A stretch of DNA of 64,000 nucleotides, taken from Haloarcula halophila. Lineage in GTDB: Archaea; Halobacteriota; Halobacteria; Halobacteriales; Haloarculaceae. The position numbers and the translations under genes are program-made. This document shows, piece by piece, positions 1-64,000 of this stretch. How positions within the stretch are numbered: position 1 is the stretch's first letter; every line of letters starts with the position of its first letter. The stretch lies in contig NZ_CP119559.1 of assembly GCF_029278565.1 (NCBI RefSeq), positions 1,178,001-1,242,000 on the forward strand. Direction: 5' to 3'. The notes beneath the pieces were generated by a model. It had not been told where the DNA came from. It did no database searches and saw only the letters and a program-made list of their open reading frames with translations.

Positions 1-168
1 ACGTTGCAGTCCGGAGAGCTCCGTCCGCACACCGGGGCAACAGATCTCGCGTGGGGTGCAGAGTACGACAACCAGACCGCCTCGACTGCGACGCGAGTTA
101 TCAGCCTCAACAACGACACAAACGACGTCTGTGACCCGATCTGTTGGTTGGTGGTGCGCGCATGGTGA
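1..168 (+). CDS. 3' end of a secreted pilin-like protein (DUF7287-like position)
   Basis: An open frame runs from the first base to a TGA at 166-168; the 5' part lies outside the window. The 55 visible residues are polar and end in CDPICWLVVRAW, a hydrophobic tail followed by Trp, much like the end of the next protein (EVRLIVW). Two cysteines occur four residues apart near the C terminus. The stop overlaps the ATG of the next gene (ATG at 162), so it is the upstream member of the same operon. In other haloarchaea, as I recall, a DUF7287 protein precedes the DUF7288 gene; only the position and tail support that here. Confidence 0.6.
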   Translation, partial: TLQSGELRPHTGATDLAWGAEYDNQTASTATRVISLNNDTNDVCDPICWLVVRAW

Positions 169-764
169 GTGGCTCCCGTGGCCAGGCGTACACGCTCGAA
201 GGCGTCTTGGCGGCGATCCTCGTGATCTCGGCGACGGTGTTCGGGATCACTTCGATCGACACGCGTGCCTGGGAAGACGGAACGAGAGAGGAAACCCGTC
301 GGCTCGAAGCCCGGGCCGACGACCTATTGACTGTCAGCAAGAACACTGGCGCACTGGAAAACGCCGTGCTCTGCTACAATTCGGGCCGATCGCGCATCAA
401 CGGCAACAATTCGAGCAACCCGGCGGAGTTCGAGGAGATGCTCAACCTGACCTTCGACTCCCGGGGGAACCAGTACAACATATACTTCAACTACCTCAAC
501 GAGACCGGTGAGGAACGCGTCACGGAACTCGTCTCCGAGAACTCGCCCGCGAGTGCGAACCGCCCGTCGACAGGTGCCGCCACCGTGACACGGACCGTCG
601 CGATAACCGACGACATGCGGGTCCGGACCAACAATGCGTCGAAATCGAACGCCTGTGGGAACGAGGGACCGAGTGTAGAGTCGATATCGAGTTTCTACAT
701 CCCCGATGCCGATGACAAGACACAACTGTACAATCTGGTGGAGGTGCGACTGATCGTATGGTGA
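162..764 (+). CDS. Pilin-like secreted protein, DUF7288-like
   Basis: 200 residues. The N terminus carries RGQAYTLEGVL at residues 6-16 followed by a single hydrophobic helix to about residue 32. This resembles a class III (type IV pilin) signal: a basic/Gly site followed by a Thr-Leu-Glu and a hydrophobic stem. The rest is a polar outer domain with several N-x-S/T sequons and only two cysteines (LCY and ACG). I chose the ATG at 162 rather than an upstream TTG at 144 because 162 overlaps the preceding stop and sits directly before the signal. The family label DUF7288 is from memory. Function is unknown; it is probably a minor pilin or pseudopilin. Confidence 0.72.
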   Translation: MVSGSRGQAYTLEGVLAAILVISATVFGITSIDTRAWEDGTREETRRLEARADDLLTVSKNTGALENAVLCYNSGRSRINGNNSSNPAEFEEMLNLTFDSRGNQYNIYFNYLNETGEERVTELVSENSPASANRPSTGAATVTRTVAITDDMRVRTNNASKSNACGNEGPSVESISSFYIPDADDKTQLYNLVEVRLIVW

Positions 765-1678
765 GCGCTGCCGATTCCCGTGGCCAGTTGCTGCTCGTCG
801 GCGGGATCGCGATCGCGATCGTGTTCCTGCTGTCGATCATTCTCACCAACAGCCTCGTCGTGACCTCGTATACGGCGACCCCCGAGAGCGCCGACCGGAT
901 CGAAGAAGTCGAGGACCGCGAAACGGCCGTTCAGCAAGACCTCACGACCATCGCGACGGCAGTCCGCAGCAACACGACGTTCTCGGACTACAACTCCTCG
1001 CTCAACGCGTCGCTGCGGAACTACACGCGGTATCGAACGCGGGTCAGCGGCTCACAGTCGGGTGTGTACATCAATGCGACGTTGAACAGGACGGCGTCAG
1101 AGGGGAACATCACGAGCCAAACGGGTTCGAGCCCAACCAACTTTCAACGACCAGATCCAAGCGGACCTGGTCCAGGTTATGACTGGACAATAGCCAACGA
1201 CGTAGATCAAATAGTGCTGTTCAATCTCACACTATCCAATGTTATCGGTGGGCCATCGAATACGTTCACTATTGAAGTAACTGGTCAAGGTGGGAGCGGG
1301 AGTAGTTGGAGACTTGAAGCCGTACCATCCGGAGGGGATATTCGGATCGATACCACTACGGGAACAGATGTCTGCCCTTCGGGAACCAGCGATCCAGAGT
1401 TGAATCTGATTGCCGGCACCTGTAAAGGATCTAGTGGTCCTCCGGAGAATTTCACTACGTTTGAAGACACTTTGGATAAACCGTACAATATCGAGATTAG
1501 GAACGGAAACAAAGTCAATGATGGTAAGTACTGGTACGGTTCTACAGGTGAATTCCCGAGCACCAGTTACAATTCGGGCGATTACTCACCGTATCCAATC
1601 ACTCCCGCCGTCGATCTCACCTACACCGGCCCACAGACCGGCTACAACCGCACCATCATGCTGGAGAACAGCACATGA
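758..1678 (+). CDS. Pilin-like secreted protein, DUF7261-like, with a low-GC insert
   Basis: 306 residues, starting at an ATG that overlaps the previous TGA. N-terminal RGQLLLVGG (residues 8-16) leads into a hydrophobic segment to about residue 32, then a polar ectodomain rich in N-x-S/T sequons. There are two cysteines (DVCPSG and GTCKGS). Roughly from base 1130 to 1600 the codon use changes: many A/T third positions, against G/C in the gene's start and end and in all neighbours. This segment encodes the distal domain and looks like a replaced or fast-evolving block. The family label is from memory; the role is probably as a surface-filament component. Confidence 0.72.
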   Translation: MVSAADSRGQLLLVGGIAIAIVFLLSIILTNSLVVTSYTATPESADRIEEVEDRETAVQQDLTTIATAVRSNTTFSDYNSSLNASLRNYTRYRTRVSGSQSGVYINATLNRTASEGNITSQTGSSPTNFQRPDPSGPGPGYDWTIANDVDQIVLFNLTLSNVIGGPSNTFTIEVTGQGGSGSSWRLEAVPSGGDIRIDTTTGTDVCPSGTSDPELNLIAGTCKGSSGPPENFTTFEDTLDKPYNIEIRNGNKVNDGKYWYGSTGEFPSTSYNSGDYSPYPITPAVDLTYTGPQTGYNRTIMLENST

Positions 1679-2139
1679 TTGGGTCGTTGTTCGCCGACAC
1701 ACGCGGTGTCTCGCCGGCGGTTACACAGGCGTTGACCATCGGCATCTCGACGCTCCTGGTCACCGGTCTGTTGATCGCCGGTGGGTCGCTGATCGAGGGA
1801 CAGACCGAAAACGTCGCCCGCGAGGGCCTGATCGACATCGGTTCGGGTGTCGCAACCGATCTGGTCCGACTCGACCAGTTCAACACGTCGACGCTGAACT
1901 CCGACATCGAGTTCCGGTCGCGCTATCCCGAGCGCGTCGCCGGCGAGCAGTACCGGATCTCGCTCGTTCCGACGAGCAGCCAGACCAGAATCTACGTCAA
2001 CTCGACCGTGGAAGATTACTCGACGGTCGTCCGGTTCGAGAACCAGAGCCGTATCTGTTCGGGGACCGCCGACGGCGGCGCGGTCACGGTCCGGTTCAAC
2101 ACGTCGAGTAGCGCACAGTGCATGGAGATCAGAGACTGA
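1675..2139 (+). CDS. Pilin-like secreted protein, DUF7266-like
   Basis: 154 residues. The start ATG overlaps the preceding stop (ATGA). RGVSPAVTQALTIGI at residues 10-24 opens a hydrophobic stem to about residue 38; RGVSP is the motif seen at haloarchaeal pilin cleavage sites. After the stem come a short helix (residues 44-65) and a beta-rich head with two cysteines (RICSG and QCMEI), probably disulfide-linked outside the cell. Size and layout fit a minor pilin. Translational coupling to both neighbours suggests fixed stoichiometry. Exact family name uncertain. Confidence 0.7.
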   Translation: MIGSLFADTRGVSPAVTQALTIGISTLLVTGLLIAGGSLIEGQTENVAREGLIDIGSGVATDLVRLDQFNTSTLNSDIEFRSRYPERVAGEQYRISLVPTSSQTRIYVNSTVEDYSTVVRFENQSRICSGTADGGAVTVRFNTSSSAQCMEIRD

Positions 2140-2903
2140 TGATATCGAGATACGCTCCCGATGGGACCGGTCGCGCAGTGTCGGATCTAGTCGCGTTCAC
2201 ACTCGTCTTTAGCATCATCATCAGCTCGATCGGTTTTCTCACAGTCGGCGGGTTCACGGCGCTCGAAGGCGTCAGAGACGGCGCCGAAACGAACACTGCG
2301 GAAGCGACGATGGTCGGCTACGCGGAGACGCTATCCGACCACAGAAACGAGCGTGCGCCGCGGCGTGAGACGACGATCAAACTCCAGGGCCATTCACTCG
2401 CCCGCCAGCCGTCATCCTTTGTCGTCAACGTATCGGCCGTCCCAGGAAACGAGACGGTCTCGACAGGGGCACTCGTCAGGACGACCAGTAGCGACACGGA
2501 GTTAGTGTACACAAGCGGTGCGGTGTTCCGTGTCGAAGACAACGGTGGCGTCCGGGTCGTTCGCGCGCCACCGTTCCGTTGTGATGCCAACGGCGCTCAT
2601 CTGTCGTTCGTACAGGTGATCGGCGATCTCAACCAGTCCTCCTCCGGTCGGGTGACACTCCGGAGTCAACTCCAGGACCGGTCGCTGTACTTCCCGAATC
2701 AAACGTCCGCATCCGCTGCGACAGACAACGGGACTGTCAGCGTCAACGTCAGCGGGACCGAGTATACGGACGCATGGAAACGGACGTTCGACCGCGATCT
2801 TGGCTGGACCGCTGTCAGTGGAACCGGCGGGACGTACGAATGTTCGGGAATCGAACAGGCCGTCGTCGAGAACACGTCGATCGATATCCAAGCGGTCTCC
2901 TGA
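2139..2903 (+). CDS. Pilin-like secreted protein, DUF7289-like
   Basis: 254 residues when started at the ATG at 2139, which overlaps the previous stop as TGATG; an in-frame ATG at 2118 lies inside the previous gene and is less likely. GRAVSDLVAFTLVFSI (residues 11-26) is a pilin-type signal and stem, followed by EGVRDGAETNTAEATM, a helix typical of this family, and a beta-rich ectodomain with two cysteines (FRCDAN and YECSG). Last gene of the left-end operon. It resembles the N-terminal part of the giant convergent protein at 3242-7045, which also has a pilin stem followed by a short helix. Confidence 0.7.
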   Translation: MISRYAPDGTGRAVSDLVAFTLVFSIIISSIGFLTVGGFTALEGVRDGAETNTAEATMVGYAETLSDHRNERAPRRETTIKLQGHSLARQPSSFVVNVSAVPGNETVSTGALVRTTSSDTELVYTSGAVFRVEDNGGVRVVRAPPFRCDANGAHLSFVQVIGDLNQSSSGRVTLRSQLQDRSLYFPNQTSASAATDNGTVSVNVSGTEYTDAWKRTFDRDLGWTAVSGTGGTYECSGIEQAVVENTSIDIQAVS

Positions 2904-3241
2904 CCGCCACACGGGACGTGGGTAGAGTCGGACACGGGTTTCAGTGACCCAGTCGAGTTGTAACTGCAGTCGCTTCGTACCGAGTAAGCGACGATCGGTC
3001 CGATACGATCAGTCGATCGGTGGTGCTTCTACTCCAGCCGTCGATTCGCTGCTTCGAACGACGACGCCCGGACTACTCCCCACGGAGTTCTCACTCGCGG
3101 TGGGTCATCCCCGACACCGGTAGCGGAGCCTATCTGTCAATCTATGTTGTGAAAGAGCGAGACTGTGCTTGCAATCGGCGCGGACTCGGTATGCTATGCG
3201 ACGAATAGCAGTGCAAAACTAAAACGACGAACGACGGATGA
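2904..3241. other. Non-coding gap between convergent genes
   Basis: 338 bases between two converging stop codons. I see no supported gene here: short frames exist but lack an archaeal promoter and haloarchaeal codon use. The stretch 2985-3022 has repeated GATCGG/CGATCGGT words that could pair weakly. Base composition from about 3120 to 3240 is lower in GC than the coding regions. It most likely holds the two transcription terminators. Confidence 0.5.
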
Positions 3242-6200
3242 CTACGGCGCGGTCACGTTGATGACTTCGGAGTCGACGTTGACCGGCGAGTCCTCACGCG
3301 TACTGACGCCGTCGGGGACTTTCTGGAGGAACAGCTCGCCACGCACAGTGGTGTTCTCGCCACTCTCTGCGCTCTGCGTGTCGTTGTAGACCCGTATCTC
3401 GTAGTCGTAGGTGTTCCCTGTCGAGAGTGAACTGACGTCGAAGCCGTATTGTGTCGGTTGGGTTGCACCGGTGTACACCGTCTCGGTCTTCGAACTGTCG
3501 ACGACCGTCGTCCCGTCGTCCTTCGAGATCCGGAGACGGACCTCTCGCTCGTCGGAGACTCGACCGACGTTTTCGACACCGACGTTCATCCGCGAGATAC
3601 GTCCGCGGCGGACGATCTGGGTTCCGGGCGTGTAATCTTTCGTCCCGATGTTGATGTTTGCCGGTTCGACATCCGACTGGCCGAGCTCGATGGACTGGTT
3701 CCCGCTCGTCGTGTTGGGCGTCGTCACGTAGTAGCTGTAGTTCCCTTCACGGCCCGGAGTTGCGGTGATCTCGAAGGTGAGTCCTGTGCTGGTACCCGCC
3801 GAGATCGTCCGCGTCTTCGTCACGGAGTAGCTGTTTCCGGTGTCGGTGTTCTCGTAGACCAACGTCAGGTCCATGTTGGTCCCGTCTCTGGACCCGATGT
3901 TGTCGATCTGTGTGCTGATAACCGGGTTACTGTCGTCGATATCGTCGGTGCCGTTGTTGATTTCGGCGACTGCCGGCCCCTCCATCTTTGTCACCTGATA
4001 GTACGGGCCGCCGGCGCTCCCGATCCGTAGCTGCTGGGCCTGTGAATCGTCGGTCACTCCGTCGCTTCCCCGTGCCTCCACTTCCCAGTTGTACGTCCCG
4101 GGGCCGTAGCTCGCCGTCGGCAGGGTGATCGTAACGTCCGTCTCCTCGCCGGGATCGAGTACGCCCGTGGTTTCCGGACTCTGTGGTGAACCGTCAAACG
4201 CCGGATGGATACTGGCCTGTCCGGCCTTCTCACCGGTGTTGTTGATCGTCACGTCGACGCTGGTGTCTCCCGAACCGCTGCTGACCCGTGCCGGTGCGTC
4301 CACGTCGGTGATGTTGAACGTCGCAGGTTGGACGTTCTCACGCTCTGTACTTACGATCTTCAGCGACACGACGGCGTCGTTGTAGTCCGGGTCGTTCGGT
4401 TGATCGGCGTTTTCGGGCAGCGCGTTCCGCTCCGATAGCTCGTACATGAAGATGTACTGATCTTCGGCGAGCTGGAGGTTCCCGTCTTCGTCGATGCTCG
4501 CGTTGACCGTATCGAGCATGTCGTCCAGGCCGAGTTGGAACGCACTCGCTTGTCCGAGTGCTGGCGGTTTGTCGCCGTTGCCCAGGATAATAACGTTGCT
4601 CGAACTCTTCGTGTTCGTGATATCGATCCGTTCACCTCCCCAGTCGGAACAGGTGTACGCGTCCAGTTCGTATTCGGTCCCCTGGAAGGTCCGATAGTGG
4701 TTGTACCCGTCGTCTCTGTAGTCCCGACAATAGTATGACGTTCCCCAGACGGAGAGCTTCGACCCGGCGGTGACGTTCATCTCTTTGACGTACGGATTAT
4801 CGATGGTCTCCCGATACATCCGCTGCTCTGCATGCGGGTGGTTGATGTTGCCACCGTATTCGCCGGTCCAGAGCGGGGAAATGTCTGTTGTCGTCTCGTT
4901 CTCGACGTATGTCCGGACTGTTGTCGGCGCAGCGATCTCGTATCTGCCGTAGTAGTCCGTACCGTTGCCCTCAAGTTCCGAACCGCCGGCGACGATCTCG
5001 ATTCGCGCGTCTTTCGTAAATTCGAGGAACTCGCTTCCGTCGCTGTCTTCACCTTCTTCGACACCGGACCCTTCCGCTCTGACCTCCAGAATCTGACTCA
5101 ACGAGCCGTTCTCGGTCTCGGCTTCGATCGTGTTCTGGCCCATGTCGAAATCAGCCGAGTTGTTCTCGACAGTCGTCGTGAACGTCTTTGTCTTCTCCTG
5201 GCCGGGGTTCAGCGTCACGTCCCACTCTTCGAGGTCGGAGTTCGTCTCCTGATTCTCGAGGTCGAGTGTCTGTTCGTCGCTGATTCCGCCGCTGTTCGTT
5301 ACGGTGACACCGATCGTGACATCGTTGGTCTCCCTGACGCTGCTGGGATCGATCTCCAGACGGTTGATGACGAAATTCGGCGCCGCGTTCCCGGCTTTGA
5401 CGTAGAACGTGCTCCGCTGGGTCTGGTTCGGCGTCGTCAGGGTCACGCTGTAGGTGCCGGTGTTCGAGAACGTATGCGTGACCGATCGGGTCGCCGTATC
5501 GGTGTTTGCCAGCGTCTCGGTCCCGTTGGTGCTGGCGACGACTGTCCCGGTGTCCTCGTTCTTGACCGTCGCGTTGACGTAGCCGGTCAACGTCTGGTTG
5601 CCGACGTTCTCGACGGTCGCCGAGAACGTCTCCGTATCGCCCCGCGTTGGCGTGTTGTAGCTCAGGCTGTTGATCTCAAAGCGACCGGGGGGTCCGACGA
5701 CGAACGGGACCTGCATCGAGTCACTGCCGACAGTGAAGTTCAGTTGATGCTTCCCCTCGCGATTGATCGGCAGGGCGTCGCTGATATCCTGGCTGACGTT
5801 CTCGCCGGGATGGACCGTCGCACTCCAGGTGGTGTTGGGTTGGCCAGTGACGTTGAGTCCGATCGTCGCCGTCTTGGTCATGCCGCCGGTGTTGCTGACC
5901 CAGACGTGGCCGTCAGTCGTGTTCCCGACGGTCGTCCCGGTCGAGATATTTTCCGCGGAGAACCCGACGTTCGGAGTGGCCGATGGACTGTTGAACTGGA
6001 CTTTCGTCGTCGAGTTATCGTCGGCCGCGACCGTGACGTTACGCGGTCTCGGGGGGCTCCCGGAGACGATATCACTGTCGTCGAGCGTGAAGGTGACCGT
6101 CTTGCTGGCCTTTCCTGCGAGAGTCACGTCCTTGGAAGTATCGACCGTCCCGTTGTCGTAGACGAACCTGACCTCCTTCGTCGCATCCAGTCCGCCAACG

Positions 6201-7045
6201 TTCGTGATTTCGGCACTGACCTCGTAGTCTGACCCCGGACCCGGTGTCACGGTGACGTTTTTCGCCCGGAATTCGGGATCGGACACGTCACCAAGCTGGA
6301 ACGTGATCGTAACGTTGTCGTGGGGTTCGGCGGGCATTCCGCCTTCGGCGCTCACGTTCACGCGCTTGTCGTCGTAGTTGTTCCGGGCCCAGTCCGCCCA
6401 TGCGCGTGCGAACGTGCTGTTGCTTATTTTCAGCGATGCGTTGTCGACCGTCGTCGGCGAGCAAGCGCCGCTGCCGTACAGTTCGCGGCTGATGTTACGT
6501 TGCTCGTTGACTTCCTTCGTAACGTTCGAAGTCGCTTTCAGCGTTCCGCTGGAGGTGAGGTCCCCGGTGACGTTCGTGAACGAAACCGAGAGCGAGCCGT
6601 TGTCGTAGTTCAGGTCCGGCGGCGCACTCATCACCGCACCAGCTTCGGTCATCTTCCAGACACCACCCGCCTCGTACGCAGTAACAGTGTCTTTCCCGTC
6701 GTGTCTGATCGTTCCCATCTGCCGGGGGCCTGCCATGCAGTTAGCGTCCCCGTTTAGCGTCAGACTGTAGGTCGCGTTCCGGTTGATAGAGACGTCTTTG
6801 TCGACCTCGTCGCTGATCTCGAACGTCTGTCCATCCTCGTCGGACTGTTGGAAGACACTGTCGACTTTCAGCATCGTCTCCTCTGAGATCTCCTCGTTCG
6901 AGTCGGCATTTAGGTCCTCCACAACGGCAGACCCAGCCAGGAGAACGACAGCGATACCCACCATAGTGATACCGATGAGAAGTACCGCCGCCACGACAGT
7001 CGACATCCCACGCTTATCGATCGCGTTACTCCCCTCTAAAGTCAT
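3242..7045 (-). CDS. Giant pilin-headed surface protein with CARDB-like repeats
   Basis: 1267 residues. Residues 11-40 (KRGMSTVVAAVLLIGITM and on) look like an archaeal pilin signal with a Gly-13/Met-14 cleavage site and hydrophobic stem. Residues 44-60 are an acidic helix. The rest is extracellular: a head with two cysteines (ANCMAG and GACSPT), several tandem beta domains with NVG/NTGG and TVTF-type strands that match CARDB repeats, a central region with two more cysteines (YYCRDY, YTCSDW), then further CARDB-like repeats to the end. There are exactly four cysteines and dozens of N-x-S/T sequons. A leaderless promoter precedes it. It could be an adhesin tip or very large minor pilin. The link to the convergent pilin operon is inferred from position. 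Confidence 0.72.
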   Translation of the reverse strand: MTLEGSNAIDKRGMSTVVAAVLLIGITMVGIAVVLLAGSAVVEDLNADSNEEISEETMLKVDSVFQQSDEDGQTFEISDEVDKDVSINRNATYSLTLNGDANCMAGPRQMGTIRHDGKDTVTAYEAGGVWKMTEAGAVMSAPPDLNYDNGSLSVSFTNVTGDLTSSGTLKATSNVTKEVNEQRNISRELYGSGACSPTTVDNASLKISNSTFARAWADWARNNYDDKRVNVSAEGGMPAEPHDNVTITFQLGDVSDPEFRAKNVTVTPGPGSDYEVSAEITNVGGLDATKEVRFVYDNGTVDTSKDVTLAGKASKTVTFTLDDSDIVSGSPPRPRNVTVAADDNSTTKVQFNSPSATPNVGFSAENISTGTTVGNTTDGHVWVSNTGGMTKTATIGLNVTGQPNTTWSATVHPGENVSQDISDALPINREGKHQLNFTVGSDSMQVPFVVGPPGRFEINSLSYNTPTRGDTETFSATVENVGNQTLTGYVNATVKNEDTGTVVASTNGTETLANTDTATRSVTHTFSNTGTYSVTLTTPNQTQRSTFYVKAGNAAPNFVINRLEIDPSSVRETNDVTIGVTVTNSGGISDEQTLDLENQETNSDLEEWDVTLNPGQEKTKTFTTTVENNSADFDMGQNTIEAETENGSLSQILEVRAEGSGVEEGEDSDGSEFLEFTKDARIEIVAGGSELEGNGTDYYGRYEIAAPTTVRTYVENETTTDISPLWTGEYGGNINHPHAEQRMYRETIDNPYVKEMNVTAGSKLSVWGTSYYCRDYRDDGYNHYRTFQGTEYELDAYTCSDWGGERIDITNTKSSSNVIILGNGDKPPALGQASAFQLGLDDMLDTVNASIDEDGNLQLAEDQYIFMYELSERNALPENADQPNDPDYNDAVVSLKIVSTERENVQPATFNITDVDAPARVSSGSGDTSVDVTINNTGEKAGQASIHPAFDGSPQSPETTGVLDPGEETDVTITLPTASYGPGTYNWEVEARGSDGVTDDSQAQQLRIGSAGGPYYQVTKMEGPAVAEINNGTDDIDDSNPVISTQIDNIGSRDGTNMDLTLVYENTDTGNSYSVTKTRTISAGTSTGLTFEITATPGREGNYSYYVTTPNTTSGNQSIELGQSDVEPANINIGTKDYTPGTQIVRRGRISRMNVGVENVGRVSDEREVRLRISKDDGTTVVDSSKTETVYTGATQPTQYGFDVSSLSTGNTYDYEIRVYNDTQSAESGENTTVRGELFLQKVPDGVSTREDSPVNVDSEVINVTAP

Positions 7046-7065
7046 TAGCTAAGCCTTACTGGGTG

Positions 7066-7083
7066 ACAAGTAAAAGGTTTCGA
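7066..7083 (-). promoter_or_regulatory. BRE/TATA promoter of the giant surface-protein gene
   Basis: On the minus strand this reads as CGAAACCTTTTACTTG, a purine-rich BRE-like run followed by a TATA-like box centred about 28 nt before the ATG at 7045. That spacing predicts a transcript beginning at or next to the start codon (leaderless), the usual haloarchaeal arrangement. The surrounding 50 bases are the most AT-rich of this stretch. Confidence 0.6.
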
Positions 7084-7228
7084 TTAGTTTATCTAACTTC
7101 GCTGATGTTTACGAGGCCCATCCGATCTATCCCCGACCGAGACAGGTTGATCGGAGCCGGGCGAGCGTAGGGAGGAAAGTACGTACGGAGGTGCCGGTAT
7201 TTAACCGCCAGCCCCGACAGACACGGTC

Positions 7229-7897
7229 ATGGACGAGAATCCACTACCCGAGGTCACGGAACGGTTCGCGCGGGCGCTGGCACCCGAGCCCGACGAGGTG
7301 ATCGCCGAGATGGACGCGAAGGCCGACCGGGAGGGGTTCCCGACGGTCGGACCGGCGGTCGGCGGCTGGCTGCGACTGCTCGCGCGACTGGTCGATGCCA
7401 CACGGGTCTTCGAGTTCGGCTCGGGCTTTGGCTACTCGGCGTACTGGATAGCGCCAGCGATCCCCGGCGATGGGGAGATCGTCCTGACAGAGATCGACGC
7501 CGACGAACTCGACGAAGCTCGTGGCTTCCTCGATCGGGGTGGGTTCACCGACCGCGCCGTCTTCGAACACGGCGACGCCATCGAGACCATCGAGGAGTAC
7601 GCCGGCCCTTTCGACGTCGTCCTGATCGACAACGAGAAACACCGGTACACGGAGGCCTTCGAGGCCGTCCGCGAGACGGTCCCCGTCGGTGGCGTCGTCG
7701 TCGCGGACAACGCTATCGAGGCCGGCCCGCTCGATTTCGAAGCCGTGCGTGCCCTGCTGGCCGGCGAGGACGTCGCCGCCAACGAACCGAGCCGCGGGAT
7801 CGCCGGCTACCTCGAACGGGTCCGGGACGACCCCGACTTCGAGACGGGACTGCTCCCGCTGGGTGAAGGCGTCGCCGTCAGCGTCCGCGTGGGCTGA
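7229..7897 (+). CDS. O-methyltransferase (SAM-dependent, class I)
   Basis: 222 residues. Motif I is clear at 61-73 (FEFGSGFGYSAYW), an acidic end of strand 2 follows (LTEID, about 86-90), and VLIDNEKHRY (131-140) matches the metal/substrate region of the catechol and caffeoyl-CoA O-methyltransferase family, in which D-x-x-K-x-x-Y is conserved. The substrate cannot be read from the sequence; small phenolic or catechol-like compounds are typical. Single-gene unit: the divergent neighbour starts 183 bases away and the next gene has its own promoter. Confidence 0.85.
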   Translation: MDENPLPEVTERFARALAPEPDEVIAEMDAKADREGFPTVGPAVGGWLRLLARLVDATRVFEFGSGFGYSAYWIAPAIPGDGEIVLTEIDADELDEARGFLDRGGFTDRAVFEHGDAIETIEEYAGPFDVVLIDNEKHRYTEAFEAVRETVPVGGVVVADNAIEAGPLDFEAVRALLAGEDVAANEPSRGIAGYLERVRDDPDFETGLLPLGEGVAVSVRVG

Positions 7898-8031
7898 TTG
7901 GGACCGGCGTCCCGGTGGCCCGGAGCGCACCGGCCCGGGTCGGCGCTATCCGAGGGACCGTCACAGCGGTGCCGCCGAGGGGGACCGACCCAAAGAGTGA
8001 TGCCAAATAGTGATATATGTTTACATTAGTC

Positions 8032-8424
8032 ATGGCAACGACCGACAGTGGAACGGCAGCCAGGGAGAGCGGGATCGACCGGGCGATAATCGAGCGCGCC
8101 GCCGACGCCGTCGGGCTCCCAGTCGGCGAACTCTGTGACGCGCTCGTGGTGTTACACGCCGAACTCATCGGTCGGCACTCGGAGTTCGAGCGCCCTCGCG
8201 ACTACGTCACTGTCGACGGGACCCGGGCCTACCGCGTCCCGGAGTCACGCTTCGAGTCGTTGCTCGATTCGTTTCGCTTCGACCCGGCGGAACGGGCAGC
8301 CATCGAGTACGCACACACCGAACAGGCGAAACTCCTGTTTGCGAGCGCGGTCCGGGGCGACGACAACTTCGACAGGGACGAGGTCGGCGTCGTCGTCGGC
8401 ATCGACACCGCAGAGCAGTTCTAG
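8032..8424 (+). CDS. Conserved-looking acidic protein of unknown function
   Basis: 130 residues from the ATG at 8032; an ATG at 8017 would add five residues but falls where the transcript should begin, given an AT-rich TATA-like box near 8005-8015. The protein is soluble, mainly helical, with IERAADAVGLP near the N terminus and AAIEYAHTEQAKLLFASAV near the C terminus, ending VGVVVGIDTAEQF. No membrane segment, cysteine or metal motif is visible. I recognise no characterised family. It stands alone between an O-methyltransferase and cheC, each with its own promoter. Confidence 0.7.
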   Translation: MATTDSGTAARESGIDRAIIERAADAVGLPVGELCDALVVLHAELIGRHSEFERPRDYVTVDGTRAYRVPESRFESLLDSFRFDPAERAAIEYAHTEQAKLLFASAVRGDDNFDRDEVGVVVGIDTAEQF

Positions 8425-8507
8425 ACGTCCCATTCTCGCCTGCGAAAATCGGGGTGCATAGCTTATGTGGCAGGGCCAGCAAGTGGGTGCCAGTAGCTGT
8501 CCCAGTC

Positions 8508-9110
8508 ATGAGTTTGATGATAGATATCCGGAAGCTCGGGTTGTTCAACAAGATGGCAAAAGAGGGTGGCAACACCGTTGCGAACCACTTGAGCCAGATG
8601 ACCGGGATGGAGACGGAGATGGAGATCACGAAGATCAACTTCATCGACGTCCCGGACATCAAGACACACGTCGGCGACCAGAAACAGATCGGCATCAGCA
8701 TCGAGATGATCGAACAGCCCCACGGCCACATCCTCTTTCTGTTCAACGCCCAGAGCGCCAAGGAACTCGCACACGGGATGATCGGCGACATGGGCGAGAC
8801 CGACCCGAACGCCAGCGGATTCACCGACATGGAGCGGTCGGCGATCCAGGAGATCGGCAACATCATGACCTCGGGCTTCATCGACGGCTGGGCGAACGTA
8901 CTGGATACGACCATCGACATCTCGACGCCGAACTTCACGTTCGGCCCCGGAAGCGGGATGATCGACCAACTCGTCGGCGACCGCGACAACGAGATGGCGC
9001 TGATGTTCGACTCGCGAGTTCACGCACTGGAGTCGGACATCAACGTCAAAGTCTACACCTTCCCCAGACTCGAAGAGTTGGTCGACCTGATGCAACAGAT
9101 CGAGGTGTAA
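8508..9110 (+). CDS. cheC: CheC-type CheY-P phosphatase
   Basis: 200 residues. The second half contains S-AIQ-E-IG-N, then 22 residues, then P, which is exactly the CheC/CheX phosphatase signature (D/S-x3-E-x2-N-x22-P). The first half has a matching but imperfect site, K-MAK-E-GG-N with no Asp/Ser at the first position and wrong spacing to Pro, so probably one of two sites is active. CheC removes phosphate from CheY in chemotaxis and often binds CheD. The ATG at 8508 is preferred over an upstream GTG at 8454, because a TATA-like GCATAGCTTATG lies between them. No other che gene is nearby, so this copy sits apart from any chemotaxis operon. Confidence 0.85.
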   Translation: MSLMIDIRKLGLFNKMAKEGGNTVANHLSQMTGMETEMEITKINFIDVPDIKTHVGDQKQIGISIEMIEQPHGHILFLFNAQSAKELAHGMIGDMGETDPNASGFTDMERSAIQEIGNIMTSGFIDGWANVLDTTIDISTPNFTFGPGSGMIDQLVGDRDNEMALMFDSRVHALESDINVKVYTFPRLEELVDLMQQIEV

Positions 9111-9319
9111 GCGCCACCCAACGCCGTAGATGCGCCGACCCCGATCGGCGCTGCCAGCGACGGTGAGTGAGTGCGGAGTGTTGCTGACCCGACTCTCCCT
9201 TCTTCGAGACATCCTGCCCGGGTGAGTTTCCCCACGGAGCGGCCCATATTTAAAACAACCAGCGAGGTGTTTCCGACAGTTCCACGAGGTATATGATGAC
9301 ACCGCACATGTAGGGGAGT

Positions 9320-10474
9320 ATGGAGCTACTGTCAGAGTATCCGGTCCCGGAGCACGCCCGCGAGGTCAAACAGGAGGCCCGAGAGTTCGCAGAAGAGCAC
9401 ATCAAGCCCAACGCCGCGGACTACTACGAATCCGGCGAGTACCCCTGGGAGGTCCTCGAAGCCGGGATGGACGCCGGTCTGGTCGCCCAGGACCTCGGCG
9501 AGGAGTGGGGTGGCAAAGGGTTCGACCTCCAGCAGGTGCTGGCGATCGCAGAGGAGTTCTACAAGGCCGACGCCGGGATCGCGCTGACACTCCAACTCGC
9601 GAGTTTCGGTGCCGAGATCGTCGAGGAACACGGCGCCGACTGGCAGAAAGAGGAGTTCCTGGAGCCGGTCGCTCGGAACGACCAGATCACGGGACTGGCC
9701 GTCTCCGAACCCGAGACCGGCAGCGACCTGGCCGGGATGACCACCGCCGCCGAGAGAGACGGCGACGAGTGGGTCATCAACGGCGAGAAGTACTGGATCG
9801 GCAACGGCGTCGAGGCCGACTGGGTGACGCTGTACGCCAAGACCGGCGACGACGAGAACAACCGGTACGGCAACTACTCGATGTTCATCGTCCCGACCGA
9901 CGCCCCGGGGTACCACGCCGAGCACATCCCCGAGAAGATGGGCTTTCGCGCCTCGAAACAGGCACACATCGTGCTGGACGACTGTCGCATCCCCGAAGAG
10001 AACCTCGTCGGCGTCGAGGGCGCTGGCTTCTACATGCTCGCGGACTTCTTCAATCACGGCCGTGTCATCGTCGGCGGTCACGGGATCGGGCTCGCGGCGG
10101 CCGCCATCGAGGAGGCCTGGGAGTTCGTCCACGACCGCGAGGCCTTCGGTCGGACCGTCGACGAGTTCCAGGCGGTCCAGCACAAACTCGCGGACATGCA
10201 TCTGGACTTCCAGAGCGCCCGCTCGCTCACCTGGGACGCCGCCGAACGCGTCGCCAACGACGAGAACGCCGGCTACTGGGCCGCGCTGGCGAAGACCATC
10301 GCGACCGAGGCGGCGACGGACTGTGCCGAACGCGGGATGCAACTCCACGGCGGCCGGTCGGTGTTGACCGAGAACCGCATCTCCCGCGTGTATCGTGACG
10401 TGCGCATCCCGGTCATCTACGAGGGCGCCAACGACATCCAGCGCAACCTCATCTACCGCCAGGCACCGCAGTAG
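9320..10474 (+). CDS. Acyl-CoA dehydrogenase
   Basis: 384 residues, full family length. The N-terminal helical domain is followed by SEPETGSDLAG (about 129-139), the flavin/substrate loop of the family. The C-terminal helical domain ends with YEGANDIQRN, where Glu-368 matches the catalytic base that takes the alpha proton from acyl-CoA. It would perform the FAD-dependent first step of beta-oxidation or of branched-chain acyl-CoA breakdown; chain specificity cannot be told. A TATA-like GGTATATG at about 9289-9296 lies some 27 bases before the ATG, so the gene appears to have its own leaderless transcript. No ETF or thiolase gene is adjacent. Confidence 0.92.
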   Translation: MELLSEYPVPEHAREVKQEAREFAEEHIKPNAADYYESGEYPWEVLEAGMDAGLVAQDLGEEWGGKGFDLQQVLAIAEEFYKADAGIALTLQLASFGAEIVEEHGADWQKEEFLEPVARNDQITGLAVSEPETGSDLAGMTTAAERDGDEWVINGEKYWIGNGVEADWVTLYAKTGDDENNRYGNYSMFIVPTDAPGYHAEHIPEKMGFRASKQAHIVLDDCRIPEENLVGVEGAGFYMLADFFNHGRVIVGGHGIGLAAAAIEEAWEFVHDREAFGRTVDEFQAVQHKLADMHLDFQSARSLTWDAAERVANDENAGYWAALAKTIATEAATDCAERGMQLHGGRSVLTENRISRVYRDVRIPVIYEGANDIQRNLIYRQAPQ

Positions 10475-10511
10475 GACCGACGAGACCGGCACCCGACCTG
10501 TTTGGGCCACC

Positions 10512-10520
10512 CCTTATCTT
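10512..10520 (+). promoter_or_regulatory. TATA box of the lactonase-like gene
   Basis: CCTTATCTT centred 26 bases before the ATG at 10542, predicting a leaderless message. It follows the acyl-CoA dehydrogenase stop by only about 40 bases, so the two genes are probably transcribed separately despite being close. Confidence 0.5.
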
Positions 10521-10541
10521 GTCGGATCGCGTACACTGGAT

Positions 10542-11327
10542 ATGGACGACATCGAAGTCACGTTTCTCGACCGTGGGCGCGTACAGGCGGACCGGAACTT
10601 CGTCGTCGACGGCGCAAGCGTCGCGACCGCGTCGAACCGCGACCCGAGCCACGAGTACGAGACCTACGTCGTCTGGAACCTCGTGATCGAGACCCCGGAG
10701 ATGACGATCCTCTGGGACACCGGCTCCCATCCCGAGGCTGGCGACGGCTACTGGCCCGAGCCGCTGTACGAGGCGTTCGCCCACGTCGACGCCGACGAAC
10801 ACCACCTCGTCGACGACCTCGGCGGGGCCGGCTACGAGTTGGCAGACATCGACGCCGTCGTGATGAGCCACCTCCACTTGGACCACGCCGGCGGCCTCGC
10901 GGAGTTCGCCGGAACCGACGTACCGGTCTACGTCCACCGCGAGGAACTCCCCTTCGCGTACTTCAGCGCGAACACCGACGAGGGATCGATCGCCTACCTC
11001 CAACGGGACTTCGACCACGATCTGAACTGGCAGATCGTCCACGGCGACAGCTATCACCTCACCGACGGCGTCGAACTGCTCCACCTCCCCGGTCACACCC
11101 CCGGGCTCATGGGCGCGCTGATCGACCGCCCGGGGACGCCGCTGTTGATCGTCGGCGACGAGGCGTACGTCGAAGCCAACTACGCCGGCCAGTCGATGGC
11201 GACGAGCCTCCTCTGGAGCAACGCCGCCTGGAAGGAGAGTCTAGAGCGGTGTCGGAACATCCAACGCGAGACCGGTGCCGACGTACTCCTGGGTCACGAT
11301 CTGTCGGTGTTCGAGTCGCTGGCCTGA
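10542..11327 (+). CDS. Metallo-beta-lactamase-fold hydrolase (N-acyl-homoserine lactonase-like)
   Basis: 261 residues. The zinc motif H-x-H-x-D-H is at 110-115 (SHLHLDHAGG), with a third-ligand His in LPGHTPGL (about residue 186) and Asp in VGDEAY (about 206). The layout, including the N-terminal MDDIEVTFLDRGR and the early strand TILWDTGS, fits the AHL-lactonase-like branch, whose members often act on other esters or lactones in archaea. The start ATG lies 26 bases after the TATA-like CCTTATCTT at 10512-10520. An earlier in-frame start overlapping the acyl-CoA dehydrogenase is rejected for that reason. Confidence 0.85.
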   Translation: MDDIEVTFLDRGRVQADRNFVVDGASVATASNRDPSHEYETYVVWNLVIETPEMTILWDTGSHPEAGDGYWPEPLYEAFAHVDADEHHLVDDLGGAGYELADIDAVVMSHLHLDHAGGLAEFAGTDVPVYVHREELPFAYFSANTDEGSIAYLQRDFDHDLNWQIVHGDSYHLTDGVELLHLPGHTPGLMGALIDRPGTPLLIVGDEAYVEANYAGQSMATSLLWSNAAWKESLERCRNIQRETGADVLLGHDLSVFESLA

Positions 11328-11437
11328 GGGCGCACCATCGGAGATTCCGCACGGTGTTCGCGCCCCTCGCTACTGCTCACGGCTCCCCACTTCGCCGTTC
11401 GCTGTCCGAGACCCCTCACTCCGTCGTCGGGCTCTCG

Positions 11438-12151
11438 CTACTGCTCCACGAGCCAGTACGTCGACTCCAGATGCTCGACGATGTAGTCGACCGTCGTCGG
11501 GTCGTACGTCCAAAACCCGTAGAATGCCCGCGGGTCGCGTTCCTCGGCCAGCAGCGCACACTTCTGTTCGTCGTCACCGTTCCCGTCGAAGACGACGAAC
11601 CACGACTCTGCGATCTCGGAACCGCGGTCGGCGTGGAGCGTGAACGCGCTGTGTGACGGCGCTTCCTCGTCCGGGACGGCGTAGGCGTGGACCTCGACAC
11701 CCCGTTCGCCGAGGTGTTCGTAGAGATCGAGTTCGCCTTTGAGCGTCGAGACCGTCTGGAAGCCGGCGTGCAGCGTCCCACCGCCGACGCGAGCGGCCCG
11801 ATCCTCGATCTCACGGGAGGCCGCGACCAGTTGCGAGATCGACCAGGAGGTGAACATCGTCTCGTCGAGGTTGTCGAGAATCGGGCGATACGGCGCTTCA
11901 GAGAGCGAGATGTCGGGACCGGCGATCGAGTCACGGAACGACGCCAACCCCGTCGCGGTCACGATCTCGCCGTCGTCGCTGAGCGTGACGAACTCCCCTG
12001 GCCGCCCGCTCTCGGTCCGCTCGGCCCGAACCTGGACGTTCCGGTCGGCGAACTGCTCGCGGAGGTCGGCGACGACCGACGCCTCGGCGTTGAAGACCGT
12101 CAGCGTCTGCTCGTGGTCCTCGACGCCCGAGATGAGTTCCGAGAGCGACAT
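11438..12151 (-). CDS. DICT sensory domain protein
   Basis: 237 residues from the ATG at 12151. It opens MSLSELISGVEDHEQTLTVFN, the hallmark of haloarchaeal DICT-domain proteins, and continues with a second half (residues 100-237) that contains TSWSISQLVAASREIEDRA and a C-terminal SWFVVFDGNG/FYGFWTYDPTTV segment, the DICT fold proper. DICT domains are thought to sense signals, possibly light or redox linked. Many relatives carry a C-terminal HTH; this one does not, so it would act through another protein. A TATA-like box about 30 bases upstream (12176-12186, minus strand) faces the divergent DUF4129 gene. Confidence 0.78.
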   Translation of the reverse strand: MSLSELISGVEDHEQTLTVFNAEASVVADLREQFADRNVQVRAERTESGRPGEFVTLSDDGEIVTATGLASFRDSIAGPDISLSEAPYRPILDNLDETMFTSWSISQLVAASREIEDRAARVGGGTLHAGFQTVSTLKGELDLYEHLGERGVEVHAYAVPDEEAPSHSAFTLHADRGSEIAESWFVVFDGNGDDEQKCALLAEERDPRAFYGFWTYDPTTVDYIVEHLESTYWLVEQ

Positions 12152-12205
12152 CTCCCGTAGACGGAAGTGACCGACCGTGTTATGTGTTGCCCCATGCGAG
12201 TGCGC

Positions 12206-12214
12206 AATCTTAAC
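12206..12214 (+). promoter_or_regulatory. TATA box of the DUF4129-DUF58 operon
   Basis: AATCTTAAC centred about 29 bases before the GTG at 12240. This argues for a leaderless GTG start at 12240 instead of the longer reading frame from 12177. It lies back to back with the promoter of the DICT gene. Confidence 0.5.
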
Positions 12215-12239
12215 ACGAGACGCACTGCAACCGCCTGTC

Positions 12240-13091
12240 GTGTCACGCCGTCTGTCAACCGCAGTCGTCACTGGACTGGTCCTCCTGGCGTTGGTCGTCG
12301 GCGCGTCCGCGCTCGACGCGCCAGCAAGGGGTGGCGGCGAGAGTGGCGGTACCGACGGAAATCACAACCTCGGCGCGGGCGACGCCGGCAGCGAGACGCC
12401 GGAGACCGGGCCGGTCCTGTTGGCGATCACCGTCGCTATCCTGCTGGTCGTTCTCGCGTACGGGATTCGACAGTACGGCACCGACGATCTGGTGCTGGCG
12501 GCGCTGACCTCGGTCGTGTTGCTCGTCGCGGCTCTCGTCGTTGGGTTCGACCCCCGGACCGCAGGGGGTGGCCTCCCGGCCCGATCGGAGACGGTGATCA
12601 CCGAGGCTACCTCCGGTCCAGCACAGACATCCGGGTCGCCCTGGCTGTTCGGCCTGGTGGGCGCGGTCGCACTCGTCGTCCTCGCCGGCGTGTTGCTCCG
12701 GCGTGTGACCGGGACCGAGAGCTGGGTCCGGACCGAGGACGATACCGAGCTGGAAGACGGAGGGGAGGAGACCGAGGCCGCGACGGACGTAGCCGACGCG
12801 GCGGGCCGGGCAGCCGACCGGCTGGCTGCGGACGAACAACTCGACAACGCCGTCTACCGGGCCTGGGACGAGATGACCGGGATTCTCGACGTCGAGGACG
12901 AGGCGAGCTGTACCCCCCGTGAGTTCGCCGAGGCGGCCGTCGACGCCGGCTTGGCTGCCGACGACGTGGCGACCCTGACGGAGCTGTTCGAGACGGTCCG
13001 ATACAGCGACTCGCCAGCGACCGAACGCCGCGAAGAACGCGCGGAGACGGCACTGCGGAACATCGAGCGGACCTACGGAGGGGCGTCGTGA
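12240..13091 (+). CDS. DUF4129 domain membrane protein
   Basis: 283 residues from a GTG chosen by the TATA box 29 bases upstream. Residues 3-24 form a signal or first membrane helix; further helices lie at about 60-80, 86-104 and 135-155. The C-terminal cytoplasmic part (about 195-280), with AVYRAWDEMTGIL, TPREFAEAAVDAGL and LTELFETVRYSD, is the DUF4129 domain found beside DUF58 and MoxR genes and at the end of transglutaminase-like membrane proteins. It is coupled to the next gene by a GTGA overlap. The role is unknown; context links it to the MoxR/DUF58 chaperone-like complex. Confidence 0.82.
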   Translation: MSRRLSTAVVTGLVLLALVVGASALDAPARGGGESGGTDGNHNLGAGDAGSETPETGPVLLAITVAILLVVLAYGIRQYGTDDLVLAALTSVVLLVAALVVGFDPRTAGGGLPARSETVITEATSGPAQTSGSPWLFGLVGAVALVVLAGVLLRRVTGTESWVRTEDDTELEDGGEETEAATDVADAAGRAADRLAADEQLDNAVYRAWDEMTGILDVEDEASCTPREFAEAAVDAGLAADDVATLTELFETVRYSDSPATERREERAETALRNIERTYGGAS

Positions 13092-14938
13092 CACTCCTTC
13101 GTCGTCTCTCGCTCGCGGTTGGCGTCTGTCTACTGCTCGCCGGCTTCGGGACCGCAGCGAGCGGGACCGGCGGGGTGACCGTCGAACCGGGCTTCGTCGT
13201 CTTCGTCGGCCTACTCGCGGCCGGCATCGCTATCTACGCGGGATGTCAGCGGTACGGGACACCACAGCGGTGTCCAGAACTCCCCGACCGGGCCGGGCGC
13301 GACGTGTCACCGCCCGAGACGGCCGCCGACGGGGCCGGTGTGGCGTCGAGGTTGACCCGGGACTACCGGATCGCCGACGACCTGCGGGCGTTGCTTCGAC
13401 GGGCACTCGTCCGGAGCCACGAGCGGGACGAGGAGCGAGCCGAAGCTGCCATCAGCGACGGCACCTGGACCGACGACCCGAGCGCCGCAGCGTTGTTTGC
13501 AGCGACTGTCGGGCGAGCGAGACAGTCTCGCGACCGGATCGCAGGACGTGTCACCGGCCGGAGCCGCTACCGGTACCGGATCGATCGAGTGGCTACACAG
13601 CTCCGGGCGATCCTCGGTATCGATGCAGTCGACGACGTCCCCGGACGGCGGGCTCCGACACCGACGACCGGAACGGTCGAGACCGGGCGCTGGGCGGGGT
13701 TCTACACCGTCCCACTCGCGCTCCTCGGGGTCGGTATCATCGGGGAGCGGCCCGCACTCGTACTGGCCGGCGCCGTCGCCGTGGTGGCCCTGGCGGTCCG
13801 GGCCGGGACGACGACGCCGGAGCCAGTCGTCACGGTCGACCGTGCCCTCTCCGGGACCGAGCCGACACACGGCGACGAGGTGACCGTGACGCTGACGGTC
13901 CGCAACGACGGCGACCGGACCCTGACGGACTGTCGGATCGCCGACGGCGTCCCGGAGACGCTCGCGGTCACCGACGGCACCCCACAACTGGCGACGGCAC
14001 TCCGGCCGGAAACGACCGCGACCGTCGAGTACACGCTGCGGGCGACCAGAGGCGACCACGAGTTCACCGCACCGACCGTCGTCGCGACCGACGCCGTCGG
14101 TGCGACGGCCACGACCACCGACGCTGCCGTCACCGGGGTCACGACGCTGTCTGTCTCGCTGCCTGGGGTGGCGGCCGACGCCCCGGTCCGGTCACAGACG
14201 AGCCGCCACCGCGGGCGAATCGATGCTGACCAGGGCGGGGACGGGATCGCGTTCTACGCGACCCGCGAGTACCGGTCGGGAGATCCGCTCTCACGGATCG
14301 ACTGGAACCGGTACGCCAGCAGCCGGGAGCTATCGACCCTGGAGTTTCGCGAGGAACAGGCCGCGACCGTCGTCGTCCTCGTCGACGCCCGGCCGAGCGC
14401 CTACGACGCACCCGCAGCACCGGATCTCGATACGACGATCGACCGGTCGGTGATCGCGGCCCGAAGCGTCGTCGAGTCACGGCTCGACGCCGAGGATCGG
14501 GTCGGGCTAGCCGCGCTCGCGCCGGACCGGCTGTTCATCGGCCCCAGCGGCGGCCCGACGCACAAGAACCGCCTGGAGACGACACTGGCGTCGGACCCCG
14601 TCTTCCGGCCGTCCGCGCCGGACGGCGAGTTCTACCTCGGGCCGACGCTGCGCTGGCTCCGGCGGGAACTGCCCGCCGACGCACAGCTCGTCTGTTGTTC
14701 GCCGCTGGTCGACGACGATATCCGCCAGATGCTGCGGTACCTCGCGGCGTACGGCCACGCCGTCACCGTCGTCAGCCCGGACCCCGGCGTCGCCCCGACG
14801 GCCGACGGGACCATCGCGGCGGCCGACCGGCTGTTCCGGATCAGCGACCTGCGACGGGAGGGGATTCCGGTCGTCGACTGGCACCACGACGAGCCCCTGG
14901 CGGCGGCCTTCGAGCAGGCACGGGAGTGGGCGCGATGA
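13088..14938 (+). CDS. DUF7269-like + DUF58 fusion protein
   Basis: 616 residues. Residues 1-190 have two membrane helices (6-25, 34-53) and a cytoplasmic helical part with RDYRIADDLRALLRRALV; this matches what I recall as a separate small gene (DUF7269) in other haloarchaea. Residues 195-616 are a complete DUF58 protein: two membrane helices (about 200-238), a beta domain (245-370), then FYATREYRSGDPLSRIDW (about 390-407), the DUF58 core, and a von Willebrand A-like region (VVVLVDARPS). No stop or frameshift separates the halves. DUF58 proteins partner with MoxR ATPases. Starts GTG overlapping the previous stop and ends overlapping the next ATG. Confidence 0.82.
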   Translation: MTLLRRLSLAVGVCLLLAGFGTAASGTGGVTVEPGFVVFVGLLAAGIAIYAGCQRYGTPQRCPELPDRAGRDVSPPETAADGAGVASRLTRDYRIADDLRALLRRALVRSHERDEERAEAAISDGTWTDDPSAAALFAATVGRARQSRDRIAGRVTGRSRYRYRIDRVATQLRAILGIDAVDDVPGRRAPTPTTGTVETGRWAGFYTVPLALLGVGIIGERPALVLAGAVAVVALAVRAGTTTPEPVVTVDRALSGTEPTHGDEVTVTLTVRNDGDRTLTDCRIADGVPETLAVTDGTPQLATALRPETTATVEYTLRATRGDHEFTAPTVVATDAVGATATTTDAAVTGVTTLSVSLPGVAADAPVRSQTSRHRGRIDADQGGDGIAFYATREYRSGDPLSRIDWNRYASSRELSTLEFREEQAATVVVLVDARPSAYDAPAAPDLDTTIDRSVIAARSVVESRLDAEDRVGLAALAPDRLFIGPSGGPTHKNRLETTLASDPVFRPSAPDGEFYLGPTLRWLRRELPADAQLVCCSPLVDDDIRQMLRYLAAYGHAVTVVSPDPGVAPTADGTIAAADRLFRISDLRREGIPVVDWHHDEPLAAAFEQAREWAR

Positions 14939-15414
14939 GACAGCCACGGCTGGTCGGGGTCGCCTCGCTGATGGCCGCACTCGTCGCCACGGCCGTCCTC
15001 GCGACGACAGCCGGCGGTGGGCTGGCGTTGCTGGGAGCGCTCGTGCTGGCCGCCGGTGTCCTCGACGCCCGGCGGCGGCTGGTCACCCTCGGGGCGGTGC
15101 TGCAGTGTGGTGGCGTCGTCCTCGCGGGCGTCACCGCAACCGGGGCGATCGTCCTGGTGGTGGCCGTGGCGGCAGCGGTACTAGCCTGGGACTTCGGGCA
15201 GTACGCCGTCGATCTCGCGGAATCGATGACCGAGGACGCGATCACGCACAACGCGGAGCTCGTCCGGATCGCCGGCGGGACGCTGCTCGCCGCACTGACC
15301 GTCGGCGCGCTGTCGCTCTCCGGGCTCGTCCTGACAGTCCCGTCCGTCGGTCCCGTGACGACCGGGCTGTTGCTGGTCGGGGCGGTCCTTGCAGTCGCGG
15401 GGTTGAGCGGTTAG
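14935..15414 (+). CDS. Small integral membrane protein, DUF7519-like
   Basis: 159 residues, start ATG overlapping the DUF58 stop (ATGA). Five to six hydrophobic segments cover most of the chain; one short polar loop (DFGQYAVDLAESMTEDAITH, about 83-102) is conserved-looking. As I recall, haloarchaeal DUF4129-DUF58 loci regularly end with such a protein. Its role is unknown. Its stop overlaps the stop of the convergent moxR gene, so both transcripts must run into each other. Confidence 0.7.
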   Translation: MRQPRLVGVASLMAALVATAVLATTAGGGLALLGALVLAAGVLDARRRLVTLGAVLQCGGVVLAGVTATGAIVLVVAVAAAVLAWDFGQYAVDLAESMTEDAITHNAELVRIAGGTLLAALTVGALSLSGLVLTVPSVGPVTTGLLLVGAVLAVAGLSG

Positions 15415-16358
15415 ACCGTCGGAACCGGGACTTCGCCGAGCACGTTCTCGACGATGCTGGCCTTGTCGACGTTCTCGACGCGGGCGTCAGGCGTCAACAC
15501 GAGCCGGTGAGCGAGCACCGGCTGGGCGACTCGCTTGATGTCGTCCGGCGCGACGAACTCTCGGCCGGCCATCGCCGCCATCGCGCGGGCCGCCTCGAAG
15601 AGCCGCTGGGTCCCACGCGGGGAGACGCCGACCTCGACGCGGTAGTCCTCCCGGGTCGCGCGGGCGATGTCGGCCATGTAGGTGAGCAGGTCGTCGTCGA
15701 CCTGGACCGTCTCGGGGACCGCACGCAGTTCCTCGACCTGCTCGGGGTCGAGGACAGATTCGACCGTCGGACTCTGCGTGTCGCGGCCGGCCCGTCGCCG
15801 GAGGAGTTCGACCTCCCCCTCGCTATCGGGATAGCCGATGGCGGTCTTGGCGAGGAAGCGGTCGACCTGGGCCTCGGGGAGTTCGAAGGTCCCCTCCATG
15901 TCGACCGGGTTCTGTGTCGCCATGACGAAGAAGGGCTGTGGGAGGTCGTAGGTGTCGCCGTCGACGGTGACCTGGCCCTCCTCCATCGCTTCGAGCATCG
16001 CCGACTGGGTCTTGGGCGGCGCGCGGTTGATCTCGTCGGCCAGGACGACGTTGGCGAAGATGGGGCCGCGAGTGAACTCGAACTCCCGTGTCTGCTCGTT
16101 GAACACGTGCGTGCCGGTGATGTCGGCGGGCAGGAGGTCGGGGGTGAACTGTACGCGGGAGAAGGACAGGCCGAGGGCAGTGGCCATGCTTCGGGCGGTC
16201 AGCGTCTTGCCGGTCCCTGGCACGTCTTCCAGGAGGACGTGGCCCTTCGAGACGACACCGAGGAGGACCGTCTCGAAGAATCCGCGGTCGGCGATGACTG
16301 CGCTCCCGACCTCGTCCAGGAGTCGGCTCGACAGCTCACTGGCGTCAGTGACGTCCAT
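15411..16358 (-). CDS. MoxR family AAA+ ATPase
   Basis: 315 residues from the ATG at 16358. Walker A is VPGTGKT (46-52), Walker B ends ADEIN (107-111), sensor 1 is MATQNP (about 151-156), and the arginine-rich GVSPRGTQRL (about 250-259) is the MoxR sensor 2 region. MoxR ATPases act as chaperones that mature or activate protein complexes together with DUF58/vWA partners. Here the partners are encoded on the opposite strand in a convergent operon, an arrangement that differs from the usual same-strand order. An upstream in-frame start inside the tRNA gene is rejected. Confidence 0.92.
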   Translation of the reverse strand: MDVTDASELSSRLLDEVGSAVIADRGFFETVLLGVVSKGHVLLEDVPGTGKTLTARSMATALGLSFSRVQFTPDLLPADITGTHVFNEQTREFEFTRGPIFANVVLADEINRAPPKTQSAMLEAMEEGQVTVDGDTYDLPQPFFVMATQNPVDMEGTFELPEAQVDRFLAKTAIGYPDSEGEVELLRRRAGRDTQSPTVESVLDPEQVEELRAVPETVQVDDDLLTYMADIARATREDYRVEVGVSPRGTQRLFEAARAMAAMAGREFVAPDDIKRVAQPVLAHRLVLTPDARVENVDKASIVENVLGEVPVPTV

Positions 16359-16423
16359 GGTCGTCCCTGTCACGCGTGCGGTAAATGTGTGTCGAGAACA
16401 CGTTGACGACCGAATCGAAACCC

Positions 16424-16431
16424 CTAAAATG
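16424..16431 (+). promoter_or_regulatory. TATA box of tRNA-Ser
   Basis: CTAAAATG preceded by a CGAAACC BRE-like run, centred 27 bases before the first base of the tRNA at 16455. Fits a normal archaeal RNA polymerase promoter. Confidence 0.5.
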
Positions 16432-16454
16432 AAACCTCCGGAATACTCGGACGA

Positions 16455-16539
16455 GCCGAGGTAGCCTAGCCTGGCCAAGGCGGTTGCTTCGAGAGCAACT
16501 GTCCTCACGGACTCAGGAGTTCAAATCTCCTCCTCGGCG
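16455..16539 (+). tRNA. tRNA-Ser (anticodon CGA)
   Basis: Acceptor stem GCCGAGG pairs with CCTCGGC (16532-16538), with discriminator G at 16539. The anticodon stem GTTGC/GCAAC encloses TTCGAGA, giving anticodon CGA, which reads UCG serine codons. A long variable arm (TCCTCAC.GGA region) and the T arm AGGAG-TTCAAAT-CTCCT confirm a class II tRNA. CCA is not encoded. A run of T follows (16540-16543), a plausible terminator. No intron is seen. Confidence 0.95.
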
Positions 16540-16546
16540 TTTTTCG
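16540..16546 (+). terminator. T-rich terminator after tRNA-Ser
   Basis: TTTTTC directly follows the discriminator base of tRNA-Ser. Short T runs end transcription for archaeal RNA polymerase; nothing else in the next 80 bases is coding. Confidence 0.4.
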
Positions 16547-16629
16547 GCGAACGACTCCGCGAGCGACCGCTGTGTGTCGCGAGCATCTATCGCTGGAAGA
16601 CTTGAGCCGACTACAGCCGCGAGGAGCCC

Positions 16630-18492
16630 TCAGAGCCCGGCGACGACGAACACGAGGATACTAACCGCCATCACGGCGAGGATGAACGCGGCCGCCAGCG
16701 CCCCGCCCAGCGAGACCATCGCGTTGGCCGTCGAGGCGAGCGTCTCGGTACGATCGTTGCCGAAGACGGTGACCTCGGCCCGTTCGCTGGCCATCCCGGC
16801 CTCGACCGGTTCCAGGTCCGCGACCGCACGGTCGACGAGGTCGGCGACCAGGGCAGACAGTTCGGCGTCGGGGATCGCCTGGCCGACCTGGTTCTCGGCT
16901 TCGACGGTGTTGACGATGTGGGTGTCGCTGGTCATCACCTCGACCGCGTCGACCCCCTCGATGGTGTCGATCACGTCCGCCCGGAGTCCAGGTTCCATGT
17001 TGTTGCCGTCGATGAGCACGTAGGCCGTCCGGTGGTCGGCGACCTCGAAGACACAGACACGGATTCCCAGCGGACCGATCCCGTCTTCGGGCTCCCAGGG
17101 AGTCTCGTCCCAGGCGACGCCACACCGGAGGTCGCCCCGCTGGCTGTCACCCAGGATGTCACCCAACCGTCCGGCCCCGTAGATCATGTCGAACGACCGC
17201 TGGCTTCCGGGAACGACGTGACCCAGGTCCTCGCCCTCCAGGCCGTCGTTACAGTTGTGTGCGTCGACCAGCAGGACGTCGTCGATCCCGCCGGTCCGGG
17301 CTTCGGACATCGCCGAGAGGCCGACGGCGTAGTCGACATCGTCGGCACACCCGGGCGCGTACGTGGTGACGATGAGAGCGTCGTCGCCGAAGGACTGCCC
17401 GATCAGGGTCGCCTCCCCCTCGGTGATCCGCCGGCCGACCGTCGCCTCGGTGTCGTACTCGATCCGGTCGTAGGCGTCCTGGGCGGTCGAAAGGATCGTA
17501 TCGACCTCCCGTTCGGTGACGAGGTTGAAGTCGTGGCCGGCGGTCGCATGGGGCGGGAAGGCCAGCCCCTCTGCGTCGGCAGCCACCCGCTTGGGGAGGT
17601 TCCCGCCGCCGATCTCGCCCATCGGTCCGGGGTGGATCATCGGGAGGACGAATCGGGCCTTCTCCTCGCCGTCGAGGCGTCTGACCGACAGCACCGTCAC
17701 GGGGACGATCGCCTCCTCGCCGATCTCCTCGAAGAACTCCTCCAGTTCACGGGTCCCTTCGGCGATGTGGCCGACGAACCCCCGCAGGAAATCCAGCGCC
17801 GAGACGCCCAGCGACCGACGCCAGGGCTGGTCGATCGCGACCAGGAACAGCCAGACCGCCAGCCCGTAGATGGCACAGATGACCGCGAGCACGACGAAGT
17901 CGGCCGGGATGAACCCCTGGATTTCCGGGGGCGCCTGCTCGGCGCGGGCAAGCAGTTCCTGGAGCATCGGGTCTTCGAGGATGAAGGCGGTCGTCCCGCT
18001 GTAGATCGCCAACAGGACCGCCGCCGTCACAGTCTGGACGCTGGCCGGGACGACCGCCCGGAGCAGCGAGTGCCGGGAGATCGCCATCATGATCAGGATA
18101 CGGAAGGCGAAGATCGAGGCCAGCGCGACGATCAGCGCGTCGAAGACGAAGTTCTGGCCCAGTTGTGGGACCAGCAGGACGACGACGCCGGCGACGGTGA
18201 GGATAGCGATCGTGATGACCTCACAGAGCAGCGCCAACAGTGACGCGTGGTTGGGCGTCAACTGTCCGCCGAGTTGCCTGTCGACCCACGGGGTCACCGC
18301 TCCCGCCACGACGGTCGGGATACCGATGAAGAACACGCCCTGCCAGGCGTCGTCGAGGACGAACCGGGAGTCGAAGGCGGCGACGCCGGTTATCGCAGCG
18401 ATACACAGCGCGAAGACGAGACTGGAGTACCAGTTCGGCGCCCGGAAGATGAACCGGGAGAGACTCGCCAGGTTGCCCTGTGTCGCCGTCAT
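16630..18492 (-). CDS. DUF2070 family membrane protein
   Basis: 620 residues. Six or seven membrane helices fill residues 20-235; a long cytoplasmic domain follows (about 240-590) and a final helix closes the chain (595-617). The soluble part has MIHPGPMGEIGGGNLP (about 289-304) and LLVDAHNCNDG (about 405-415), typical of the archaeal DUF2070 family, whose His/Asp/Asn residues hint at a hydrolase. The biochemical role is unknown. A TATA-like TTTAGTA on the minus strand centred at 18519 is 27 bases before the ATG, so the message is probably leaderless. Confidence 0.88.
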   Translation of the reverse strand: MTATQGNLASLSRFIFRAPNWYSSLVFALCIAAITGVAAFDSRFVLDDAWQGVFFIGIPTVVAGAVTPWVDRQLGGQLTPNHASLLALLCEVITIAILTVAGVVVLLVPQLGQNFVFDALIVALASIFAFRILIMMAISRHSLLRAVVPASVQTVTAAVLLAIYSGTTAFILEDPMLQELLARAEQAPPEIQGFIPADFVVLAVICAIYGLAVWLFLVAIDQPWRRSLGVSALDFLRGFVGHIAEGTRELEEFFEEIGEEAIVPVTVLSVRRLDGEEKARFVLPMIHPGPMGEIGGGNLPKRVAADAEGLAFPPHATAGHDFNLVTEREVDTILSTAQDAYDRIEYDTEATVGRRITEGEATLIGQSFGDDALIVTTYAPGCADDVDYAVGLSAMSEARTGGIDDVLLVDAHNCNDGLEGEDLGHVVPGSQRSFDMIYGAGRLGDILGDSQRGDLRCGVAWDETPWEPEDGIGPLGIRVCVFEVADHRTAYVLIDGNNMEPGLRADVIDTIEGVDAVEVMTSDTHIVNTVEAENQVGQAIPDAELSALVADLVDRAVADLEPVEAGMASERAEVTVFGNDRTETLASTANAMVSLGGALAAAFILAVMAVSILVFVVAGL

Positions 18493-18513
18493 TTATATAT
18501 CACACTCCGTCGA

Positions 18514-18524
18514 CCGTACTAAAG
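18514..18524 (-). promoter_or_regulatory. TATA box of the DUF2070 gene
   Basis: Minus-strand CTTTAGTACGG centred about 27 bases upstream of the ATG at 18492. A second AT-rich block, ATATATAA, directly abuts the start codon and is too close to serve as the TATA box. Confidence 0.45.
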
Positions 18525-18552
18525 CTATCCACTCGCGACTGCACAGCGGCAG

Positions 18553-19122
18553 TTACTGGCGTGGGGCCGCGTTGCGGTCACAGACGGCCAAGAAGTTCTC
18601 GAAGACCGCTTCGCCCTCTTCAGTGTGTGCGACCTCGGGGTGCCACTGGACGCCGTAGATGTCGGCCTCCGTATCGCTCATGGCCTCGACGCCACAGACG
18701 TCGGAGGTGGCGGTCCGCTCGAACCCGTCGGGGACCTCCTTGACCTCGTCGGCGTGGCTGGCCCAGACGCGCGTCTCGGGGTACAGCGAGCCGATCAGCG
18801 GGTCGTCCTCGTCCAGAACTTCGACGGTAACGTCGGCGTAGCCACCGTACTCGCCGCTGCCGACGCGACCGCCCAGTTCCGCCGCGATCAGTTGCATCCC
18901 GAGACAGATCCCCAGAACCGGAACGTCGAGGTCGAGGTAGTCGGGGCAGTTGCCGATATCGTCCATGTCCGGGCCGCCCGAGAGAACGATCCCGTCGGCG
19001 TCGATCTCCGCCGGTGGCGTCGTGTTGTCGACGAGTTCCACGTCGACGCCCATGTCCCGGAGCGCACGCTGCTCCAGATGGGTGAACTGGCCGTGGTTGT
19101 CGATGACTGCGATACTGGTCAT
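18553..19122 (-). CDS. guaAA: GMP synthase glutaminase subunit (subunit A)
   Basis: 189 residues from the ATG at 19122. Class I glutamine amidotransferase with nucleophile Cys-73 in GICLGMQL and the His-161/Glu-163 pair in QWHPE. Archaea commonly split GMP synthase: this subunit releases ammonia from glutamine and passes it to the ATP-pyrophosphatase subunit (guaAB), which converts XMP to GMP. guaAB is not in the window. The start codon overlaps the stop of the upstream histidine kinase by one base (TAATG), so the two genes seem cotranscribed. Confidence 0.93.
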   Translation of the reverse strand: MTSIAVIDNHGQFTHLEQRALRDMGVDVELVDNTTPPAEIDADGIVLSGGPDMDDIGNCPDYLDLDVPVLGICLGMQLIAAELGGRVGSGEYGGYADVTVEVLDEDDPLIGSLYPETRVWASHADEVKEVPDGFERTATSDVCGVEAMSDTEADIYGVQWHPEVAHTEEGEAVFENFLAVCDRNAAPRQ

Positions 19123-20255
19123 TACTGGCCACGACGCCGTGCGGGCACATATATGTCTTGGAACTGGTCCCACAGCCGGTTCCGGACCTTGCAGGCGAGT
19201 CTACGGAAGGTCGTCGTGGCCCGCAGTTCCAGCGTGACGACGTTGCCGTCCGCGACTCGATCGACCCAGACCGATCCCTCGTAGTTCTCGATCACCCAGG
19301 TGACAAGCCACAGCCCCACGCCGCTTGCGTGATCGAGCTGTGTCTCGTCGGTCGCGGTAAACGCCGTCAGCTCCCGGTCCTCGATGGGTGGACAGTTGTC
19401 CTGGACGTGGACACGGAGACGGTTCCCGACCCGTTCAGCGGTGATGCCGACCCACGGATCACCCTCGGCGTGGACCACGGCGTTCTCCAGGAGGTTGTCC
19501 ACCACCGTCTCGAACTGCCAGTCGACGTACGCGACGGCGCTCTCCGGGAGCGTCACGTCGACGGTTACGTCGGGCCGTGACTGTTCCAACGCCGCGAGAC
19601 GGTCCTCGATGACGGGAACGATATCCGTCGGTGTCTGGGCGGTACGGTCGGCGGCGACGGCCGCGTCGATCTGGCGTGCCTTCTCGGTGGTCGAGATCAT
19701 CCGGTCGACGGTCGTCGACATCCGGTCGACCCTGTCGGCTGCGTCGCCGGTCGTCTCGGCTTCGAGGACACTCAGGTGCCCCAGCACGACGTTGAAATCG
19801 TTGCGCATGTCGTGTCTGAGCACGCGGTTGAGGACCGCGTTGCTCTGACGGAGTCGCCGCCGCGCCCGACGGAGTTCGAGCAGCGCGCCCACGAGGATCC
19901 CGACGAATCCGCCCATCGCGATACTGCTTGCGAGCAACGCCGAAACCAACGACGTCGGAGAGGCACCGACGACGAGAGTTCCGAGGGTTACGAGCGTGAG
20001 AAGGGCGATTCCGAGGCCGCCCCATTCGGCGACCGTCCAGATCTGTTCGCCCTCCAGCCCGCTCCGGGGGAGCCAGTAGTTCGCCGCCGCCAGCGACAAC
20101 GCGGGGACTAGCCCGGTCGCGACAACCAGGAGGCCCGAGGGTCCCGCGTCGAGGACGGACGCCGCGTGACAGGCGAGTGCGAGCGTCAGCGTCACGCCGA
20201 TGGCGACCAGATAGCCCGTCCCGAGAGTCCCCTTCGACACTGTCGGGGTCTTCAC
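19122..20255 (-). CDS. Membrane histidine kinase
   Basis: 377 residues, GTG start at 20255 with a TATA-like TCTAAATA about 29 bases upstream (20280-20288, minus strand). About four membrane helices lie in residues 12-125. The dimerisation/phosphoacceptor box is RVLRHDMRNDFNVVLGH (145-161, His-148), then an N box (DNLLENAVVHA, about 255-265) and a G2 box (GVGLWLVTWVIEN). The usual D-x-G-x-G is replaced by DNCPPIED, as in some haloarchaeal kinases. No separate sensor domain is visible and no response regulator is nearby, so partner and signal are unknown. It is coupled by a one-base overlap to guaAA. Confidence 0.85.
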   Translation of the reverse strand: MKTPTVSKGTLGTGYLVAIGVTLTLALACHAASVLDAGPSGLLVVATGLVPALSLAAANYWLPRSGLEGEQIWTVAEWGGLGIALLTLVTLGTLVVGASPTSLVSALLASSIAMGGFVGILVGALLELRRARRRLRQSNAVLNRVLRHDMRNDFNVVLGHLSVLEAETTGDAADRVDRMSTTVDRMISTTEKARQIDAAVAADRTAQTPTDIVPVIEDRLAALEQSRPDVTVDVTLPESAVAYVDWQFETVVDNLLENAVVHAEGDPWVGITAERVGNRLRVHVQDNCPPIEDRELTAFTATDETQLDHASGVGLWLVTWVIENYEGSVWVDRVADGNVVTLELRATTTFRRLACKVRNRLWDQFQDIYVPARRRGQ

Positions 20256-20307
20256 GACTGTGTTGGCGTATTACGGGGGGGGTATTTAGAGCCGCCCCAC
20301 TAGAGTA

Positions 20308-20931
20308 TCAGTTTTGATAATCCCCGGCGTCCTCGTCGTCGCGATACCGCTCCGCCGCCGACTCGAAGCCCAGTTCCGACTGCTCTTTCGAGCGCCGCCC
20401 CTCGCGTTCGGCCAGCGCCTCCGGGTCCGGCCCGGCGTCGTCGTCGATCCGTGCCCACGACTGGTGGACCTTCGCGTGACACCACCGACAGAGATAGACG
20501 GTGATCTCGTGATCGAGGGTGTCCCCCGAGGAGTCGCGGTAGGAGAGGTGGTGTTCCTCCAGCAGCGGCCGCTCGTCGGAGTGGGCCATCCGCCGCTCGG
20601 TCAACCCACAGCGGACACACTCGCGGTCGTGCTGTCGGCACCGGAAGTGGGGACAGTCGGCCCACTCCCACTCGGTCTCGTCCCGCGGGGCAGGTCGCTC
20701 CCTGCCCGACTGTTCCGAGACGCCACGCGTCTCGCTGGTGTCGCCGTCCGGCGCCACGGCGGCCGGACAGCGGAACTCCTCGGCGCTCCGGGCGTCGGCG
20801 AACTCGGGGTCGTGGTGGCCGTGCTCGCGCGCCCACCGACACTTCCCCTCGTCGGTGACGAAATCACAGCGGTCGACGTGGTCGTAGGGGTCGTCGACGC
20901 CGACGCTCGTCCCGCCCGGTGCCTTCTCCAT
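20308..20931 (-). CDS. DUF7097-like zinc/HNH-type protein
   Basis: 207 residues from the ATG at 20931 (a TTG at 20961 sits where the TATA-like box lies). Begins MEKAPGGTSVGVDDPYDHVD. Cysteines are numerous: DRCDFVTDEGKC, FRCPAA, ADCPHFRCRQHDRECVRCG, CRWCHAKVH. The last part, LEEHHLSYRD followed by VYLCRWCHAKVHQ, has the shape of an HNH endonuclease metal core, so it may bind DNA or be a remnant nuclease. Family name from memory. It is sandwiched between two kinase genes; its promoter lies within the 3' end of the downstream-oriented kinase gene at 20954. Confidence 0.72.
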   Translation of the reverse strand: MEKAPGGTSVGVDDPYDHVDRCDFVTDEGKCRWAREHGHHDPEFADARSAEEFRCPAAVAPDGDTSETRGVSEQSGRERPAPRDETEWEWADCPHFRCRQHDRECVRCGLTERRMAHSDERPLLEEHHLSYRDSSGDTLDHEITVYLCRWCHAKVHQSWARIDDDAGPDPEALAEREGRRSKEQSELGFESAAERYRDDEDAGDYQN

Positions 20932-20953
20932 ACCGCCGTCTGTGGCTCGGACG

Positions 20954-22477
20954 CTATTCAATCTGTCCGGGTTGTGGCGGTCGCTGGGTTCCCGCTCGCG
21001 GCAGTCGCATCGTCACGACCGTCCCCTGTGGGTCACGGTCAGCGATCGTTACCTCTCCGCCGAGGCTCCTGACCAACCAGTAGATCGCCCACAGGCCGAT
21101 CCCGCTTCCGTGCTGGAGCGCTGTCTCGGTCTCGTCGCTCAGTGGCCGTCGCTCCCGTTCGGGGATGCCCGGCCCCGTGTCCTCGATGTCGACGACGACG
21201 TGCTCTGTCTCGATAGTAACCCCCAGACGGACCTCCGGGTCGGTTCCCTCCGGTGTCCCATAGTATCCGTGTTCGACGGCGTTTTCGAGGGCTTCACGGA
21301 TAGCGATCCCGAGTCGCTCGTCACCGGCGACCGACGCGACTTCGGGGGTGTCGACGACGAACGGACAGTCAGGATACTCCGCTGCGATCCGTCGTCGTTC
21401 CCGGACCAACACCGAGACAGCATCGATAGTCCGGTCGGCCGACGAGGACCGCAGGACTTCGGTGACCTCGCGAGCCTTCTCGCTGAGGCGTCCGAGTTGC
21501 TGTGCACGGTCGACGATGCGTCTGGCTGCTGTCCCCAGTTCCCCGTCGAGTTCCTCGGTGAGGACCGTGCTATTCCCTTCGATGACGTTGACCGTGTTGC
21601 GGATGTCGTGACGGAGGACCCGTTCGAGGACAGCCAGTTGTTGCTCGCGCTGGCGCCTGTCGGTAACGTCCGCGAGCGCGATCATATGTCCGGAGACGGA
21701 GTCGTCGGCGGCGTCGGTGATCGGTGCCGACCAGACGTTCACGTCGATCAGCGAACCGTCCTTGCGCTGTCGTTTCGTCGCGACGCCCTCGATGACGTTC
21801 CCGGCGTCGACCCAGGCCTTGTGACGCTGGAACTCGTCGGTCCGGTCGGCCGGAACGAGCGGGTACTGCTGGTCACAGATCTCCGTCGCAGTCCAGCCGA
21901 ACAACCGCTCGGCTCCACTGGACCACGAGCGGACCGTCCTGTCGTCGTCGATCGCGACGAGTGCCACAGGAGAGGTCTCGAAGATAGCTTTGAGCCGATT
22001 CCGTGACCGTTCGCTCCGTCGTCGCTCGCGTTCCCGGCGAACATCGTAGACACCGGTCAACAGGCCGCCGACCGCGCCGGTCCCGGCTACCCAGGCAGTG
22101 ACGAGATACGGGTCGGCGAGGGCGATCTCGTGTGCACGCTGGTACGCGACGACGACGAGGGCAAGCGTCGTGATCGGGAGCGACCCGGCCAGCGACCACG
22201 CGACGAGTCGTCGGACCGCGCCGCTGTCAAGATCATTCGTAAGGAGCCAGCGGGCGCCAACGACCAACGGGGCGACGATACAGGCCAGGGCCGCGCTCGC
22301 GACGACCTGTCCCTCCGCCGGCGTCGATCGACCGCCGAGCCTGATCACGGTCGCGGACCCGACGACGAGCGCGGGCACCAGCAACACCAGTGTCCCGCCG
22401 ATCCGCCATTGCCGCTCCGTGGGACGGGTGAGCAACCGAGCCATCGCTATCCGAACCGACTCGACACCTCGATGCAT
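20954..22477 (-). CDS. PAS-containing membrane histidine kinase
   Basis: 507 residues. Four membrane helices lie at about 26-46, 60-80, 92-111 and 124-143. A PAS domain follows (about 158-275, with FETSPVALVAIDDD), ending in the PAC-like VTDRRQREQQLAVLE. The phosphoacceptor box is RVLRHDIRNTVNVIEG with His-290, then EALENAVEHG (N box), DTGPGIP (G1) and GSGIGLWAIYWLV (G2). It shares the H-box wording and the GLW-x3-W-x2 ending with the kinase at 19122, suggesting paralogy. No receiver-domain gene is adjacent. Its last bases overlap the promoter of the DUF7097 gene. Confidence 0.9.
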   Translation of the reverse strand: MHRGVESVRIAMARLLTRPTERQWRIGGTLVLLVPALVVGSATVIRLGGRSTPAEGQVVASAALACIVAPLVVGARWLLTNDLDSGAVRRLVAWSLAGSLPITTLALVVVAYQRAHEIALADPYLVTAWVAGTGAVGGLLTGVYDVRRERERRRSERSRNRLKAIFETSPVALVAIDDDRTVRSWSSGAERLFGWTATEICDQQYPLVPADRTDEFQRHKAWVDAGNVIEGVATKRQRKDGSLIDVNVWSAPITDAADDSVSGHMIALADVTDRRQREQQLAVLERVLRHDIRNTVNVIEGNSTVLTEELDGELGTAARRIVDRAQQLGRLSEKAREVTEVLRSSSADRTIDAVSVLVRERRRIAAEYPDCPFVVDTPEVASVAGDERLGIAIREALENAVEHGYYGTPEGTDPEVRLGVTIETEHVVVDIEDTGPGIPERERRPLSDETETALQHGSGIGLWAIYWLVRSLGGEVTIADRDPQGTVVTMRLPRAGTQRPPQPGQIE

Positions 22478-22587
22478 ATCCGAAGGTCACTGCTTCCGGG
22501 GTATGAATCCCGGAACGGGTTCCCACCAGATAGGAACGTGCCCGGCAGCCACAACAGCTAACACCCCCTCGGTCCTGGGTCGGGAAC

Positions 22588-22932
22588 ATGCGCGTCGTCC
22601 ACGACCCCGAGGGTGCCGCCCGCACGCTCGCGACGGAGGTCGACCGGGCCGAATCGGCCTTCGAGCAGTCCCGGGGGTTGATGTTCCGGCGGTCGATTCC
22701 CGACGACTACGCCCTGGTCTTTCCGTTCGACGGTACCGGTCGCCGGTTCATCCACATGCTGTTCGTGGCGTTCCCGCTCGACGTGATCTGGCTGGCCGAC
22801 GGGGTGGTCCAGGCGAAAAAGACGATGCACCCCTGGCGGTCGGTCGGCTGGGCGAACGCGGATACGGTCCTCGAACTGCCCGCAGGGGCCGCTGAGGGCG
22901 TCAGCGAGGGGGATACGGTCGTCGTCAAGTGA
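22588..22932 (+). CDS. DUF192 family protein
   Basis: 114 residues. Features of DUF192: RGLMFRRSIPDDYALVFPF (29-47), the conserved HMLFVAFPLDVIWL (56-69), and ADTVLELPAG (90-99). The family is a small beta-barrel-like fold of unknown function found across bacteria and archaea, often exported; this copy has no signal peptide. It stands alone on the plus strand between a divergent kinase and the leuA/cimA leader region. Confidence 0.88.
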   Translation: MRVVHDPEGAARTLATEVDRAESAFEQSRGLMFRRSIPDDYALVFPFDGTGRRFIHMLFVAFPLDVIWLADGVVQAKKTMHPWRSVGWANADTVLELPAGAAEGVSEGDTVVVK

Positions 22933-22949
22933 CCACGGCGCATCCGCCA

Positions 22950-22958
22950 CCTTTTAGA
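22950..22958 (+). promoter_or_regulatory. TATA box upstream of the leader ORF and LeuA/CimA gene
   Basis: CCTTTTAGA centred about 31 bases before the ATG at 22985 and about 122 bases before the GTG at 23076. If used, transcription begins near 22981-22985, giving the synthase gene an unusually long 5' leader of about 90 bases for this organism. Confidence 0.45.
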
Positions 22959-22984
22959 CCATGAAGGTTAGAGTAGTCACCACT

Positions 22985-23059
22985 ATGTCGGAATACCCGA
23001 CGGAGGATAGAGGAAGTCGCCGCAAGGCGGCTGGCCGAGAAATTCGTCCCGCTGTGTGA
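22985..23059 (+). CDS. Possible 24-residue leader ORF before LeuA/CimA
   Basis: ATG to TGA, reading MSEYPTEDRGSRRKAAGR then EIRPAV, in a different frame from the downstream gene and ending 16 bases before its GTG. It begins where a leaderless transcript would start from the TATA box at 22950. An in-frame ATG at 22961 would add MKVRVVTT. The ORF holds GCCGC-AAG-GCGGC (23018-23030), able to form a short strong hairpin. It could be a leader peptide controlling branched-chain amino-acid synthesis, but it is not rich in Leu, Ile or Val codons, so this is tentative. Confidence 0.35.
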   Translation: MSEYPTEDRGSRRKAAGREIRPAV

Positions 23060-23075
23060 TGGAAGTGGATTTTCT

Positions 23076-24620
23076 GTGAGTCAGAACCCATTGTTCGGAG
23101 GGCACCCAGCGACGCGTGCCCTCACAGATGTCGGTGAGGTACAGTTCCTGGATACGACCCTGCGCGACGGCGAGCAGGCCCCCGGCGTCTCGCTGACGCC
23201 CGACGACAAGGCCCGGATCGCGCGCAAGCTCGACGACGCCGAGATCGACGTCATCGAGGCCGGCAGCGCCTGTACCGGCCCCGGCGAGCGCGAGACGATC
23301 TCGCGAGTCGCCGAACTCGACCTCGACGCGACGGTGACCAGCTTCTGCCGTGGCATCAAAAACGACATCGACCTCGCGCTGGAGTGTGACGTCGACGGGA
23401 TCAACCTCGTCGTCCCCGCGAGCGACAAACACGTCGAGCGGAAGGTCGGCACCTCCCGCGAGGAGAACGTCGCCGCGACGATGGAGTTAGTCGAGTACGC
23501 CACCGACCACGGCCTCTGGGTCGAGGTCATCGGCGAGGACGGCTCCCGGGCGGAGTTGGACTACCTCGAAGAGTTGTTGGGGGCCGCGCTGGATGCCGGT
23601 GCCGACCGCATCTGCTGGGCCGACACCGTCGGGCACGCCACGCCGGACCGGGCACTCGAATGTGTCTCCCGGCTCGCCGACCTGGGACCAGTCAGCACCC
23701 ACACCCACGACGACCTCGGACTCGCCGTGATGAACGCGCTCGTCTCCGTAGCCGCCGGCGCAGATCTGGTCCACGGGACGATCAACGGCATCGGCGAGCG
23801 GGCCGGCAACGTCGCCCTGGAGGAGGTCGCGATCGCACTCGATCACGGCTACGGCGTCGAGACGATGAAACTGACCGAGGTCCACGACCTCGCGGACCTG
23901 ATCGCCAGCCGGACCGGGATCCCGCTGGCCCCGAACAAGGCCGTCGTCGGCCAGAACGCCTTCACCCACGAGAGCGGTATCCACACCGACGGGACGCTCA
24001 AAGACGACGCGATGTACGAACCCTACCCGCCGGAGAAGGTGGGTCGGGAGCGTCGCCTCGCGCTGGGCAAACACGCCGGCCGGGCCGGCGTCGAGGCCGC
24101 GCTGGACGAACACGACGTCGAGGTGACCGACGAACAACTCGACGAGATCGTCGCCCGTGTCAAGGAGATCGGCGACCGCGGCAAGCGGGTCACCGACGCC
24201 GACCTGCTGACGATCGCCGACGACGTGACCGGCCAGGAACAGGATCGCCGCGTCGAGTTGCTCGGCCTGACGGCCGTCTCCGGATCTGACACCCCGACAG
24301 CGAGCGTCCGGCTCTCGGTCGACGGGGAGGAGCGCAAGGAGGCCTCCGTGGGTTCGGGGCCAGTCGACGCCGCGATGAACGCCGCCGAAACCGCACTCTC
24401 TCACGCCGCCGACGCGACCCTGGAGGACTACCACGTCGACGCGATCACCGGCGGGACAGACGCGGTCGTGACCGTCGAGATCGAGATGTCCCGCGGCGAC
24501 GACCACGTCCGAGTCTCGGCGAGCGACTCCGACATCACCCGTGCGTCGGTCCGGGCGATGGTCGACGCGATGGACCGACTGGTCGCCGACGACAGCGAAC
24601 GGCTCGTCGCCGACGACTGA
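23076..24620 (+). CDS. 2-isopropylmalate / (R)-citramalate synthase family protein
   Basis: 514 residues, GTG start. LDTTLRDGEQAPGVS (25-39) is the HMGL-like catalytic signature with the metal Asp, and THTHDDLG (about 207-214) gives the two metal histidines. The TIM barrel is followed by a linker (HESGIHTDG at about 303) and a C-terminal LeuA-type regulatory domain (about 390-505). It condenses acetyl-CoA with a 2-oxo acid: 2-oxoisovalerate for leucine, or pyruvate for the citramalate route to isoleucine. The two activities cannot be told apart by eye; haloarchaea usually have one of each. An unusual leader region precedes it. Confidence 0.9.
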   Translation: MSQNPLFGGHPATRALTDVGEVQFLDTTLRDGEQAPGVSLTPDDKARIARKLDDAEIDVIEAGSACTGPGERETISRVAELDLDATVTSFCRGIKNDIDLALECDVDGINLVVPASDKHVERKVGTSREENVAATMELVEYATDHGLWVEVIGEDGSRAELDYLEELLGAALDAGADRICWADTVGHATPDRALECVSRLADLGPVSTHTHDDLGLAVMNALVSVAAGADLVHGTINGIGERAGNVALEEVAIALDHGYGVETMKLTEVHDLADLIASRTGIPLAPNKAVVGQNAFTHESGIHTDGTLKDDAMYEPYPPEKVGRERRLALGKHAGRAGVEAALDEHDVEVTDEQLDEIVARVKEIGDRGKRVTDADLLTIADDVTGQEQDRRVELLGLTAVSGSDTPTASVRLSVDGEERKEASVGSGPVDAAMNAAETALSHAADATLEDYHVDAITGGTDAVVTVEIEMSRGDDHVRVSASDSDITRASVRAMVDAMDRLVADDSERLVADD

Positions 24621-24769
24621 GTCGAGCACACGTCCGTGTCGCCGACCAACAGAGCAGCTGCCTGCTCCTGTTTCGACCGGCGTTCGAGTCGCAGACGGAC
24701 ACCGAGGCCCCGTTCGACAGCCGGATCAGACGGTACTGAGAGCTATCCAGGTACACCCGCGGGAGTGTG

Positions 24770-25426
24770 TTACTCGGCGATATCGACGACGGCGTCTAAC
24801 CCATCGACCTCGTAGGTCGGCGTCACGGAGAGGTCGGTGTCGACGGTGTGTGGCCGGCGGACGAACGCCGAGTCGATGCCCGCCCGCCGGGCCGCCTCGA
24901 TGTCCGATTCGCTGTCGCCGACGTACAGCGCGTCGGTCACACCGAGGTCCGCCAGTGCCTGTTCGATGTAGTAGGGACTGGGTTTCTTCCGTCGGAGGCT
25001 CCCGACGGTCGGCGGGCGACCCCTGACAGTCCCGAAGTGTCGATCCAGTCCGAAGTGGTCGAACGCGAAATCGACGGTCGCCTGCTGGTTCGAGGAGACC
25101 ACGCCCAGTGGCCCGTCGAGCCGATCGAGGACTCTGACGTCGCCGTAGGGACGCTTCTCTCCCGCCCGGATCGCCGCCCGCTGGGCCTCCGAGATCGCTC
25201 GGTCCCGAGCTCTCCAGAACTGCTCGGGGTCCAGCCCGTAGTGGCGACAGACCGCGTCGAGTCGGTCCGGTGTGACGCCGATACGCATCGCTTCCAGATG
25301 GTCGGGCCGGGGATCGACGACGCCGACCCGTCTGAACGCGTCCCGGGTCCCCGCCTGATGGGTCCTCGTACTCGTCAGGGTCAACAGGACGCCGTCGTTG
25401 TCGAAGACGACCGACTCGTACCTCAT
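24770..25426 (-). CDS. HAD family phosphatase
   Basis: 218 residues from the ATG at 25426; a TTG two codons earlier is less likely. Motif I is VFDNDGVLLTL with Asp-9 as nucleophile and Asp-11 as acid/base. Motif II is VVSSNQ (about 112-117), motif III Lys lies in RRKKPSPYY (about 147-155), and motif IV is YVGDSESDIEAARRAG (about 168-183). The helical cap at 15-95 makes it a C1-cap enzyme of the phosphoglycolate phosphatase type. The substrate is unknown. Neighbours suggest no pathway. Confidence 0.88.
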   Translation of the reverse strand: MRYESVVFDNDGVLLTLTSTRTHQAGTRDAFRRVGVVDPRPDHLEAMRIGVTPDRLDAVCRHYGLDPEQFWRARDRAISEAQRAAIRAGEKRPYGDVRVLDRLDGPLGVVSSNQQATVDFAFDHFGLDRHFGTVRGRPPTVGSLRRKKPSPYYIEQALADLGVTDALYVGDSESDIEAARRAGIDSAFVRRPHTVDTDLSVTPTYEVDGLDAVVDIAE

Positions 25427-25471
25427 CGACAACCGCTGGGAGGCCAGCGGACAGAAGCGTTTCGCTCTCGG

Positions 25472-25924
25472 TCAGAAGCCGGGGTCGTCGTCCTCCCGTT
25501 CGAACTCCTCGGGAGGGCGGCCCGCCTGGTCGACGACCTCGTCGGAGACGACGATCGGGCAATCGACGCGCAACGCGATCGCGATGCTGTCGGAGGGACG
25601 TGCGTCGAACACCAGATCCCGGCGGCGGTCCTCCGTGTACTGCTCGGCGTCGATCTTCGCGTAGAAGGTGCCGTCGGCCAGATCGTCGATACGAACCCGA
25701 TCGATCGCACCGCCGAACTCCGCGACCATCTCGACGAGGAGATCGTGCGTGAGCGGCCGTTCGAACGGCTCGCCGTCGATCGCTAACTGCATCGACTGCG
25801 CCTGGTCGGAGCTGACGAAGATCGGGACGATCTCTCCACGCGCACGGAGGAGGACGACCGGCGTCCCCGTCCCCTCGTCGTCGACGCCGACACCGACGCC
25901 CTCGACCGTGGCCTCGTGTTCCAT
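25472..25924 (-). CDS. Bifunctional nuclease (BFN/DUF151) family protein
   Basis: 150 residues. The DUF151 core is visible: LRARGEIVPIFVSSDQA (26-42), PLTHDLLVEMVAEFG (57-71), and DLVFDARPSDSIAIALRVDCPI (about 103-124), where ARPSDSIALALR is the family signature. In plants and some bacteria members have been reported as nucleases; the archaeal role is not settled. The C-terminal tail is acidic. It has its own short upstream region, divergent from the membrane protein gene at 26038. Confidence 0.87.
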   Translation of the reverse strand: MEHEATVEGVGVGVDDEGTGTPVVLLRARGEIVPIFVSSDQAQSMQLAIDGEPFERPLTHDLLVEMVAEFGGAIDRVRIDDLADGTFYAKIDAEQYTEDRRRDLVFDARPSDSIAIALRVDCPIVVSDEVVDQAGRPPEEFEREDDDPGF

Positions 25925-26037
25925 ACCCCGGGATTGTAGACGGAGCTATGAAAATGTATACCCCGCTACCGACTGTCGCTATCGTCGCACAGGCGGCGAA
26001 CACGGTACTTTTGGCCGTCCACTCCCAAGCGGGCCAC

Positions 26038-26337
26038 ATGGACGACGCCGCCGAACGCGGGATGGGGGCCGAAAACCGTGCCCGGACGACCGCCGATCTC
26101 CTCGAAGACGACGAGGAGGCGGACGTGGGTGTCGACCGCCTGCGCGCGGCCAAGTACGTCGCCCCGTTTCTCTTCCTGGGGCTGTTCGACCTCGTGTTGT
26201 TGCTCGGCTGGGGGCTCGATCCGCTGTGGGGGTTCATGATTCTCCCCCCGATCCTGTTCGTCAGCGTGTTGGCCTGGATCGCCTTCCGGACCGGGTTCGC
26301 GAGCGAACGGACCGGACAGGACCGGCCACAGAACTAG
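26038..26337 (+). CDS. Small two-helix membrane protein
   Basis: 99 residues from the ATG at 26038; a TATA-like GTACTTTT centred at about 26010 supports this over the longer frame from 25948. Residues 1-42 are acidic and soluble (DLLEDDEEADVGVDRL), then two membrane helices at about 46-66 and 70-88, and a short charged tail. No family recognised. Its last bases overlap the end of the convergent DUF3194 gene. Confidence 0.72.
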   Translation: MDDAAERGMGAENRARTTADLLEDDEEADVGVDRLRAAKYVAPFLFLGLFDLVLLLGWGLDPLWGFMILPPILFVSVLAWIAFRTGFASERTGQDRPQN

Positions 26338-26567
26338 TCGAACAGGTCGTCGACCGCCCCGCGTGCGGCGAGCGCGGCGTCGTCGGCGACCTGCCGCTCG
26401 TCGGCGTTGGTATCCGGCGCGTTGACGTAGACGTCCACGTCGAGGACCCCGTCTTCGAACGTGACGGTTACGTCGATGTCCTCGATCTCGCCGACATCGA
26501 ACCGGGAGAAGACGACGTTTTCGGCCGCGTTGGCGGCCGTCTCGACGACTTCGTCGTCTGTCGGCAT
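26334..26567 (-). CDS. DUF3194 family protein
   Basis: 77 residues from the ATG at 26567. Acidic, with MPTDDEVVETAANAAENVVF at the N terminus and a single beta sheet region (VTVTFEDGVLDVDVYVNAP), matching DUF3194, a small archaeal family encoded next to prefoldin beta. It starts four bases after the pfdB stop, so translation is probably coupled. Function unknown; the constant partnership suggests a role with prefoldin or in translation. Confidence 0.82.
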   Translation of the reverse strand: MPTDDEVVETAANAAENVVFSRFDVGEIEDIDVTVTFEDGVLDVDVYVNAPDTNADERQVADDAALAARGAVDDLFD

Positions 26568-26571
26568 CGCC

Positions 26572-26961
26572 TTATGCGCCGCCTGCGCCGGGACCGCCTG
26601 CCGGGCCGCCGCCGGGGCCGCCACCGAGCATCTGCTGGAGTTCGCTCTGGAGCTCCTCGAACTGCTCTTGGACGCGACTTTCCTGCTTTTCGAGGGTCTC
26701 GACGCGGACTTCGAGGTTGCTGACCTTCTCTTCGAGGTCGTCGTGCGCTTCGTCGAGATCCGTCTGGACCAGCAGTTCGCCGACCTCGCGGTACATCACG
26801 GTGTCGTCCTCGACGTCGTCGAGTTCGTCCAGGGCAGTCTGTGACTCTTGGAGGTCTGTCTCGGCCTGCTGTTTCTGTGCGGCGACCTGCTGTGCGGTCT
26901 CCTGCAGGTCCTGCAGTTCCTCGAGCTTCTCCTGTGCTTCGGGTGGGAGATTTCCTTGCAT
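26572..26961 (-). CDS. pfdB: Prefoldin subunit beta
   Basis: 129 residues. Two long coiled-coil helices (about 8-50 and 70-112) surround a short beta hairpin with [17 protein letters not shown] (51-67), the central barrel of the prefoldin hexamer. The protein ends with a Gly/Ala-rich tail ([18 protein letters not shown]) beyond the normal family length. Prefoldin (2 alpha, 4 beta) captures unfolded proteins and passes them to the thermosome. The alpha subunit gene is not here. Confidence 0.93.
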
Positions 26962-27020
26962 ACTCCGACGGTCGAGGTCCGCAGTGTTAAACCCACGCTT
27001 TCACCCTGAGCGGCAGGCCC

Positions 27021-27785
27021 CTACTCGGGATAGAGTTCCTGCTCGCGGTCGATCGCGTCGATCCGCTCGATTTCACTCTCGTCCAGGTCCAACTCGGCAG
27101 CTTCGCGATTAGCCCGCAGGTGCTCGCGGGAGGACGCTTTCGGAATCGTGACGACGTTGTCGTGAGCGAGCACCCAGGCGATGCTGACGGCGGCGGGTGT
27201 GGTGTCGTGGGTCGCCGCGATGTCGGTGATCGTCGGATCGTCGAAGACAGCCCCGCCCGCCAGCGGCGAGTACGCGACCAGCGGATAGCCGTGAGTCTGT
27301 GCGTCCGCGAGCAACTCCCGACGGGAGAAGAACGGATGGAACTCGACCTGGTGGGCCGCGATAGGTGCGTCGAGATGCTCGCGAGCGGTCGCCAGTTGCT
27401 CGGGCTCGAAGTTCGAGAGGCCGACGTGGGTCGCCAGTCCGTCCTCCCGGACCGCATCGAGTGCCGGGAGCGTCCCGCCCGGCTCGTAGTCGCCGCGAGG
27501 GCGATGGACGTACAGCAGATCGACCGCGTCCAGCCCGAGCCGGTCGAGACTCGCTTCGGTTCCCCGCCGGACGTCGTCACCGGCCAGACGATCGACCCAC
27601 AGTTTCGTCGCGACGAGCAGCTCCGAGCGGTCGATCGACGCCGCGGCGATCCCGTCGCCGACGACACCTTCGTTCTCGTAGATCTGTGCGGTATCGAGAT
27701 GGCGGTACCCGATCTCGATCGCGGTCGCGACCGTCGATGCGTCGGAGATTCCCATCGTCCCGAGGCCGACAGGCGGAAGATGCAT
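27021..27785 (-). CDS. Aldo/keto reductase
   Basis: 254 residues from the ATG at 27785. The catalytic tetrad is readable: Asp and Tyr in YRHLDTAQIYENE (about 27-39), Lys in VATKLW (about 58-63), and His in LYVHRPRG (about 91-98). NADPH-binding features VTIPKASSREHLRAN (about 214-228) complete the fold. It would reduce an aldehyde or ketone; the substrate is unknown. It sits with a DUF7344 gene between pcc1 and pfdB, where I would expect those two to be adjacent, so this pair looks like an insertion. Confidence 0.9.
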   Translation of the reverse strand: MHLPPVGLGTMGISDASTVATAIEIGYRHLDTAQIYENEGVVGDGIAAASIDRSELLVATKLWVDRLAGDDVRRGTEASLDRLGLDAVDLLYVHRPRGDYEPGGTLPALDAVREDGLATHVGLSNFEPEQLATAREHLDAPIAAHQVEFHPFFSRRELLADAQTHGYPLVAYSPLAGGAVFDDPTITDIAATHDTTPAAVSIAWVLAHDNVVTIPKASSREHLRANREAAELDLDESEIERIDAIDREQELYPE

Positions 27786-27822
27786 ACGCGACGGTCGACC
27801 GGCGATCCAAAGGGGTTGTCGG

Positions 27823-28230
27823 TCAGAACTCCCGGTGGTCGGTGACGGCATCGGCGTGTTCCGCCCACTTCTCGACGGTGGGCGCTCCCCAGTACCGGAC
27901 CGTTTCGCTGCGCTCGTCGAAATCCAGTACGCCGAAGTCGTGGAGTTTCGGGAGATGTGTCTCGATCAGTTCGGTCTCGACGGCGTCGACGGTTGCGTCG
28001 GTCGGGGGGACTGAACTCGACTGTCCACGGGTGCTGACGGCGACGGCGAGAGGACGGACATCGATAGCCTGCTGGTCGGCCGTCGAGAGGTGTCGGCAGA
28101 CTGCGCGCCGCCGCCAGTCCGCGAGGATGTCGAAGACGTCGTCGACGATCGGCGTCGTGAACCCACGGTCCTGTGGCGTCATTCCCTGCCACTGCTCACC
28201 CGTTGAACCGTCGGTACTACGGTTTGACAT
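27823..28230 (-). CDS. DUF7344-type winged-helix protein
   Basis: 135 residues. A winged-helix-like core is visible: FDILADWRRRAVCRHLS (33-49) and VETELIETHLPKLHDFGVLDFDERSETVRYW (84-114), the arrangement seen in haloarchaeal DUF7344 proteins that resemble HTH regulators. One Cys only. Possible regulator of the adjacent aldo/keto reductase, whose start codon lies 38 bases from its stop; that is inference from position. Family name from memory. Confidence 0.75.
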   Translation of the reverse strand: MSNRSTDGSTGEQWQGMTPQDRGFTTPIVDDVFDILADWRRRAVCRHLSTADQQAIDVRPLAVAVSTRGQSSSVPPTDATVDAVETELIETHLPKLHDFGVLDFDERSETVRYWGAPTVEKWAEHADAVTDHREF

Positions 28231-28308
28231 ACACCGATACGATTGACCGCCCCGGGTATCAACTGACTATCTAGCTACCTAGACGAGGCTTCGGACACTG
28301 TCTCCCGA

Positions 28309-28584
28309 CTATCCTTCTCGGGTGCTCTGGACCGTTCCCGCACCGGTATCGGCCCTCTCAGCGGTCCCCACCAGCGTCAGCCAGGTGTTACAACCGGCTC
28401 GCAGCGCGACGAGGTCGTCGGCAGTCACCGTGATCTCGACGGTGTCCCCCTCGCGCACGAGCGTCGCGGTCGTCCTGTCACCGTCGATCGCACCGATCTC
28501 GGGGCGGACGCTGCGCTCGACCCGGCGAGCGCGTTCGGCTGAGTCGAACGGAACGGAGAGAACAGTGGTGTGTGGACCGCTCAC
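28309..28584 (-). CDS. pcc1: KEOPS complex subunit Pcc1
   Basis: 91 residues, GTG start overlapping the rpoP stop (GTGA). Small alpha/beta protein with [22 protein letters not shown] (8-29), the Pcc1 pattern in which a first strand and helix precede [22 protein letters not shown]. Pcc1 is the dimerisation subunit of the KEOPS complex that makes the t6A37 modification on ANN-decoding tRNAs with Kae1, Bud32 and Cgi121. Only this subunit is encoded here. Cotranscription with rpl43e and rpoP is expected from the overlaps and order. Confidence 0.87.
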
Positions 28585-28715
28585 TCGACGTTGATTTCTT
28601 TGATGTCTGGCGCGCGCTCCTTGAGCAGCACCCGGTGCCCACAGTACGGACAGCGGACGCCACCGTACTCGTCGAGCGTCACGTCGCGCTTACAGCGAGA
28701 ACACTTGTAGCTCAT
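28581..28715 (-). CDS. rpoP: DNA-directed RNA polymerase subunit P (Rpb12)
   Basis: 44 residues, too short for many gene callers. Reads [19 protein letters not shown] then [20 protein letters not shown] and ends INVE. Two C-x2-C pairs (CSRC, CPYC) bind one zinc; [11 protein letters not shown] is the conserved tail that contacts the polymerase. It is an essential subunit of the archaeal RNA polymerase assembly platform. The stop overlaps the pcc1 start; the start lies 26 bases after the rpl43e stop. Confidence 0.95.
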
Positions 28716-28741
28716 ACGTTGTGTGTGTCGATGGAGACTCT

Positions 28742-29020
28742 TTACTCCTCGTCTTCTCCCAGCGCGGCACGGATCGAGCGGCGGACGGTCTTGCCACCGG
28801 GCGTCTCGGGCTTGTAGCTCCCGCCGGTGAACGTGTACTCACAGTAGCCGCACTGCCAGATACCGGTTCCCTGCCGGTCGACACGGTCCTCACCGCAGTT
28901 CGGGCAGGTGTGGTCTTCGTTCATCTCCGCTTCGATCTCGGCGACGCGGCGGCGTGAGACACGACCGTAGCGAGCACCGAACCGGCCGGCGCTTCCGGTA
29001 CGTCCCTTTTTGCTGGCCAT
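28742..29020 (-). CDS. rpl43e: Ribosomal protein eL43 (L37Ae)
   Basis: 92 residues from the ATG at 29020. [20 protein letters not shown] is the basic N terminus; CPNC (39-42) and CGYC (about 57-60) make the zinc ribbon; [17 protein letters not shown] follows. A component of the archaeal large subunit. The ATG at 29020 is chosen because all family members start MA(S/K)K near this point and a TATA-like CTTATGTG lies about 30 bases upstream on the minus strand. First gene of the rpl43e-rpoP-pcc1 operon. Confidence 0.95.
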
Positions 29021-29132
29021 AGTGTTCTGCTGTCCGCCGAGCGTCCACATAAGCCCTTCGAGAGCGAGTTCCGCGGCTGGTTCCGTTCGGTATAGACTCA
29101 CAGGGGACACGGGAGCCAGAAGTGGCACCTGA

Positions 29133-29166
29133 GAGAGATAGTATTTATGCAATCATAATATCTCTC
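29133..29166. repeat. AT-rich inverted repeat (possible operator)
   Basis: GAGAGATAGTAT (29133-29144) and ATAATATCTCTC (29155-29166) match as inverted repeats in 11 of 12 positions, separated by the ten bases TTATGCAATC. It lies between rpl43e and the divergent small membrane protein gene. It is followed by another AT-rich block (AATTAACG, ACATAAAAACGG). The symmetry and low GC suggest a regulator binding site or a bidirectional promoter element; no protein can be assigned. Confidence 0.6.
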
Positions 29167-29234
29167 AATTAACGTCAGACAACATAAAAACGGCCACAGC
29201 TTCTAAGCGTTCGTGTCGAGAACCCTCGAACTGT

Positions 29235-29459
29235 ATGGACGAAGCACTCGAAGTCGTCGACATCGTCGCGGACTCGGGATTCGAGGGCATCGTCACCTGG
29301 GTCCTCCGTCTCGTGGGACTCGTCGTCCTGATCGCCGGGCTAGGAATGTGGCTGTTTACCGATGCCGGGCTCTTGGTCGTGCCGGCGCTGCTGATCCTGG
29401 GTGGATTGGTGTTGCTGGCCGCGCCGAGTGTCCTCCTCCTGCTCGCCGAGTTCGTCTGA
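29235..29459 (+). CDS. Small two-helix membrane protein
   Basis: 74 residues. MDEALEVVDIVADSGFEG is followed by two hydrophobic helices at about 21-43 and 46-72, with nothing beyond the second but EFV. TATA-like CTTCTAAGC at 29200-29208 is about 31 bases upstream. No family recognised; looks like one of the many small haloarchaeal membrane proteins. Overlapping reading frames here are poorer in codon use. Confidence 0.65.
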   Translation: MDEALEVVDIVADSGFEGIVTWVLRLVGLVVLIAGLGMWLFTDAGLLVVPALLILGGLVLLAAPSVLLLLAEFV

Positions 29460-29492
29460 CGGGCCAACGTCACCCTCGTCGGTGGACGGGCG

Positions 29493-30221
29493 TTACTCTT
29501 GGAGTTCAGCCGCTTGAAGCGCCTCGTTGAGATCGGCACGGACGTGTTCACCCAGTTCGCGGTCGCCGGCGGTCGTGACCACACGGTTCTCTTGAACGCT
29601 CGAGCCGTCCCGGATCAACACCCGGACGTTCCCGTTCGCGTCCGCCCGCGTAGCCTTCGCTCGGACGCCACCACGGGCCCCGGAGCCGCTGGCGTCGATC
29701 GGCCCCGGAATGACCTTCTTGACGTGAGGATGGTCCGCGACGGTCTGGAGGGCCTGCTGCCCGGTCCGGCCGCCGATCAGCGTCGAGTGGCTCCCGCCGA
29801 GCTTCTCGGCCAGCGACGCCTCGACGACCTCCAGGGCGGGTTCGCCGCGGCGGTCGAGGACCCGCTGGACCGGGTCGTCGCCTTCGACCCGGTAGAACTC
29901 GTAGTGGAGTTGGCCCCGGACGGCACCGATGACGGCCCGATCCCCCGTGACGTACACCTCCTCCGGTCGCTTCCGGCGCACCTCGTCTGCGATCAGCCCG
30001 GCGAAGTTGCGCAGTTCCACCACGGCCGACTGGTCGCTTCCCCCGCCCTCCGGCGTGGTCGTCACCGTTCGCTGGCCGACGACCTCGTCGTCGGCGATAC
30101 AGGAGACAGTCGCCCGGTCCCGGCCCAGTTCCAGGACGACGACCTCCGTATTGGCAGTGTGACAGACCAGGCAGTAATCGCCCGGTCGGGAGAGCGGCGT
30201 CGCACACTGCCGACAGTCCAT
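29493..30221 (-). CDS. DUF2103 zinc-ribbon protein
   Basis: 242 residues. An N-terminal zinc ribbon is formed by CRQC (3-6) and CLVC (17-20). The middle holds GGSHSTLIGGRTGQQALQTV (about 142-161) followed by ADHPHVKKVIPGPI, the DUF2103 signature, and the C-terminal domain ends NRVVTTAGDRELGEHVRAD. The family is archaeal and of unknown function; the sequence suggests nucleic-acid or nucleotide binding. Divergent from the channel-like gene at 30322; its TATA-like box reads GCTTATCCC on the minus strand at about 30243-30251, 26 bases from the start. Confidence 0.82.
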   Translation of the reverse strand: MDCRQCATPLSRPGDYCLVCHTANTEVVVLELGRDRATVSCIADDEVVGQRTVTTTPEGGGSDQSAVVELRNFAGLIADEVRRKRPEEVYVTGDRAVIGAVRGQLHYEFYRVEGDDPVQRVLDRRGEPALEVVEASLAEKLGGSHSTLIGGRTGQQALQTVADHPHVKKVIPGPIDASGSGARGGVRAKATRADANGNVRVLIRDGSSVQENRVVTTAGDRELGEHVRADLNEALQAAELQE

Positions 30222-30321
30222 GGTCGTCTATACGGGACCTGCCGGGGATAAGCGGGGCGGTCCGTCGCTCGACCATGTGCATTGCCAACACATTTTTTGC
30301 TCGGCTGTCCAACAGACTCCC

Positions 30322-31062
30322 GTGCGTGCCGGACCGCTCGGATCGCTGCGAGAACGGGTGCGGGCAGCGACGCGACCGTTGACGGCGTTCGTGGCGGTCG
30401 TCGCCGCCAGCATCGCCGGGTTCGTCGCGTTGACCGGTATCTCGGTCGTCGACGCGGCCTTCTGGTTGCTCGACCCGACCAGCATCGAGTTGTACTTCGA
30501 ACACCACGACGGACCGGAGCGGACGACCAAAGGGTTCGCCGTCGTCGCGTTCACGGCGTTGATTCTCGCCGGCATCTGGGTCGGGGAATCGGCGCTGGAC
30601 GCGGCCTTCGACGGCCGACTGGAGGAGGAACTCAGACGTATGCAAACGGAACGGAAGATCGCGGAACTCACCGACCACGTCGTCGTCTGTGGACACGGGA
30701 TGTTCGGACGAACAGTCGCAGAACGGCTCCGATCCCGTGGGCGGTCGGTCGTCGTCGTCGAATCCGACGAGAGCCAGCGGGAGCGCATCGACGAGTCGAC
30801 GCTGGTCGTCGCGGGCGACGCGCGTCGGGAACCGGTCTTGGAGGAAGCCGGCGTCGACCGTGCAGCGGCGGTGGTCGCGGCCATCGACGATTCGAGCGCG
30901 AACATCCAGATCGGCGTCGCCGTGAGCCAGTTGGCGCCGGAGGCACGACTCGTGGTCCGGGTCGGGGAGCGGATGTACGAGTCGACGGCCAGGCGTGTGG
31001 GTGCCGACGTGGTGGTCATCCCCGAAGAGGTCAGCGGCTCGGAGGTAGCAGAAGAGCTGTGA
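30322..31062 (+). CDS. Two-helix membrane protein with NAD-binding (TrkA-N/RCK) domain
   Basis: 246 residues, GTG start 27 bases after the TATA-like CATTTTTTGC at 30291. Two membrane helices (about 20-39 and 75-95) flank a loop AFWLLDPTSIELYF that sits where a K+ channel pore helix and filter would be, but the T-x-G-Y/F-G filter is absent. A soluble RCK-like Rossmann domain follows (VVVCGHGMFGRTVAERL, 117-133, with a G-x-G-x2-G nucleotide loop; VVESDESQRERI; AGDARREPVL). It may be a degenerate channel or a regulatory membrane protein that senses NAD. Archaeal relatives are often annotated as K+ channel family. Confidence 0.78.
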   Translation: MRAGPLGSLRERVRAATRPLTAFVAVVAASIAGFVALTGISVVDAAFWLLDPTSIELYFEHHDGPERTTKGFAVVAFTALILAGIWVGESALDAAFDGRLEEELRRMQTERKIAELTDHVVVCGHGMFGRTVAERLRSRGRSVVVVESDESQRERIDESTLVVAGDARREPVLEEAGVDRAAAVVAAIDDSSANIQIGVAVSQLAPEARLVVRVGERMYESTARRVGADVVVIPEEVSGSEVAEEL

Positions 31063-31067
31063 ACCGG

Positions 31068-32438
31068 TCACACGGCAGGGTCGCCCTTGCGGAACTCCCG
31101 CAGTAGAACCGTCGCGTAGCTCCCTTTCGGGAGCGAAAAGGAAAACGCCAGGTCGTCCCCGTCGCGGGCGACGGCCAGATCGGTCCGGAGCAGGACTGCC
31201 CGGCGGGTCCCCGTCGAGTCGAACTCCCCCGGGAGGTCGAAGTCACCGGGTTCCAGGCCGACTTCGGCGAGCACCGCCCGTTCGATCTCTCCGGGGTCGC
31301 CGTCTGCCAGGTCCGTCTCGGTCCCGATCAGCGGCGCTGTGACGAACGCCCGTCCACGCGCACAGTGTCGTTGGACGGTCCGCAGGCGTCGATCCGTCAC
31401 CCGCTGGGTTCGGTCGGTGTCCGGGAGCCGGAGGCCCTCGGGCGCGTCACCGTCGGCGAAACAGACCACGTCGCCCTCGACGGGGCGGTCGAACGGAAGC
31501 CCCCGTGCCAGCCGCTCAGAGAGGATGCGGTTGAAGACGTACGACTGGGCGGCGTTGACGAACAGCGTCTGGAGGTTCGACGGGACCGCCTCCAGCGCGT
31601 CCCGGAAGTCCGCCGGGGTCCCGGCACCGTTCTCGACGAGCCGGTGACAGATCGAGCGTTCGTAGCCGAGCGCACGGGGCAGTCGCTCCAGCGCACCGGC
31701 CCAGTCGTGGGTCTCGTCGACGTAGGCCCGTGCCTCGCGGGTATCCGCCGGTTCCCGTTCGCTCGGGTTCCCGACGTAGGCCAGCACGGCACCTTTCCAC
31801 TCCCCGCGGGCGATCTGGAGGCCGACCTCGTGGGTGACTGGCCGGCGCGACCCGAACCGCTGTTGGCCGAAGTAGTTGGGGACGCCGACGGTCCGTTCGT
31901 CGTCAGGGAGGCCCCTCCCGGACCCCTCGTCCCCGTCCTCGCCGGCGCCGAACGCCGCTAGATCGCCGAGTACCGACGCGGCGTTGTCCGGTGCGTCCGC
32001 CTCGCGGACGACGATCTCGAAGGCGTTGCCAGCCAGATCACCGAAGAGGATGGGCCGGCCGGCACGGCCGATCACCTCGATGTCGGCGTCGTCGATCGCG
32101 GGGACAGCCTCGGCGTCGATCCCCTTGACCGAGAACAGTTGGCGGGTGACCGCGCGCTTGTCCTTGGTCCCCGCCCAGGAGACCCGCTCCCGGGAGATAC
32201 CCAGCCGGTCCGACAGCGCACTCGCGAAGTCGTTGGTGTCCCAGTCGCGCAGCTCCACACGCACGACGAGATGGGGGTAGGCACCGGTGTCGGCGTCGAC
32301 GGGTTCGGTGTCGAACGCCTCCAGTTCCGTGACCCGGAAGTCCGCCGGTGACTCCCTGAGGTGGCCGCCCACGCCGTCGGCGTCACTGACGTAGTACTCC
32401 ATGCCGACCGACTGTTCGATCGCGTGGGCCTCGCGCAT
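31068..32438 (-). CDS. truD: tRNA pseudouridine(13) synthase TruD
   Basis: 456 residues, the longer archaeal form. The catalytic Asp lies in [15 protein letters not shown] (about 90-104), the TruD-specific motif. [13 protein letters not shown] (about 188-200) and [19 protein letters not shown] (about 290-308) are also characteristic, and the inserted TRUD domain lies between. It isomerises U13 of certain tRNAs; archaeal enzymes may also modify U35. The gene starts 54 bases from the divergent-free upstream MFS stop and ends five bases from the channel-like gene, convergent with it. Confidence 0.95.
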
Positions 32439-32491
32439 CTGTTAGTGGCTCCTTCGTCGGCACGGGTTTAGCGTTGGCGTTGTGCGGGCGG

Positions 32492-33835
32492 TCAGTCGTA
32501 GGCGTCGAACTCCTCGCCGAACGCGATGAAGTACGCGACACCGAGGAGGCCGACAGCCGAGGCGGTGAGGAAGGCCAGTTGCGGACCGGCTCTGATGGTC
32601 CGGCCGGCGATACCGAGCGCCCACTCGCTGCCGTAGAGCCAGCCGCCCAGGGCGGCGCTGGGGATGACGACGGTGTTGCGCACGAGGTAGTAGGTACCGG
32701 TGACGCGGCCGCCGGCGTCGGCCTCGGCGGGACCGACGATCAGCGCCTTGTGTGCCGGTAAACCGGCGAAGCGTAGCCCGGAGTAGGCAAAGAGCGCGAT
32801 CACGAGCCACTGGTCGGCCGGCGCGAAGATCAGTGCCAGCGGGAAGAGTGCGTACACGGAAAACCCGAGCGCCACGGCGGGCTTGAGGCCGGCGTACTCC
32901 GCGAGTTTCGAGACCGGCGCCATCGAGAGGATGGCGACGACCATCTCGACGCCCAGCAGGACGCCGAAGAAGGCGTCGGGACGCAACGAGAGCCCGAACC
33001 CGGAGAACCCCACGGAGAGAAAGTCCGTGACGACGATGACGAAGAAGACGTAGACCATCCCGTTGGCGAACCGGACGAGCGTGTCCGCGACCAACAGCGG
33101 GAGCAGCGGCGCGGGCATCGACCGCAGGTCCGCGAGCACCTGACCGACGCCCTCGAAGGACTTCCCCAGCGAGTCCTCGCTGGCGTCGTAGAGGACGTGC
33201 TGGGCGACGGTCGCGACCAGCGAGAACGCGATCGCCGCGAGCAGGATCGACTGGAACCCCCCGGAGAACGTCGGCGTCAGCGCGAGCAGGCCGGCCGCGA
33301 GCAGCGGGCCGAACAGGAAGCCGATCCGGCGGAACATCTCCGTGCTGGCAAACCCCATCGCCAGCCGCTGGGGCGGGACCGCCTGTTTGACGATGGCGAA
33401 GGTGGCCCCGAGCCCGAAGGACTTCCAGGCCTGTGCGAGGAAGAGACCGACGAAGACCAGTCCCCAGGCGGGCACCTGCAGCGGGCCGACGGCGACATCG
33501 CCGACGATCGAAGCGAGATACCACAGGCCAAAACCGAGGGTGGCCAGCACGGCGAAGGCCGTCAGCGCCAGCCGCGAGCCGATCCGGTCGGAGATCGCAC
33601 CGCCCGGATACGGGTAGACGGCGCTGATGAGGTTGCCGACGCTGCCGTAGAGACCGATGACGCTCGCGCTCGCGCCCAGGACGCGCAGGTACTCCGGCAC
33701 GTACCGGCCGGTCATCTGGAACGCTAGGCTGAAAGCGAGCATCGACAGCGAGAGGACCAGCACGTCCCGCTCCAGGGCGAAGAACTGCCGGAAGCTATCG
33801 AGCAGGTCGACCGGTTCCTCGCCGTCGGTGGCCAT
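32492..33835 (-). CDS. MFS transporter
   Basis: 447 residues with about twelve hydrophobic helices from residue 25 to 435. The loop between helices 2 and 3 is GGAISDRIGSRLALT (about 79-93), the MFS signature G-x3-D-R-x-G. The central region has PPQRLAMGFASTEMFRRIGF. The substrate is unknown. The minus-strand TATA-like CTAAGTAC at about 33858-33865 is 26 bases before the ATG, divergent from the small gene at 33973. Confidence 0.87.
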   Translation of the reverse strand: MATDGEEPVDLLDSFRQFFALERDVLVLSLSMLAFSLAFQMTGRYVPEYLRVLGASASVIGLYGSVGNLISAVYPYPGGAISDRIGSRLALTAFAVLATLGFGLWYLASIVGDVAVGPLQVPAWGLVFVGLFLAQAWKSFGLGATFAIVKQAVPPQRLAMGFASTEMFRRIGFLFGPLLAAGLLALTPTFSGGFQSILLAAIAFSLVATVAQHVLYDASEDSLGKSFEGVGQVLADLRSMPAPLLPLLVADTLVRFANGMVYVFFVIVVTDFLSVGFSGFGLSLRPDAFFGVLLGVEMVVAILSMAPVSKLAEYAGLKPAVALGFSVYALFPLALIFAPADQWLVIALFAYSGLRFAGLPAHKALIVGPAEADAGGRVTGTYYLVRNTVVIPSAALGGWLYGSEWALGIAGRTIRAGPQLAFLTASAVGLLGVAYFIAFGEEFDAYD

Positions 33836-33972
33836 GGGTGACTCGCACGGTCGGCGGGTACTTAGTTCCGGGAATTGCGGCCAGTAGCGACTATATAGCG
33901 GTATAATGCGGGATTTTCACACACCAGTTCGGGACACGGGACACACATATGGCTCCAGCCCGAGCCACGGGT
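33836..33972. promoter_or_regulatory. Divergent promoter region, MFS gene and small acidic protein
   Basis: 137 bases. Minus strand: CTAAGTAC near 33860 fits the MFS start. Plus strand: ACACATATGG at 33943-33952 is about 26 bases before the ATG at 33973. A third AT-rich block (GACTATATAGCGGTATAATG, 33888-33907) fits neither start and may bind a regulator. Confidence 0.45.
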
Positions 33973-34263
33973 ATGACCGAGCGGATCACCGGCGAAGTCA
34001 TCCACGTCGTCGAGCCGTCGGATCTCGACGACTACGACCTCCAGCCCGAACTCGAAGAGCTGGCCGACTCGCGGTACGTCCTCGTCTGTCGGGAGGGTGG
34101 TGTCCCGTCGTGGTTCGAACGCGTCCGGGCGTTTCTGCTGCGACGACCCATCGAACCGATCACGCTCGTCGCGGAACGGGGTGCCGACGAGGGCGAGGAA
34201 GTGACCGCGAGCGTTCGGGAGACGGGGATGCCGGGCGTCTACGAGGCGACGCGACTCGACTGA
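33973..34263 (+). CDS. Small acidic protein of unknown function
   Basis: 96 residues from ATG 33973, the start favoured by the TATA box 26 bases upstream; an ATG at 33949 lies inside that box. Soluble alpha/beta protein: GEVIHVVEPSDLDDYDLQPE at the start, then VLVCREGGVPSWFERVRAFL (about 38-57) and EPITLVAERGADEGEEVTAS. No family recognised. No operon partner: it converges with psmB, 40 bases away. Confidence 0.68.
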   Translation: MTERITGEVIHVVEPSDLDDYDLQPELEELADSRYVLVCREGGVPSWFERVRAFLLRRPIEPITLVAERGADEGEEVTASVRETGMPGVYEATRLD

Positions 34264-34303
34264 TCTCGTCGCGTCGGAACGCGAAAACCGGTCGGTGACA
34301 GTC

Positions 34304-34996
34304 TCAGACCGCCGACTCGTAGTCCTCGAACCGGTCGATCTCGACGCCGTCCTCGGTGACCTCGGCGAGGACGATTCCGTTCCCGGAACCGGTGTCACGC
34401 TCTGCGGCGGACTGGACCGCACGGATCGCCAGCTCACGGGCTTCTTCGAGGCTCATCTCGGGGTCGTACTCGCCCTCGATGGTCCCCGTCGCGACCATGG
34501 TCCCGGAGCCCGTAACTGTATAATCGTCCTGCAGGACGCCGCCGGCCGGGTCGACGCTGTAGACGTGGCTGCCGTCCTCGTCGACCCCGCCGATGATGGG
34601 GTTGATGGCGAAGAAGGGGCCACCGCGGGCGAAGTTGCCCGCGAGCGTCGACAGGGCGTGGATGCTCAGGGGCTCGTTACGACGCACCTCGTAGAGGTTC
34701 GCCTCCGAGCGCAGCGAGCGGATGAACGACTGAGCGCCGCCGACGCTGCCGACCAGCGTCATCGCGGCCGTCGGGTGGATCTGCTCGACCTTCTGGACCT
34801 GTTTGTTCGAGACGAACCGGCCGCCCAGCGAGGCGCGTCGATCCGTCGCGATGAGGACGCCCTCGTCGGTGCTGATACCGACCGTGGTCGTCCCCGTCTT
34901 GGTCACCGTCTCCTCGTCGCGGTTGCTGTCGTCCGAGGGGATGGTTCCGACCTGTGGCTCGTAGGCGTCGGTCAGGCGGTTGTCGGGATCGTACAT
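34304..34996 (-). CDS. psmB: Proteasome beta subunit
   Basis: 230 residues from the ATG at 34996 (a GTG one codon earlier is possible). A propeptide of about 35 residues is expected to be removed at KTG|TTTVGIS, exposing the catalytic N-terminal Thr. The active-site Asp (LIATDRRAS) and Lys (NKQVQKVEQI) are in place, as is the Ser-rich TGSGTMVATG loop. It forms the inner rings of the 20S core with PsmA. The start overlaps the psmA stop (TGATG), so the two subunits are coupled. Haloarchaeal Asp/Glu-rich tail. Confidence 0.95.
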   Translation of the reverse strand: MYDPDNRLTDAYEPQVGTIPSDDSNRDEETVTKTGTTTVGISTDEGVLIATDRRASLGGRFVSNKQVQKVEQIHPTAAMTLVGSVGGAQSFIRSLRSEANLYEVRRNEPLSIHALSTLAGNFARGGPFFAINPIIGGVDEDGSHVYSVDPAGGVLQDDYTVTGSGTMVATGTIEGEYDPEMSLEEARELAIRAVQSAAERDTGSGNGIVLAEVTEDGVEIDRFEDYESAV

Positions 34997-35730
34997 CACT
35001 CCTCACCTCCGAGTTCGAACTCGGCCAGGCGGTCGGCGATGTCGTCCTCCTCGAGCTTCGTGAACTGCTCGGTCTCGACGTCGATCGTGGCGATGTCGAC
35101 ACCGGTCGCGTCGAGGCCGTCGTCGTTGACCGACGCGAGCGAGCGCAGCGCCAGTTCGACGCCGGCTTCCAGGTCCATCTCGTCGGTGTACTCCTCTTCG
35201 AGGTAGGTCTGGATGTCCTCGCGGGAGCCACCGATGGCGACCGCTTGCCACTCGTAAGGGGTCCCCGACGGGTCCGTCTCGAACAGGCGGGGCTCGCCGT
35301 TCTCGATGCCACCGACCAGCAGCGCGACGCCGAACGGCCGTGCGCCGCCGGTCTGGGTGTACTGCTGGATGTAGTCGGTGATCTCCTTCGTGAGCGATTC
35401 GACGGAGGCCGGCTCGTCGTAGCGCAGCCGGTTGACCTGAGCCTGCCGGCGCGCCACGTCGATGAGTTGCCGGGCGTCGGCCACGTGGCCGGCGCTGGCG
35501 ATCCCGACGTGGTCGTCGATCTCGTGGATCTTCTCGATGCTGTCGCGCTCGATGAGCGGCGACCGGGCGCGCCGGTCGGCCGCCAGTACGACACCGTCGG
35601 CAGTTCGGACACCGACGCTCGCGGTGCCGCGTTTGACCGCCTCGCGGGCGTACTCGACCTGGTAGAGGCGCCCGTCCGGCGAGAAGATCGTGATCCCGCG
35701 GTCGTACGCCTGCTGTTCGTTTCCTTGCAT
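34996..35730 (-). CDS. psmA: Proteasome alpha subunit
   Basis: 244 residues. YDRGITIFSPDGRLYQVEYA (9-28) is the alpha-subunit N-terminal gate and H0 helix, followed by AREAVKRGTASVGVRTADG. KIHEIDDHVGIASAGHVADAR is the next conserved segment. There is no catalytic Thr, as expected. Outer rings of the 20S core; they gate entry and dock the PAN ATPases. A TATA-like GTTATATACA (minus strand, 35771-35780) is about 45 bases upstream, which predicts a short 5' leader. Confidence 0.96.
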   Translation of the reverse strand: MQGNEQQAYDRGITIFSPDGRLYQVEYAREAVKRGTASVGVRTADGVVLAADRRARSPLIERDSIEKIHEIDDHVGIASAGHVADARQLIDVARRQAQVNRLRYDEPASVESLTKEITDYIQQYTQTGGARPFGVALLVGGIENGEPRLFETDPSGTPYEWQAVAIGGSREDIQTYLEEEYTDEMDLEAGVELALRSLASVNDDGLDATGVDIATIDVETEQFTKLEEDDIADRLAEFELGGEE

Positions 35731-35770
35731 GATCTGTGTTCTCTGTTGTTCACCTGAGGTTAGGGTTTCT

Positions 35771-35780
35771 TGTATATAAC
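35771..35780 (-). promoter_or_regulatory. Probable TATA box of the proteasome operon
   Basis: Minus-strand GTTATATACA, about 45 bases before the psmA ATG. Transcription would begin near 35748, giving an 18-20 base leader, in contrast to the leaderless neighbours. A minus-strand AGGTGA at 35747-35752 could be a Shine-Dalgarno site but would lie at the very 5' end. Confidence 0.45.
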
Positions 35781-35808
35781 CATACCGGTGGTATGGCCGC
35801 CACTGTCC

Positions 35809-36147
35809 TCAGTACAGCGGCAGGTCGCCGGTGACCCGGTCGACGAGTTCGTCCTCTGCGGGACCGACCGCCAACGCAGTGACGGTCCCGGGATCGAGCT
35901 CGGTGTGACCGGCGTCTCTGACGACCGCATGCGGCAGGCCCTCGCGCTCGGCAGCATCGGCGAGTTCGAACAGCTCGTCCTCGCTCGTCGCTTTGAGCAC
36001 GACCTTCTTCTGGCCCTCGCCTTTCCAGGCGGTCCGGGCCTTCCGACCCGCGTCCTCGAAGGCCGACAGGGCGGCGTGTGCGACCTGGGCGGCGAGTTTC
36101 CCCTCGCCCATCCCGATGTCCACACGAGCGACGATGGCCTGCTTCAT
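35809..36147 (-). CDS. pth2: Peptidyl-tRNA hydrolase 2
   Basis: 112 residues from ATG 36147, exactly the family length. [21 protein letters not shown] carries the conserved Lys and Gly-rich start; QVAHAAL (21-27) and [13 protein letters not shown] (47-59) follow, and the C terminus [12 protein letters not shown](A/S) then L is a Pth2 mark. It frees tRNA from peptidyl-tRNA released by stalled ribosomes. The promoter is a minus-strand CTTTAAGTAC near 36168-36177, about 26 bases upstream. A much longer reading frame running through this gene from 37089 is a shadow. Confidence 0.93.
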
Positions 36148-36252
36148 ACCCCAACATGGCGACCCGTACTTAAAGCCCCCTCGGAGCACCCGACCGGTTG
36201 CACGTACCACAGGGTACATACACCATGGGCGTGGAGTCCCCCACGACACCCC

Positions 36253-36858
36253 ATGGCGCTGCGACTCCTGACCCAGCCCCGACAGTTCTTCGCGGACCGC
36301 GAGTCGGAGTTGAACGGCGTCCTCGGGGCCGGACTGGCAACCCTGTTCTCGCTGGTCCTGACGAGCGTCGTCGGCGCCTCGCTGTGGCTGTTCGCTCGGG
36401 GACTGGGGAACGGAGTCACCGGCGAGTTCCGGACGGCGGTGACCGACGCGCTCCCGCTGCTTTTCCTGGCCGTGCTCGTCCTCTGGCTCGTGCTCGGGGC
36501 GGCGCTGTTCCTCGGAGCGAAACTGGGCGGCGGACGCGGCACGTTCGGCGCGACGCTGGAGGTCGCGGCCTGGGGCTTGGTGCCAACGCTGGTCGGCGTC
36601 GTCGTCGTCGGCGCGGCCCTCGTGGTGTACGGCCTCCAGGCCGACCTCGCGATCGATAGCCTGGCGGCGCTCGGTGCCCGACTCCGCCCGCTCCAGAGCG
36701 GGGTCTCCGGGCTCGCGGTCCTCCTGGTCCAGATCGGGACTGCCGCCTGGCAGGCGTTCATCTGGGCGGCCGGCCTCCGAGTCGCCCACGGTATCGACCG
36801 GTTCAGCGCGGTGGCGACGGCCATCGTCGTCGCCGTCGCCCTCGTCGTGCTCGTCTGA
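36253..36858 (+). CDS. YIP1 family membrane protein
   Basis: 201 residues, start ATG with TATA-like GTACATACAC about 30-35 bases upstream. [16 protein letters not shown] (4-19) is the typical YIP1-family opening (a pro/Phe motif before the first helix). Five or six hydrophobic helices follow from about residue 24 to 200. Archaeal YIP1 proteins are of unknown function. Divergent from pth2; it ends 64 bases before dcd. Confidence 0.82.
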
Positions 36859-36922
36859 CCACCGCGATGGCTCGCGCTCCGAGGCGGGACGTTTTAGGCG
36901 CCGGGTCGCCCTACCTCGGGTA

Positions 36923-37510
36923 ATGATCCTCTCGGACGCGGACATCCTGCGGCGCCTCGAAGACGGCGATCTGGTCGTCGAACCCCTCGACGATCCGGAC
37001 ATCCAGATCCAGCCCGCCAGCGTCGACCTCCGGTTGGGCCGGGAGTTCCTGGAGTTCCAGCACGCCAACATCCCGTGTATCCACCCCAACAGCGAGCAGG
37101 AGGTCGCCGACTACGTCGAGGAGACGGTCGTCGATGACGACGACGAGTTCATCCTCCACCCCGGCGACTTCGTGCTGGGGACGACCTACGAGCGCGTCGA
37201 GATCCCCGACGACCTCATCGCCCACGTCGAGGGGCGCTCGTCGCTTGGCCGTCTGGCGATCGTGGTCCACGCCACTGCCGGTCTGGCGGACCCCGGGTAC
37301 CAGGGCCAGATCACCCTCGAACTGTCGAATCTCGGGACCGCGCCCGTGGCCCTCTCCCCGGGGATGCGCATCTCGCAGCTGACCTTTACGGAACTGAAGA
37401 CGCCGGCCGATCGGCCATACGGCGAGGAGCGCGGCTCGAAGTACCAGGGTCAGAAGGGGCCACAGGCGAGCAAGATACAGGGGGATCGCGAGTTCGGAGG
37501 CGATCAGTGA
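36923..37510 (+). CDS. dcd: dCTP deaminase
   Basis: 195 residues. [17 protein letters not shown] at the start; [11 protein letters not shown] (29-39); [10 protein letters not shown] (about 104-113), which carries the Arg/Ser nucleotide-binding pair; [13 protein letters not shown] (about 121-133) with the catalytic Glu. It converts dCTP to dUTP plus ammonia for dTMP synthesis; some archaeal enzymes also hydrolyse dUTP. C-terminal GPQASKIQ is the flexible lid. The stop overlaps the next start (TGATG). Confidence 0.93.
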
Positions 37511-38406
37511 TGCGGTTCATCGAGGAGGTCGTCGTCGAGGAGTTCCTGCCGACGTTCCGGTCGCTGCTGGCCGAGGCGCTCCGGGAGCGAGACCTCACCC
37601 AGTCGGAGGTCGCCGAGTTGCTCGGGATCAGCCAGAGCGCCGTCTCGAAGTACGTCCACGGGAACGTCGACCGCAACGAGGCGTTGCTCGACCACCGCGG
37701 ACTCGCCGAACTCGTCGAGCGGCTGGCCGACGGGCTGGCGGCCGGCGAGACGACCTCGGTCCAGGCGCTGGTCGAGACGGAGGTGTTCATCCGTGAACTC
37801 GAACGCGGCGGGCTGTTGGCCCAACTGCACGAACAGCGGGTGCCGGAGTTGGCCGAGTACGAGGGGGAGTTCGCCGTCCACGACCCCGATTCGACGCTAC
37901 GGGCGGCCGAACAGGCGCTCTCGTCGGTCCGGCGGGGGCTCCAGGTCTTAGAGAACACGAGCGGGTTCGCGACGCTGATCCCCGCGGTGGGGTCGAACCT
38001 CGTCGAAGCGTTGCCCGACGGCGACAGCATCGAGGACGTCGCCGCCGTCCCGGGACGGATTCTCGACGTGAAAGGGCGGGCGACGATCCCGGCCGATCCG
38101 GAGTTCGGCGTCAGCGAACACGTCGCGTCGGTGTTGCTGGCGGCCCGCGCGGCCGGCAGCGACGCGCGAGCGGCCCTGAACGTCCGCTACGACGAGTCGA
38201 TCGTGACGGCGCTTTCCGAGGCCGGCTACACGACCGCCGAGTTCGACGCCGAGGCCAGCGTCGAGACCGGCGTCGCCGAGGCGCTGGCCGAGACGCCCGA
38301 CGCCGACGTGCTCTACCAGACCGGCGGGATGGGCGTCGAGCCGGTCGTCTACGTGCTCGGTCCCGACGCCGGGACCGTCGCCGAGCGCACACGTGAGCTG
38401 CTGTGA
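37510..38406 (+). CDS. thiR: ThiR-type thiamine regulator (HTH + ThiN domain)
   Basis: 298 residues. Residues 18-55 form a Cro/CI-type helix-turn-helix (LTQSEVAELLGISQSAVSKY). Residues 115-298 are a ThiN domain, the fold of thiamine-phosphate synthase, here with IPAVGSNLVEALPD and YQTGGMGVEPVVYVLG. Archaeal proteins of this architecture (ThiR) repress thiamine genes and are thought to sense thiamine phosphates. Whether the ThiN part is still catalytic cannot be told. It is coupled to dcd upstream and to a methyltransferase downstream (GTG in TGTGA), an unexpected pairing of deoxynucleotide and thiamine functions. Confidence 0.83.
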   Translation: MRFIEEVVVEEFLPTFRSLLAEALRERDLTQSEVAELLGISQSAVSKYVHGNVDRNEALLDHRGLAELVERLADGLAAGETTSVQALVETEVFIRELERGGLLAQLHEQRVPELAEYEGEFAVHDPDSTLRAAEQALSSVRRGLQVLENTSGFATLIPAVGSNLVEALPDGDSIEDVAAVPGRILDVKGRATIPADPEFGVSEHVASVLLAARAAGSDARAALNVRYDESIVTALSEAGYTTAEFDAEASVETGVAEALAETPDADVLYQTGGMGVEPVVYVLGPDAGTVAERTRELL

Positions 38407-39053
38407 CCGACGTTCGGTCGTTTTACGGGCGGTGGGCGCGCCTCTACGACGCCCTCGCCTCGCTCCCCTTCGTCGGCTCCTGGCGTGCGAGGGCCGTGGA
38501 ATCACTGGACCTGTCGGCCGGGGACACCGTCGTCGAGATGGGCTGTGGCACCGGCGCGAACGTCCCGTCCCTCCGGAAGCAGGTCGGCCCGGGGGGGACG
38601 GTCGTCGGCGTCGACCTCACGCGGGGGATGCTCGACCGGGCCGGCCGGCACCCCGACCGGGCCGGCGACGGCGTCCACTACGTCCAGGGTGACGCCGCGC
38701 ACCCGCCGATCCGGGACGCCGACGCGGTGCTCGCGACGTTCGTCGCCGGCCTGTTCCCCGACCCCGAACCAGTCGTCGACCGGTGGTGTGACGCGGTCGG
38801 TCCCGGCGGTCGGATCGCGCTGTTGAACTTCCAGCGCAGCGACGCGACCGTCGCGCTCCCGCTGAACGTCGTCTTCGAGGGGTTCGTCCGACTCTCCTCG
38901 CCGGGGAGCCGGCTGGCGCGGGACTCGCAGGCGACGGCCTTCGAGCGGCGAGTTCGGGCCGCACGCCGACGACTCACCGAACGGACCGTCGACCGCCGGT
39001 ACGAGACGCTGGCCGGCGGCTATCTTGGACTGCTGTCGGGTACTGTCGCCTGA
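38403..39053 (+). CDS. Class I SAM-dependent methyltransferase
   Basis: 216 residues, GTG start overlapping the thiR stop. Motif I is VVEMGCGTGANV (about 44-55), an acidic strand 2 end follows (VVGVDLTRGMLD), then VQGDAAHPPI (motif II) and NVVFEG. N-terminal FYGRWARLYDALA is the UbiE/MenG pattern for lipid or quinone methyltransferases. The exact substrate is not known. Last gene of the dcd-thiR-methyltransferase operon. Confidence 0.86.
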   Translation: MTDVRSFYGRWARLYDALASLPFVGSWRARAVESLDLSAGDTVVEMGCGTGANVPSLRKQVGPGGTVVGVDLTRGMLDRAGRHPDRAGDGVHYVQGDAAHPPIRDADAVLATFVAGLFPDPEPVVDRWCDAVGPGGRIALLNFQRSDATVALPLNVVFEGFVRLSSPGSRLARDSQATAFERRVRAARRRLTERTVDRRYETLAGGYLGLLSGTVA

Positions 39054-39056
39054 CGC

Positions 39057-40319
39057 TCAGTCGCTCGTCCCCGGCGACGCGGCGTCCGCGGTTCCCGGCG
39101 TCGGTTCTCGTTCGAGCCGATAGACGAGACAACCGACGAGCGAGAGGAGACAACCGTACAAGACCGGCGTTCCGAGCGTGAATACGGGACGGAGCGTTAC
39201 CGTGATCTGCGTGACGGTCTCGGGAGCCAGCGGGAGGAGGTCGACCAACCGCGGGACGGCGTTGAACGACAGCGAGAGTGTCGCGAGCAGCGTCCCGCCG
39301 ACGAACAGCCGGCGGCCCCATCCTCGGGGGAGGTCGTAGAGGAGCACGACCAGCGGGAACGTCAGGTAGACGTAGTACAGGAGCAGCGACGGGAAAAACA
39401 GCAGTATCGCGACGAGGGTCCCGTACAGCGCGACCAGCCGGTCGGTCGTGGTTCGAGTGCGCCAGTACAGCGCGGCCACCGCGGGTGCCAGCAGCGCCGC
39501 GGCACCGGCGGCGTACCACGTCGGATCGACGGTCGGGAACAGCACCGACAGCGGCCGGCGGAGCGTGACGTAGCTCACTCCCGGGTCGAGGCCGCCGACG
39601 AACGCCTGCGTGTCCCGTCGCGCAAGGAGGACGTCGAAGACGTAGGTCCTGTAGGTGGCCGGTCCGAACGCTGCGAGGCCGGCAAGCGAGAGCGCCACTG
39701 CCGTCCCGACGGCGGCGACGATGGCCCGCCAGGCACGCCGGTAGAGCAACCAGAGGCCGACGGCCGCCGGGAACACCTTGACGAAGGCCGGCAGCGCGAG
39801 CGCGACGCCGGCCAGCCACTCGCGGTCCCGGTCGAGCCAGACGAGTCCGGCCGCGAAGGCGGCCACGAGCAGGTGGTTGACCTGGCCGTAGGCCAGCGAC
39901 GGGACGGCGTGGACCGACGCGAGGACGAACGCACCCACGAGTAGCCGGTCGCTCCGCGGGACTCGGTAGCCCATCGACTCGACGTACCCGGCCAGCAGGC
40001 GCGTCAGCCAGCCGCTGGCGGCGACCGTCAGCACTGTCGTGATCGCGTAACCGACCGGCCACTCCCCAAGTCGCGCGAGCGGAACGAACGCCAGTACCGT
40101 CACCGGCGGGTAGAGATAGTGGAACCGGCTGGAGGGTGGCGTCACCGCGTAGAAATCTCGGCCGGCCAGGACCGCCCGCGCGGCGGCGTCGTACACCCGG
40201 TAGTTCAGTCCGATCTTGACCGGCCAGGCCAGCACGTAGTAGAGGCCCAATCCGGCACCCAGAAGGACGGCGCTCCCGAGGACGAGCCAGACATCGCGGC
40301 GAGTGGTAGAGAGGGACAT
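39057..40319 (-). CDS. Glycosyltransferase family 87 (DUF2029) membrane protein
   Basis: 420 residues from ATG 40319. About ten membrane helices. The first loop has YYVLAWPVKIGLNYRVYDAA and GRDFY, where the Asp matches the conserved acidic residue of GT87 (PimE-type) enzymes that use polyprenyl-phosphate sugars. YLYPPVTVLAFVPLA (about 81-95) and QVNHLLVAAFAAGL (about 158-171) are also conserved. Likely adds a sugar outside the cell using a dolichol-phosphate donor, which would fit the AglD-like gene 900 bases away. Acceptor unknown. Confidence 0.82.
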   Translation of the reverse strand: MSLSTTRRDVWLVLGSAVLLGAGLGLYYVLAWPVKIGLNYRVYDAAARAVLAGRDFYAVTPPSSRFHYLYPPVTVLAFVPLARLGEWPVGYAITTVLTVAASGWLTRLLAGYVESMGYRVPRSDRLLVGAFVLASVHAVPSLAYGQVNHLLVAAFAAGLVWLDRDREWLAGVALALPAFVKVFPAAVGLWLLYRRAWRAIVAAVGTAVALSLAGLAAFGPATYRTYVFDVLLARRDTQAFVGGLDPGVSYVTLRRPLSVLFPTVDPTWYAAGAAALLAPAVAALYWRTRTTTDRLVALYGTLVAILLFFPSLLLYYVYLTFPLVVLLYDLPRGWGRRLFVGGTLLATLSLSFNAVPRLVDLLPLAPETVTQITVTLRPVFTLGTPVLYGCLLSLVGCLVYRLEREPTPGTADAASPGTSD

Positions 40320-40351
40320 GGACAGTCGGGGACGACCGGCGTGGTGTCCCG

Positions 40352-41113
40352 TCAAACCCGGTAGCGATCGGCGTGTCGCGGGCAGAACTCGGGGTCGTCG
40401 AGTTGTGCGGCCACGACACCGGGCTGTCGATGGGCGTTGTGGAGGCGACAGCCTGACTCGTCACAGAACGCCTCGCCGGTCGACAGGTAGTGGGCTGCTT
40501 GCAGGACGTATCCCTTCAGTGCATCGGTCGTCCGTGGATCGTCGGCGACCAGGAACTCGCCGTCGACCGCCGACTCCAGCACCTCTCGGGGTGGCGCGTC
40601 GCCCGAGACCATCGCGTGTTGCTGTTTCTCCTTGTAGTACTGCTCGGGTTTCGCGGGCGCCTCGTACAGTCCCGGGACGGAGACCACTCCCGGTTGTCCG
40701 AGTACGTTGACGCGTTTGTGCCACCGGCCGTCGTGGTCGCCCCAGGTTCCGACCACGCGGTCGAGCACCGGGATATGGAGGTGATCGAGCGTCCGCTCGT
40801 CGGCCGGTACCCGTTCGTACAGCGCGCGCTGGACCGCCAGGCCGTCGTAGATGACGCCGCCGCCCCGCTCGGGGTCTTCCAGGGCACGCTCCTCGTAGCG
40901 GACGATTCCCAGCATCGTGTTTCCCGTCGCGCGGTCGTAGGGGTCCAGCACACGTGCGTCGGCGAACGTCTCGGCGAGCCCGTCGTCGCCGTACAGCGAA
41001 CAGAACCGGTCCCTGACCCGGACGGTCGCGTCGATCCGATCGTCGAGCCAGTCGCCGACGGCCTCGACGTCGGCGGCGGTCGTCGGCGCCCGGTAGAGTG
41101 TGACCCGTTTCAT
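40352..41113 (-). CDS. Putative metallopeptidase-like protein (DUF6775/DUF7001-like)
   Basis: 253 residues from ATG 41113 (MKRVTLYRAPTT). Conserved-looking blocks: LDHLHIPVLDRVVGTWGDHD (about 113-132), VVSVPGLYEAPAKPEQYY (about 146-163), CDESGCRLHNAHRQPG (about 222-237), and FCPRHADRY at the end. The last two recall a small zinc site, and the EAPAKP block is one I associate with archaeal putative metallopeptidases. There is no classic HEXXH. The biochemical role is unknown. Confidence 0.6.
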   Translation of the reverse strand: MKRVTLYRAPTTAADVEAVGDWLDDRIDATVRVRDRFCSLYGDDGLAETFADARVLDPYDRATGNTMLGIVRYEERALEDPERGGGVIYDGLAVQRALYERVPADERTLDHLHIPVLDRVVGTWGDHDGRWHKRVNVLGQPGVVSVPGLYEAPAKPEQYYKEKQQHAMVSGDAPPREVLESAVDGEFLVADDPRTTDALKGYVLQAAHYLSTGEAFCDESGCRLHNAHRQPGVVAAQLDDPEFCPRHADRYRV

Positions 41114-41219
41114 ATTACAGTTGTACAACTCGGTGGTACTTCGATCCGACGGTCCCGAACGTCGTGGCGTCGATCAGGACGGGTCAGCTATCGACGGGAG
41201 ACCCCCGACGGCTCCGGAC

Positions 41220-43037
41220 CTACGCCTCGGCCTCCGGTTCGACTTCGCTCGCGTTCCGTGACTCCTCGACGGCTTTCGTCAGCGAGACGTTGAGCCACGC
41301 CATCGAGACGATACCGCCGACCACCGTGACGGCGTTTTTGACCGCGTGGTCGACCACGGCGATCGAGAGCGCCGTCGTCACGCCGACGGGGGTCAGCGGC
41401 GCGACGATGATCGTGAACGCGCCCTCGTAGAGCCCCACGCCGCCCGGCGTAAGCGGGAGTACCTTGGCGAGGTTGCCGACGCTGACCGCGAAGAAGCCGA
41501 CGGCGATCAGCGACGGCGTCAGCGACTGGCCGAAGGCACGGAACACGACGAGCGCCGTGAGCACGTCCAGCGACCAGATGAGGAGGCTACCGAGGCCGAC
41601 ACGGACGAACGCCGCCCCGTCGGCGGTCACCGTCTGGATGTCGGCGACGAACCCCTCGATGACGCCGGCGACGTAGTCGGCGTAGGAGTCGTCGCTGAGT
41701 CGCCCCACCCCGGCACGGACGAAGTTCCGGTCGGTGCGGGCGCTGGCGACGATGGCCGCGACCGCGCCGATGGCCGCGAGTCCGACCGCCGCCGCCACGA
41801 CGACGGCCGTCTGGCCGCTGCTGGCCGTGTCACCGCCGACGGCGTCGCCGGCCAGCGCGGCGAAGAGTGTGTCGGCCGACCCGGTGACCGCCAACCCGAT
41901 CAGCACCACACCGGCAAGCAGCGTGATCGTCAGCAGGTCGAAGACGCGCTCGACGGCCAGCGAGGCGAAGCCGGTAGGGTAGGGGATCGAGCGGCGCGCC
42001 TTCACGACGTAGGCCCGGACGGCGTCGCCGGCCCGCGCGGGGAAGACGAGGTTCCCGGTCTGACTGACGAACACCGCACCGGTCAGGAACTCCCAGCGTT
42101 CGTGATGCCCCATCGAGTCCAAGATGTCCCGGTACCGGATCCCACGCAGCGGCCACGAGAGGGCGTACACCGCTCCCGAGAGGGCGACGATCGCGGGGTC
42201 CGCGTCGGCCATCCGTTCCAGTACCGTCCGGGGGTCGAGATACTGGGTCATCAACAAGAGGGCGACGACGACCAGCAGGGTGCCGGCCCCCAGCGACACC
42301 CGGCGGGTGATCCGCGGGCTGACCGACAGCTCCCAGAAGGTCCGCAACACCTGGCTCCCCATCCCGAAGACGTCCCGGACGATGTCGACTTTCGAGTCGC
42401 CCTTGGGCGTCCAGTCGACGGGGAACTCCTTGACGCGGAACCCGTTTCGCTGAGCCTTCACGAGCAGTTCCGTGTCCCAGAACCAGTGCTCGTCCTCGAC
42501 CATCGGCGCGAGCGTCTCCATCGCGTCCCTGTCGAAGGCCTTGAACCCACACTGGTGGTCCTGCAGTTTCGAGCGCAGGACGGCCCGCACCAGCGTGTTG
42601 TATCCCAGGCTCGGGACGCCCCGTCTGGCCGGGCGGTCGGCCCGGTTCTCGGGCAGCCAGCGTGACCCCGTCGCGACGTCGTAGGCCCCCGATCGGACGC
42701 TCTCGACGAGTTCCTCCAGGTGGCGCATGTCCGTCGCCAGGTCGGTGTCGAAGTAGACGAGCGTCCCGCCGTCGGCCCGCTGGAAGGCGTACTCCAGGGC
42801 ACCGCCCCGACCGAGTCGCTCGTCGCTGTGGACGTGACGGACGCGGTCGTCCTCGGCGGCCAGACGGCTCGCGATCTCCGGTGTCCGGTCGTCACAGCCG
42901 TCCTCGGCGACGATGACTTCGAAGCTGCCGGCCGGCAGGAAGGAGGCGAGCGTCTCCAGTGTGACCGAGACGGTCTCCTCGATGGTGTCCTCCTCGTTGT
43001 ACGCGGGGAGGACGACGCTCACCTCGATGTCGCTCAT
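41220..43037 (-). CDS. aglD: AglD-like dolichol-phosphate glycosyltransferase
   Basis: 605 residues. Residues 1-235 form a GT2 domain: VSVVLPAYNEEDTI (6-19), VIVAEDGCDD (43-52) and the D-x-D-like YFDTDLATDM (94-103). Helices from about 245 to 580 form a UPF0104/LPG-synthase-like membrane part with VFPARAGDAVRAYVVK and LPLTPGGVGLYEGAF, as in Haloferax AglD. AglD makes mannosyl-dolichol phosphate, the donor for the last sugar of the S-layer N-glycan. The fused architecture and length match. Other agl genes are not in the window; a GT87 transferase is close by. The many N-x-S/T sequons in the left-end surface proteins are potential targets. Confidence 0.85.
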   Translation of the reverse strand: MSDIEVSVVLPAYNEEDTIEETVSVTLETLASFLPAGSFEVIVAEDGCDDRTPEIASRLAAEDDRVRHVHSDERLGRGGALEYAFQRADGGTLVYFDTDLATDMRHLEELVESVRSGAYDVATGSRWLPENRADRPARRGVPSLGYNTLVRAVLRSKLQDHQCGFKAFDRDAMETLAPMVEDEHWFWDTELLVKAQRNGFRVKEFPVDWTPKGDSKVDIVRDVFGMGSQVLRTFWELSVSPRITRRVSLGAGTLLVVVALLLMTQYLDPRTVLERMADADPAIVALSGAVYALSWPLRGIRYRDILDSMGHHERWEFLTGAVFVSQTGNLVFPARAGDAVRAYVVKARRSIPYPTGFASLAVERVFDLLTITLLAGVVLIGLAVTGSADTLFAALAGDAVGGDTASSGQTAVVVAAAVGLAAIGAVAAIVASARTDRNFVRAGVGRLSDDSYADYVAGVIEGFVADIQTVTADGAAFVRVGLGSLLIWSLDVLTALVVFRAFGQSLTPSLIAVGFFAVSVGNLAKVLPLTPGGVGLYEGAFTIIVAPLTPVGVTTALSIAVVDHAVKNAVTVVGGIVSMAWLNVSLTKAVEESRNASEVEPEAEA

Positions 43038-43076
43038 TGCAACACGGTAGACGCCACTGGGGCCAAGAGTTTTCTG

Positions 43077-44804
43077 TTACGATCGCTCGGCAGTCACGAA
43101 CTTCGAGAGGTCGGCGTCGGCGACGCCATCGACCGACTCGTAAGGACGCTCGACGACGATGTTGCCGGCGGTCTGGGAGCCGATCCCCGGTATGGCCCGG
43201 AGTTCGTCCATCGACGCGGCGTTGAGATCCAGCGGGTGCGGGACTCCCGTGACCGATCGGTAGCCGTGGTCGGTAATCGCCACGTCGAGCACCCGGCCGA
43301 GTTCGCGCTCGCCGGGGATGGCGACCAACAGCGGGTAGGTCCCGAGTTGGCGGCCGAACGTCTTGCCGTCCTGGTGGTACTCCAGATGGACGTCGGGAAG
43401 CACCGTTCCGGGCGGGGCGACCCGCTGGAGCATCGGGTTGTCGATCTCCTCGCGGACCTCGCGTTTGTACTGTTTGAACAGCTTCTTGTGGTCGTTGGCG
43501 ATGTCCGCGCCGGTCTCGGCCATGTCGGTCCCTTCGAAGGCCATCACCTGGCGGATATTCACTCGACGGAGCATCAGCCCCTCGTCGTAGACCCGCTGGA
43601 GGAACCGCTTGTTGTGCTCGAAGGTCTCCCGGCGTTCGCCTTTCAGCCCGTGGACGAGGTTGATCCCCGGCAGCAGTTTCGGGAGGCGAGGGGCTGCGTC
43701 CTCGCCGAAGTTCGGTGCTGACCCGTCCGCATCGGTCCGCGGGTCCCCATCCCCACCGGGCCGCCAGCCGGCGACCTCGTTGACCACCTTCACGGCCTCG
43801 AAACACTCGTCGGCGGTGACGTTGAGGTTGTTGTCGCTCATCACCTCCGGGTCTGCCGACTCCAGGCCGAACGCGGCCGTGTCGCCGGGCGTGTTGTGCT
43901 CGGCGATGATCCGGATCCCCTCCCGGGCCTTCTCGGGCCACTTCACGATGGTGATGGGATTCATGTTGTCCAGATGGAGCGTCTCCAGGTCTGGCGCGAC
44001 CTCGCGGATGCCCCCGTAGAGCCGACGGAGCGCGTCGGGGTTCGGTGCCTCGCCGTCGCCGCCGTACGCGAGGATGTCGGCCTGTCGGCCCAGACGGAAG
44101 TGCTTGACACCGTGGTCCGAGAGGGCGTCGACCTCGTCGACGACGCTCTCGGGCGGGCGGAAGTCCGGGTCGCCGTACATCGGTTCCGTACAGAACGAAC
44201 AGCGGTACGGACAGCCCCGGGAGGTCTCCATCTCGCAGATGAGGTACTCCGGATGGTTGGGGTGGTGCTCGACGACGAACGCGCCGGCCCGCGCCCAGCG
44301 GGTCTCCTCCTCGACGGAGCGGTAGCGGTCGTTGAACCCCTCCAGGCCGGACTCGACGAGGTCGAAGACGGCCGCCTCGACGTCGGCCATCGCCATGAAG
44401 TCGAAGTCCAGATCGTCCCTGGCCGTCTCGCTCGCGCCCTCGTTGGCCTCGCCGACGCCGAACCGGACGGGGCCGCCGATGATGGAGGTCCCCTCGGCGG
44501 TCCAGGCCAGCTCCCGGACCTCGTCTGGCTCGGCGGGGGTCCCGCCGACGTACTTGCCGGGGACGGTCATCCCGCCGACGTAGACCATGAGGTCGGCCTC
44601 CTCGACGGCCTGCCAGCGGCGGCGTTCCTCGCGGAGTTCGTCGATCGTGTGGTAGGTGATCCGCTCGCTCGGGACGCCGGCGTCGACGAGTGCCCCGGCG
44701 GCGTACCGGGGATACGTCGAGATGTACGGCGGGACCCCGAAGTGTGCAGGTTCGTCGACGTAGCCGTCGACGATAGTCACGGAGAGCGTCTCGGGGTCGG
44801 TCAT
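43077..44804 (-). CDS. Radical SAM protein with C-terminal helix-hairpin-helix
   Basis: 575 residues. The cluster motif is C-x3-C-x2-C in RGCPYRCSFCTEP (about 191-203). N-terminal residues 1-180 include STYPRYAAGALVDAGV and VYVGGMTVPGKYVGG, a B12-like or flavodoxin-like fold seen in archaeal relatives. NLVHGLKGERRETFEHNKRF precedes an iron-sulfur/TRAM-like segment, and the C terminus has a helix-hairpin-helix (LNAASMDELRAIPGIGSQTA, about 523-542), which usually binds nucleic acid. RNA modification is possible but unproven. Known in archaea as a radical SAM/HhH family of unknown substrate. Confidence 0.85.
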   Translation of the reverse strand: MTDPETLSVTIVDGYVDEPAHFGVPPYISTYPRYAAGALVDAGVPSERITYHTIDELREERRRWQAVEEADLMVYVGGMTVPGKYVGGTPAEPDEVRELAWTAEGTSIIGGPVRFGVGEANEGASETARDDLDFDFMAMADVEAAVFDLVESGLEGFNDRYRSVEEETRWARAGAFVVEHHPNHPEYLICEMETSRGCPYRCSFCTEPMYGDPDFRPPESVVDEVDALSDHGVKHFRLGRQADILAYGGDGEAPNPDALRRLYGGIREVAPDLETLHLDNMNPITIVKWPEKAREGIRIIAEHNTPGDTAAFGLESADPEVMSDNNLNVTADECFEAVKVVNEVAGWRPGGDGDPRTDADGSAPNFGEDAAPRLPKLLPGINLVHGLKGERRETFEHNKRFLQRVYDEGLMLRRVNIRQVMAFEGTDMAETGADIANDHKKLFKQYKREVREEIDNPMLQRVAPPGTVLPDVHLEYHQDGKTFGRQLGTYPLLVAIPGERELGRVLDVAITDHGYRSVTGVPHPLDLNAASMDELRAIPGIGSQTAGNIVVERPYESVDGVADADLSKFVTAERS

Positions 44805-44827
44805 AGCCCGGGGTTGACGCTCGACGC

Positions 44828-45184
44828 CTAAAACGGTGTCTGGTCGGCCCGGGCGAGGTCGGCGGCCGCCAGCTCGGCGTTCCGTTCGTTGGCCTTCCAG
44901 AGGGCGTCGACGAGGTCCCCGACCACCGGGACCGAACCGACGGCGAAGTCCAGCCCGACGTTCAGCACCATCCGGGCGAGCGTCCGCAGGGAGACGCCAA
45001 GCCGAGCGGCTTCGACGACGATGTACAGCGAGAGCAGGGCCGTGACGGTGTCACCGGCGACCGGGACCAGCCCCAGCAGCGCGTCGAGGCCGACGCGGTA
45101 GCGGGTCAGCGGGACCCCGACGCTGTCGTCTAGCAGTCGCGCGACCCGCCGGATGCGGGTCAACCCGGGCGGTTCCTGTTCCAT
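44828..45184 (-). CDS. DUF4112 family membrane protein
   Basis: 118 residues. Signature of DUF4112: LDDSVGVPLTRYRVGLDALLGLVPVAGD (18-45) with two hydrophobic segments (about 32-62 and 70-92), then VGSVPVVGDLVDALWKANERN (81-101). The family is widespread, small and uncharacterised. It lies alone between two large genes and shares no overlap with either. Confidence 0.86.
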   Translation of the reverse strand: MEQEPPGLTRIRRVARLLDDSVGVPLTRYRVGLDALLGLVPVAGDTVTALLSLYIVVEAARLGVSLRTLARMVLNVGLDFAVGSVPVVGDLVDALWKANERNAELAAADLARADQTPF

Positions 45185-45226
45185 ACGAGTCCATCGTCGG
45201 CGGCGACAATAGCGCTTGGCCCGCTC

Positions 45227-47128
45227 TCAGTCGTCGGCACTGACCGGCCCCTCGTCGGCCTGGGCGTCCCAGAGGTCCGCGTAGTCGCCGCCGGCGGCCA
45301 GGAGGTCGGTGTGTGTCCCCTGCTCGGCGAGTTCCCCGTCGTCGAGCACGACGATGCGGTCGGCGTCCTGGATCGTCGAGAGGCGGTGGGCGATGACGAA
45401 GGCCGTCCGGTCCTCGACGAGGCGCTCGATGCTCTCCTGGATGCGCTCCTCGGTCTCGGTGTCGACGTCGCTCGTGGCCTCGTCGAAGATGATGATCTCC
45501 GGATCGTTCAACAGCGCGCGGGCGATGGCGACACGCTGGCGCTGGCCCCCCGAGAGTTTGATCCCGCGCTCGCCGATCTGAGTGTCGTAGCCCTCGGGCA
45601 GGTCCTCGACGAAGGCGTGAGCCTCCGCGGCCCGGGCAGCCTCCCGGACGCGCTCGCGTGCGGCCTCGTCGCCGTCGGCCTCCCCGTCTAACACTGTCCG
45701 GTCGCCGTAGGCGATGTTCTCCGCGACGGTCCCCGAGAAGAGATACGGTTGCTGTTCGACGATGGCGATGTCGTCACGGAGCGACTGGAGCGCGTACTCG
45801 CGGACGTCGACCCCGTCGACCCGAACCGCGCCCGAATCCACGTCGTGGAACCTGGGGACGAGTTTCAGCAGCGTCGACTTCCCGGCACCGGTCGGGCCGG
45901 CCAGCCCGACGGTCGCGCCCGCCGGGACGGAAAGGGAGACGTTCCGAACGACCGGTCGGTCGTCATCGTAGCCGAAGGTCACGTCCTCGAAGTCGACGCG
46001 GCCATCGATGTCGTCGGGTCGATACGGGTCCTCGGGGTCGGTGATCGTCGGGGCCTGTCCCAGCAGGCCGAAGACACGTTCGGCGCTGGACTTGGCGAGT
46101 TGGTACTTGTTCGCCGACTTCCCGACCCGGCGCATCGGCGAGTAGAGCCGGCGGAGATAGAGGAAAAAGAGCGCGAAGGTCCCGGTCTGGAGGGCCGCTT
46201 CACCGGGCGCGCTCGTGACGAAATCCATCCCGGCGACGTAAAGGATGCCGACGAAGACGACCCCGGTCAGCAGCCGGAGCCCGGCGAAGAAGGCCCGCCG
46301 GATGCGCAGCGCGCCGACCTTCTCGTCGTGGTAGGTCTGGCTCTGCTCGGTGACACGCTTGCGCTCGAAGGCATAGCGGTCGAAGGCCTTGATGACCGGC
46401 GCGCCGCTGAGGTTGTTTTCCAGGCGAGTGTTGAGCCGCGAAACGGTCCGGCGGATCGACCGGTAGCGGGGTTCGATCCAGGTGAGGAAATAGCCGCTGG
46501 CGACGCCGATGATCGGGACCGGGGCCAGCGCGATCAGCGCCAGCGTCGGGGAGTGCCAGTAGAGGACGGCAGCGATCCCGCCGACCGTGGCGACCACGCG
46601 GATGAGCTGGCGGAACTCCGTGTTGAGAAACGACTCAAGCCGGTTGATGTCGCTGTTGAGGATCGACATCATCCCGCCGGTCTGGTGGTTGGCGAAGAAG
46701 TCCATCGAGAGGTGCTGGAGGTGGTCGTAGGTGTCGTCACGCAGGTCACGCTGGATCTTCTGTGCGGTCGATTGCAGGAGGTACCGCGAGACGAACCGCG
46801 TGACAGAACGGATCAGGTACGCCACGGCGGCGATAACGACGAGTCGCTGGAGGAAGGCGACGCGTGCCGCCTCCCCGGTGATGCTGCCGGTCGGGAGCAG
46901 CCCGGCCGTCGTCAACAGTCCGGGCTCGCCGCTGTTGAGGATCACCCGATCGATGGCGGCGGCGACGACGATGGGCGGAACGAGCCGGGCAAAGCGGGTA
47001 CAGAACGCAGCGAGGATCCCAGCGAGCAGCCGGAGCCAGTACGGCGTCGCGTACCCGAAGAGGTTGACCATCGGATGCCCGTCGACGTTCTCGCGGACGC
47101 CCTCGAACCCACCGTGGTCCTCAGACAT
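45227..47128 (-). CDS. ABC exporter (fused membrane and ATP-binding domains)
   Basis: 633 residues. Six membrane helices (about 30-340) with the conserved DLRDDTYDHLQHLSMDFF intracellular loop. ATPase domain: Walker A GPTGAGKST (about 403-411), signature LSGGQRQR (about 518-525), Walker B IIIFDEAT (about 538-545), and H-loop IAHRLSTI (about 571-578). Homodimeric half-transporter type (MsbA-like), exporting lipids or drugs in relatives. Cargo unknown. A long reading frame on the other strand is a shadow of it. Confidence 0.93.
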   Translation of the reverse strand: MSEDHGGFEGVRENVDGHPMVNLFGYATPYWLRLLAGILAAFCTRFARLVPPIVVAAAIDRVILNSGEPGLLTTAGLLPTGSITGEAARVAFLQRLVVIAAVAYLIRSVTRFVSRYLLQSTAQKIQRDLRDDTYDHLQHLSMDFFANHQTGGMMSILNSDINRLESFLNTEFRQLIRVVATVGGIAAVLYWHSPTLALIALAPVPIIGVASGYFLTWIEPRYRSIRRTVSRLNTRLENNLSGAPVIKAFDRYAFERKRVTEQSQTYHDEKVGALRIRRAFFAGLRLLTGVVFVGILYVAGMDFVTSAPGEAALQTGTFALFFLYLRRLYSPMRRVGKSANKYQLAKSSAERVFGLLGQAPTITDPEDPYRPDDIDGRVDFEDVTFGYDDDRPVVRNVSLSVPAGATVGLAGPTGAGKSTLLKLVPRFHDVDSGAVRVDGVDVREYALQSLRDDIAIVEQQPYLFSGTVAENIAYGDRTVLDGEADGDEAARERVREAARAAEAHAFVEDLPEGYDTQIGERGIKLSGGQRQRVAIARALLNDPEIIIFDEATSDVDTETEERIQESIERLVEDRTAFVIAHRLSTIQDADRIVVLDDGELAEQGTHTDLLAAGGDYADLWDAQADEGPVSADD

Positions 47129-47179
47129 AGCCGTTGTTCCGGCCGCAGGCGGAAATATGCCGCGTTCGGCTCCGACGGG

Positions 47180-47983
47180 TTACACGTGGATGCAGCCTTC
47201 AGTGACCGGTCCGGCGGGAGTGGGCCGTGCGCCGTCGGCGACCCGAGCCGTCGTGACTGCGGCGGCCAGCGAGTCCAACGCGTCGTGGTTGTCGAGGTAC
47301 TGGCGGCGGTGAGCGCCCACGAGGACGCTACAGTCCGAGATGGCGTCGACGTTGGCCCCACGCCGGTCGCGGGCGCCCTCGACGTTCTTGTACCCCTCGC
47401 GGTAACAGCCAAGCCAGCTGAAGGTCGCTGCGGGGTAGACCTCACAGACCCGCGTCGTCGTCTCTCCGGTCTCGTCTTGCATCGGCACGACGGCGGTGTC
47501 GGCCCGCTGGGCCAGCCGCCCCAGCACGTCCCGGACGCCGTAGAGGGTCATGCTGCGCGTGCGGTTGGTGTACGGACAGAGCGCCCCACGGCGGAGGTCG
47601 GTCTCCCGCCGGACGTCGCGTTTCTCGACGGCCATCTCGGCGGTCCGGCGACAGCGCTGGGAGAACGACCGCGGGTCGTTGGGACCCTCCGAGCCGCCGA
47701 GCCACTCCAACAGGCCCGTCCAACTGCCCCCACACTGGGCGTCTAACACCGTCTGGGGGAGGCTGAACGGGAAGTCCATCCCGACCGTCCCGATATCGTC
47801 GTCGGTGATCCGCTCGCGGAGGCCGGCGTGTGCGGCTTCGCGGTCGCTGCCCCAGCGGTCGCTCGCGCGGTAGCACTCGTCGACACGAAGCCCTCGCGGG
47901 GTGGGCGTCGCCTCGGTGACCCAGAGCGCGTCGCCGGCCGCGCTCGCGCCGCTGAAGTCGACCCCCAGTACGCCCTCGTTCAT
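47180..47983 (-). CDS. DUF429 family protein
   Basis: 267 residues from ATG 47983 (MNEGVLGVDFSGASAAG). The conserved VDFSGA opening with Asp resembles the RNase H/actin-like start of DUF429. TVGMDFPFSLPQ (about 65-76), FSQRCRRTAEM and EVYPAATFSWLGC (about 186-198) match the family, as does the final DALDSLAAAVTTARVA. Some members have been proposed as nucleases; no activity is established. A longer frame to 48325 is not supported. Confidence 0.83.
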   Translation of the reverse strand: MNEGVLGVDFSGASAAGDALWVTEATPTPRGLRVDECYRASDRWGSDREAAHAGLRERITDDDIGTVGMDFPFSLPQTVLDAQCGGSWTGLLEWLGGSEGPNDPRSFSQRCRRTAEMAVEKRDVRRETDLRRGALCPYTNRTRSMTLYGVRDVLGRLAQRADTAVVPMQDETGETTTRVCEVYPAATFSWLGCYREGYKNVEGARDRRGANVDAISDCSVLVGAHRRQYLDNHDALDSLAAAVTTARVADGARPTPAGPVTEGCIHV

Positions 47984-48087
47984 ACCCACACGTTCACCGG
48001 CAGTGCCATGAACCTTCGGACCCGGTGTGGCGTCGGGGTGGATACCCGTCCGAAAGCGGTTTGTCCCCGACGAACCAACGAATCGGT

Positions 48088-48246
48088 ATGCCCGCCACGA
48101 TGGAAGTCGTCTGTACGGACGACGACTGCGAACTCGACATGTTCGAGCTGCATTACACGTACGATATGCCGGAGGATGTCGGGCTCGCCGACTTCGCCTG
48201 CCCGTACTGCGGGGGGGTCGACTGTCTCGAGGCGATCGAGCTATGA
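48088..48246 (+). CDS. Small zinc-ribbon protein (DUF7559-like)
   Basis: 52 residues: MPATMEVVCTDDDCELDMFE then LHYTYDMPEDVGLADF and ACPYCGGVDCLEAIEL. Five cysteines, in CTDDDC, CPYC and a final DC, can bind one zinc. Haloarchaea carry many such micro-proteins of unknown role. The TGA overlaps the Hsp20 start codon (ATGA), so the two are translated together. Family number from memory. ATG at 48088 chosen because the upstream frame has no family similarity. Confidence 0.78.
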   Translation: MPATMEVVCTDDDCELDMFELHYTYDMPEDVGLADFACPYCGGVDCLEAIEL

Positions 48247-48695
48247 TCCGCGAGCTCGGCGAAACCCTCGAAAACGCCGTCTTCGAGAACGTCGGCCGCG
48301 CCTCCTCGCGCGTCCAGGAGCGCAAGCCCCTGCCGGCGGATCTCCTGGAGTCCGACGACGCCTACCTCGTGGTGTTCGACGCACCGGGCGCGACCGCCTC
48401 CGACGTTCAGGTCCGATACGTCGACGACCGGGTGGAGGTCCGGATCGATCGGTTCCGTGACTTCCACGACGGGTTCGACATGCTGTTTCCCGGTCGCGGG
48501 CTGTCCCTGGACGGCTCGCTCACGCTGCCGGCCGACGCGGTCGTCGACGCCGAGGCCGCGACCGCGACGCTGAAAGCCGACGGGACGCTGCAGGTGACAG
48601 TCCCGAAAGTCGAAGCGGAAGACACCGCTCCCGAAGACGAGGAAGGAGCGACCGACGACCACGATTCCGACGAGGGCGACGACGGCGACGCCTGA
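48243..48695 (+). CDS. Small heat-shock protein (Hsp20/alpha-crystallin)
   Basis: 150 residues. The alpha-crystallin domain spans about 34-118: YLVVFDAPGATASDVQVRY, FRDFHDGFDMLFPGRGLSL and TLPADAVVDAEAATATLKADGTLQVTVPK, the last being the L-x-x-G-V/L-L-x-V/I family strand. The C-terminal tail from about 121 is strongly acidic (EDTAPEDEEGATDDHDSDEG) and has no I-x-I motif, which other Hsp20 proteins use to build oligomers. It prevents aggregation of unfolded proteins. Coupled to the zinc-ribbon micro-protein gene. Confidence 0.9.
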   Translation: MIRELGETLENAVFENVGRASSRVQERKPLPADLLESDDAYLVVFDAPGATASDVQVRYVDDRVEVRIDRFRDFHDGFDMLFPGRGLSLDGSLTLPADAVVDAEAATATLKADGTLQVTVPKVEAEDTAPEDEEGATDDHDSDEGDDGDA

Positions 48696-48701
48696 CCGGC
48701 C

Positions 48702-49811
48702 TCACCAGTCCCGCGTCGGGTCACCCAGCGGGTCGAACGCCTCGTCGCCGTCGAAGCGGGTCGGATCAGCCCGCGTGGCGAACTGTTCCGGGAGTGGCGA
48801 CGCCGTTCCCAGAACGACGCTGGCGACGTGGTCGCCGACGGCCGGTGCCCACATCAGCCCGTGACCGTGCCACCCTGTCGCGACGGAACAGCCCTCGGCC
48901 ACGGCACCGACCAGCGGATCGCGGTCCGGCGTCGCCGTACAGATCCCGGCCCACGACCGTGTCGCTGTCGGGGAGAGCGTCGTCGCGTCCGCAACCCGTT
49001 CGAGCGCGCCCGAGACGAACGACGGGTCCGCGTCGGGGTTCCAGTCTTCGGGGGTGGCCGCGTGTGCGCCGTCACCGACCAGCAGGCTCTCCGCCTGTGG
49101 CCGCCAGTAGAACTCCGCGGTCGCGTCGTACAGCGCGGGCAGCGTCGCCCCGACCGCGTCGGTCCGGAGCGCCTGTGCGCGATAGGTCTCCAGCGCGAGC
49201 GGGACGCCGATGGCCCCGACCAGCGGTGCCGTCGCGTGGCCGGCCGCGACGACGACCGCGTCCACCGTGTCGGTCCCGCTGGGCGTCTCGACCGTCCGGG
49301 GACCGGCCAGTGACACCTCGGTCCCGGTTCGAATCGCCGCCCCGGCGGCGCGGGCACGCTCGGCGAGAAACTCGACGGCCGCGTCCGGGTCCAGCAGCCC
49401 TGCGTCGGCCGCGATACCGGCGGTGACGACCGCCTCCGTGTCGAGCGCCGGGTAGCGGTCGGCCAACTCGGTGGGCGCGAGCCGCGAGACGGCCAGTCCG
49501 TGGGACTGCATCCGGTCGACCTGTCCATCGATAGCCGCGGCGTCGTCGGCGTCGCGAGCGAGCCAGACGTACGGGCAGTCGGTCAGGAGGCCCCACTCGC
49601 GGTACCGATCGATCGCGTGGCCCGCGACCGCCGCGTCCACCGGGTCGGCGAAGGCGTCGTAACAGATGCCGGCGGCCCGACCGGTCGTTCCACTCCCCAG
49701 CCGATCGCGTTCGTACAGCGTGACAGTCGCGCCTCGCTCCGCGAGCGATCCGGCGATAGCGAGACCGACGGCCCCACCGCCGACGACGGCCACCGTCATC
49801 GGTTCGGTCAC
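48702..49811 (-). CDS. FAD-dependent oxidoreductase (DadA/glycine-oxidase-like)
   Basis: 369 residues, GTG start at 49811 overlapping the upstream Nudix stop; an ATG four codons in is possible. Dinucleotide fold at VAVVGGGAVGLAIAGSLAERG (7-27), then VDAVVVAAGHAT (about 183-194) and the C-terminal GWHGHGLMWAPAVG (about 318-331), as in D-amino-acid dehydrogenases and glycine oxidases. Substrate: an amino acid or N-methyl amine. Translationally coupled to a CoA-pyrophosphatase-like Nudix gene, a pairing with no clear shared pathway. Confidence 0.85.
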   Translation of the reverse strand: MTEPMTVAVVGGGAVGLAIAGSLAERGATVTLYERDRLGSGTTGRAAGICYDAFADPVDAAVAGHAIDRYREWGLLTDCPYVWLARDADDAAAIDGQVDRMQSHGLAVSRLAPTELADRYPALDTEAVVTAGIAADAGLLDPDAAVEFLAERARAAGAAIRTGTEVSLAGPRTVETPSGTDTVDAVVVAAGHATAPLVGAIGVPLALETYRAQALRTDAVGATLPALYDATAEFYWRPQAESLLVGDGAHAATPEDWNPDADPSFVSGALERVADATTLSPTATRSWAGICTATPDRDPLVGAVAEGCSVATGWHGHGLMWAPAVGDHVASVVLGTASPLPEQFATRADPTRFDGDEAFDPLGDPTRDW

Positions 49812-50425
49812 TCCACCTCGTCACGGACCCGCGGCGGGAGGTCGTCGTCCGGGCCGGCGTAGCGATCCGGTTCGGCGGGCGCCCGCCAGTCGGTCCCGAG
49901 TTCGAGCAACTGGACGAGCATCCGTGCGGTGGCTCCCCACACCGTGTAGCCGTCGACGTAGAAGAAGTGCAACCGGATCTCCCCGTAGTGGGGGTGGTCA
50001 CGCTGTTCGGACTCGTAGTTGTCCAGATCTGTCAGTGCCGCGACCGAGAGACAGACGATCTCGGCGACCTCCTGATCGTTCGGGACGTAGTCACGTTCGG
50101 GGATGCGAGCGACGAAGGGTCGCACCGAGTAGTGGGTGACCGTCCGGATGTCGTCGAGCCGTCCGACGACGTTTGCCGCACGCGGGTCCAGGCCGATCTC
50201 CTCGTTCGCCTCCCGTAACGCGGTCTGGAGGAGGTCGGCGTCCTCGGGCTCGCGACCGCCACCGGGAAAGGACATCTGCCCGGGATGGTCCTGAAGGTGA
50301 TCCGCGCGTTTCGTGAAGAGGATCGACTCCTCGTCGCTACTGACGACCGGAGCGACGACGGCTGCCTCGCGCCGCTCGTCGTCGACGACCACCGGTTCGT
50401 GGTCTCCGATCCGGTCGAACTCCAT
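49808..50425 (-). CDS. Nudix hydrolase, CoA-pyrophosphatase-like
   Basis: 205 residues. The Nudix box is intact at about 55-78 (GGREPEDADLL then QTALREANEEIGL), following G-x5-E-x7-R-E-x2-E-E-x-G-hydrophobic. The preceding ILFTKRADHLQDHPGQMSFPG (35-55) matches the NUDIX/UPF0035 motif of CoA diphosphatases (K-R-A..L..H.GQ-x-F-P-GG). It would cleave CoA or related dinucleotides. The stop overlaps the start of the FAD-oxidoreductase gene. Confidence 0.88.
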   Translation of the reverse strand: MEFDRIGDHEPVVVDDERREAAVVAPVVSSDEESILFTKRADHLQDHPGQMSFPGGGREPEDADLLQTALREANEEIGLDPRAANVVGRLDDIRTVTHYSVRPFVARIPERDYVPNDQEVAEIVCLSVAALTDLDNYESEQRDHPHYGEIRLHFFYVDGYTVWGATARMLVQLLELGTDWRAPAEPDRYAGPDDDLPPRVRDEVE

Positions 50426-50482
50426 ACGCTCTGTGGGAAGCGGACGACAATAAGTCGGCTGGTCGACGGTGCCACTGGCCAG

Positions 50483-50965
50483 TCAGTCGCCGCTGAGAGC
50501 GTGGGCGTCCGTCGCCGGGAGACCGCCGTCCGCCTCGTAGGCATCCAGAAAGTCCGGAATCGTCGTCGTCTCCGCCCCGTCGGTACAGGGATAGACTCCC
50601 GCCAGTTCGTCGTCGTAGACGGCAAGCACCATCACCGGCAGCCGCAACACCCGATACGAGGTGCCCAACAGGGGAGAGACCTGTCGAGTCTCGAACGGCG
50701 GTTCGACGGTCACGCCGTGGTCACTCGCCCAGTCCCCGAACCGCTCGAACGTCGCGACGATCTCGTCGTGTGTGGTCTCACCGTCGAGCCGGATCTCGTC
50801 GGGCCAGGTCTCCACGTCGAACCCGTCGATCGCACCCTGGCTACGGAGCTGTCCCAGCCGATCGAGGACGGTCGTCCGCGTCCCACAGACCGGTTGCCGC
50901 GTCCACAGAGTCATCCTGACGGTCGTCCCGTCGTTCGCCGAGTCGATCGTCGACTGTTGGGGCAT
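50483..50965 (-). CDS. HTH-type haloarchaeal protein of unknown function
   Basis: 160 residues from ATG 50965. MTLWTRQPVCGTRTTVLDRL and GAIDGFDVETWPDEIRLD are a pattern seen in haloarchaeal 'HTH domain' proteins that begin with a strand and helix of this kind; the rest (VTVEPPFETRQVSPLLGTSY, VLRLPVMVLAVYDDELAGVY) is a second alpha/beta part. No clear DNA-binding helix is visible. Stands alone; TATA-like GGATATTC on the minus strand about 26 bases upstream. Function unknown. Confidence 0.68.
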   Translation of the reverse strand: MPQQSTIDSANDGTTVRMTLWTRQPVCGTRTTVLDRLGQLRSQGAIDGFDVETWPDEIRLDGETTHDEIVATFERFGDWASDHGVTVEPPFETRQVSPLLGTSYRVLRLPVMVLAVYDDELAGVYPCTDGAETTTIPDFLDAYEADGGLPATDAHALSGD

Positions 50966-51079
50966 GTGTCGTGTGAACAAATACCTCAGAATATCCAATA
51001 ACCGTTTCGTCTAGGCTGTTATAGGTGTTTGCACATCCACTAATACGTAGCACGGCGATTCGACCGACAGATACTGCGC

Positions 51080-51544
51080 TCAAGCGCTATCGAGCCGATC
51101 ACGCGCGGCACCGAGATCGACCGCACCCCAGGCGTCGAGGTCGTAGCTCACGTCTAGAAGATCCGCGATCCGGTCCTCGTCGCCGGTGTCGATCGCCGCC
51201 GCCGCGTCGGCCCGGAACTGGCGTTCGACGGCCTCGACGACGCGGTCACGGGAGAGGTCCCGATCGGGAACGTCCATGATGTGTGGCAGGTCGCCGGCCC
51301 CGTCCGGAAGCGTCGGGAAGGCGGTCGGCCCGACGACGAGTACCTCCGCCTCCGCCTCGTCGGCGTCGACACCGACGAGATGGTACGACTCGACGGCGGC
51401 GTCGATCACGTCGTCGTATGCGGCGGGGTCCGTGTCCTCCCCGCGTTTGAACGCGAGTTCGGCACACGCCCGCCCGAGTTCCGCTCGGGAGAGCGCGTCG
51501 AAGAGGTCGACGATGCCGGCCAGTTCGTCGGCAGAGATGTCCAT
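51080..51544 (-). CDS. DUF7109-like acidic protein
   Basis: 154 residues, acidic and helical. MDISADELAGIVDLFDALSR at the start (helix pair), LGRACAELAFKRGED, DDVIDAAVESYHLVGVDADE, then VVGPTAFPTLPDGAGDLPHI (about 69-88) and DLDAWGAVDLGAARDRL at the end. The proline-rich VGPTAFPTLPD-x7-PHI block is a family mark as I recall. No catalytic motif and no cysteine besides one in GRACAELA. Unknown role. Confidence 0.68.
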   Translation of the reverse strand: MDISADELAGIVDLFDALSRAELGRACAELAFKRGEDTDPAAYDDVIDAAVESYHLVGVDADEAEAEVLVVGPTAFPTLPDGAGDLPHIMDVPDRDLSRDRVVEAVERQFRADAAAAIDTGDEDRIADLLDVSYDLDAWGAVDLGAARDRLDSA

Positions 51545-51586
51545 ACGGACCGTCCGGACGCCGGTGGCTTCAGCGTTACCGAGCCG

Positions 51587-52759
51587 TCAGGCCTTCGCCC
51601 CGCTGGGGAGTCGTCCGTCGGCGTGTAACACGACCAGTGTCGTGAGAACGACCAGCAACGTGCCGGCCATCAACTGGAAGATAGTACCGAACGGAACGCC
51701 GTTGTCCAGGAGCACGCCGACGACCACGCTACCGGGTGCCTGGAAGACCATCATCCCGGCACCGTAGGCCGCGTAGGCGCTCGCCCGGTGACGATCCGGC
51801 AACGATCCCAGGAGGTAGGTGTCGACGGCCGGGAAGATACTGTGGATGACATACCCCGTGACGGCGGTGGCAACCGCCAGGGGCCAAAAGCCCGAGAGAG
51901 TCGGGAGAACGATAATGCAGCCGGTAAACGCCGCGAGGATCGTAAGCAGGTAGGGGATGTTCGGCAGGCGGTCGGCCAACCGGCCGCTGACGTAGAAGGC
52001 CGGGACGCCGGCACCGAAGGCGACCTGCAGCAGCGTCCGTCCGGTCGCTTCCGAGAGCCCCGTCGTCTTGATATAGGTGATATAGAAGTTGAACAACCCG
52101 TTCCAGATCATCGTCGTAAGTCCCAGGGCGACGACCGCAGTGAGGACGATCCGCCGCTGGGCGCTGATCGCGCCGATCACGTCCCGATCCTCGCTGCCGG
52201 CGTCGGGAAACTCGGTTCGGCGGGCCATCAGCGTGAAGACGACCGTCGTCGCGCCGGCGCCGACGGCCATCCACTGGAGGACGAACCGCCAGCTACCGAG
52301 CGAAAGCGCCAGACCGACCAGGCCGGGAGCGGCCAGAGCGGCGAGTTGGCTCGCGACGCCGTGTTGGCCCAGCGCCCGGCCGGGAGTCCTCGGAAAGAGT
52401 TCGCTGACGAGCGTGTTCGCGGCGACGATGTAGACCCCGCTTGCCAACCCCATCGTCAGCGCTCCGACGAGGAGCAACCGCGGCGTCGGGGCGAACAGGG
52501 TGAAGACAGTGCCGGCGGTCAACACGACGCCGGAGCCGAAGATCGCCTGTGCCCGGCTGATCCGGGTGAGCAGGAACCCAGTCGGGAGCCGCGGGACGGC
52601 GCTCCCGACCCAGACCATCGTCGCCAACAGCCCGAGCGTCGCGTTGCTGGCCCCGGTCGTCGCCCTGATCGGCTCGATCAACGGCGCGAAGACGACCCTC
52701 GCCAGGTTGATGAGAAAGACCAACCCGAGCAGCGATCCGAACACCGAACGGCGTGACAC
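51587..52759 (-). CDS. MFS transporter
   Basis: 390 residues, about twelve helices in residues 8-372. Loop 2-3 has TGFLLTRISRAQAIFGSG, the degenerate MFS signature. The region after helix 4 (LVSELFPRTPGRALGQHGVAS) suggests a solute carrier of the YbjJ or sugar/nitrate type. Substrate not known. The ATG at 52759 lies 82 bases from the divergent zinc-finger gene. Confidence 0.85.
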   Translation of the reverse strand: MSRRSVFGSLLGLVFLINLARVVFAPLIEPIRATTGASNATLGLLATMVWVGSAVPRLPTGFLLTRISRAQAIFGSGVVLTAGTVFTLFAPTPRLLLVGALTMGLASGVYIVAANTLVSELFPRTPGRALGQHGVASQLAALAAPGLVGLALSLGSWRFVLQWMAVGAGATTVVFTLMARRTEFPDAGSEDRDVIGAISAQRRIVLTAVVALGLTTMIWNGLFNFYITYIKTTGLSEATGRTLLQVAFGAGVPAFYVSGRLADRLPNIPYLLTILAAFTGCIIVLPTLSGFWPLAVATAVTGYVIHSIFPAVDTYLLGSLPDRHRASAYAAYGAGMMVFQAPGSVVVGVLLDNGVPFGTIFQLMAGTLLVVLTTLVVLHADGRLPSGAKA

Positions 52760-52809
52760 GTCCCCGCCTGGGCCACGGGGAGAGACAAACCTTCCGAATC
52801 CGCCGCGGG

Positions 52810-52818
52810 CTTTTTACT
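52810..52818 (+). promoter_or_regulatory. TATA box of the HVO_0758-type gene
   Basis: CTTTTTACT centred 27 bases before the ATG at 52841, predicting a leaderless message for the small zinc-finger gene. Confidence 0.55.
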
Positions 52819-52840
52819 CCCCGGTGACAACCGCCCACAC

Positions 52841-53011
52841 ATGGACTCGGTCAGGAAAGCGCTGCGGGCCGGCGACGTCGAGAAGGACAACTACGGACGA
52901 CTCTCCTGTACCGCCTGTGAGGAGACGCTGACGACCGACAACAACCCCGACGATATCGGGAAGGTCCGCCGCTGTCCCGAATGTGGCAGCGAGTGGAAGG
53001 AGCTGGGGTAG
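52841..53011 (+). CDS. HVO_0758-family zinc-finger micro-protein
   Basis: 56 residues: MDSVRKALRAGDVEKDNYGR, LSCTACEETLTTDNNPDDIG, KVRRCPECGSEWKELG. Two C-x2-C pairs (CTAC, CPEC) form one zinc site. This matches the well-conserved haloarchaeal micro-protein HVO_0758 of Haloferax volcanii, which has been characterised as a zinc-binding protein with growth phenotypes; its exact molecular role remains open. The stop abuts the stop of the convergent aldo/keto reductase with no gap. Confidence 0.88.
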   Translation: MDSVRKALRAGDVEKDNYGRLSCTACEETLTTDNNPDDIGKVRRCPECGSEWKELG

Positions 53012-54097
53012 TCACTCGAAGACGGCGTCGAAGGCGTCCGCTCCGAGCGGTTCGTACCGGCCGGCATCGACGTTTTCCCTCGCGTGCTCGACCGATCCCG
53101 TCCCGACCAGCGACGAGGTAACGCCGGGAGCGCTGCGTGCGAAGTTGATCGCTCGCTGCGCGTCGGTCTCGCCCGCGAGCCGCGCGGCGACATCGTCGGG
53201 GATCGCGTCCGCGAGCTCCCCCTGCATGATCGAGGCGCTCGTGAACACGTCCAACCCCGCCTCGTGGGCGAACCACAGCGCCGACTGGGGACCGTCCGCC
53301 CCCTCGTGTGCCTCGACCGTGAACGCGTCGGCCATCCGGACGTTGAACGGGAGCTGGACTGCCCGGAAGTGGGTCGCAGCGTTGCCGGCGCTGTCGGCCG
53401 CTGTTCTGGCCCGTTCGACGACTTCCGGCAGGGAGAGGTAGCTGTCGTGGTCCCGTGGGACCCGGAACGCCTCCCAGGTCGCGACCCCGTAGTGCTCGAT
53501 GTCGCCGGCCGCAGCCCGTTCCTCCAGCCGCTCGAAGGTCGCTTCGAGTCGGTCGTAGACCGCCTCACGGGAGTTGGCCGCCAGTTGTGTCTCCGGGTTG
53601 TGGACGTAGTAGAGATCGATCGTCTCCAGTCCCAGGTTCGACAGCGACCGATCGAGCTGGTCGTCGATAAACGCCGGCGTGAGACAGTGTTGACCCCGGA
53701 CGAGGTCCTCGCGGTCGACGATTCCGGTGTCGAGATACGTCGACTGGACGAAGGCACCGGGATCGGCGGGCCGCTCGCCATCGAACGGGACGAACCCGCC
53801 CTTGGTCGCGACGACGACGGCCTCCCGGTCGACATCGGCGTCCGCGACGGCACGCCCGACGACCCGCTCGGAGCGCTGGTGGCGGTAGTTGATCGCCGTG
53901 TCGACGAGGTTGATCCCGCCTTCCAAGGCGGTGACGACAGCGTCGTGGTAGGCGTCGTCGCGCCCGTCGGTCGGGTCACCGAGGTACGTGCCGACGCCGA
54001 TGCTGGAGACGACACCGTCCCCGAACCGTCGATAGAACGTCCGTGCGAAGTCGTCGTGGTCGTCCCGGTACGCCCAGGTCGCCTCCCGTGTTGCCAT
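53012..54097 (-). CDS. Aldo/keto reductase (long form)
   Basis: 361 residues. Catalytic tetrad: Asp and Tyr in GINLVDTAINYRHQRSE (about 61-77), Lys in VVATKGG (about 94-100), His in YYVHNPETQ (about 158-166). There is an insertion at about 108-135 (PADPGAFVQSTYLDTGIV), which makes it longer than a standard AKR; this shape recalls L-fucose/D-arabinose-type AKR families. C-terminal INFARSAPGVTSSLVGTG is the cofactor end. Substrate unknown. Convergent with the zinc-finger gene with no intergenic base. Confidence 0.88.
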   Translation of the reverse strand: MATREATWAYRDDHDDFARTFYRRFGDGVVSSIGVGTYLGDPTDGRDDAYHDAVVTALEGGINLVDTAINYRHQRSERVVGRAVADADVDREAVVVATKGGFVPFDGERPADPGAFVQSTYLDTGIVDREDLVRGQHCLTPAFIDDQLDRSLSNLGLETIDLYYVHNPETQLAANSREAVYDRLEATFERLEERAAAGDIEHYGVATWEAFRVPRDHDSYLSLPEVVERARTAADSAGNAATHFRAVQLPFNVRMADAFTVEAHEGADGPQSALWFAHEAGLDVFTSASIMQGELADAIPDDVAARLAGETDAQRAINFARSAPGVTSSLVGTGSVEHARENVDAGRYEPLGADAFDAVFE

Positions 54098-54131
54098 AGC
54101 GGTGCTTGGAGCCGGCGGCGCAAAAGGGTCG

Positions 54132-55328
54132 TCACTGCTGTCCGCTCATCGCGTCGAACAACTGCTCACGGAGTTCGTCACGGGAGATGCCGTTGCCCGG
54201 TCCGATCCCGTTCAGATGGTCGACAGACAGTTGTCCGCCACCCATCCGCGCGTGGCCACCGCCCTCCGCCATCGGTACGTCGTCGAGCACCGACTCGATG
54301 ACTCGCCCGATGTGGACCCGGTCGTCCCGTGACCGCCCCGCCAGCCGGAGCGTCTTGTCGCTCTGACCGACGACGACGACCGCCGAGACACCCTCTAAGG
54401 TCTCCAGTTCGTCTGCGGCCTGCGGGATCGCATCGGAGTTCGATACCTCCCCGACGTCGCTGTATGCGTAGGGTGCCCGGACGTCACGGTTGGTGACCGC
54501 ACGCGCTTTCACGTCGAGGACTTCGGCGTCGACCTGTGGGTTCGCGATGCGGTTGAGCAGATCCCCGTCGATCCCCTGATAGAGGAACGAAGCTGCCCGG
54601 AAATCGGCAGAGGAACAGCCGTTGGTCAGCGATCTGGTGTCGGACTGGATACCGTAGAGCATCCCGGTCGCGACGTGGGACGGAAGCATCTCGTCGGGAA
54701 CGTCGGTCCCGTCGAACGTCCCGTCGCCAACACCCGTCTCGACCTCGTAGAACTCCCAGTCCAGTTCCGCGAAGTACTCGGCGAAGATGGTGGTACACGC
54801 GCCGTCGTCGGTCCGTACGTCGGTAAAGCGTGTCCCGGTCCCGTTGCCCGGATGATGGTCGACGACAGCGACGGGGTCGATGGTCTCGGCCCCCGGGAAC
54901 CCCCGTGGCTCGTTGTGGTCGACGAGAACGATCTGTTCGGGACCGATCTCCCCGGCCGACTCGATCCGTTCGAACTCCAGGTCCAGGACCGTCTCGAAAG
55001 CACGGTTCTCCGGACGGCGGATCTCGCCCGGATACACCATCGTCGCCGCCGTGTCGACCGCGCCGGCGAGTTCGGCGACCGCGAGCGAACAGGACATCGC
55101 GTCCGGATCAGGGTTGGGATGCATGAGGACGGCGATCTCCTCGTAGTCGGCCAGAACAGCACGAAATCGGCCTGCCGGAGTCCGACAGAGGTGCCGCCAG
55201 ATCAGCCAGCCCGCGAGCGCGAGCAACACGACGAGACAGACGACTGCCGCGGCGAGGACGGGCTGGTCTCTGACCGCTGCCACAGCGGCATCAGCCCGAC
55301 CATCGAGCTGTGCCACCACTGGTGTCAT
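54132..55328 (-). CDS. Membrane-anchored DHH phosphoesterase
   Basis: 398 residues. One membrane helix at about 24-46 (VLAAAVVCLVVLLALAGWLI). The DHH domain follows with MHPNPDPDAMSCSLA (about 69-83) and ILVDHNEP, then VVDHHPGNGTG (about 154-164). The C-terminal DHHA1 domain ends with GGGHARMGGGQLS (about 364-376). Cytoplasmic two-metal enzyme of the NrnA/GdpP family: it may cleave c-di-AMP, linear di-nucleotides or short oligo-RNA. Membrane anchoring resembles GdpP, but there is no PAS or GGDEF-like part. Confidence 0.88.
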   Translation of the reverse strand: MTPVVAQLDGRADAAVAAVRDQPVLAAAVVCLVVLLALAGWLIWRHLCRTPAGRFRAVLADYEEIAVLMHPNPDPDAMSCSLAVAELAGAVDTAATMVYPGEIRRPENRAFETVLDLEFERIESAGEIGPEQIVLVDHNEPRGFPGAETIDPVAVVDHHPGNGTGTRFTDVRTDDGACTTIFAEYFAELDWEFYEVETGVGDGTFDGTDVPDEMLPSHVATGMLYGIQSDTRSLTNGCSSADFRAASFLYQGIDGDLLNRIANPQVDAEVLDVKARAVTNRDVRAPYAYSDVGEVSNSDAIPQAADELETLEGVSAVVVVGQSDKTLRLAGRSRDDRVHIGRVIESVLDDVPMAEGGGHARMGGGQLSVDHLNGIGPGNGISRDELREQLFDAMSGQQ

Positions 55329-55372
55329 ACCACATACATCCCGCGGGACCAGATAAGAATGTTCCCCCGTCG

Positions 55373-56260
55373 CTACTCGAGGGAGGCCTCGACGGCCGCG
55401 TGGTATCCCTCACGGAAGGTCGGGAACGCGAACTCGTAGCCCAGTTCCCGCAACAGCGCGTTCGAGCAACGCTTGCTCGTCTGGATGCGTCGGCGGGCCG
55501 TCTCGGAGAGGTCGTCGTCGGCCAACCGTTCGGTTTTCGTCTGCTTGGGCGGGAACTCCACGTCACACTGTTCGGCGAGCCAGTCCGCGAAGGCCCACTT
55601 CTCGACGGGCTCGTCGTCGACGACCAGTACCGTCTCCGCCCGGTGGTCCTCCGTAAGCAGGAACCGGACGGCACCGGCCGCATCGTCCCGGTGGATCATG
55701 TTGAGATAGCCAGCCGTCACCGGCCCCGTTAGGTAGCGGTCCAACCGGTATCGGTCCGGACCGTAGAGCCCGGCGAAGCGGGCGACTGTCCCGTGGCCAC
55801 CGTACTCTGCCGGCCGTTCACGGGCGACACGCTCGGCCTCCGCGAGGACCCGGGTCTTCTCCGTCTGAGGAGCGAGCGGCGTCGACTCGTCGACCCAATC
55901 GCCGTCGTGGTCGCCGTAGACGCCAGTACTGGACGTGTAGACGAGCCGTTCGGGCGGGTCCGAGCGGCTCCAGAACTGATCGATCACCGTCTCCAAGCCG
56001 TCGACGTACACCTCCCGGGCCGCCTCGGCACCGCGGCCTCCGGAACTGGCCGCGAAGACGAGCCAGTCGGCGTCCGGGACCGCATCCAGCGACGACGGGT
56101 CCGTGATATCGGCCTCGACCGCTTCCAGACCAGCCTCGGCGACCGCCTCAAGTCCCGCTTCGGACCGACGGACGCCGACGACCTCGTGTGCCGGCGTCAG
56201 CTGTCGCCCGAGTTCTAGCCCGACGTAGCCACAGCCGAGGATGACGACGCGTTCGGTCAC
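55373..56260 (-). CDS. NAD-dependent epimerase/dehydratase family protein (YeeZ-like)
   Basis: 295 residues, GTG start overlapping the DUF5791 stop. Extended SDR fold with G-x-G-x2-G in VILGCGYVGLELGRQL (6-21), LVFAASSGG (about 66-74), and YTSSTGVYGDHDG (about 107-119) carrying the Ser and Tyr of the catalytic triad; the Lys is replaced or shifted (VYGDHDGDWVDE). Substrate unclear; these NAD-dependent proteins act on sugars or serve as binding proteins. C-terminal YEFAFPTFREGY is conserved in archaeal relatives. Confidence 0.85.
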   Translation of the reverse strand: MTERVVILGCGYVGLELGRQLTPAHEVVGVRRSEAGLEAVAEAGLEAVEADITDPSSLDAVPDADWLVFAASSGGRGAEAAREVYVDGLETVIDQFWSRSDPPERLVYTSSTGVYGDHDGDWVDESTPLAPQTEKTRVLAEAERVARERPAEYGGHGTVARFAGLYGPDRYRLDRYLTGPVTAGYLNMIHRDDAAGAVRFLLTEDHRAETVLVVDDEPVEKWAFADWLAEQCDVEFPPKQTKTERLADDDLSETARRRIQTSKRCSNALLRELGYEFAFPTFREGYHAAVEASLE

Positions 56261-56685
56261 TGTTTCCGGCTCTCGATGTACTGGTGGAGACGTGCGTACT
56301 CGGCGAGTGTCACCGGGTATCGCCCCTCGATCTTCTGCTGAATCTCTTTGGCGTCGAGTTCGCTGTCGATCCCGGAAGCCAGCGACTCGACGTCCATCAC
56401 GGCCGTGGTCATCCCCATCAGGAGGATGTCGCGTGCCTCGGCTTCGATCGCTCCCGCGTCGGGCCTGTCCGGGTCCGTCGCCAGGACGGCCGCCGCGTCC
56501 GCGAGGGTCACGTCCGCCCCCTCGCCGTCTGCCAACGCCTCGATCACGGCCCGGTCCAGCCCCGTCTGCTCGGCGACAGTGTTGACACCGGCAGCGTCGA
56601 CCGTCCCCGCCAGGACCGACTCGTAGGCCGCGAGCAACTCCCCCGGGGACTGCTCGGCCGCGTCCGGAAACTCCGCTCTGAGCAT
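56257..56685 (-). CDS. DUF5791-like protein
   Basis: 142 residues. MLRAEFPDAAEQSPGELLAA, TGLDRAVIEALADGEGADVT (about 41-60), then MGMTTAVMDVESLA (about 90-103) and a final LAEYARLHQYIESRK. This is a haloarchaeal family of helical proteins, perhaps with an HTH-like first half (VNTVAEQTGLDRAVIEAL). Its function is unknown. The stop overlaps the GTG of the epimerase. Family number from memory. Confidence 0.78.
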   Translation of the reverse strand: MLRAEFPDAAEQSPGELLAAYESVLAGTVDAAGVNTVAEQTGLDRAVIEALADGEGADVTLADAAAVLATDPDRPDAGAIEAEARDILLMGMTTAVMDVESLASGIDSELDAKEIQQKIEGRYPVTLAEYARLHQYIESRKQ

Positions 56686-56725
56686 GGTGCGTGGTACGGA
56701 CGGGGGGTATTAGTGGCTGTCACTC

Positions 56726-59700
56726 TCAGTCGCCCGCGTCCGGCCAGCCCGGCGAGCGTTCGACGGTGTTGCCGTCCTTGTCACCCACACCCCGTGGCTT
56801 GGGTGGGACCACGACGACGACTCCGGTCTCGGCTGCAAACGAGATCCGGTCGGCAGTCCCGAGCCGTTCGTCCCGTCCGTCGTCGTCGACGTCGATCGCG
56901 ACGGCATCACCGTCTCGCGCGTAGGTCGTCATCCCGGCCGGGGCCGACGGTGGTCCCTGGTTCGCCGTGACCGCAAACCTCCCGTACTCGCCCCGAACCG
57001 AGACCCACCAGACGTTCGTCGTCGCGTACCACGGCATGACCGGCGGTGCGACCGGGAGGCCCGCGGGGAGCATGTCCGTCCCGAGTCGCTTCTTCGCGAG
57101 CTGTTCGGCCTGTAACTTCGTCGTCTCCGTGATCGCGGTCGTGATCGCCGTCTCGGCGACCGATCGGGTCGCCGACGCCGATTCGTTGACCAGCTTCGAC
57201 TGCGGGCCGATACGCGGTTCGTTCCGTTCCTCGTGGAGGCGGGCGGAGAGCCTGAGGCGGAGCCAGTCGCGTTCCGACCGCGAGAGGTTCTGTCGACGCG
57301 CGGCGACGGTCCCAACGTGACGGGCTGCACGGCCGTCCGTCAGGGCCGCTGCCCGCTCGTGAGTCGTGTTCCACCGATCGAGTCCGTCGGCGACGATGGT
57401 CCTGCTCTCCTGTTCGCTCGCCGTCGTTTCGGTCGCGACGACGTCGACCATCTGGTCCGCGAGGTAACCGTTTATCAGTCTGACGTTGTTCTGGAGCCGG
57501 TCGCGCCGCGAGACGACGGTCGCGTTGACGGGCTGGAACGTGACGGTCGTCGTGTTCCGACTCGTCCCGTTGGTGGCGTTGCCCGAGACGGTCGTAGTGC
57601 GCCCGTTGTCGATCGTCGCGTTCGCTGCCCGAAGCGCCGTCGCAGCCGTCGAGAGCCGGGTCCGGTCGTTCGTCGCGAGGATCATACTCGTCAGTTCCGA
57701 GGCAGCGTTACCGTAGGGGAGCGTGAAGACGTTGATGTTCTCCGTGACGAGCGGGTGTTCGGTTCCGTTCAGCGCCGGATACTGTTTCTCGTTCAGTTTC
57801 GCTCGCGTCAGATACGGCGGGCGGGCGTCGACGCGCGTTCTGACTGGACCGGCGATTCCCTCCGGAACCGGGCGTGCTCGCGGTACCTTCGTCCGTCGGG
57901 CCGTCAACCCACGGCGGAGGTCCCGGATCGAACCACCCGTCCGTTGCTGTAGCTGGGAGTCGAACAGGTCCCGTCTACTCATGCGCTTTCGGTACTGGTC
58001 CGCAAGCCGTTTCTCGACCGCGTCCAGATACGCGATCCGGGCCGCAACTCGTGCGCGTTGTGCGGTACTGTTGTACGTCCTCGGCACGTTTTCCAGGGCC
58101 GAGCGACGGGCTTCCAGTCGTTCCAGAAGTCGGCCGGGCGGGTTCGTCTCGAACGTCCCGATCTTCCCCCGCTCGACTGTCACACTGATGTTCCGAACGC
58201 GTTCCCGAAGCCCCATCAGGTCACGGTACACCCACGACCGAAGACCCGGCGGGCGGTCCGCCCGGATCTCGACCGGTGCAGTCGAAACGCGGCCTGTCGC
58301 AGCACTGGCCACGATCGTGCTGTAGCCACCTGCATCCGTCACCAACCGCTGTTTGGCTTTCGACTCGACGTCCGCGAGGTTCGACCCGTTCAGCGGACTA
58401 CCGCTCGGATCGTGGGCTGTCGAGATACCGTTTGCCGGGGCCACCGACTGACTATCGTGGCGCCCGACCAGTGCGACACCGACGCGGTAGCTGGCAGTCC
58501 GGTCGGTGACTGTCGTCCGTGTGGCCGAACCGTTGGTCCACTCGGCGGTTCGTCGGTACTGCACCTGGACTGTCCGAGCGACGCCGTCGAGCCGGTGCCA
58601 GCCCTGTGGTACCGACACCGCGCCACTGGCGTTTCGAACCGTCGTCGTGTCGGTCGTCCGGTCGTCGACGAGCGTCCAGTTCGCACCGGGAGACGCCGGC
58701 ATCGACGGTTTGCCGCCTCTGAGTCGGCGGGTATCGGTCACGAGTCGTGCCTCGACACGGTAGGCGGCGGCTGTCGTAGCACGGAGTTTCGACGGGCCGG
58801 CGACGTCACGGAAGGCCCTGTCCGCGGTCTGGTTGATCCCGGTTCGCATACTCTCGGTGGGTTGCGGGGACTTCCAGTTCGCGTTGCCACGGCCGATATC
58901 GCTGGCCGGTGGCCGGTAGCTCGCCTGATCGAGCACTTTCTTCGTGATAACCGAGGGGTTGCTCCCGCCGATAACGTCCTCGATCCCAGTGACTGCGGTC
59001 GCCTCCGTCAGCGCCCGTCGTCCGGCCGGATCGCTCCGCCCGAACGTCGACCGCTGGACGCCGAGGAGGGCACCGTTGGCAGCCAACGAGACGTGGCGGT
59101 TGCCGACGACGTTCGAGATCGGGACGCCACCGTACTGGGCGTAGCCACGAACCCACGCCATCGGGTAGAGTCGAGCGGTGAGACGCCGATTGAAGCCAGG
59201 TTTGTCGAGACCGTTGTTCAGCCGTGCCTGGTAGGTCGAGACCTGCTCGTGGAGCGACAATACGGGCGTCGCGACCACGACTGTCGGCGAGACCTGCCGT
59301 CGCTCGACGACGTTGTCACCGCGTCGAACCCGGAGCGTGACGTTCTCGACGGTCGCCCGAAGCGCCGTCCCGTTGGGTCCGGCCGGTCGGATTTCGACAC
59401 GGCGCTTTGCCGCCCGCAGCGAACTCGTGTTGGTCACGGGCGGGAGCGACGCGGTAGCGGTGACCCGCTCGCGTTCGTAGCCGACTCGTTCGAGGCGGTC
59501 CCGTACCTGGAGATACACTCTGATCCGCAGCGCGTCCCTGAACGGGGTCGAGCGGTTGAGCGCACGCCCGGCGGTGGTGTTTGCCGGCGTCACGACCGGG
59601 TTTGCGGCCGCTCGCTGGCCGGCCGTCGAGACACCGTCTCTGACTGCCGTCTGTGTCTCGGCGGTCGTCCGGTCGACAGCCCGCTCGATCGTCGTCTCGC

Positions 59701-59800
59701 TGACCGGGGGTCGTGTCGTCAGCGACGGTGCGAGTGTGAGACTGCTGACGAGCAACAACACGCCCAGCAGCGCGAACGGGATCCGCCCGCGGTCGTCCAT
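56726..59800 (-). CDS. Large exported protein, DUF7286-like (Tad-type locus)
   Basis: 1024 residues from ATG 59800, which overlaps the previous stop (TGATG). MDDRGRIPFALLGVLLLVSS at the N terminus is a basic start plus one membrane helix (about 8-28), so almost the entire chain is outside the cell. It is rich in Arg, Thr, Val and N-x-S/T sequons, has long helices (about 555-620, 760-870), and has no cysteine. Near the C terminus are VMPWYATTNVWWVSVRGEYG and a D-rich strand VDDDGRDERL that could bind calcium, ending PPKPRGVGD. No characterised relative is known to me. Probably the main exported product of the TadA/TadC-like system. The family number is from memory. Confidence 0.72.
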   Translation of the reverse strand: MDDRGRIPFALLGVLLLVSSLTLAPSLTTRPPVSETTIERAVDRTTAETQTAVRDGVSTAGQRAAANPVVTPANTTAGRALNRSTPFRDALRIRVYLQVRDRLERVGYERERVTATASLPPVTNTSSLRAAKRRVEIRPAGPNGTALRATVENVTLRVRRGDNVVERRQVSPTVVVATPVLSLHEQVSTYQARLNNGLDKPGFNRRLTARLYPMAWVRGYAQYGGVPISNVVGNRHVSLAANGALLGVQRSTFGRSDPAGRRALTEATAVTGIEDVIGGSNPSVITKKVLDQASYRPPASDIGRGNANWKSPQPTESMRTGINQTADRAFRDVAGPSKLRATTAAAYRVEARLVTDTRRLRGGKPSMPASPGANWTLVDDRTTDTTTVRNASGAVSVPQGWHRLDGVARTVQVQYRRTAEWTNGSATRTTVTDRTASYRVGVALVGRHDSQSVAPANGISTAHDPSGSPLNGSNLADVESKAKQRLVTDAGGYSTIVASAATGRVSTAPVEIRADRPPGLRSWVYRDLMGLRERVRNISVTVERGKIGTFETNPPGRLLERLEARRSALENVPRTYNSTAQRARVAARIAYLDAVEKRLADQYRKRMSRRDLFDSQLQQRTGGSIRDLRRGLTARRTKVPRARPVPEGIAGPVRTRVDARPPYLTRAKLNEKQYPALNGTEHPLVTENINVFTLPYGNAASELTSMILATNDRTRLSTAATALRAANATIDNGRTTTVSGNATNGTSRNTTTVTFQPVNATVVSRRDRLQNNVRLINGYLADQMVDVVATETTASEQESRTIVADGLDRWNTTHERAAALTDGRAARHVGTVAARRQNLSRSERDWLRLRLSARLHEERNEPRIGPQSKLVNESASATRSVAETAITTAITETTKLQAEQLAKKRLGTDMLPAGLPVAPPVMPWYATTNVWWVSVRGEYGRFAVTANQGPPSAPAGMTTYARDGDAVAIDVDDDGRDERLGTADRISFAAETGVVVVVPPKPRGVGDKDGNTVERSPGWPDAGD

Positions 59801-60687
59801 CACGGCGACCACGTCCTGACGGTGACTCGAACGCGGTGTGTCTCGGTCGCCCGTGCCGCTGCGGTCGGCGAGCGGAACTGTGTTCGCATGTCGGCTTCGA
59901 GGAGTTCGGCGAGTGCGCCTGTCAGCTTCCGATTCAGTGTCGTGACGTTCGACTGGCCGAGAGCGAGCGGGGCGGCACCAGTAGCGTTGGCCGTCCGGTG
60001 GTATCGAGCGGCCGTCAGCACGTCGGCCGGATAGTCACCGTGGAGTGCGAGTCGGGTGCGTTCGGGCGGGAAGAGGCCGTCGACGACGGCCCGTGCGACG
60101 ACGGTCGCGACTCCGTCGTACCCCGACGACCGGGCAGCCCTGAGGGCGGCCGCTGTCACGTTGTCCATCCCGCTCGGGACCGTCACCGATCCTGCTCGAA
60201 CGGACGCGTCACGTGGCGGTTGCTCCCCGACGTGGTAGGTCCCGCCGATCGGCGCATCCCGGTAGGGCCGCCACCGGACCCGGACAGCCGTCAATCGCCG
60301 ACGCTCCTGGAGTCGTCGCTGTGTCGTCGCCGACAGCGTTCGCTTGAAACCGATCCCGGAGCGTGAGAGCGACTGGCCGTTAACCGCGGCTGACCGCATG
60401 GCCCCGTCCCCCAGTAGCTCTGCGACCGTACCGTGTGCCGATCGCTGTCGGCGAGCGGTCCCGTTGGCGACCCAGGTCGGTGCCGAGTGGTCGGTCCCGA
60501 GACCGCGCGTCGAGAGGCTGTACTCGACGGTCGCAGTGCTGGTCGCGAGGAGTTCGGCGTCCTCGGCGGCCAGGTTACCGGTTCGGGGCTGTTCGGCCGC
60601 CGTCCCGCTCAGGACGACTGCCACTGCAGCACCGACGAACAGGAGGAACACTGTCGCGTCGACAGCAGTACTCACCGCGCGACTCAT
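59800..60687 (-). CDS. Exported protein with pilin-like N terminus, DUF7284-like
   Basis: 295 residues from ATG 60687, overlapping the previous TGA (ATGA); one base shared with the next start. MSRAVSTAVDATVFLLFVGA is a pilin-type N terminus: basic residue, A-V-S, then a hydrophobic helix to about residue 26. The ectodomain has many Arg (about 36 basic to 23 acidic residues by hand count), which is unusual in a halophile, and no cysteine. QERRRLTAVRVRWRPYR and HGDYPADVLTAARYHRT stand out. Function unknown; operon context suggests a pseudopilin or assembly factor. Confidence 0.7.
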   Translation of the reverse strand: MSRAVSTAVDATVFLLFVGAAVAVVLSGTAAEQPRTGNLAAEDAELLATSTATVEYSLSTRGLGTDHSAPTWVANGTARRQRSAHGTVAELLGDGAMRSAAVNGQSLSRSGIGFKRTLSATTQRRLQERRRLTAVRVRWRPYRDAPIGGTYHVGEQPPRDASVRAGSVTVPSGMDNVTAAALRAARSSGYDGVATVVARAVVDGLFPPERTRLALHGDYPADVLTAARYHRTANATGAAPLALGQSNVTTLNRKLTGALAELLEADMRTQFRSPTAAARATETHRVRVTVRTWSP

Positions 60688-61073
60688 CGCCACACCGAGA
60701 CACGGAGCGTCCCACGCTGGACGATGCCAGGGGAAGCACGGATACTCACTGATCGTCGGACACTGTCAGTGTTCGCCGGTGGTGCCGGCCCCGCGGCCCA
60801 CGTTCGGTCAGCCCGGACTGTGACGTTTCCGGAGTACCCGTCGGGGACAGCAGACAGTGACTGAGCGAGTCCCGAGGGATCGAAGAGCCCGACCGTCGAG
60901 TGGTTCCGTTCGATCAGGTCCGCCGTCGGCGCGGCCCGGTTTCGCTCGGCCTGAGAACCGGCGAGTGCCTCGTCGATGACGCCCGCGTACAGGGCGATAC
61001 CGGCCGTAACGGCGAACACCGCGACGAGTGCTGCCAGTGGCTCTGCAGTAGCTCTATCCGACAAGTGTGACAT
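60684..61073 (-). CDS. Exported pilin-like protein, DUF7285-like
   Basis: 129 residues from ATG 61073, or 131 from ATG 61079; both overlap the end of the upstream gene. The N terminus is DRATAEPLAALVAVFAVTAG, with a Glu near the start of the hydrophobic stem as in type IV pilins. The stem ends near residue 30; a helix follows (residues 32-55) and a small head with no cysteine. It ends in RGTLRVSVWR, and its TGA overlaps the next ATG. Probably a pseudopilin of the TadA/TadC operon. Confidence 0.7.
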   Translation of the reverse strand: MSHLSDRATAEPLAALVAVFAVTAGIALYAGVIDEALAGSQAERNRAAPTADLIERNHSTVGLFDPSGLAQSLSAVPDGYSGNVTVRADRTWAAGPAPPANTDSVRRSVSIRASPGIVQRGTLRVSVWR

Positions 61074-61521
61074 CCACATCCCCCCAAGCGACGTGCCGAG
61101 CGGTCAGCCGGTCCGGTGCGGACCACCAGCGCGTGTTCCGGGATCGGTTCCGAGCCTGGTCGATCGCCTGGTGGAACTCAGCCGGCGACGAGAACACCGT
61201 CTCCGGACCGGCTCCATCGAGGACTTGCCCGAGTCGACGATCCCCGGCCGGGATAGCCACCCGATGGAGCGTTGCGTGGCTCGTTCCCCCCTCGTTTTGC
61301 AACCCGAGTTGCCGGCCGTCGAGGGACCAGTACTGGGCACGAAGCGGTCGTCGTTCGACAGAGCCTGCCGGACTCGTCGTCACCTCGTCGACAGCCGCCG
61401 CTGTCGCCGTTGCCGCTGGTGGTGCGGTCGTCGGTGCCTGTGCGATCACAGTCAGGACGGCGACGCTCACCGCTCCGACGCCGGCCCAGAGCGTGACCGT
61501 ATCGATCGGTGCGTCGAACAT
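61054..61521 (-). CDS. Exported protein, DUF7283-like
   Basis: 155 residues. MFDAPIDTVTLWAGVGAVSV leads into one hydrophobic helix (about 9-30), then an Ala/Thr-rich linker and a soluble domain with QAIDQARNRSRNTRWWSAPDR. No cysteine. Begins 32 bases after the tadC-like stop, the only gap in this operon; its end overlaps the start of the DUF7285-like gene by about 20 bases. Family number from memory. Unknown role. Confidence 0.7.
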   Translation of the reverse strand: MFDAPIDTVTLWAGVGAVSVAVLTVIAQAPTTAPPAATATAAAVDEVTTSPAGSVERRPLRAQYWSLDGRQLGLQNEGGTSHATLHRVAIPAGDRRLGQVLDGAGPETVFSSPAEFHQAIDQARNRSRNTRWWSAPDRLTARHVAWGDVDVTLVG

Positions 61522-61553
61522 AGACCGGTCTGGCCACGGTATCGGACTTAAAC

Positions 61554-63227
61554 CTACACCAGAAGTCCCGTCCCGGTGATAGCCGCGAAGTACGCCACAG
61601 TCGCCGAGAGCAGTGCCAGCCCGACACGGTATCCCACGAGCGCGCGATCGAGTCCACGACGGAGGCCGACTGCCAGCGTCGTCAGAACAGCGGCGAGGAG
61701 CAAAATATACCAGCCCACGACGGGGCCAAGCACCGAGACAGAGACAGTCGAAACCGGACCGGTCGTGCCGATCGAACCGGCGAGGGCGACCGTCGCTCCT
61801 CCGACGAGCGGGCCAAACAGCCCAGCCGTGTTGGTGAGCGTCCCAGTGATCTGTGAGAGGTCTCGGCGAGTCTCTGCTTCGACCTCGCGGAGATCGGAGA
61901 GGTGCTCCCCCATCTCGGTCACGACCTGGCCTGCCGGTGGGCCGATCGTGGCCGCCGCCGACAACAGTGCTACCGCCTCACGGACGCGGCGGCTCGGGAG
62001 CGTCGCGAGGGGACCGTATTCACCGGTGAATGCCTCGTCGACGGTGAGCCCGAGCCGCCGTTGGCGACACGACGCTGCGTCCAGCACCGCAGCGAGTGGG
62101 GCCTGACTCTCGTCGGCGACGGTCCCTATCGCCGTCTCGACGGCTTCCCCGCGATCGATCCGTCGGCCGAGTGCCTGGAGTGCCGACGGGAGAGCGGACT
62201 CGACCGCGACGACGTGCTTTCGAACCGTAACGACCGGACGGTAGGCGACGACGAGCGCTGTCCCCATCCCGGACCCGAGCACGGCTACAGGGACACCCCA
62301 CACTGGGAGCAGTGCAGTTCCGAGGGCGAGACAGCCCCCGCCGACCGTGAGACCGGCCAGGAGGCCACGCCACGGACTGTCGGGGACCTCGGGATGACTC
62401 CGAGGGACCGTAACCGGTGGGAACGCGACAGGCCGTTTGGCGAGAAGCCAGGCACCGGCGACGACGAGTCCCAACGGGAGGACGACGACGTAGACGGCGA
62501 CCAGAGACGAGCCGGTGACCGGAATCCCTGCCATCCCAGCGGCCGGGACGAGCGCGACGAGCGCGAGCGGGAGCAAGACGCCGAACGCGTACAGCGCCGT
62601 CGTCGGGACCCGGAGGGCAGCGGCGAAGGAGGCCATCTCCTCGCGCGTGCCATCGAGTAACAGCCGTCGCGTCGTTGCGAGGATCTCGCTCCGTTCGTCG
62701 GCAGGGGCTCCGGCGGCACGCTCGACACCGGTAAGTGCACGTTCCAGCGCCGGGAACGTCTCCCCCCACTCGTCGGCGAACGTCCGAAGGCCGCTGTGAG
62801 GGGAGTCACGCGCCCGCTGGTGGTGGGTCGCAAGGCTCTCGGCGAGCAGTCCCGATCCCGTCCGGCTCGCGAACGCCGCCGCCCGTTCGGTTGTCGGCCA
62901 CAGTTCGACCGCGAGGACGAGCCTGGTAACGAGCGAGGGCGCGGTACCGAGCGCACGGATACGTCGCGCCTGTGCCGCCAGTTCGATGCCGTACCGGCCA
63001 CCGATCAGAGCGAAGCCGGCCAGCGAGATGAGGGTGATCCCACCCACACGGCTCCCGAAGAGGACGACCACCGCGATGCCACCGCCGGAGAGTACCGCCG
63101 TGATCACGTAACTCACCACCAGGATCGCTTCGGGAGTCGTCTCGATGTCCAGAAGCCGACAGGCACGACGGTATGACTCGGGGACCGACACCGAGAGCGC
63201 CCATATGGACGGAGACGCGCCGCTCAC
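61554..63227 (-). CDS. Type II/IV secretion platform protein (TadC/GspF-like)
   Basis: 557 residues, GTG start at 63227 overlapping the tadA-like stop. Two copies of the GspF/TadC repeat: helices at about 35-85 and 215-265 in the first half, and about 285-320, 480-505, 525-555 in the second. VNAVELWPTTERAAAFAS and LSDLREVEAETRRDLSQITG (about 443-462) are cytoplasmic helices of the T2SSF domain. It is the inner-membrane platform that couples the ATPase to pilin assembly in Tad and archaellum systems. Longer than bacterial TadB/TadC because both halves are fused. Confidence 0.85.
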   Translation of the reverse strand: MSGASPSIWALSVSVPESYRRACRLLDIETTPEAILVVSYVITAVLSGGGIAVVVLFGSRVGGITLISLAGFALIGGRYGIELAAQARRIRALGTAPSLVTRLVLAVELWPTTERAAAFASRTGSGLLAESLATHHQRARDSPHSGLRTFADEWGETFPALERALTGVERAAGAPADERSEILATTRRLLLDGTREEMASFAAALRVPTTALYAFGVLLPLALVALVPAAGMAGIPVTGSSLVAVYVVVLPLGLVVAGAWLLAKRPVAFPPVTVPRSHPEVPDSPWRGLLAGLTVGGGCLALGTALLPVWGVPVAVLGSGMGTALVVAYRPVVTVRKHVVAVESALPSALQALGRRIDRGEAVETAIGTVADESQAPLAAVLDAASCRQRRLGLTVDEAFTGEYGPLATLPSRRVREAVALLSAAATIGPPAGQVVTEMGEHLSDLREVEAETRRDLSQITGTLTNTAGLFGPLVGGATVALAGSIGTTGPVSTVSVSVLGPVVGWYILLLAAVLTTLAVGLRRGLDRALVGYRVGLALLSATVAYFAAITGTGLLV

Positions 63228-64000
63228 AGCTGTTGCTCCCGGCTGAGGTTCGCAGTGTCTGTATGGCTGCCGCCACCATCCCGAATCGTTTCCGAGCGAG
63301 TCGCGACTACGGACCGTATCTCGCTGTAGGATTCGGGCGGTCGTGCAAGTGTGTCGAGCAACCGGCTGTTTCCCCGATCGAGAACGCCGGTCGGCTCCGT
63401 CGTGTCACCGTCCCGGGCGAACAGTGGTTCGAACACGACACCGTGCTCCCGGTCCCGGACCTCGTCGACACGCTGGACGAACCGATCGCCGGTCGCGTCT
63501 GACTGTCCCAGCGTCACGACCAGATCAGTGACAGCGAAGGACTGCTCGGGAACGCCGAGATCGGTCACCAGGCGCTCTCTGACGGCCTGTGGCCCACCAC
63601 CGTGGATCGTGCCCAGAACAGCGTCGTCTCCGTCACCGACACGCATCGCCTCATAGAGCACCGCAGCCTCTTCACCCCGGACCTCGCCGACGACCAGCGA
63701 GCCGTCGCCGAGTCGGAGCGCCGTTCTGAGTGCTTCGGCCGGGTCGACAGCCGGACCGTCTGACGTCGTCGTCCGCAGTGCCTGGACGTCCCTGCCGTCG
63801 TCCTGGAGCTGTTCGACCGGGAGCTCCGGCGTGTCTTCGATGAGGACTGTCCGGACCGAACGGGGAAGTTCCCACAGCAACGCCCCCAGCGTGGTCGTCT
63901 TGCCAGCACCACGCGGGCCCGCGACCAGACACGCGCCGCCACGCTCGACGACGACCGACAGCAGCCCCGCAACGGAAGCTGGCATGGTTCCGTTGGCGAC
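63224..64000 (-). CDS. TadA/VirB11-like secretion ATPase, C-terminal part (cut by window end)
   Basis: 259 residues are visible; the frame stays open to base 64000 and beyond. VANGTMPASVAGLLSVVVER just ahead of Walker A shows the family's normal upstream sequence, so the ATG at 63985 is internal. Walker A is AGPRGAGKTTTLGAL, the Asp box is VLIEDTPELPVEQLQDDGRD, Walker B is LVVGEVRGEEAAVLYEAMRVG, and the His box is GTIHGGGPQAVRERL. It is a hexameric ATPase driving pilus or type II-like export. It is expected to pair with the TadC-like protein it overlaps. Confidence 0.9.
   Translation of the reverse strand, partial: VANGTMPASVAGLLSVVVERGGACLVAGPRGAGKTTTLGALLWELPRSVRTVLIEDTPELPVEQLQDDGRDVQALRTTTSDGPAVDPAEALRTALRLGDGSLVVGEVRGEEAAVLYEAMRVGDGDDAVLGTIHGGGPQAVRERLVTDLGVPEQSFAVTDLVVTLGQSDATGDRFVQRVDEVRDREHGVVFEPLFARDGDTTEPTGVLDRGNSRLLDTLARPPESYSEIRSVVATRSETIRDGGGSHTDTANLSREQQL

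Follow-up and report, generated by a model that had tools for sequence, protein, structure and literature searches.

We consider it highly probable that the locus at the start of the window, a 64,000-nucleotide stretch of the Haloarcula halophila genome, is a haloarchaeal type IV pilus locus in which each pilin head would acquire one intramolecular disulphide after export, and a giant surface protein two. The cysteines of these proteins come in pairs, and they do so in homologous loci across the haloarchaea.

The gene order pilB-pilC-DUF7287-DUF7288-DUF7261-DUF7266-DUF7289 is that of a type IV pilus operon, and the start of the window cuts into this operon, with the DUF7287 gene starting upstream of it (Table 1). 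An assembly ATPase gene and a platform gene adjoin the pilin genes, as expected of an archaeal type IV pilus. The giant DUF7289-type gene is convergent with the operon. The assignment of the DUF7261-like protein agrees with its place in the operon and with a profile built in this analysis.

Table 1. Pilus genes at the left end of the window and directly upstream, with cysteine positions (codon coordinates in brackets).
Feature	Position	Strand	Pfam match	Cysteines
pilB ATPase (VirB11/T2SSE), 830 aa	L039 7109-9601, directly upstream		PF00437, E 7.3e-32	
pilC platform protein (T2SSF/TadC), 681 aa	L039 9598-11643, directly upstream		PF00482, E 2.5e-26	
DUF7287 pilin-like gene, 3' end	1..168	+	PF23958, E 1.3e-28 (full protein)	two (130-132, 142-144)
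DUF7288 pilin-like protein, 200 aa	162..764	+	PF23959, E 2.5e-46	Cys71 (372-374), Cys165 (654-656)
DUF7261-like pilin protein, 306 aa	758..1678	+	PF23922, E 1.3e-5, 26.0 bits, slightly below the cut-off of 27	Cys206 (1373-1375), Cys222 (1421-1423)
DUF7266 pilin-like protein, 154 aa	1675..2139	+	PF23928, E 3.1e-17	Cys128 (2056-2058), Cys149 (2119-2121)
DUF7289 pilin-like protein, 254 aa	2139..2903	+	PF23960, E 2.1e-37	Cys148 (2580-2582), Cys235 (2841-2843)
Giant DUF7289-type surface protein, 1267 aa	3242..7045	-	PF23960, E 2.7e-9, at N-terminus	Cys103 (6737-6739), Cys195 (6461-6463), Cys773 (4727-4729), Cys799 (4649-4651)

The proteins start with RGQAYTLE, SRGQLLLV, RGVSPAV, GRAVSDLV and RGMSTVV, followed by a hydrophobic stretch. 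A short polar start, an RG or RA site and a hydrophobic helix make up a putative class III type signal, and cleavage is predicted. The AlphaFold2 model of the DUF7289 protein (pLDDT 91.4, pTM 0.81) places a helix at residues 10-71 ahead of a beta head, and both cysteines fall within blocks of pLDDT above 95. The DUF7288 model is fair (pLDDT 82.4), with a broken N-terminal helix and a beta head. Both models thus predict the long N-terminal helix and beta-rich head of a pilin. When the two models were used in a fold search of the PDB no significant match was found, and a profile search against PDB sequences returned no match.

Two cysteines in every complete pilin-like protein, two in the partial gene and four in the giant had been counted by hand in an earlier note, and translation agrees with each of these counts. 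The partial DUF7287 frame ends ...VCDPICWLVVRAW and its two cysteines form the motif C-DPI-C; the complete DUF7287 protein has two cysteines in its mature part. Across the pilins of the window the spacing between the cysteines ranges from 4 to about 94 residues.

We then asked how cysteines are distributed in homologous loci. A first set of 120 loci out of a sample of 145 Halobacteria genomes gave 687 mature proteins, and 681 of them had an even cysteine count (none in 256, two in 358, four in 57, six in 9 and eight in 1). At least two of the six odd proteins are trimming artefacts, since the extra cysteine lies ahead of the mature N-terminus, and in a further one it is inside the membrane helix. 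A second set of 80 named loci, found with PilC as the query, gave even counts in 65/65, 67/68, 75/75, 74/74, 36/36 and 65/66 proteins, 382/384 in sum; the two sets are not fully independent because some species are common to both. Judged by its named relatives there, the window belongs to the Haloarcula/Halomicroarcula group. Together they cover about 200 haloarchaeal loci.

When each cysteine column was permuted among the sequences only 49-67% of the proteins remained even. Over 800 kb of the genome that contains the window, an even count was found in 148/315 (47%) of the soluble cysteine-bearing proteins and in 8/15 Tat lipoproteins, an exported-protein control set that is small and, like the single-TM class, noisy since it was set by simple rules. 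Even counts therefore exceed chance, at about 99% in the same families against about 50% expected. The PilA-type pilins gave even counts in 18/19 proteins from the window's genome and in 15/16 from two distant genomes (33/35 in total), the exceptions being one truncated duplicate and one protein with a cysteine in the membrane helix. The paired cysteines across homologues are those predicted for disulphide-stabilised pilins, and the system-wide pattern appears to be zero or whole cysteine pairs. Separately, Pilin_N genes are repeated at both ends of contig G000:C1 (about 26,534-42,461 and 3,013,219-3,029,149, offset about 2,986,690 bp), one copy being shorter than the other, as if a circular contig had been left unclosed and its ends were redundant.

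The alignment columns that hold these cysteines are themselves paired. In DUF7287 columns 97 and 149 co-occur in 86/86 cases, and columns 342 and 353 (the CxxxC motif) occur together in 67 homologues. In DUF7288 columns 94 and 312 are both occupied in 30 homologues, with no case of one without the other, and rarer pairs are found at other sites. DUF7266 has columns 128 and 154 together in 45/46 homologues and columns 187 and 229 in 21/21; the cysteines of the window's DUF7266 protein are at 187 and 229. In DUF7261 column 371 pairs with either 434 (111 cases) or 406 (12 cases), and the window's protein uses 371 and 406 where its relatives mostly use 371 and 434. Similarly, DUF7289 column 425 is partnered by 189 (74 cases) or 401 (64 cases), and 189 is found with 401 once; two of these three sites are used at a time, never all three. 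To judge from the alignment, the DUF7289 columns look like a change of partner around one spot. Gain and loss of cysteines as pairs of columns is a mark that points to intramolecular disulphides.

The same two-cysteine cassette, with two cysteines in all five pilins and 4-8 in the giant, was found in most of 30 loci. It is monophyletic in each family (support 0.84-0.99), and most of its giants longer than 900 aa have two equivalent cysteine pairs, sometimes with a third. We found, however, that DUF7288 is cysteine-free in 101/121 homologues and DUF7266 in 72/115, and that both are cysteine-free in a paralogous cassette of the same genome. This rules out a universal rule of two cysteines in every member, which the earlier note had expected to be common to the whole assembly. 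Since DUF7288 and DUF7266 mostly lack cysteines outside the cassette, two in each is a trait of this cassette. The note had also named a common lack of one or both cysteines in homologues as evidence against its reading. Loss of both is common but loss of one essentially never occurs, which argues for a disulphide. Its proposal of one disulphide per head and two in the giant agrees with the parity, with the paired columns and with the recurrence of the giant's pairs in its relatives. We conclude from these patterns that a disulphide reading is very likely for these proteins.

The paralogous cassette lies about 12 kb upstream and contains the same five families together with a 601-aa surface protein (L038:11863-13668) that combines a DUF7289 head with a DUF7305 domain, for which the giant in the window has no match. 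No pilB-pilC pair was seen beside the paralogous cassette. In several relatives (L048, L050, L212 and L218) both cassettes adjoin a single pilB-pilC pair, with the two-cysteine cassette in between, which suggests a tandem duplication with one assembly machine in common. Some relatives (L051, L055, L056, L149, L151 and L152) have an enlarged DUF7266 protein of 450-590 aa that contains 2-6 cysteines.

Three other explanations of the paired cysteines were weighed. Even counts could be an artefact of shared ancestry, in which a few ancestral pairs were copied into many genomes; in its favour, the homologues have common ancestry and certain pairs are found widely within one lineage. However, after dereplication at 70% identity 502/506 cysteine-bearing proteins remained even, although these proteins still share ancestry and a binomial p-value for them cannot be read as a true probability. 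Parsimony on the five family trees gave 15, 10, 17, 4 and 13 changes in cysteine number (about 59 in total) and 88 changes in column pattern, with almost no odd leaves. The PilA-type pilins, which belong to a different Pfam family, obey parity too. An artefact of this kind is already largely excluded, and we give it scarcely any weight.

It is unlikely that the bonds instead join subunits and cross-link the filament or its tip rather than stabilise single heads. Cysteines are present in all five pilins of the cassette, which is passed on as a unit; but parity holds within each protein, even where operon neighbours are cysteine-free, and the switching of partners among three sites of one chain fits contacts within a head. 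The same switching would not be expected of a metal site, and this makes it very unlikely that the pairs bind a metal such as zinc or serve a redox role instead of forming structural disulphides. The CxxxC of DUF7287 and a CxxC in one PilA-type pilin (L295) do resemble ligand or redox motifs, yet the pairs occupy many positions with many spacings and no conserved accompanying motif was seen. Intramolecular disulphides are our preferred reading.

The make-up of the operon, the cysteine parity, the paired columns, the changes of partner and the oxidase homologues were observed directly in the sequences; we infer that the bonds form, that they lie within one chain and that they are of benefit. 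The N-terminal hydrophobic helix of each subunit would serve assembly, and the beta-rich head would face the outside of the cell. Of the giant's two bonds, one would lie in the DUF7289-like head and one in a domain around residues 770-800. The probable benefit is greater stiffness of the rapidly evolving heads in the face of swings in salt and temperature, proteolysis and pulling. Selection apparently acts against a lone thiol on the surface, and for this reason cysteines would be gained, lost or moved pairwise. Oxidation is probably the work of exported DsbA-like lipoproteins, which DsbB would recharge in genomes that have it; elsewhere another oxidant would probably act.

The genome of the window encodes a DsbB homologue (E 5.3e-16) at a distance of about 90 kb from the pilus genes. 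It also encodes two exported DsbA-like lipoproteins, which begin with Tat-type and lipobox sequences and carry the motifs CPHC and CPTC, whereas VKOR is absent. With exported DsbA-like proteins and DsbB in one genome, the organism appears equipped for Dsb-dependent oxidation. Among the 145 Halobacteria genomes DsbB is present in 61 and absent from 84, and the mean cysteine content per pilin is 1.43 with DsbB and 1.39 without it (p 0.63), so a requirement for DsbB is not supported. No dedicated oxidoreductase was seen among the genes of the pilus operon. The suggestion that an oxidoreductase could be needed thus finds candidates in the genome, but none in the operon, and DsbB does not track the pilins. 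The nearest gene with a thioredoxin fold that we noticed, of AhpC/TSA type (L039:3990-4676), is situated between the two cassettes at about 7 kb upstream from the pilins; it is probably incidental. It is possible, though we are doubtful, that in haloarchaea almost every type IV pilin head is oxidised extracellularly, that lone thiols are counter-selected, and that most haloarchaea rely for this oxidation on an oxidase other than classical DsbB or VKOR.

The closest known systems are haloarchaeal type IV pilus loci, namely the Halobacteria-specific subclade 4C and the PilB4-type systems (PMC4858521) and pil-2 of Halobacterium salinarum (PMC4292770). These share with the locus described here an operon in which an ATPase gene and a TadC-like platform gene precede several fast-evolving pilin genes; an Ig-like minor pilin whose length varies is a further shared feature. 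The pairing of haloarchaeal pilin cysteines found here is not reported in the available text of either paper. The first is a census of archaeal pili from 2016, and the cysteines that its available text mentions are those of other lineages. In the clade 4E pili of Thermoproteales (PMC4858521) disulphides are predicted in almost all components of one system; those hyperthermophiles have multiple conserved cysteines, whereas in the halophiles studied here pairs appear, vanish and move. The type IV pilin of Pyrobaculum arsenaticum, likewise archaeal, has a head closed by an intramolecular disulphide, Cys80-Cys139, in the cryo-EM structure (PMC7347861). It differs in being a major pilin of a hyperthermophile, where disulphides are expected, and the available text of that work contains no family-wide parity analysis such as the one given here.

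Among exported haloarchaeal proteins, the halolysin SptA has a disulphide, Cys303-Cys338, that is backed by mutation and gel mobility and protects against cleavage (PMC3158780). SptA differs in that it is a secreted protease with two further cysteines whose mutation left gel mobility unchanged, and an all-paired cysteine pattern was not shown for it (PMC3158780). A literature search for haloarchaea, DsbA and disulphide together gave one match, which concerns ammonia oxidisers, and the five families DUF7287, DUF7288, DUF7261, DUF7266 and DUF7289 are not named in the literature searched.

In a survey of archaeal genomes halophiles served as controls in which disulphide bonding is practically absent (PMC3177088). 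Our data set a near-absolute even-cysteine rule in a large class of halophile surface proteins against that picture of disulphide-poor halophiles. They raise the question of which agent oxidises the pili of haloarchaea, above all in species that lack DsbB. Five uncharacterised DUF families gain predicted disulphide positions, and the predicted cysteine pairs offer distance constraints for modelling.

Follow-up and report, generated by a model that had tools for sequence, protein, structure and literature searches.

Discrete distal-domain alleles in a type IV pilin-like gene of Haloarcula halophila and their exchange between species

The window, that is the whole stretch of 64,000 nucleotides of Haloarcula halophila DNA that was analysed, begins within an operon of pilin-like genes, one of which carries the feature described here. 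The positions below are those of the window except for pilB and pilC, which lie upstream of it.

L032:9109-14168, upstream of the window: pilB and pilC/tadC of the operon, with T2SSE and T2SSF domains
1-168, plus strand: 3' end of a DUF7287 pilin-like gene
162-764, plus strand: DUF7288 pilin-like gene of the same operon, without an allele cliff
758-1678, plus strand: DUF7261-like type IV pilin-like gene of 306 amino acids (open reading frame with a PF23922 match; prepilin-type N-terminus SRG followed by QLLLVGGIAIAIVFLL)
758-1117, plus strand: conserved N-terminal part of that gene (signal, membrane helix and stem), with high GC3 and 75-92% identity to the nearest congener
1100-1125, plus strand: left recombination junction zone from codon difference maps, directly after the conserved motif NATLN.TAS.G (NATLNESASLG in other species)
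1118-1603, plus strand: distal (head) domain, replaced and multi-allelic, with both cysteines, GC3 0.44 and 32-47% identity to the nearest congener
1590-1606, plus strand: right recombination junction zone at the motif YPxxPAxDxTY, shifting by up to about 30 codons among species pairs
1604-1675, plus strand: conserved C-terminal 24 codons, 88% identical to the nearest congener and following the flank phylogeny
1675-2139, plus strand: DUF7266 pilin-like gene of the same operon, without an allele cliff
2139-2903, plus strand: DUF7289 pilin-like gene, end of the operon

The genes are co-oriented and contiguous in the order pilB-pilC-DUF7287-7288-7261-7266-7289, which is conserved in the genus, and the locus combines a secretion ATPase, a TadC-like membrane protein and pilin-like genes as archaeal pilB-pilC/TadC pilin operons do. 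In haloarchaeal pilus loci, the genes for the ATPase and TadC are accompanied by pilins of several families (Makarova et al. 2016, PMC4858521), and deletion of pilB1-C1 in Haloferax volcanii reduces adhesion (PMC6491452). By analogy, the operon described here may do similar work to pilB1-C1.

Read directly from the sequence, the DUF7261-like protein has SRG followed by Q and then a hydrophobic stretch, as in a prepilin signal. Its match to PF23922 (DUF7261) reaches 26.0 bits (E 1.3e-5; curated cut-off 27 bits) and is confined to the conserved N-terminal part (residues 6-116), while a paralog in the same genome scores 39.3. No mention of DUF7261 by name was found in the open-access literature searched. 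Single-sequence structure prediction gave a mean pLDDT of 36.7 with the N-terminal helix alone fairly confident, and from the general architecture of pilins the variable distal domain would be the exposed head of the protein.

The original prediction had described a low-GC block at about 1130-1600 with both cysteines inside it, and had offered local replacement by recombination or diversifying evolution of an exposed surface, as in phase- or antigen-variable pilins, as explanations. When GC3 is plotted along the gene it is indeed not uniform. The best two-level split of 758-1678 delimits a block at 1118-1603, within about 15 bp of the predicted coordinates, with a GC3 of 0.44 compared with 0.86 in the remainder of the gene; the log-likelihood gain of this split is 31, and the highest of 60 permutations reached 10.9. 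Amino-acid choice is not the cause because fourfold-degenerate codons show the same drop (0.43 inside the block, 0.88 outside). Local GC drops from some 60% to 47.7%, and no other 450-bp segment of the 64 kb is below 50% GC (mean 66.5%). Cysteines 206 and 222, the only two in the protein, both lie in the block as predicted. The dip belongs in part to the domain pool as a whole, because the domain is lower in GC3 or somewhat AT-richer than the remaining gene in all 22 species compared.

Mosaic breakpoints, looked for near 1130 and 1600, are present both in comparison with the nearest congener (G020) and between related species. The region from about position -7000 to the end of the operon is syntenic between H. 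halophila and G020, with mostly 80-95% DNA identity. In the pil operon itself identity is about 75-98%, sinks to 43-55% at about 1100-1600 and then returns to at least 83%, with recovery over the last 24 codons and the genes that follow. In the protein, successive 40-residue blocks of the N-terminal part are 92, 85 and 75% identical, the variable block 32-47% and the last 24 residues 88%. These identity breakpoints coincide with the GC3 breakpoints. The G020 version of the domain has a host-like GC3 of 0.81, which makes H. halophila the likely recipient; a single clade of the H. halophila and G020 domains was not rejected on the short distal tree (p-AU 0.14). Codon difference maps for five species pairs place an abrupt left junction at codons 113-120 and a right junction that varies within some 30 codons, the pattern that homologous exchange in the conserved ends, and not site-specific recombination, would produce. 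Local replacement by recombination is thus strongly supported by an identity cliff at the GC3 breakpoints and by other discrete alleles in related species.

The operon copy with a complete gene was compared in 22 species of the genus including H. halophila, with one genome per species. Using 65% identity of the distal domain as the threshold for an allele class, the domain falls into 12 discrete classes: class A with six species, B and C with three each, another with two, and eight singletons. Domain identity is mostly 30-55% between classes and 69-94% within them, and the remaining parts of the gene are 80-98% identical. Within a clade of 15 species the domain is at most 55% identical in 84 of the 105 pairs and at least 65% identical in the other 21, with no pair in between. 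Mean identity over the same 105 pairs is 0.48 for the distal domain compared with 0.90 for DUF7288, 0.87 for both the N-terminal part and the C-terminal tail, and 0.88 for DUF7266. Two sister species (L013 and L014) have flanking proteins that are 97-99% identical and domains that are 35% identical, while another pair (L005 and L009) has flanks of 81-88% identity and domains of 88%. Both cysteines together with F37, G102 and G146 of the block are common to all 19 aligned alleles, so the variants are alleles of one domain and not unrelated inserts. A 10-genome plot of the 10-kb operon region has one deep identity trough within a gene, at this domain (0.49-0.55). A similar test in another genus (G164) gave moderate distal variation without clear class structure.

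The grouping by domain is not shared by the flanks. On a tree of flank DNA, the AU test rejected classes A, B and C as clades (p 1.2e-5, 0.005 and 1.3e-6, respectively), and a protein-level flank tree rejected A and C but not B; these flank trees are short. Since it is the domain that defines the classes, the tests address no more than whether the same grouping exists in the flanks. At least eight switches of class label are needed on the 15-species flank tree, where shuffled labels need 8.4 on average. Flank identity is correlated with identity of the C-terminal tail (rho 0.72) and of the N-terminal part (rho 0.50), and with domain identity the Mantel rho is 0.09 (p 0.22). Discrete forms, absence of intermediates, conserved ends and forms that depart from the flank phylogeny are therefore all found in this domain. 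The comparisons show that it exists in the genus as discrete, mutually exclusive and still homologous versions between a conserved stem and tail, and that these versions have passed from one species to another independently of the genes on either side.

A second pilin-like cluster in the same genome (L032:534-3145, minus strand, roughly 13.5 to 10.9 kb before the window begins) contains paralogs of DUF7287, DUF7288, DUF7261 and DUF7266, without a hypervariable head. In the same species, the distal part of the paralogous DUF7261 is 70-99% identical in 66 pairs when G004, an outlier over the whole gene, is left out; the remaining low pairs all involve G004. The paralog also has no GC3 dip in the H. 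halophila genome (0.82 vs 0.84). With neither the divergence nor the dip in the paralog, the effect is specific to the focal locus.

We consider it highly probable (about 0.85) that the low-GC block was imported as an allele of a surface-exposed, multi-allelic pilin head that is swapped between species by homologous recombination via the conserved ends. Haloarchaea swap chromosomal DNA through cell fusion. Incoming foreign DNA could then recombine by ordinary homologous recombination, with the conserved stem, the tail and the neighbouring genes as probable anchors. H. halophila would have received its version from a lower-GC lineage, and recently, since the base composition of the block has not yet adjusted. 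A search for the donor by DNA within the genus gave no match, and by protein in 391 genomes of the class and 146 of the family the nearest domain was only 47% identical. The plasmid search gave nothing close, its one match being a distant full-length homolog (27%) in Haloferax mediterranei, and the domain was not found in the phage search. It is consequently the base composition that points to a recent import from a low-GC lineage.

Fast diversification of an exposed surface by point mutation alone, in which relaxed codon choice lowers GC3, would suit a surface domain whose GC3 is slightly lower in all congeners. This is a very unlikely explanation because the identities are bimodal, the same class occurs in distant species while sisters differ, and the junctions are abrupt at codon level. 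Moreover, dN/dS within classes is about 0.05-0.25, which indicates purifying selection on the domain; together with the lack of intermediate forms, this disfavours the gradual diversifying evolution that the original prediction had offered as an alternative. The classes are stable forms and not the product of runaway change. Another possible source of shared classes is ancient trans-species polymorphism, in which alleles from the ancestor of the genus were sorted by loss along lineages and not swapped. In several pairs the within-class domain dS is close to the flank dS, so some of the sharing may be vertical. As an account of the whole pattern this is very unlikely: the sisters L013 and L014 differ in class at a flank dS of about 0.05-0.1, a foreign composition is still present in the H. 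halophila block, and, with one copy per genome, the N-terminal part, the C-terminal tail and the neighbours would not have stayed near-identical under sorting unless recombination had also taken place within the gene.

The conserved ends around a variable, cysteine-bearing core resemble gonococcal pilE in outline, and would suit antigenic or phase variation within the genome that draws on silent cassettes or inverts a segment (compare pilE and shufflons). Silent partial copies in the same genome, which characterise the pilE type, were not found: neither a protein search (E up to 10) nor a profile of 19 alleles (E 10) revealed the domain a second time in the 4-contig genome of H. halophila. Nor do the second matches of the profile in the congeners resemble a cassette array, being weak (E 4e-13 at best) and mostly located at the regular full-length paralog. 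With no silent cassettes found in this genome or in the congeners, a pilE-type reading is highly improbable, and the phase- or antigen-variable pilin of the original prediction is not supported in that intragenomic sense. An assembly chimera or contamination has a negligible probability even with a contamination estimate of 3.2% for the genome, because the reading frame and the domain homology are intact over both junctions, the conserved cysteines are present and the same architecture is found in many other species.

The exchange of heads between species works like the hypervariable regions of bacterial flagellins and not like gonococcal pilE. It shares with pilE/pilS a variable cysteine-bearing pilin head, a conserved N-terminus and change driven by recombination, but no silent copies were found here and the exchange is apparently between genomes. 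The H-antigen forms of bacterial flagellins have diversity at two levels (PMC7018530). As in those forms, the ends are conserved and the surface-exposed middle occurs as discrete forms without intermediates, variation within a form is small, replacement is by recombination in the conserved ends, and donors have not been traced (PMC7018530). Flagellin is a non-homologous protein, however, and the one described here is pilin-like and encoded in a pilB/pilC operon of archaea; its alleles still align, with shared cysteines, and span species, whereas flagellin forms are generally species-specific (PMC7018530). For archaeal flagellins the same survey found low horizontal transfer (PMC7018530).

Among archaeal systems, the VARTIG module of Thermococcales (PMC8416519) is likewise a surface protein in which the distal domain, there of Ig type, is hypervariable by recombination between species, departs from the species tree and has conserved cysteines. 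The VARTIG combination of a large multi-Ig protein, a variable C-terminal domain and variable downstream genes is not seen here, where a pilin-like protein of 306 amino acids lies in a fixed operon with no extra genes; the VARTIG authors reported no counterpart from their search of other archaea (PMC8416519). The homeocassettes of Halorubrum ezzemoulense are also haloarchaeal, and islands 25/26 are a type IV pilus system next to tadC with mutually exclusive, divergent versions between conserved genes (PMC11078007). They differ in being multi-gene islands with two versions in one species, compared with one domain inside a gene with many versions across species. PilA1 and PilA2 of Sulfolobus islandicus are archaeal pilins that are naturally diversified too, but at codon level, and whole-domain swapping is not mentioned in the abstract (PMC7217056).

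The open-access literature searched contained no description of an archaeal pilin whose head is multi-allelic and recombining. To our knowledge, recombining allele series of surface proteins are familiar from the flagellins and pilins of bacteria and hardly known in archaea. The diversity is probably maintained by negative frequency-dependent selection acting on the exposed side of the pilus, for which the likeliest agents would be viruses that use pili or the recognition of partners in aggregation. Virus escape would be the leading candidate because pilins of S. islandicus are required for infection by several viruses (PMC7217056), and partner recognition would be the other. Only tentatively can a serotype-like allotype system on archaeal pili be proposed, with one head domain in many exchangeable alleles across species under balancing selection that might decide virus binding or aggregation and mating, and might spread by pilus-mediated cell contact. 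Within one pilin-like protein the variation is confined to some 160 residues, its neighbours are conserved and a paralog that lacks such variation serves as internal control, so that head swaps in a tractable haloarchaeon could put the drivers of archaeal surface diversity, whether viruses, recognition or mating, to a direct test.

Some further variation was observed in and around these genes. In ten congeners the DUF7287 gene has a milder trough (identity 0.70) roughly 700-850 bp before DUF7261 begins, at about -90 to 60, and the 10-genome plot has a further low-identity stretch downstream of the operon. A match to the head domain is absent in several congeners, e.g. G014, G022, G029, G002, G030 and G010; this copy of the operon may therefore belong to the accessory genome. 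The paralogous DUF7261 of G023 and G015 (L134, L135) is closer to that of G014 and G030 than to that of their own clade, which suggests a possible replacement of the whole gene or cluster. In G024 (L022:1495-3240) the DUF7261 reading frame stays open for about 580 residues in all and ends in a beta-propeller-like tail that is rich in repeats, with DxDGDG motifs. Convergent to the operon, at 3242-7045 on the minus strand, lies a gene for a protein of 1267 amino acids whose pilin N-terminus resembles DUF7289/DUF7266 and is followed by a very long extension; around 4526-4975 the DNA identity to G020 dips to 0.62-0.71.

Follow-up and report, generated by a model that had tools for sequence, protein, structure and literature searches.

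A candidate +1 ribosomal frameshift site in the RF03001 leader of leuA in Haloarcula halophila and related haloarchaea

Bacterial prfB is decoded by +1 frameshifting, in which a short zero-frame ORF that ends in a stop codon gives way to a +1 product, with conserved stimulators. In prfB, as in antizyme, the stop codon is located at the shift site. According to the sections of PMC8211752 considered here, antizyme combines the same elements: a short zero-frame ORF with a stop, a +1 product and conserved stimulators. The leader of leuA described below has a comparable layout, but its stop lies 1–8 codons past the putative shift codon in all loci except one, with at least one sense codon in between. 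Phage T4 gene 60 offers another comparison. In the parts of PMC5009743 considered here, its bypassing depends on stimulators located 5′ of the take-off codon, namely a structure and the nascent peptide; 50 nt are bypassed there, whereas a single base is predicted to be skipped in the leuA leader. The hairpin of the leuA leader ends 6 nt before the GAA of the proposed shift site, and could form there behind the ribosome, like the upstream structure of gene 60. In archaea, recoding is described for Sulfolobus fucA1, but it is a −1 event, and +1 recoding has been suggested for HSTV-2, but this is a virus; the parts of PMC8211752 and PMC5009743 considered here report no demonstrated +1 shift for any archaeal chromosomal gene.

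Pfeiffer and Dyall-Smith (2021, PMC8305020) observed that orthologues of leuA2 (HVO_1510) have no canonical start and proposed that translation starts either at a CTG in frame or at an ATG out of frame, the latter needing slippage, perhaps when leucine is absent. In the parts of this paper considered here, proteomic peptides show that HVO_1510 is translated upstream of Met-93, and the phenotype of an isoleucine auxotroph is assigned to HVO_0644 (leuA1); these main-text parts contain no link to RF03001, no further genes and no choice between CTG and slippage. A literature search found no later treatment of leuA2 slippage, or of a haloarchaeal frameshift at leuA or DUF7528. Since slippage at leuA2 was already proposed in 2021, the idea is not new. 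What is new is the link with RF03001, the scale, the extension to leuA1, DUF7528 and other leaders, and the use of loci devoid of any NTG as evidence against a CTG start.

RF03001, the leuA-Halobacteria element, was reportedly among the 224 candidate structured RNAs published in 2017. In Rfam it is classed as cis-regulatory RNA, while it is read here as a probable coding sequence with a +1 shift site; a literature search found no description of its mechanism and no mention of the motif name. The DNA analysed here is a stretch of 64,000 nucleotides of the H. halophila genome (hereafter the window), and it contains a full-length member of this family, a cis-element 5′ of leuA in Halobacteria. 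The match covers model positions 1–53 of 53, exceeds the gathering score of 47.9 bits and is far beyond chance. Above the cut-off, RF03001 occurs in 114 of the 146 genomes of the window's family and in 312/391 genomes of a class sample. In a phylum sample the figure is 16/120, and all the matches listed are in the window's own order. The genomes closest to the window belong to a single genus, and the named genomes that carry the motif include Haloarcula species. One genome (G143) has a second, broken copy of leuA (L116), whose RF03001 leader is still intact.

A sequence-only reading of the window had pointed to a TATA-like box, an ORF for a 24-residue leader peptide and a GCCGC/GCGGC hairpin ahead of leuA, and all three are present (Table 1). 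The box is contained in CCTTTTAGACC (22950–22960). In 104 of 149 loci of this type, the best TTTATA-like element begins between −34 and −32 relative to the ATG, a distance that in haloarchaea goes with leaderless or almost leaderless initiation. In the window, the position of the box predicts a 5′ end at ATG 22985 or a few bases off. Positions 22985–23059 translate to MSEYPTEDRGSRRKAAGREIRPAV, 24 amino acids followed by a stop, and the GCCGC/GCGGC motif is found within a 7-bp stem (23015–23021 with 23026–23032) closed by a GCAA loop. The presence, ahead of leuA, of a conserved and regulatory-looking leader ORF with a hairpin is thus confirmed.

Table 1. Features of the leuA leader in window coordinates
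Feature	Position	Strand	Remark
TATA-like box TTTTAG	22952..22957	+	33 nt upstream of ATG 22985; equivalent position in relatives
Frame-0 leaderless-type ORF, M..EDRGSRRKAAGREIRPAV, then stop	22985..23059	+	24 codons; the first 20 are the proposed N-terminus of LeuA
Rfam RF03001 leuA-Halobacteria element	22996..23048	+	cmscan, 75.6 bits, E 2.9e-13
Purine-rich, SD-like GGAGGATAGAGGA	23002..23014	+	near-invariant by position counts
Hairpin AGTCGCC-GCAA-GGCGGCT	23015..23032	+	7 bp, GNRA-type loop; pair counts from 149 loci
leuA-frame CTG, competing candidate for a non-AUG start	23031..23033	+	invariant in 149/149 type I loci; +28
Proposed +1 shift site CGA GAA ATT C (frame-0 codons)	23036..23045	+	C 23045 predicted to be skipped; GAAAT invariant in 149
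leuA-frame stretch VPLCDGSGFS, shift site to annotated GTG	23046..23075	+	+1 open in every member of the genus
Frame-0 stop TGA	23057..23059	+	near stop common to 148/149 loci
leuA, read from GTG	23076..24620	+	2-isopropylmalate synthase, subfamily NF002085 above cut-off

The regulation proposed in the sequence-only reading fared differently. No Leu-rich leader was found in MSEYPTEDRGSRRKAAGREIRPAV, which has no Leu, one Ile and one Val, and a simple scan of 22500–24900 revealed no terminator hairpin with a U run on the + strand. Classical attenuation through Leu or Ile codons was discarded because there is neither a run of such codons (no Leu codon, a single Ile codon) nor a terminator-like site on the + strand. 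A mini-ORF encoding MEVDFL (23059–23079) shares bases of its ATG with the leader stop, and bases of its own stop with the GTG of leuA. It was rejected as a second uORF, as it is not conserved and relatives have TGACGG or TGAAGG. A small ORF immediately 5′ of leuA (22588–22932) has a sub-threshold match to NF002996 (45.1 vs 146 bits). Elsewhere in the window, a tRNA match at 16455–16539 has, in the Rfam alignment, an insertion of 13 bases 3′ of the anticodon arm, which may represent an intron or else a long variable arm.

The RF03001 element, referred to as the type I leader, was placed in 175 loci, of which 149 distinct ones were kept, 98 ahead of leuA and 51 ahead of a gene for a small protein of the Pfam family DUF7528. 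The broken copy L116, two weak matches (L095 and L096) and exact duplicates of the compared stretch were left out. The motif test missed four DUF7528 loci, and these are absent from the counts that refer to 145 loci (98 leuA and 47 DUF7528). Type I coordinates are counted from the G of GAG, window position 23003. The element was placed with a matrix derived from 110 of these loci, and every type I locus came from a leuA or an Rfam search, so that the conservation of the motif is partly by construction, whereas that of the ATG, the stop, the frame of the gene and the spacing is not. The locus counts include related genomes, which are not independent.

An in-frame ATG is found 1–11 codons 5′ of GAG 23003 in 145/145 classified loci, and the leader ORF is thus kept in relatives. 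Frame 0 is closed by a stop at +45 to +66 in 148 of the 149 loci, the exception being L177, where it comes only at +114. The background of frame-0 stops inside these genes is 433 in 53,568 codons, and a near stop is expected by chance at about 6%. Relative to the ATG, the gene that follows (leuA or DUF7528) lies in frame +1 in every one of the 149 distinct loci, and the frame-0 ORF overlaps this conserved +1 protein ORF. The distance between the element and the core of leuA takes 22 values, with one phase throughout. If the spacing merely separated the element from an independent start, it would not keep this phase. Moreover, the +1 frame has no ATG, GTG or TTG within the transcript in 27/145 loci (13/98 for leuA, 14/47 for DUF7528). 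A set of named genomes gave 120 stretches, 80 of which were put to the test; five of these were cut off and 75 were readable, and all 75 are alike, frame 0 closing between +48 and +54 (71 leuA, 4 DUF7528). Architecture, frame rule, missing starts, near stop and conservation are all given by the sequence. They make it likely that 22985–23059 is, rather than a leader gene of its own, the 5′ coding part of leuA, to the rest of which it would be joined through a +1 ribosomal frameshift near CGA-GAA-ATT-C.

The window does contain a possible independent start of the +1 ORF, GTG 23076, and ribosomes could terminate at the leader stop and re-initiate there; this is the translational coupling suggested by the sequence-only reading. 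The 32 loci of the genus keep this GTG, mostly 16–19 nt past the frame-0 stop (10 nt in L037), an SD-like GGAAGTG precedes it in most of them, and several other genera have an aligned GTG or TTG. Where the spacing is that of the window (12 loci), no periodicity is seen in the ten codons that lead up to GTG 23076 (145, 161, 152), in contrast to what follows it (182, 75, 432). But coupling leaves the strict +1 phase at 22 spacings unexplained, and a canonical start is missing not only in the type I loci mentioned above but also in 23 of 30 loci of the paralogue leuA1, while two of 56 loci with a type II leader have no NTG at all. Re-initiation as the general explanation is therefore rather unlikely: the fixed phase and the many relatives without a start speak against it for the family, although it could still operate in the genus of the window. 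There, the lack of periodicity before the GTG, the periodicity after it and the mostly conserved GGAAGTG suggest that GTG 23076 may be used too, as a secondary route after termination at TGA 23057.

The proposed shift site is conserved in type I: the invariant GAAAT is followed by T (131 loci) or C (18), then by C (139) or G (10). Each pair of the preceding stem is standard in 96.6–100% of the sequences (149 loci), and two-sided changes are seen. A long-range pairing between GGAGGAT and ATTCTCC, spotted by eye, is not universal and was dropped. Between +30 and +41, variation is concentrated at +32 and +35 (23035 and 23038), whose entropies are 1.71 and 1.87 bits compared to 0–0.53 for their neighbours; they are the frame-0 third positions of GGN and CGN. 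From +43 on, the frame-0 pattern is lost, and +45, which is a third position in the +1 frame, is C or G in 147/149 loci. In close pairs, the substitutions located 5′ of any canonical start are distributed as 71, 59 and 101 over the +1 codon positions. In the same stretch, the codons with a single change are synonymous in 58/148 cases in the +1 frame, compared to 29/132 in frame 0 and 43/147 in +2. This pattern lends modest support to +1 translation upstream of the canonical starts. The frame-0 N-terminal and hairpin part shows no excess of third-position changes in close pairs (58, 42, 30), and the GC content by +1 codon position, from the stop to the core, is weakly periodic (0.615, 0.579, 0.648).

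The leuA loci that lack RF03001 have a type II leader, ATG ACC NGT GAN CGN TTT ATT C GGG. In 56/56 selected loci, leuA is in the +1 frame and frame 0 stops 2–14 codons past ATT; these loci were selected by ATG, CGN TTTATTC and a downstream leuA, so the conservation of the shift site in them is partly due to selection. A looser pattern is found in 71/391 genomes of the class, some of which are chance matches (L227 and several of L239–L248, among which L242 and L243 are genuine); a text pattern for the leuA core did not match L261–L264. A hairpin TTCGGGG...CCCCGAA, seen by eye, overlaps the shift site in many type II leaders, and in many a G run (CGGGGG) follows the site. Such a run might indicate slippage of the RNA polymerase, and a frame change could also come from assembly errors. 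However, the run varies in length, down to three G in L242 and L243, the type I site has no run longer than AAA, and the 149, 56 and 30 loci of the three sets are all concordant, which makes this origin of the frame change scarcely credible.

The leuA1-type paralogue, 37% identical, has a leader which reads ...CGG(N) GRT CGA GTT C in frame 0. It is in the +1 frame in 30/30 loci, with a frame-0 stop 6–11 codons further. The leuA1 of H. halophila itself (L002, region G000:C1:243714, outside the window) is preceded by a GTT-C leader with its ATG out of frame. Of ATG, GTG and TTG, the leuA frame of this transcript offers a single codon, a TTG located 32 nt 5′ of the site. Among six DUF7528 paralogues without RF03001, four show a type III leader, ...CCT GGT CGN GTT C, with DUF7528 in +1; L202 did not fit this leader and L192 is also outside the four. 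The AlphaFold model of DUF7528 (pLDDT 91.5) gave no Foldseek match at an E value of 0.001 or better. In several genomes (L203–L208), DUF7528 lies, by eye, near folD-like and small zinc-finger-like genes, and a link to one-carbon metabolism is possible. All these leaders share a core, R-x-(I/V) or R-V, with NTT then C. A hairpin is located upstream of the site in RF03001 and at the site in type II, and none is obvious in the GTT-C leaders.

LeuA could alternatively initiate at CTG 23031, or at a GTG in type II, the ATG ORF being a separate, overlapping regulatory uORF. An in-frame CTG has already been raised in the parts of PMC8305020 considered here; the invariance of this codon in type I fits the idea, as does the GTG found at the aligned place of the +1 frame in 54/56 type II loci. 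In the other two, L209 and L260, the aligned codon is GGG and no NTG precedes the core. These are two species, whose leuA genes differ by 90 synonymous and 26 non-synonymous codons. Four of the 30 leuA1 loci have no NTG either, and within leuA1 the CTG is at +16, at −35 or absent, depending on the locus. In type I, the C and T of the CTG belong to invariant stem pairs, and the freedom of frame-0 third positions persists beyond the CTG. The existence of loci without NTG rules out a CTG start as a general rule. Considered on its own, the type I sequence may be compatible with it, but overall we consider such a start improbable, even more so than re-initiation.

The deep sequence conservation and the covarying hairpin would also suit a metabolite-binding riboswitch, or a hairpin recognised by a protein, that acts on leuA translation with no frameshift. 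This would leave the phase of the ORF, the near stop and the +1 phase of the gene unexplained, and the leuA1 and type II leaders obey the same frame rule although they do not have the RF03001 hairpin. Such an RNA element is very improbable as an alternative to the frameshift.

With a +1 frameshift, expression of leuA would proceed as follows. Transcription would begin at or beside ATG 22985, as judged from the TATA position. The ribosome would initiate at this ATG and translate the purine-rich stretch and the hairpin in frame 0 as M SEYPTEDRGSRRKAAGRE I. Some ribosomes would then skip one base at 23036–23045 and switch to +1 (VPLCDGSGFS-VSQNPLFGG...), which would yield a LeuA of about 544 residues with the predicted trans-frame peptide ...EI-VPLCDGSGFSVSQNPLFGG..., while the ribosomes that do not shift would terminate at TGA 23057 and release the 24-residue peptide. 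We infer the shift event itself, its exact base, its efficiency and its signal from these features.

Codon chemistry suggests how the slip might occur. The P-site tRNA(Ile, GAU) would move from AUU, with a G-U wobble, to UUC, with a G-C third position. More generally, a P-site tRNA with G34 would exchange G-U on NTT for G-C on TTC and retain two of its three pairs. Such a slip would account for the presence of T-ending codons in GC-rich genes, and the principle of NTT followed by C also appears to fit the other leaders (ATT-C, GTT-C). In 18 of the 149 type I loci, however, the shift codon is ATC instead of ATT. A slip from GAA to AAA alone was rejected as a general explanation, since TTT takes the place of GAA in type II and the codon is absent from types III and IV. 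The hairpin, if it re-formed behind the ribosome, would aid the slip.

The shift could be controlled by the supply of branched-chain amino acids, but this is a guess. The codon that follows the shift site mostly specifies Leu (T at +43 in 72/149 loci) or Arg (G at +43 in 68/149); since it varies, there is no single hungry codon, and sensing of leucine only is unsupported. In a broader proposal, to which we give about even odds, haloarchaea have a +1-frameshift regulon in which both leuA paralogues and DUF7528 would be made only after a one-base skip, from a leaderless ATG, at R-x-(Ile/Val) with NTT-C. At least four types of leader would then sense the supply of branched-chain amino acids or of tRNA, and RF03001 would be protein-coding.

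If the frameshift is true, RF03001, an orphan Rfam motif, would gain a function, and it would become clear where translation of a key biosynthetic gene starts in most of the sampled haloarchaea. The annotated N-termini of leuA1, leuA2 and DUF7528 would need correcting in many genomes, and a +1 frameshift of deep conservation would be known from ordinary genes of archaeal chromosomes.
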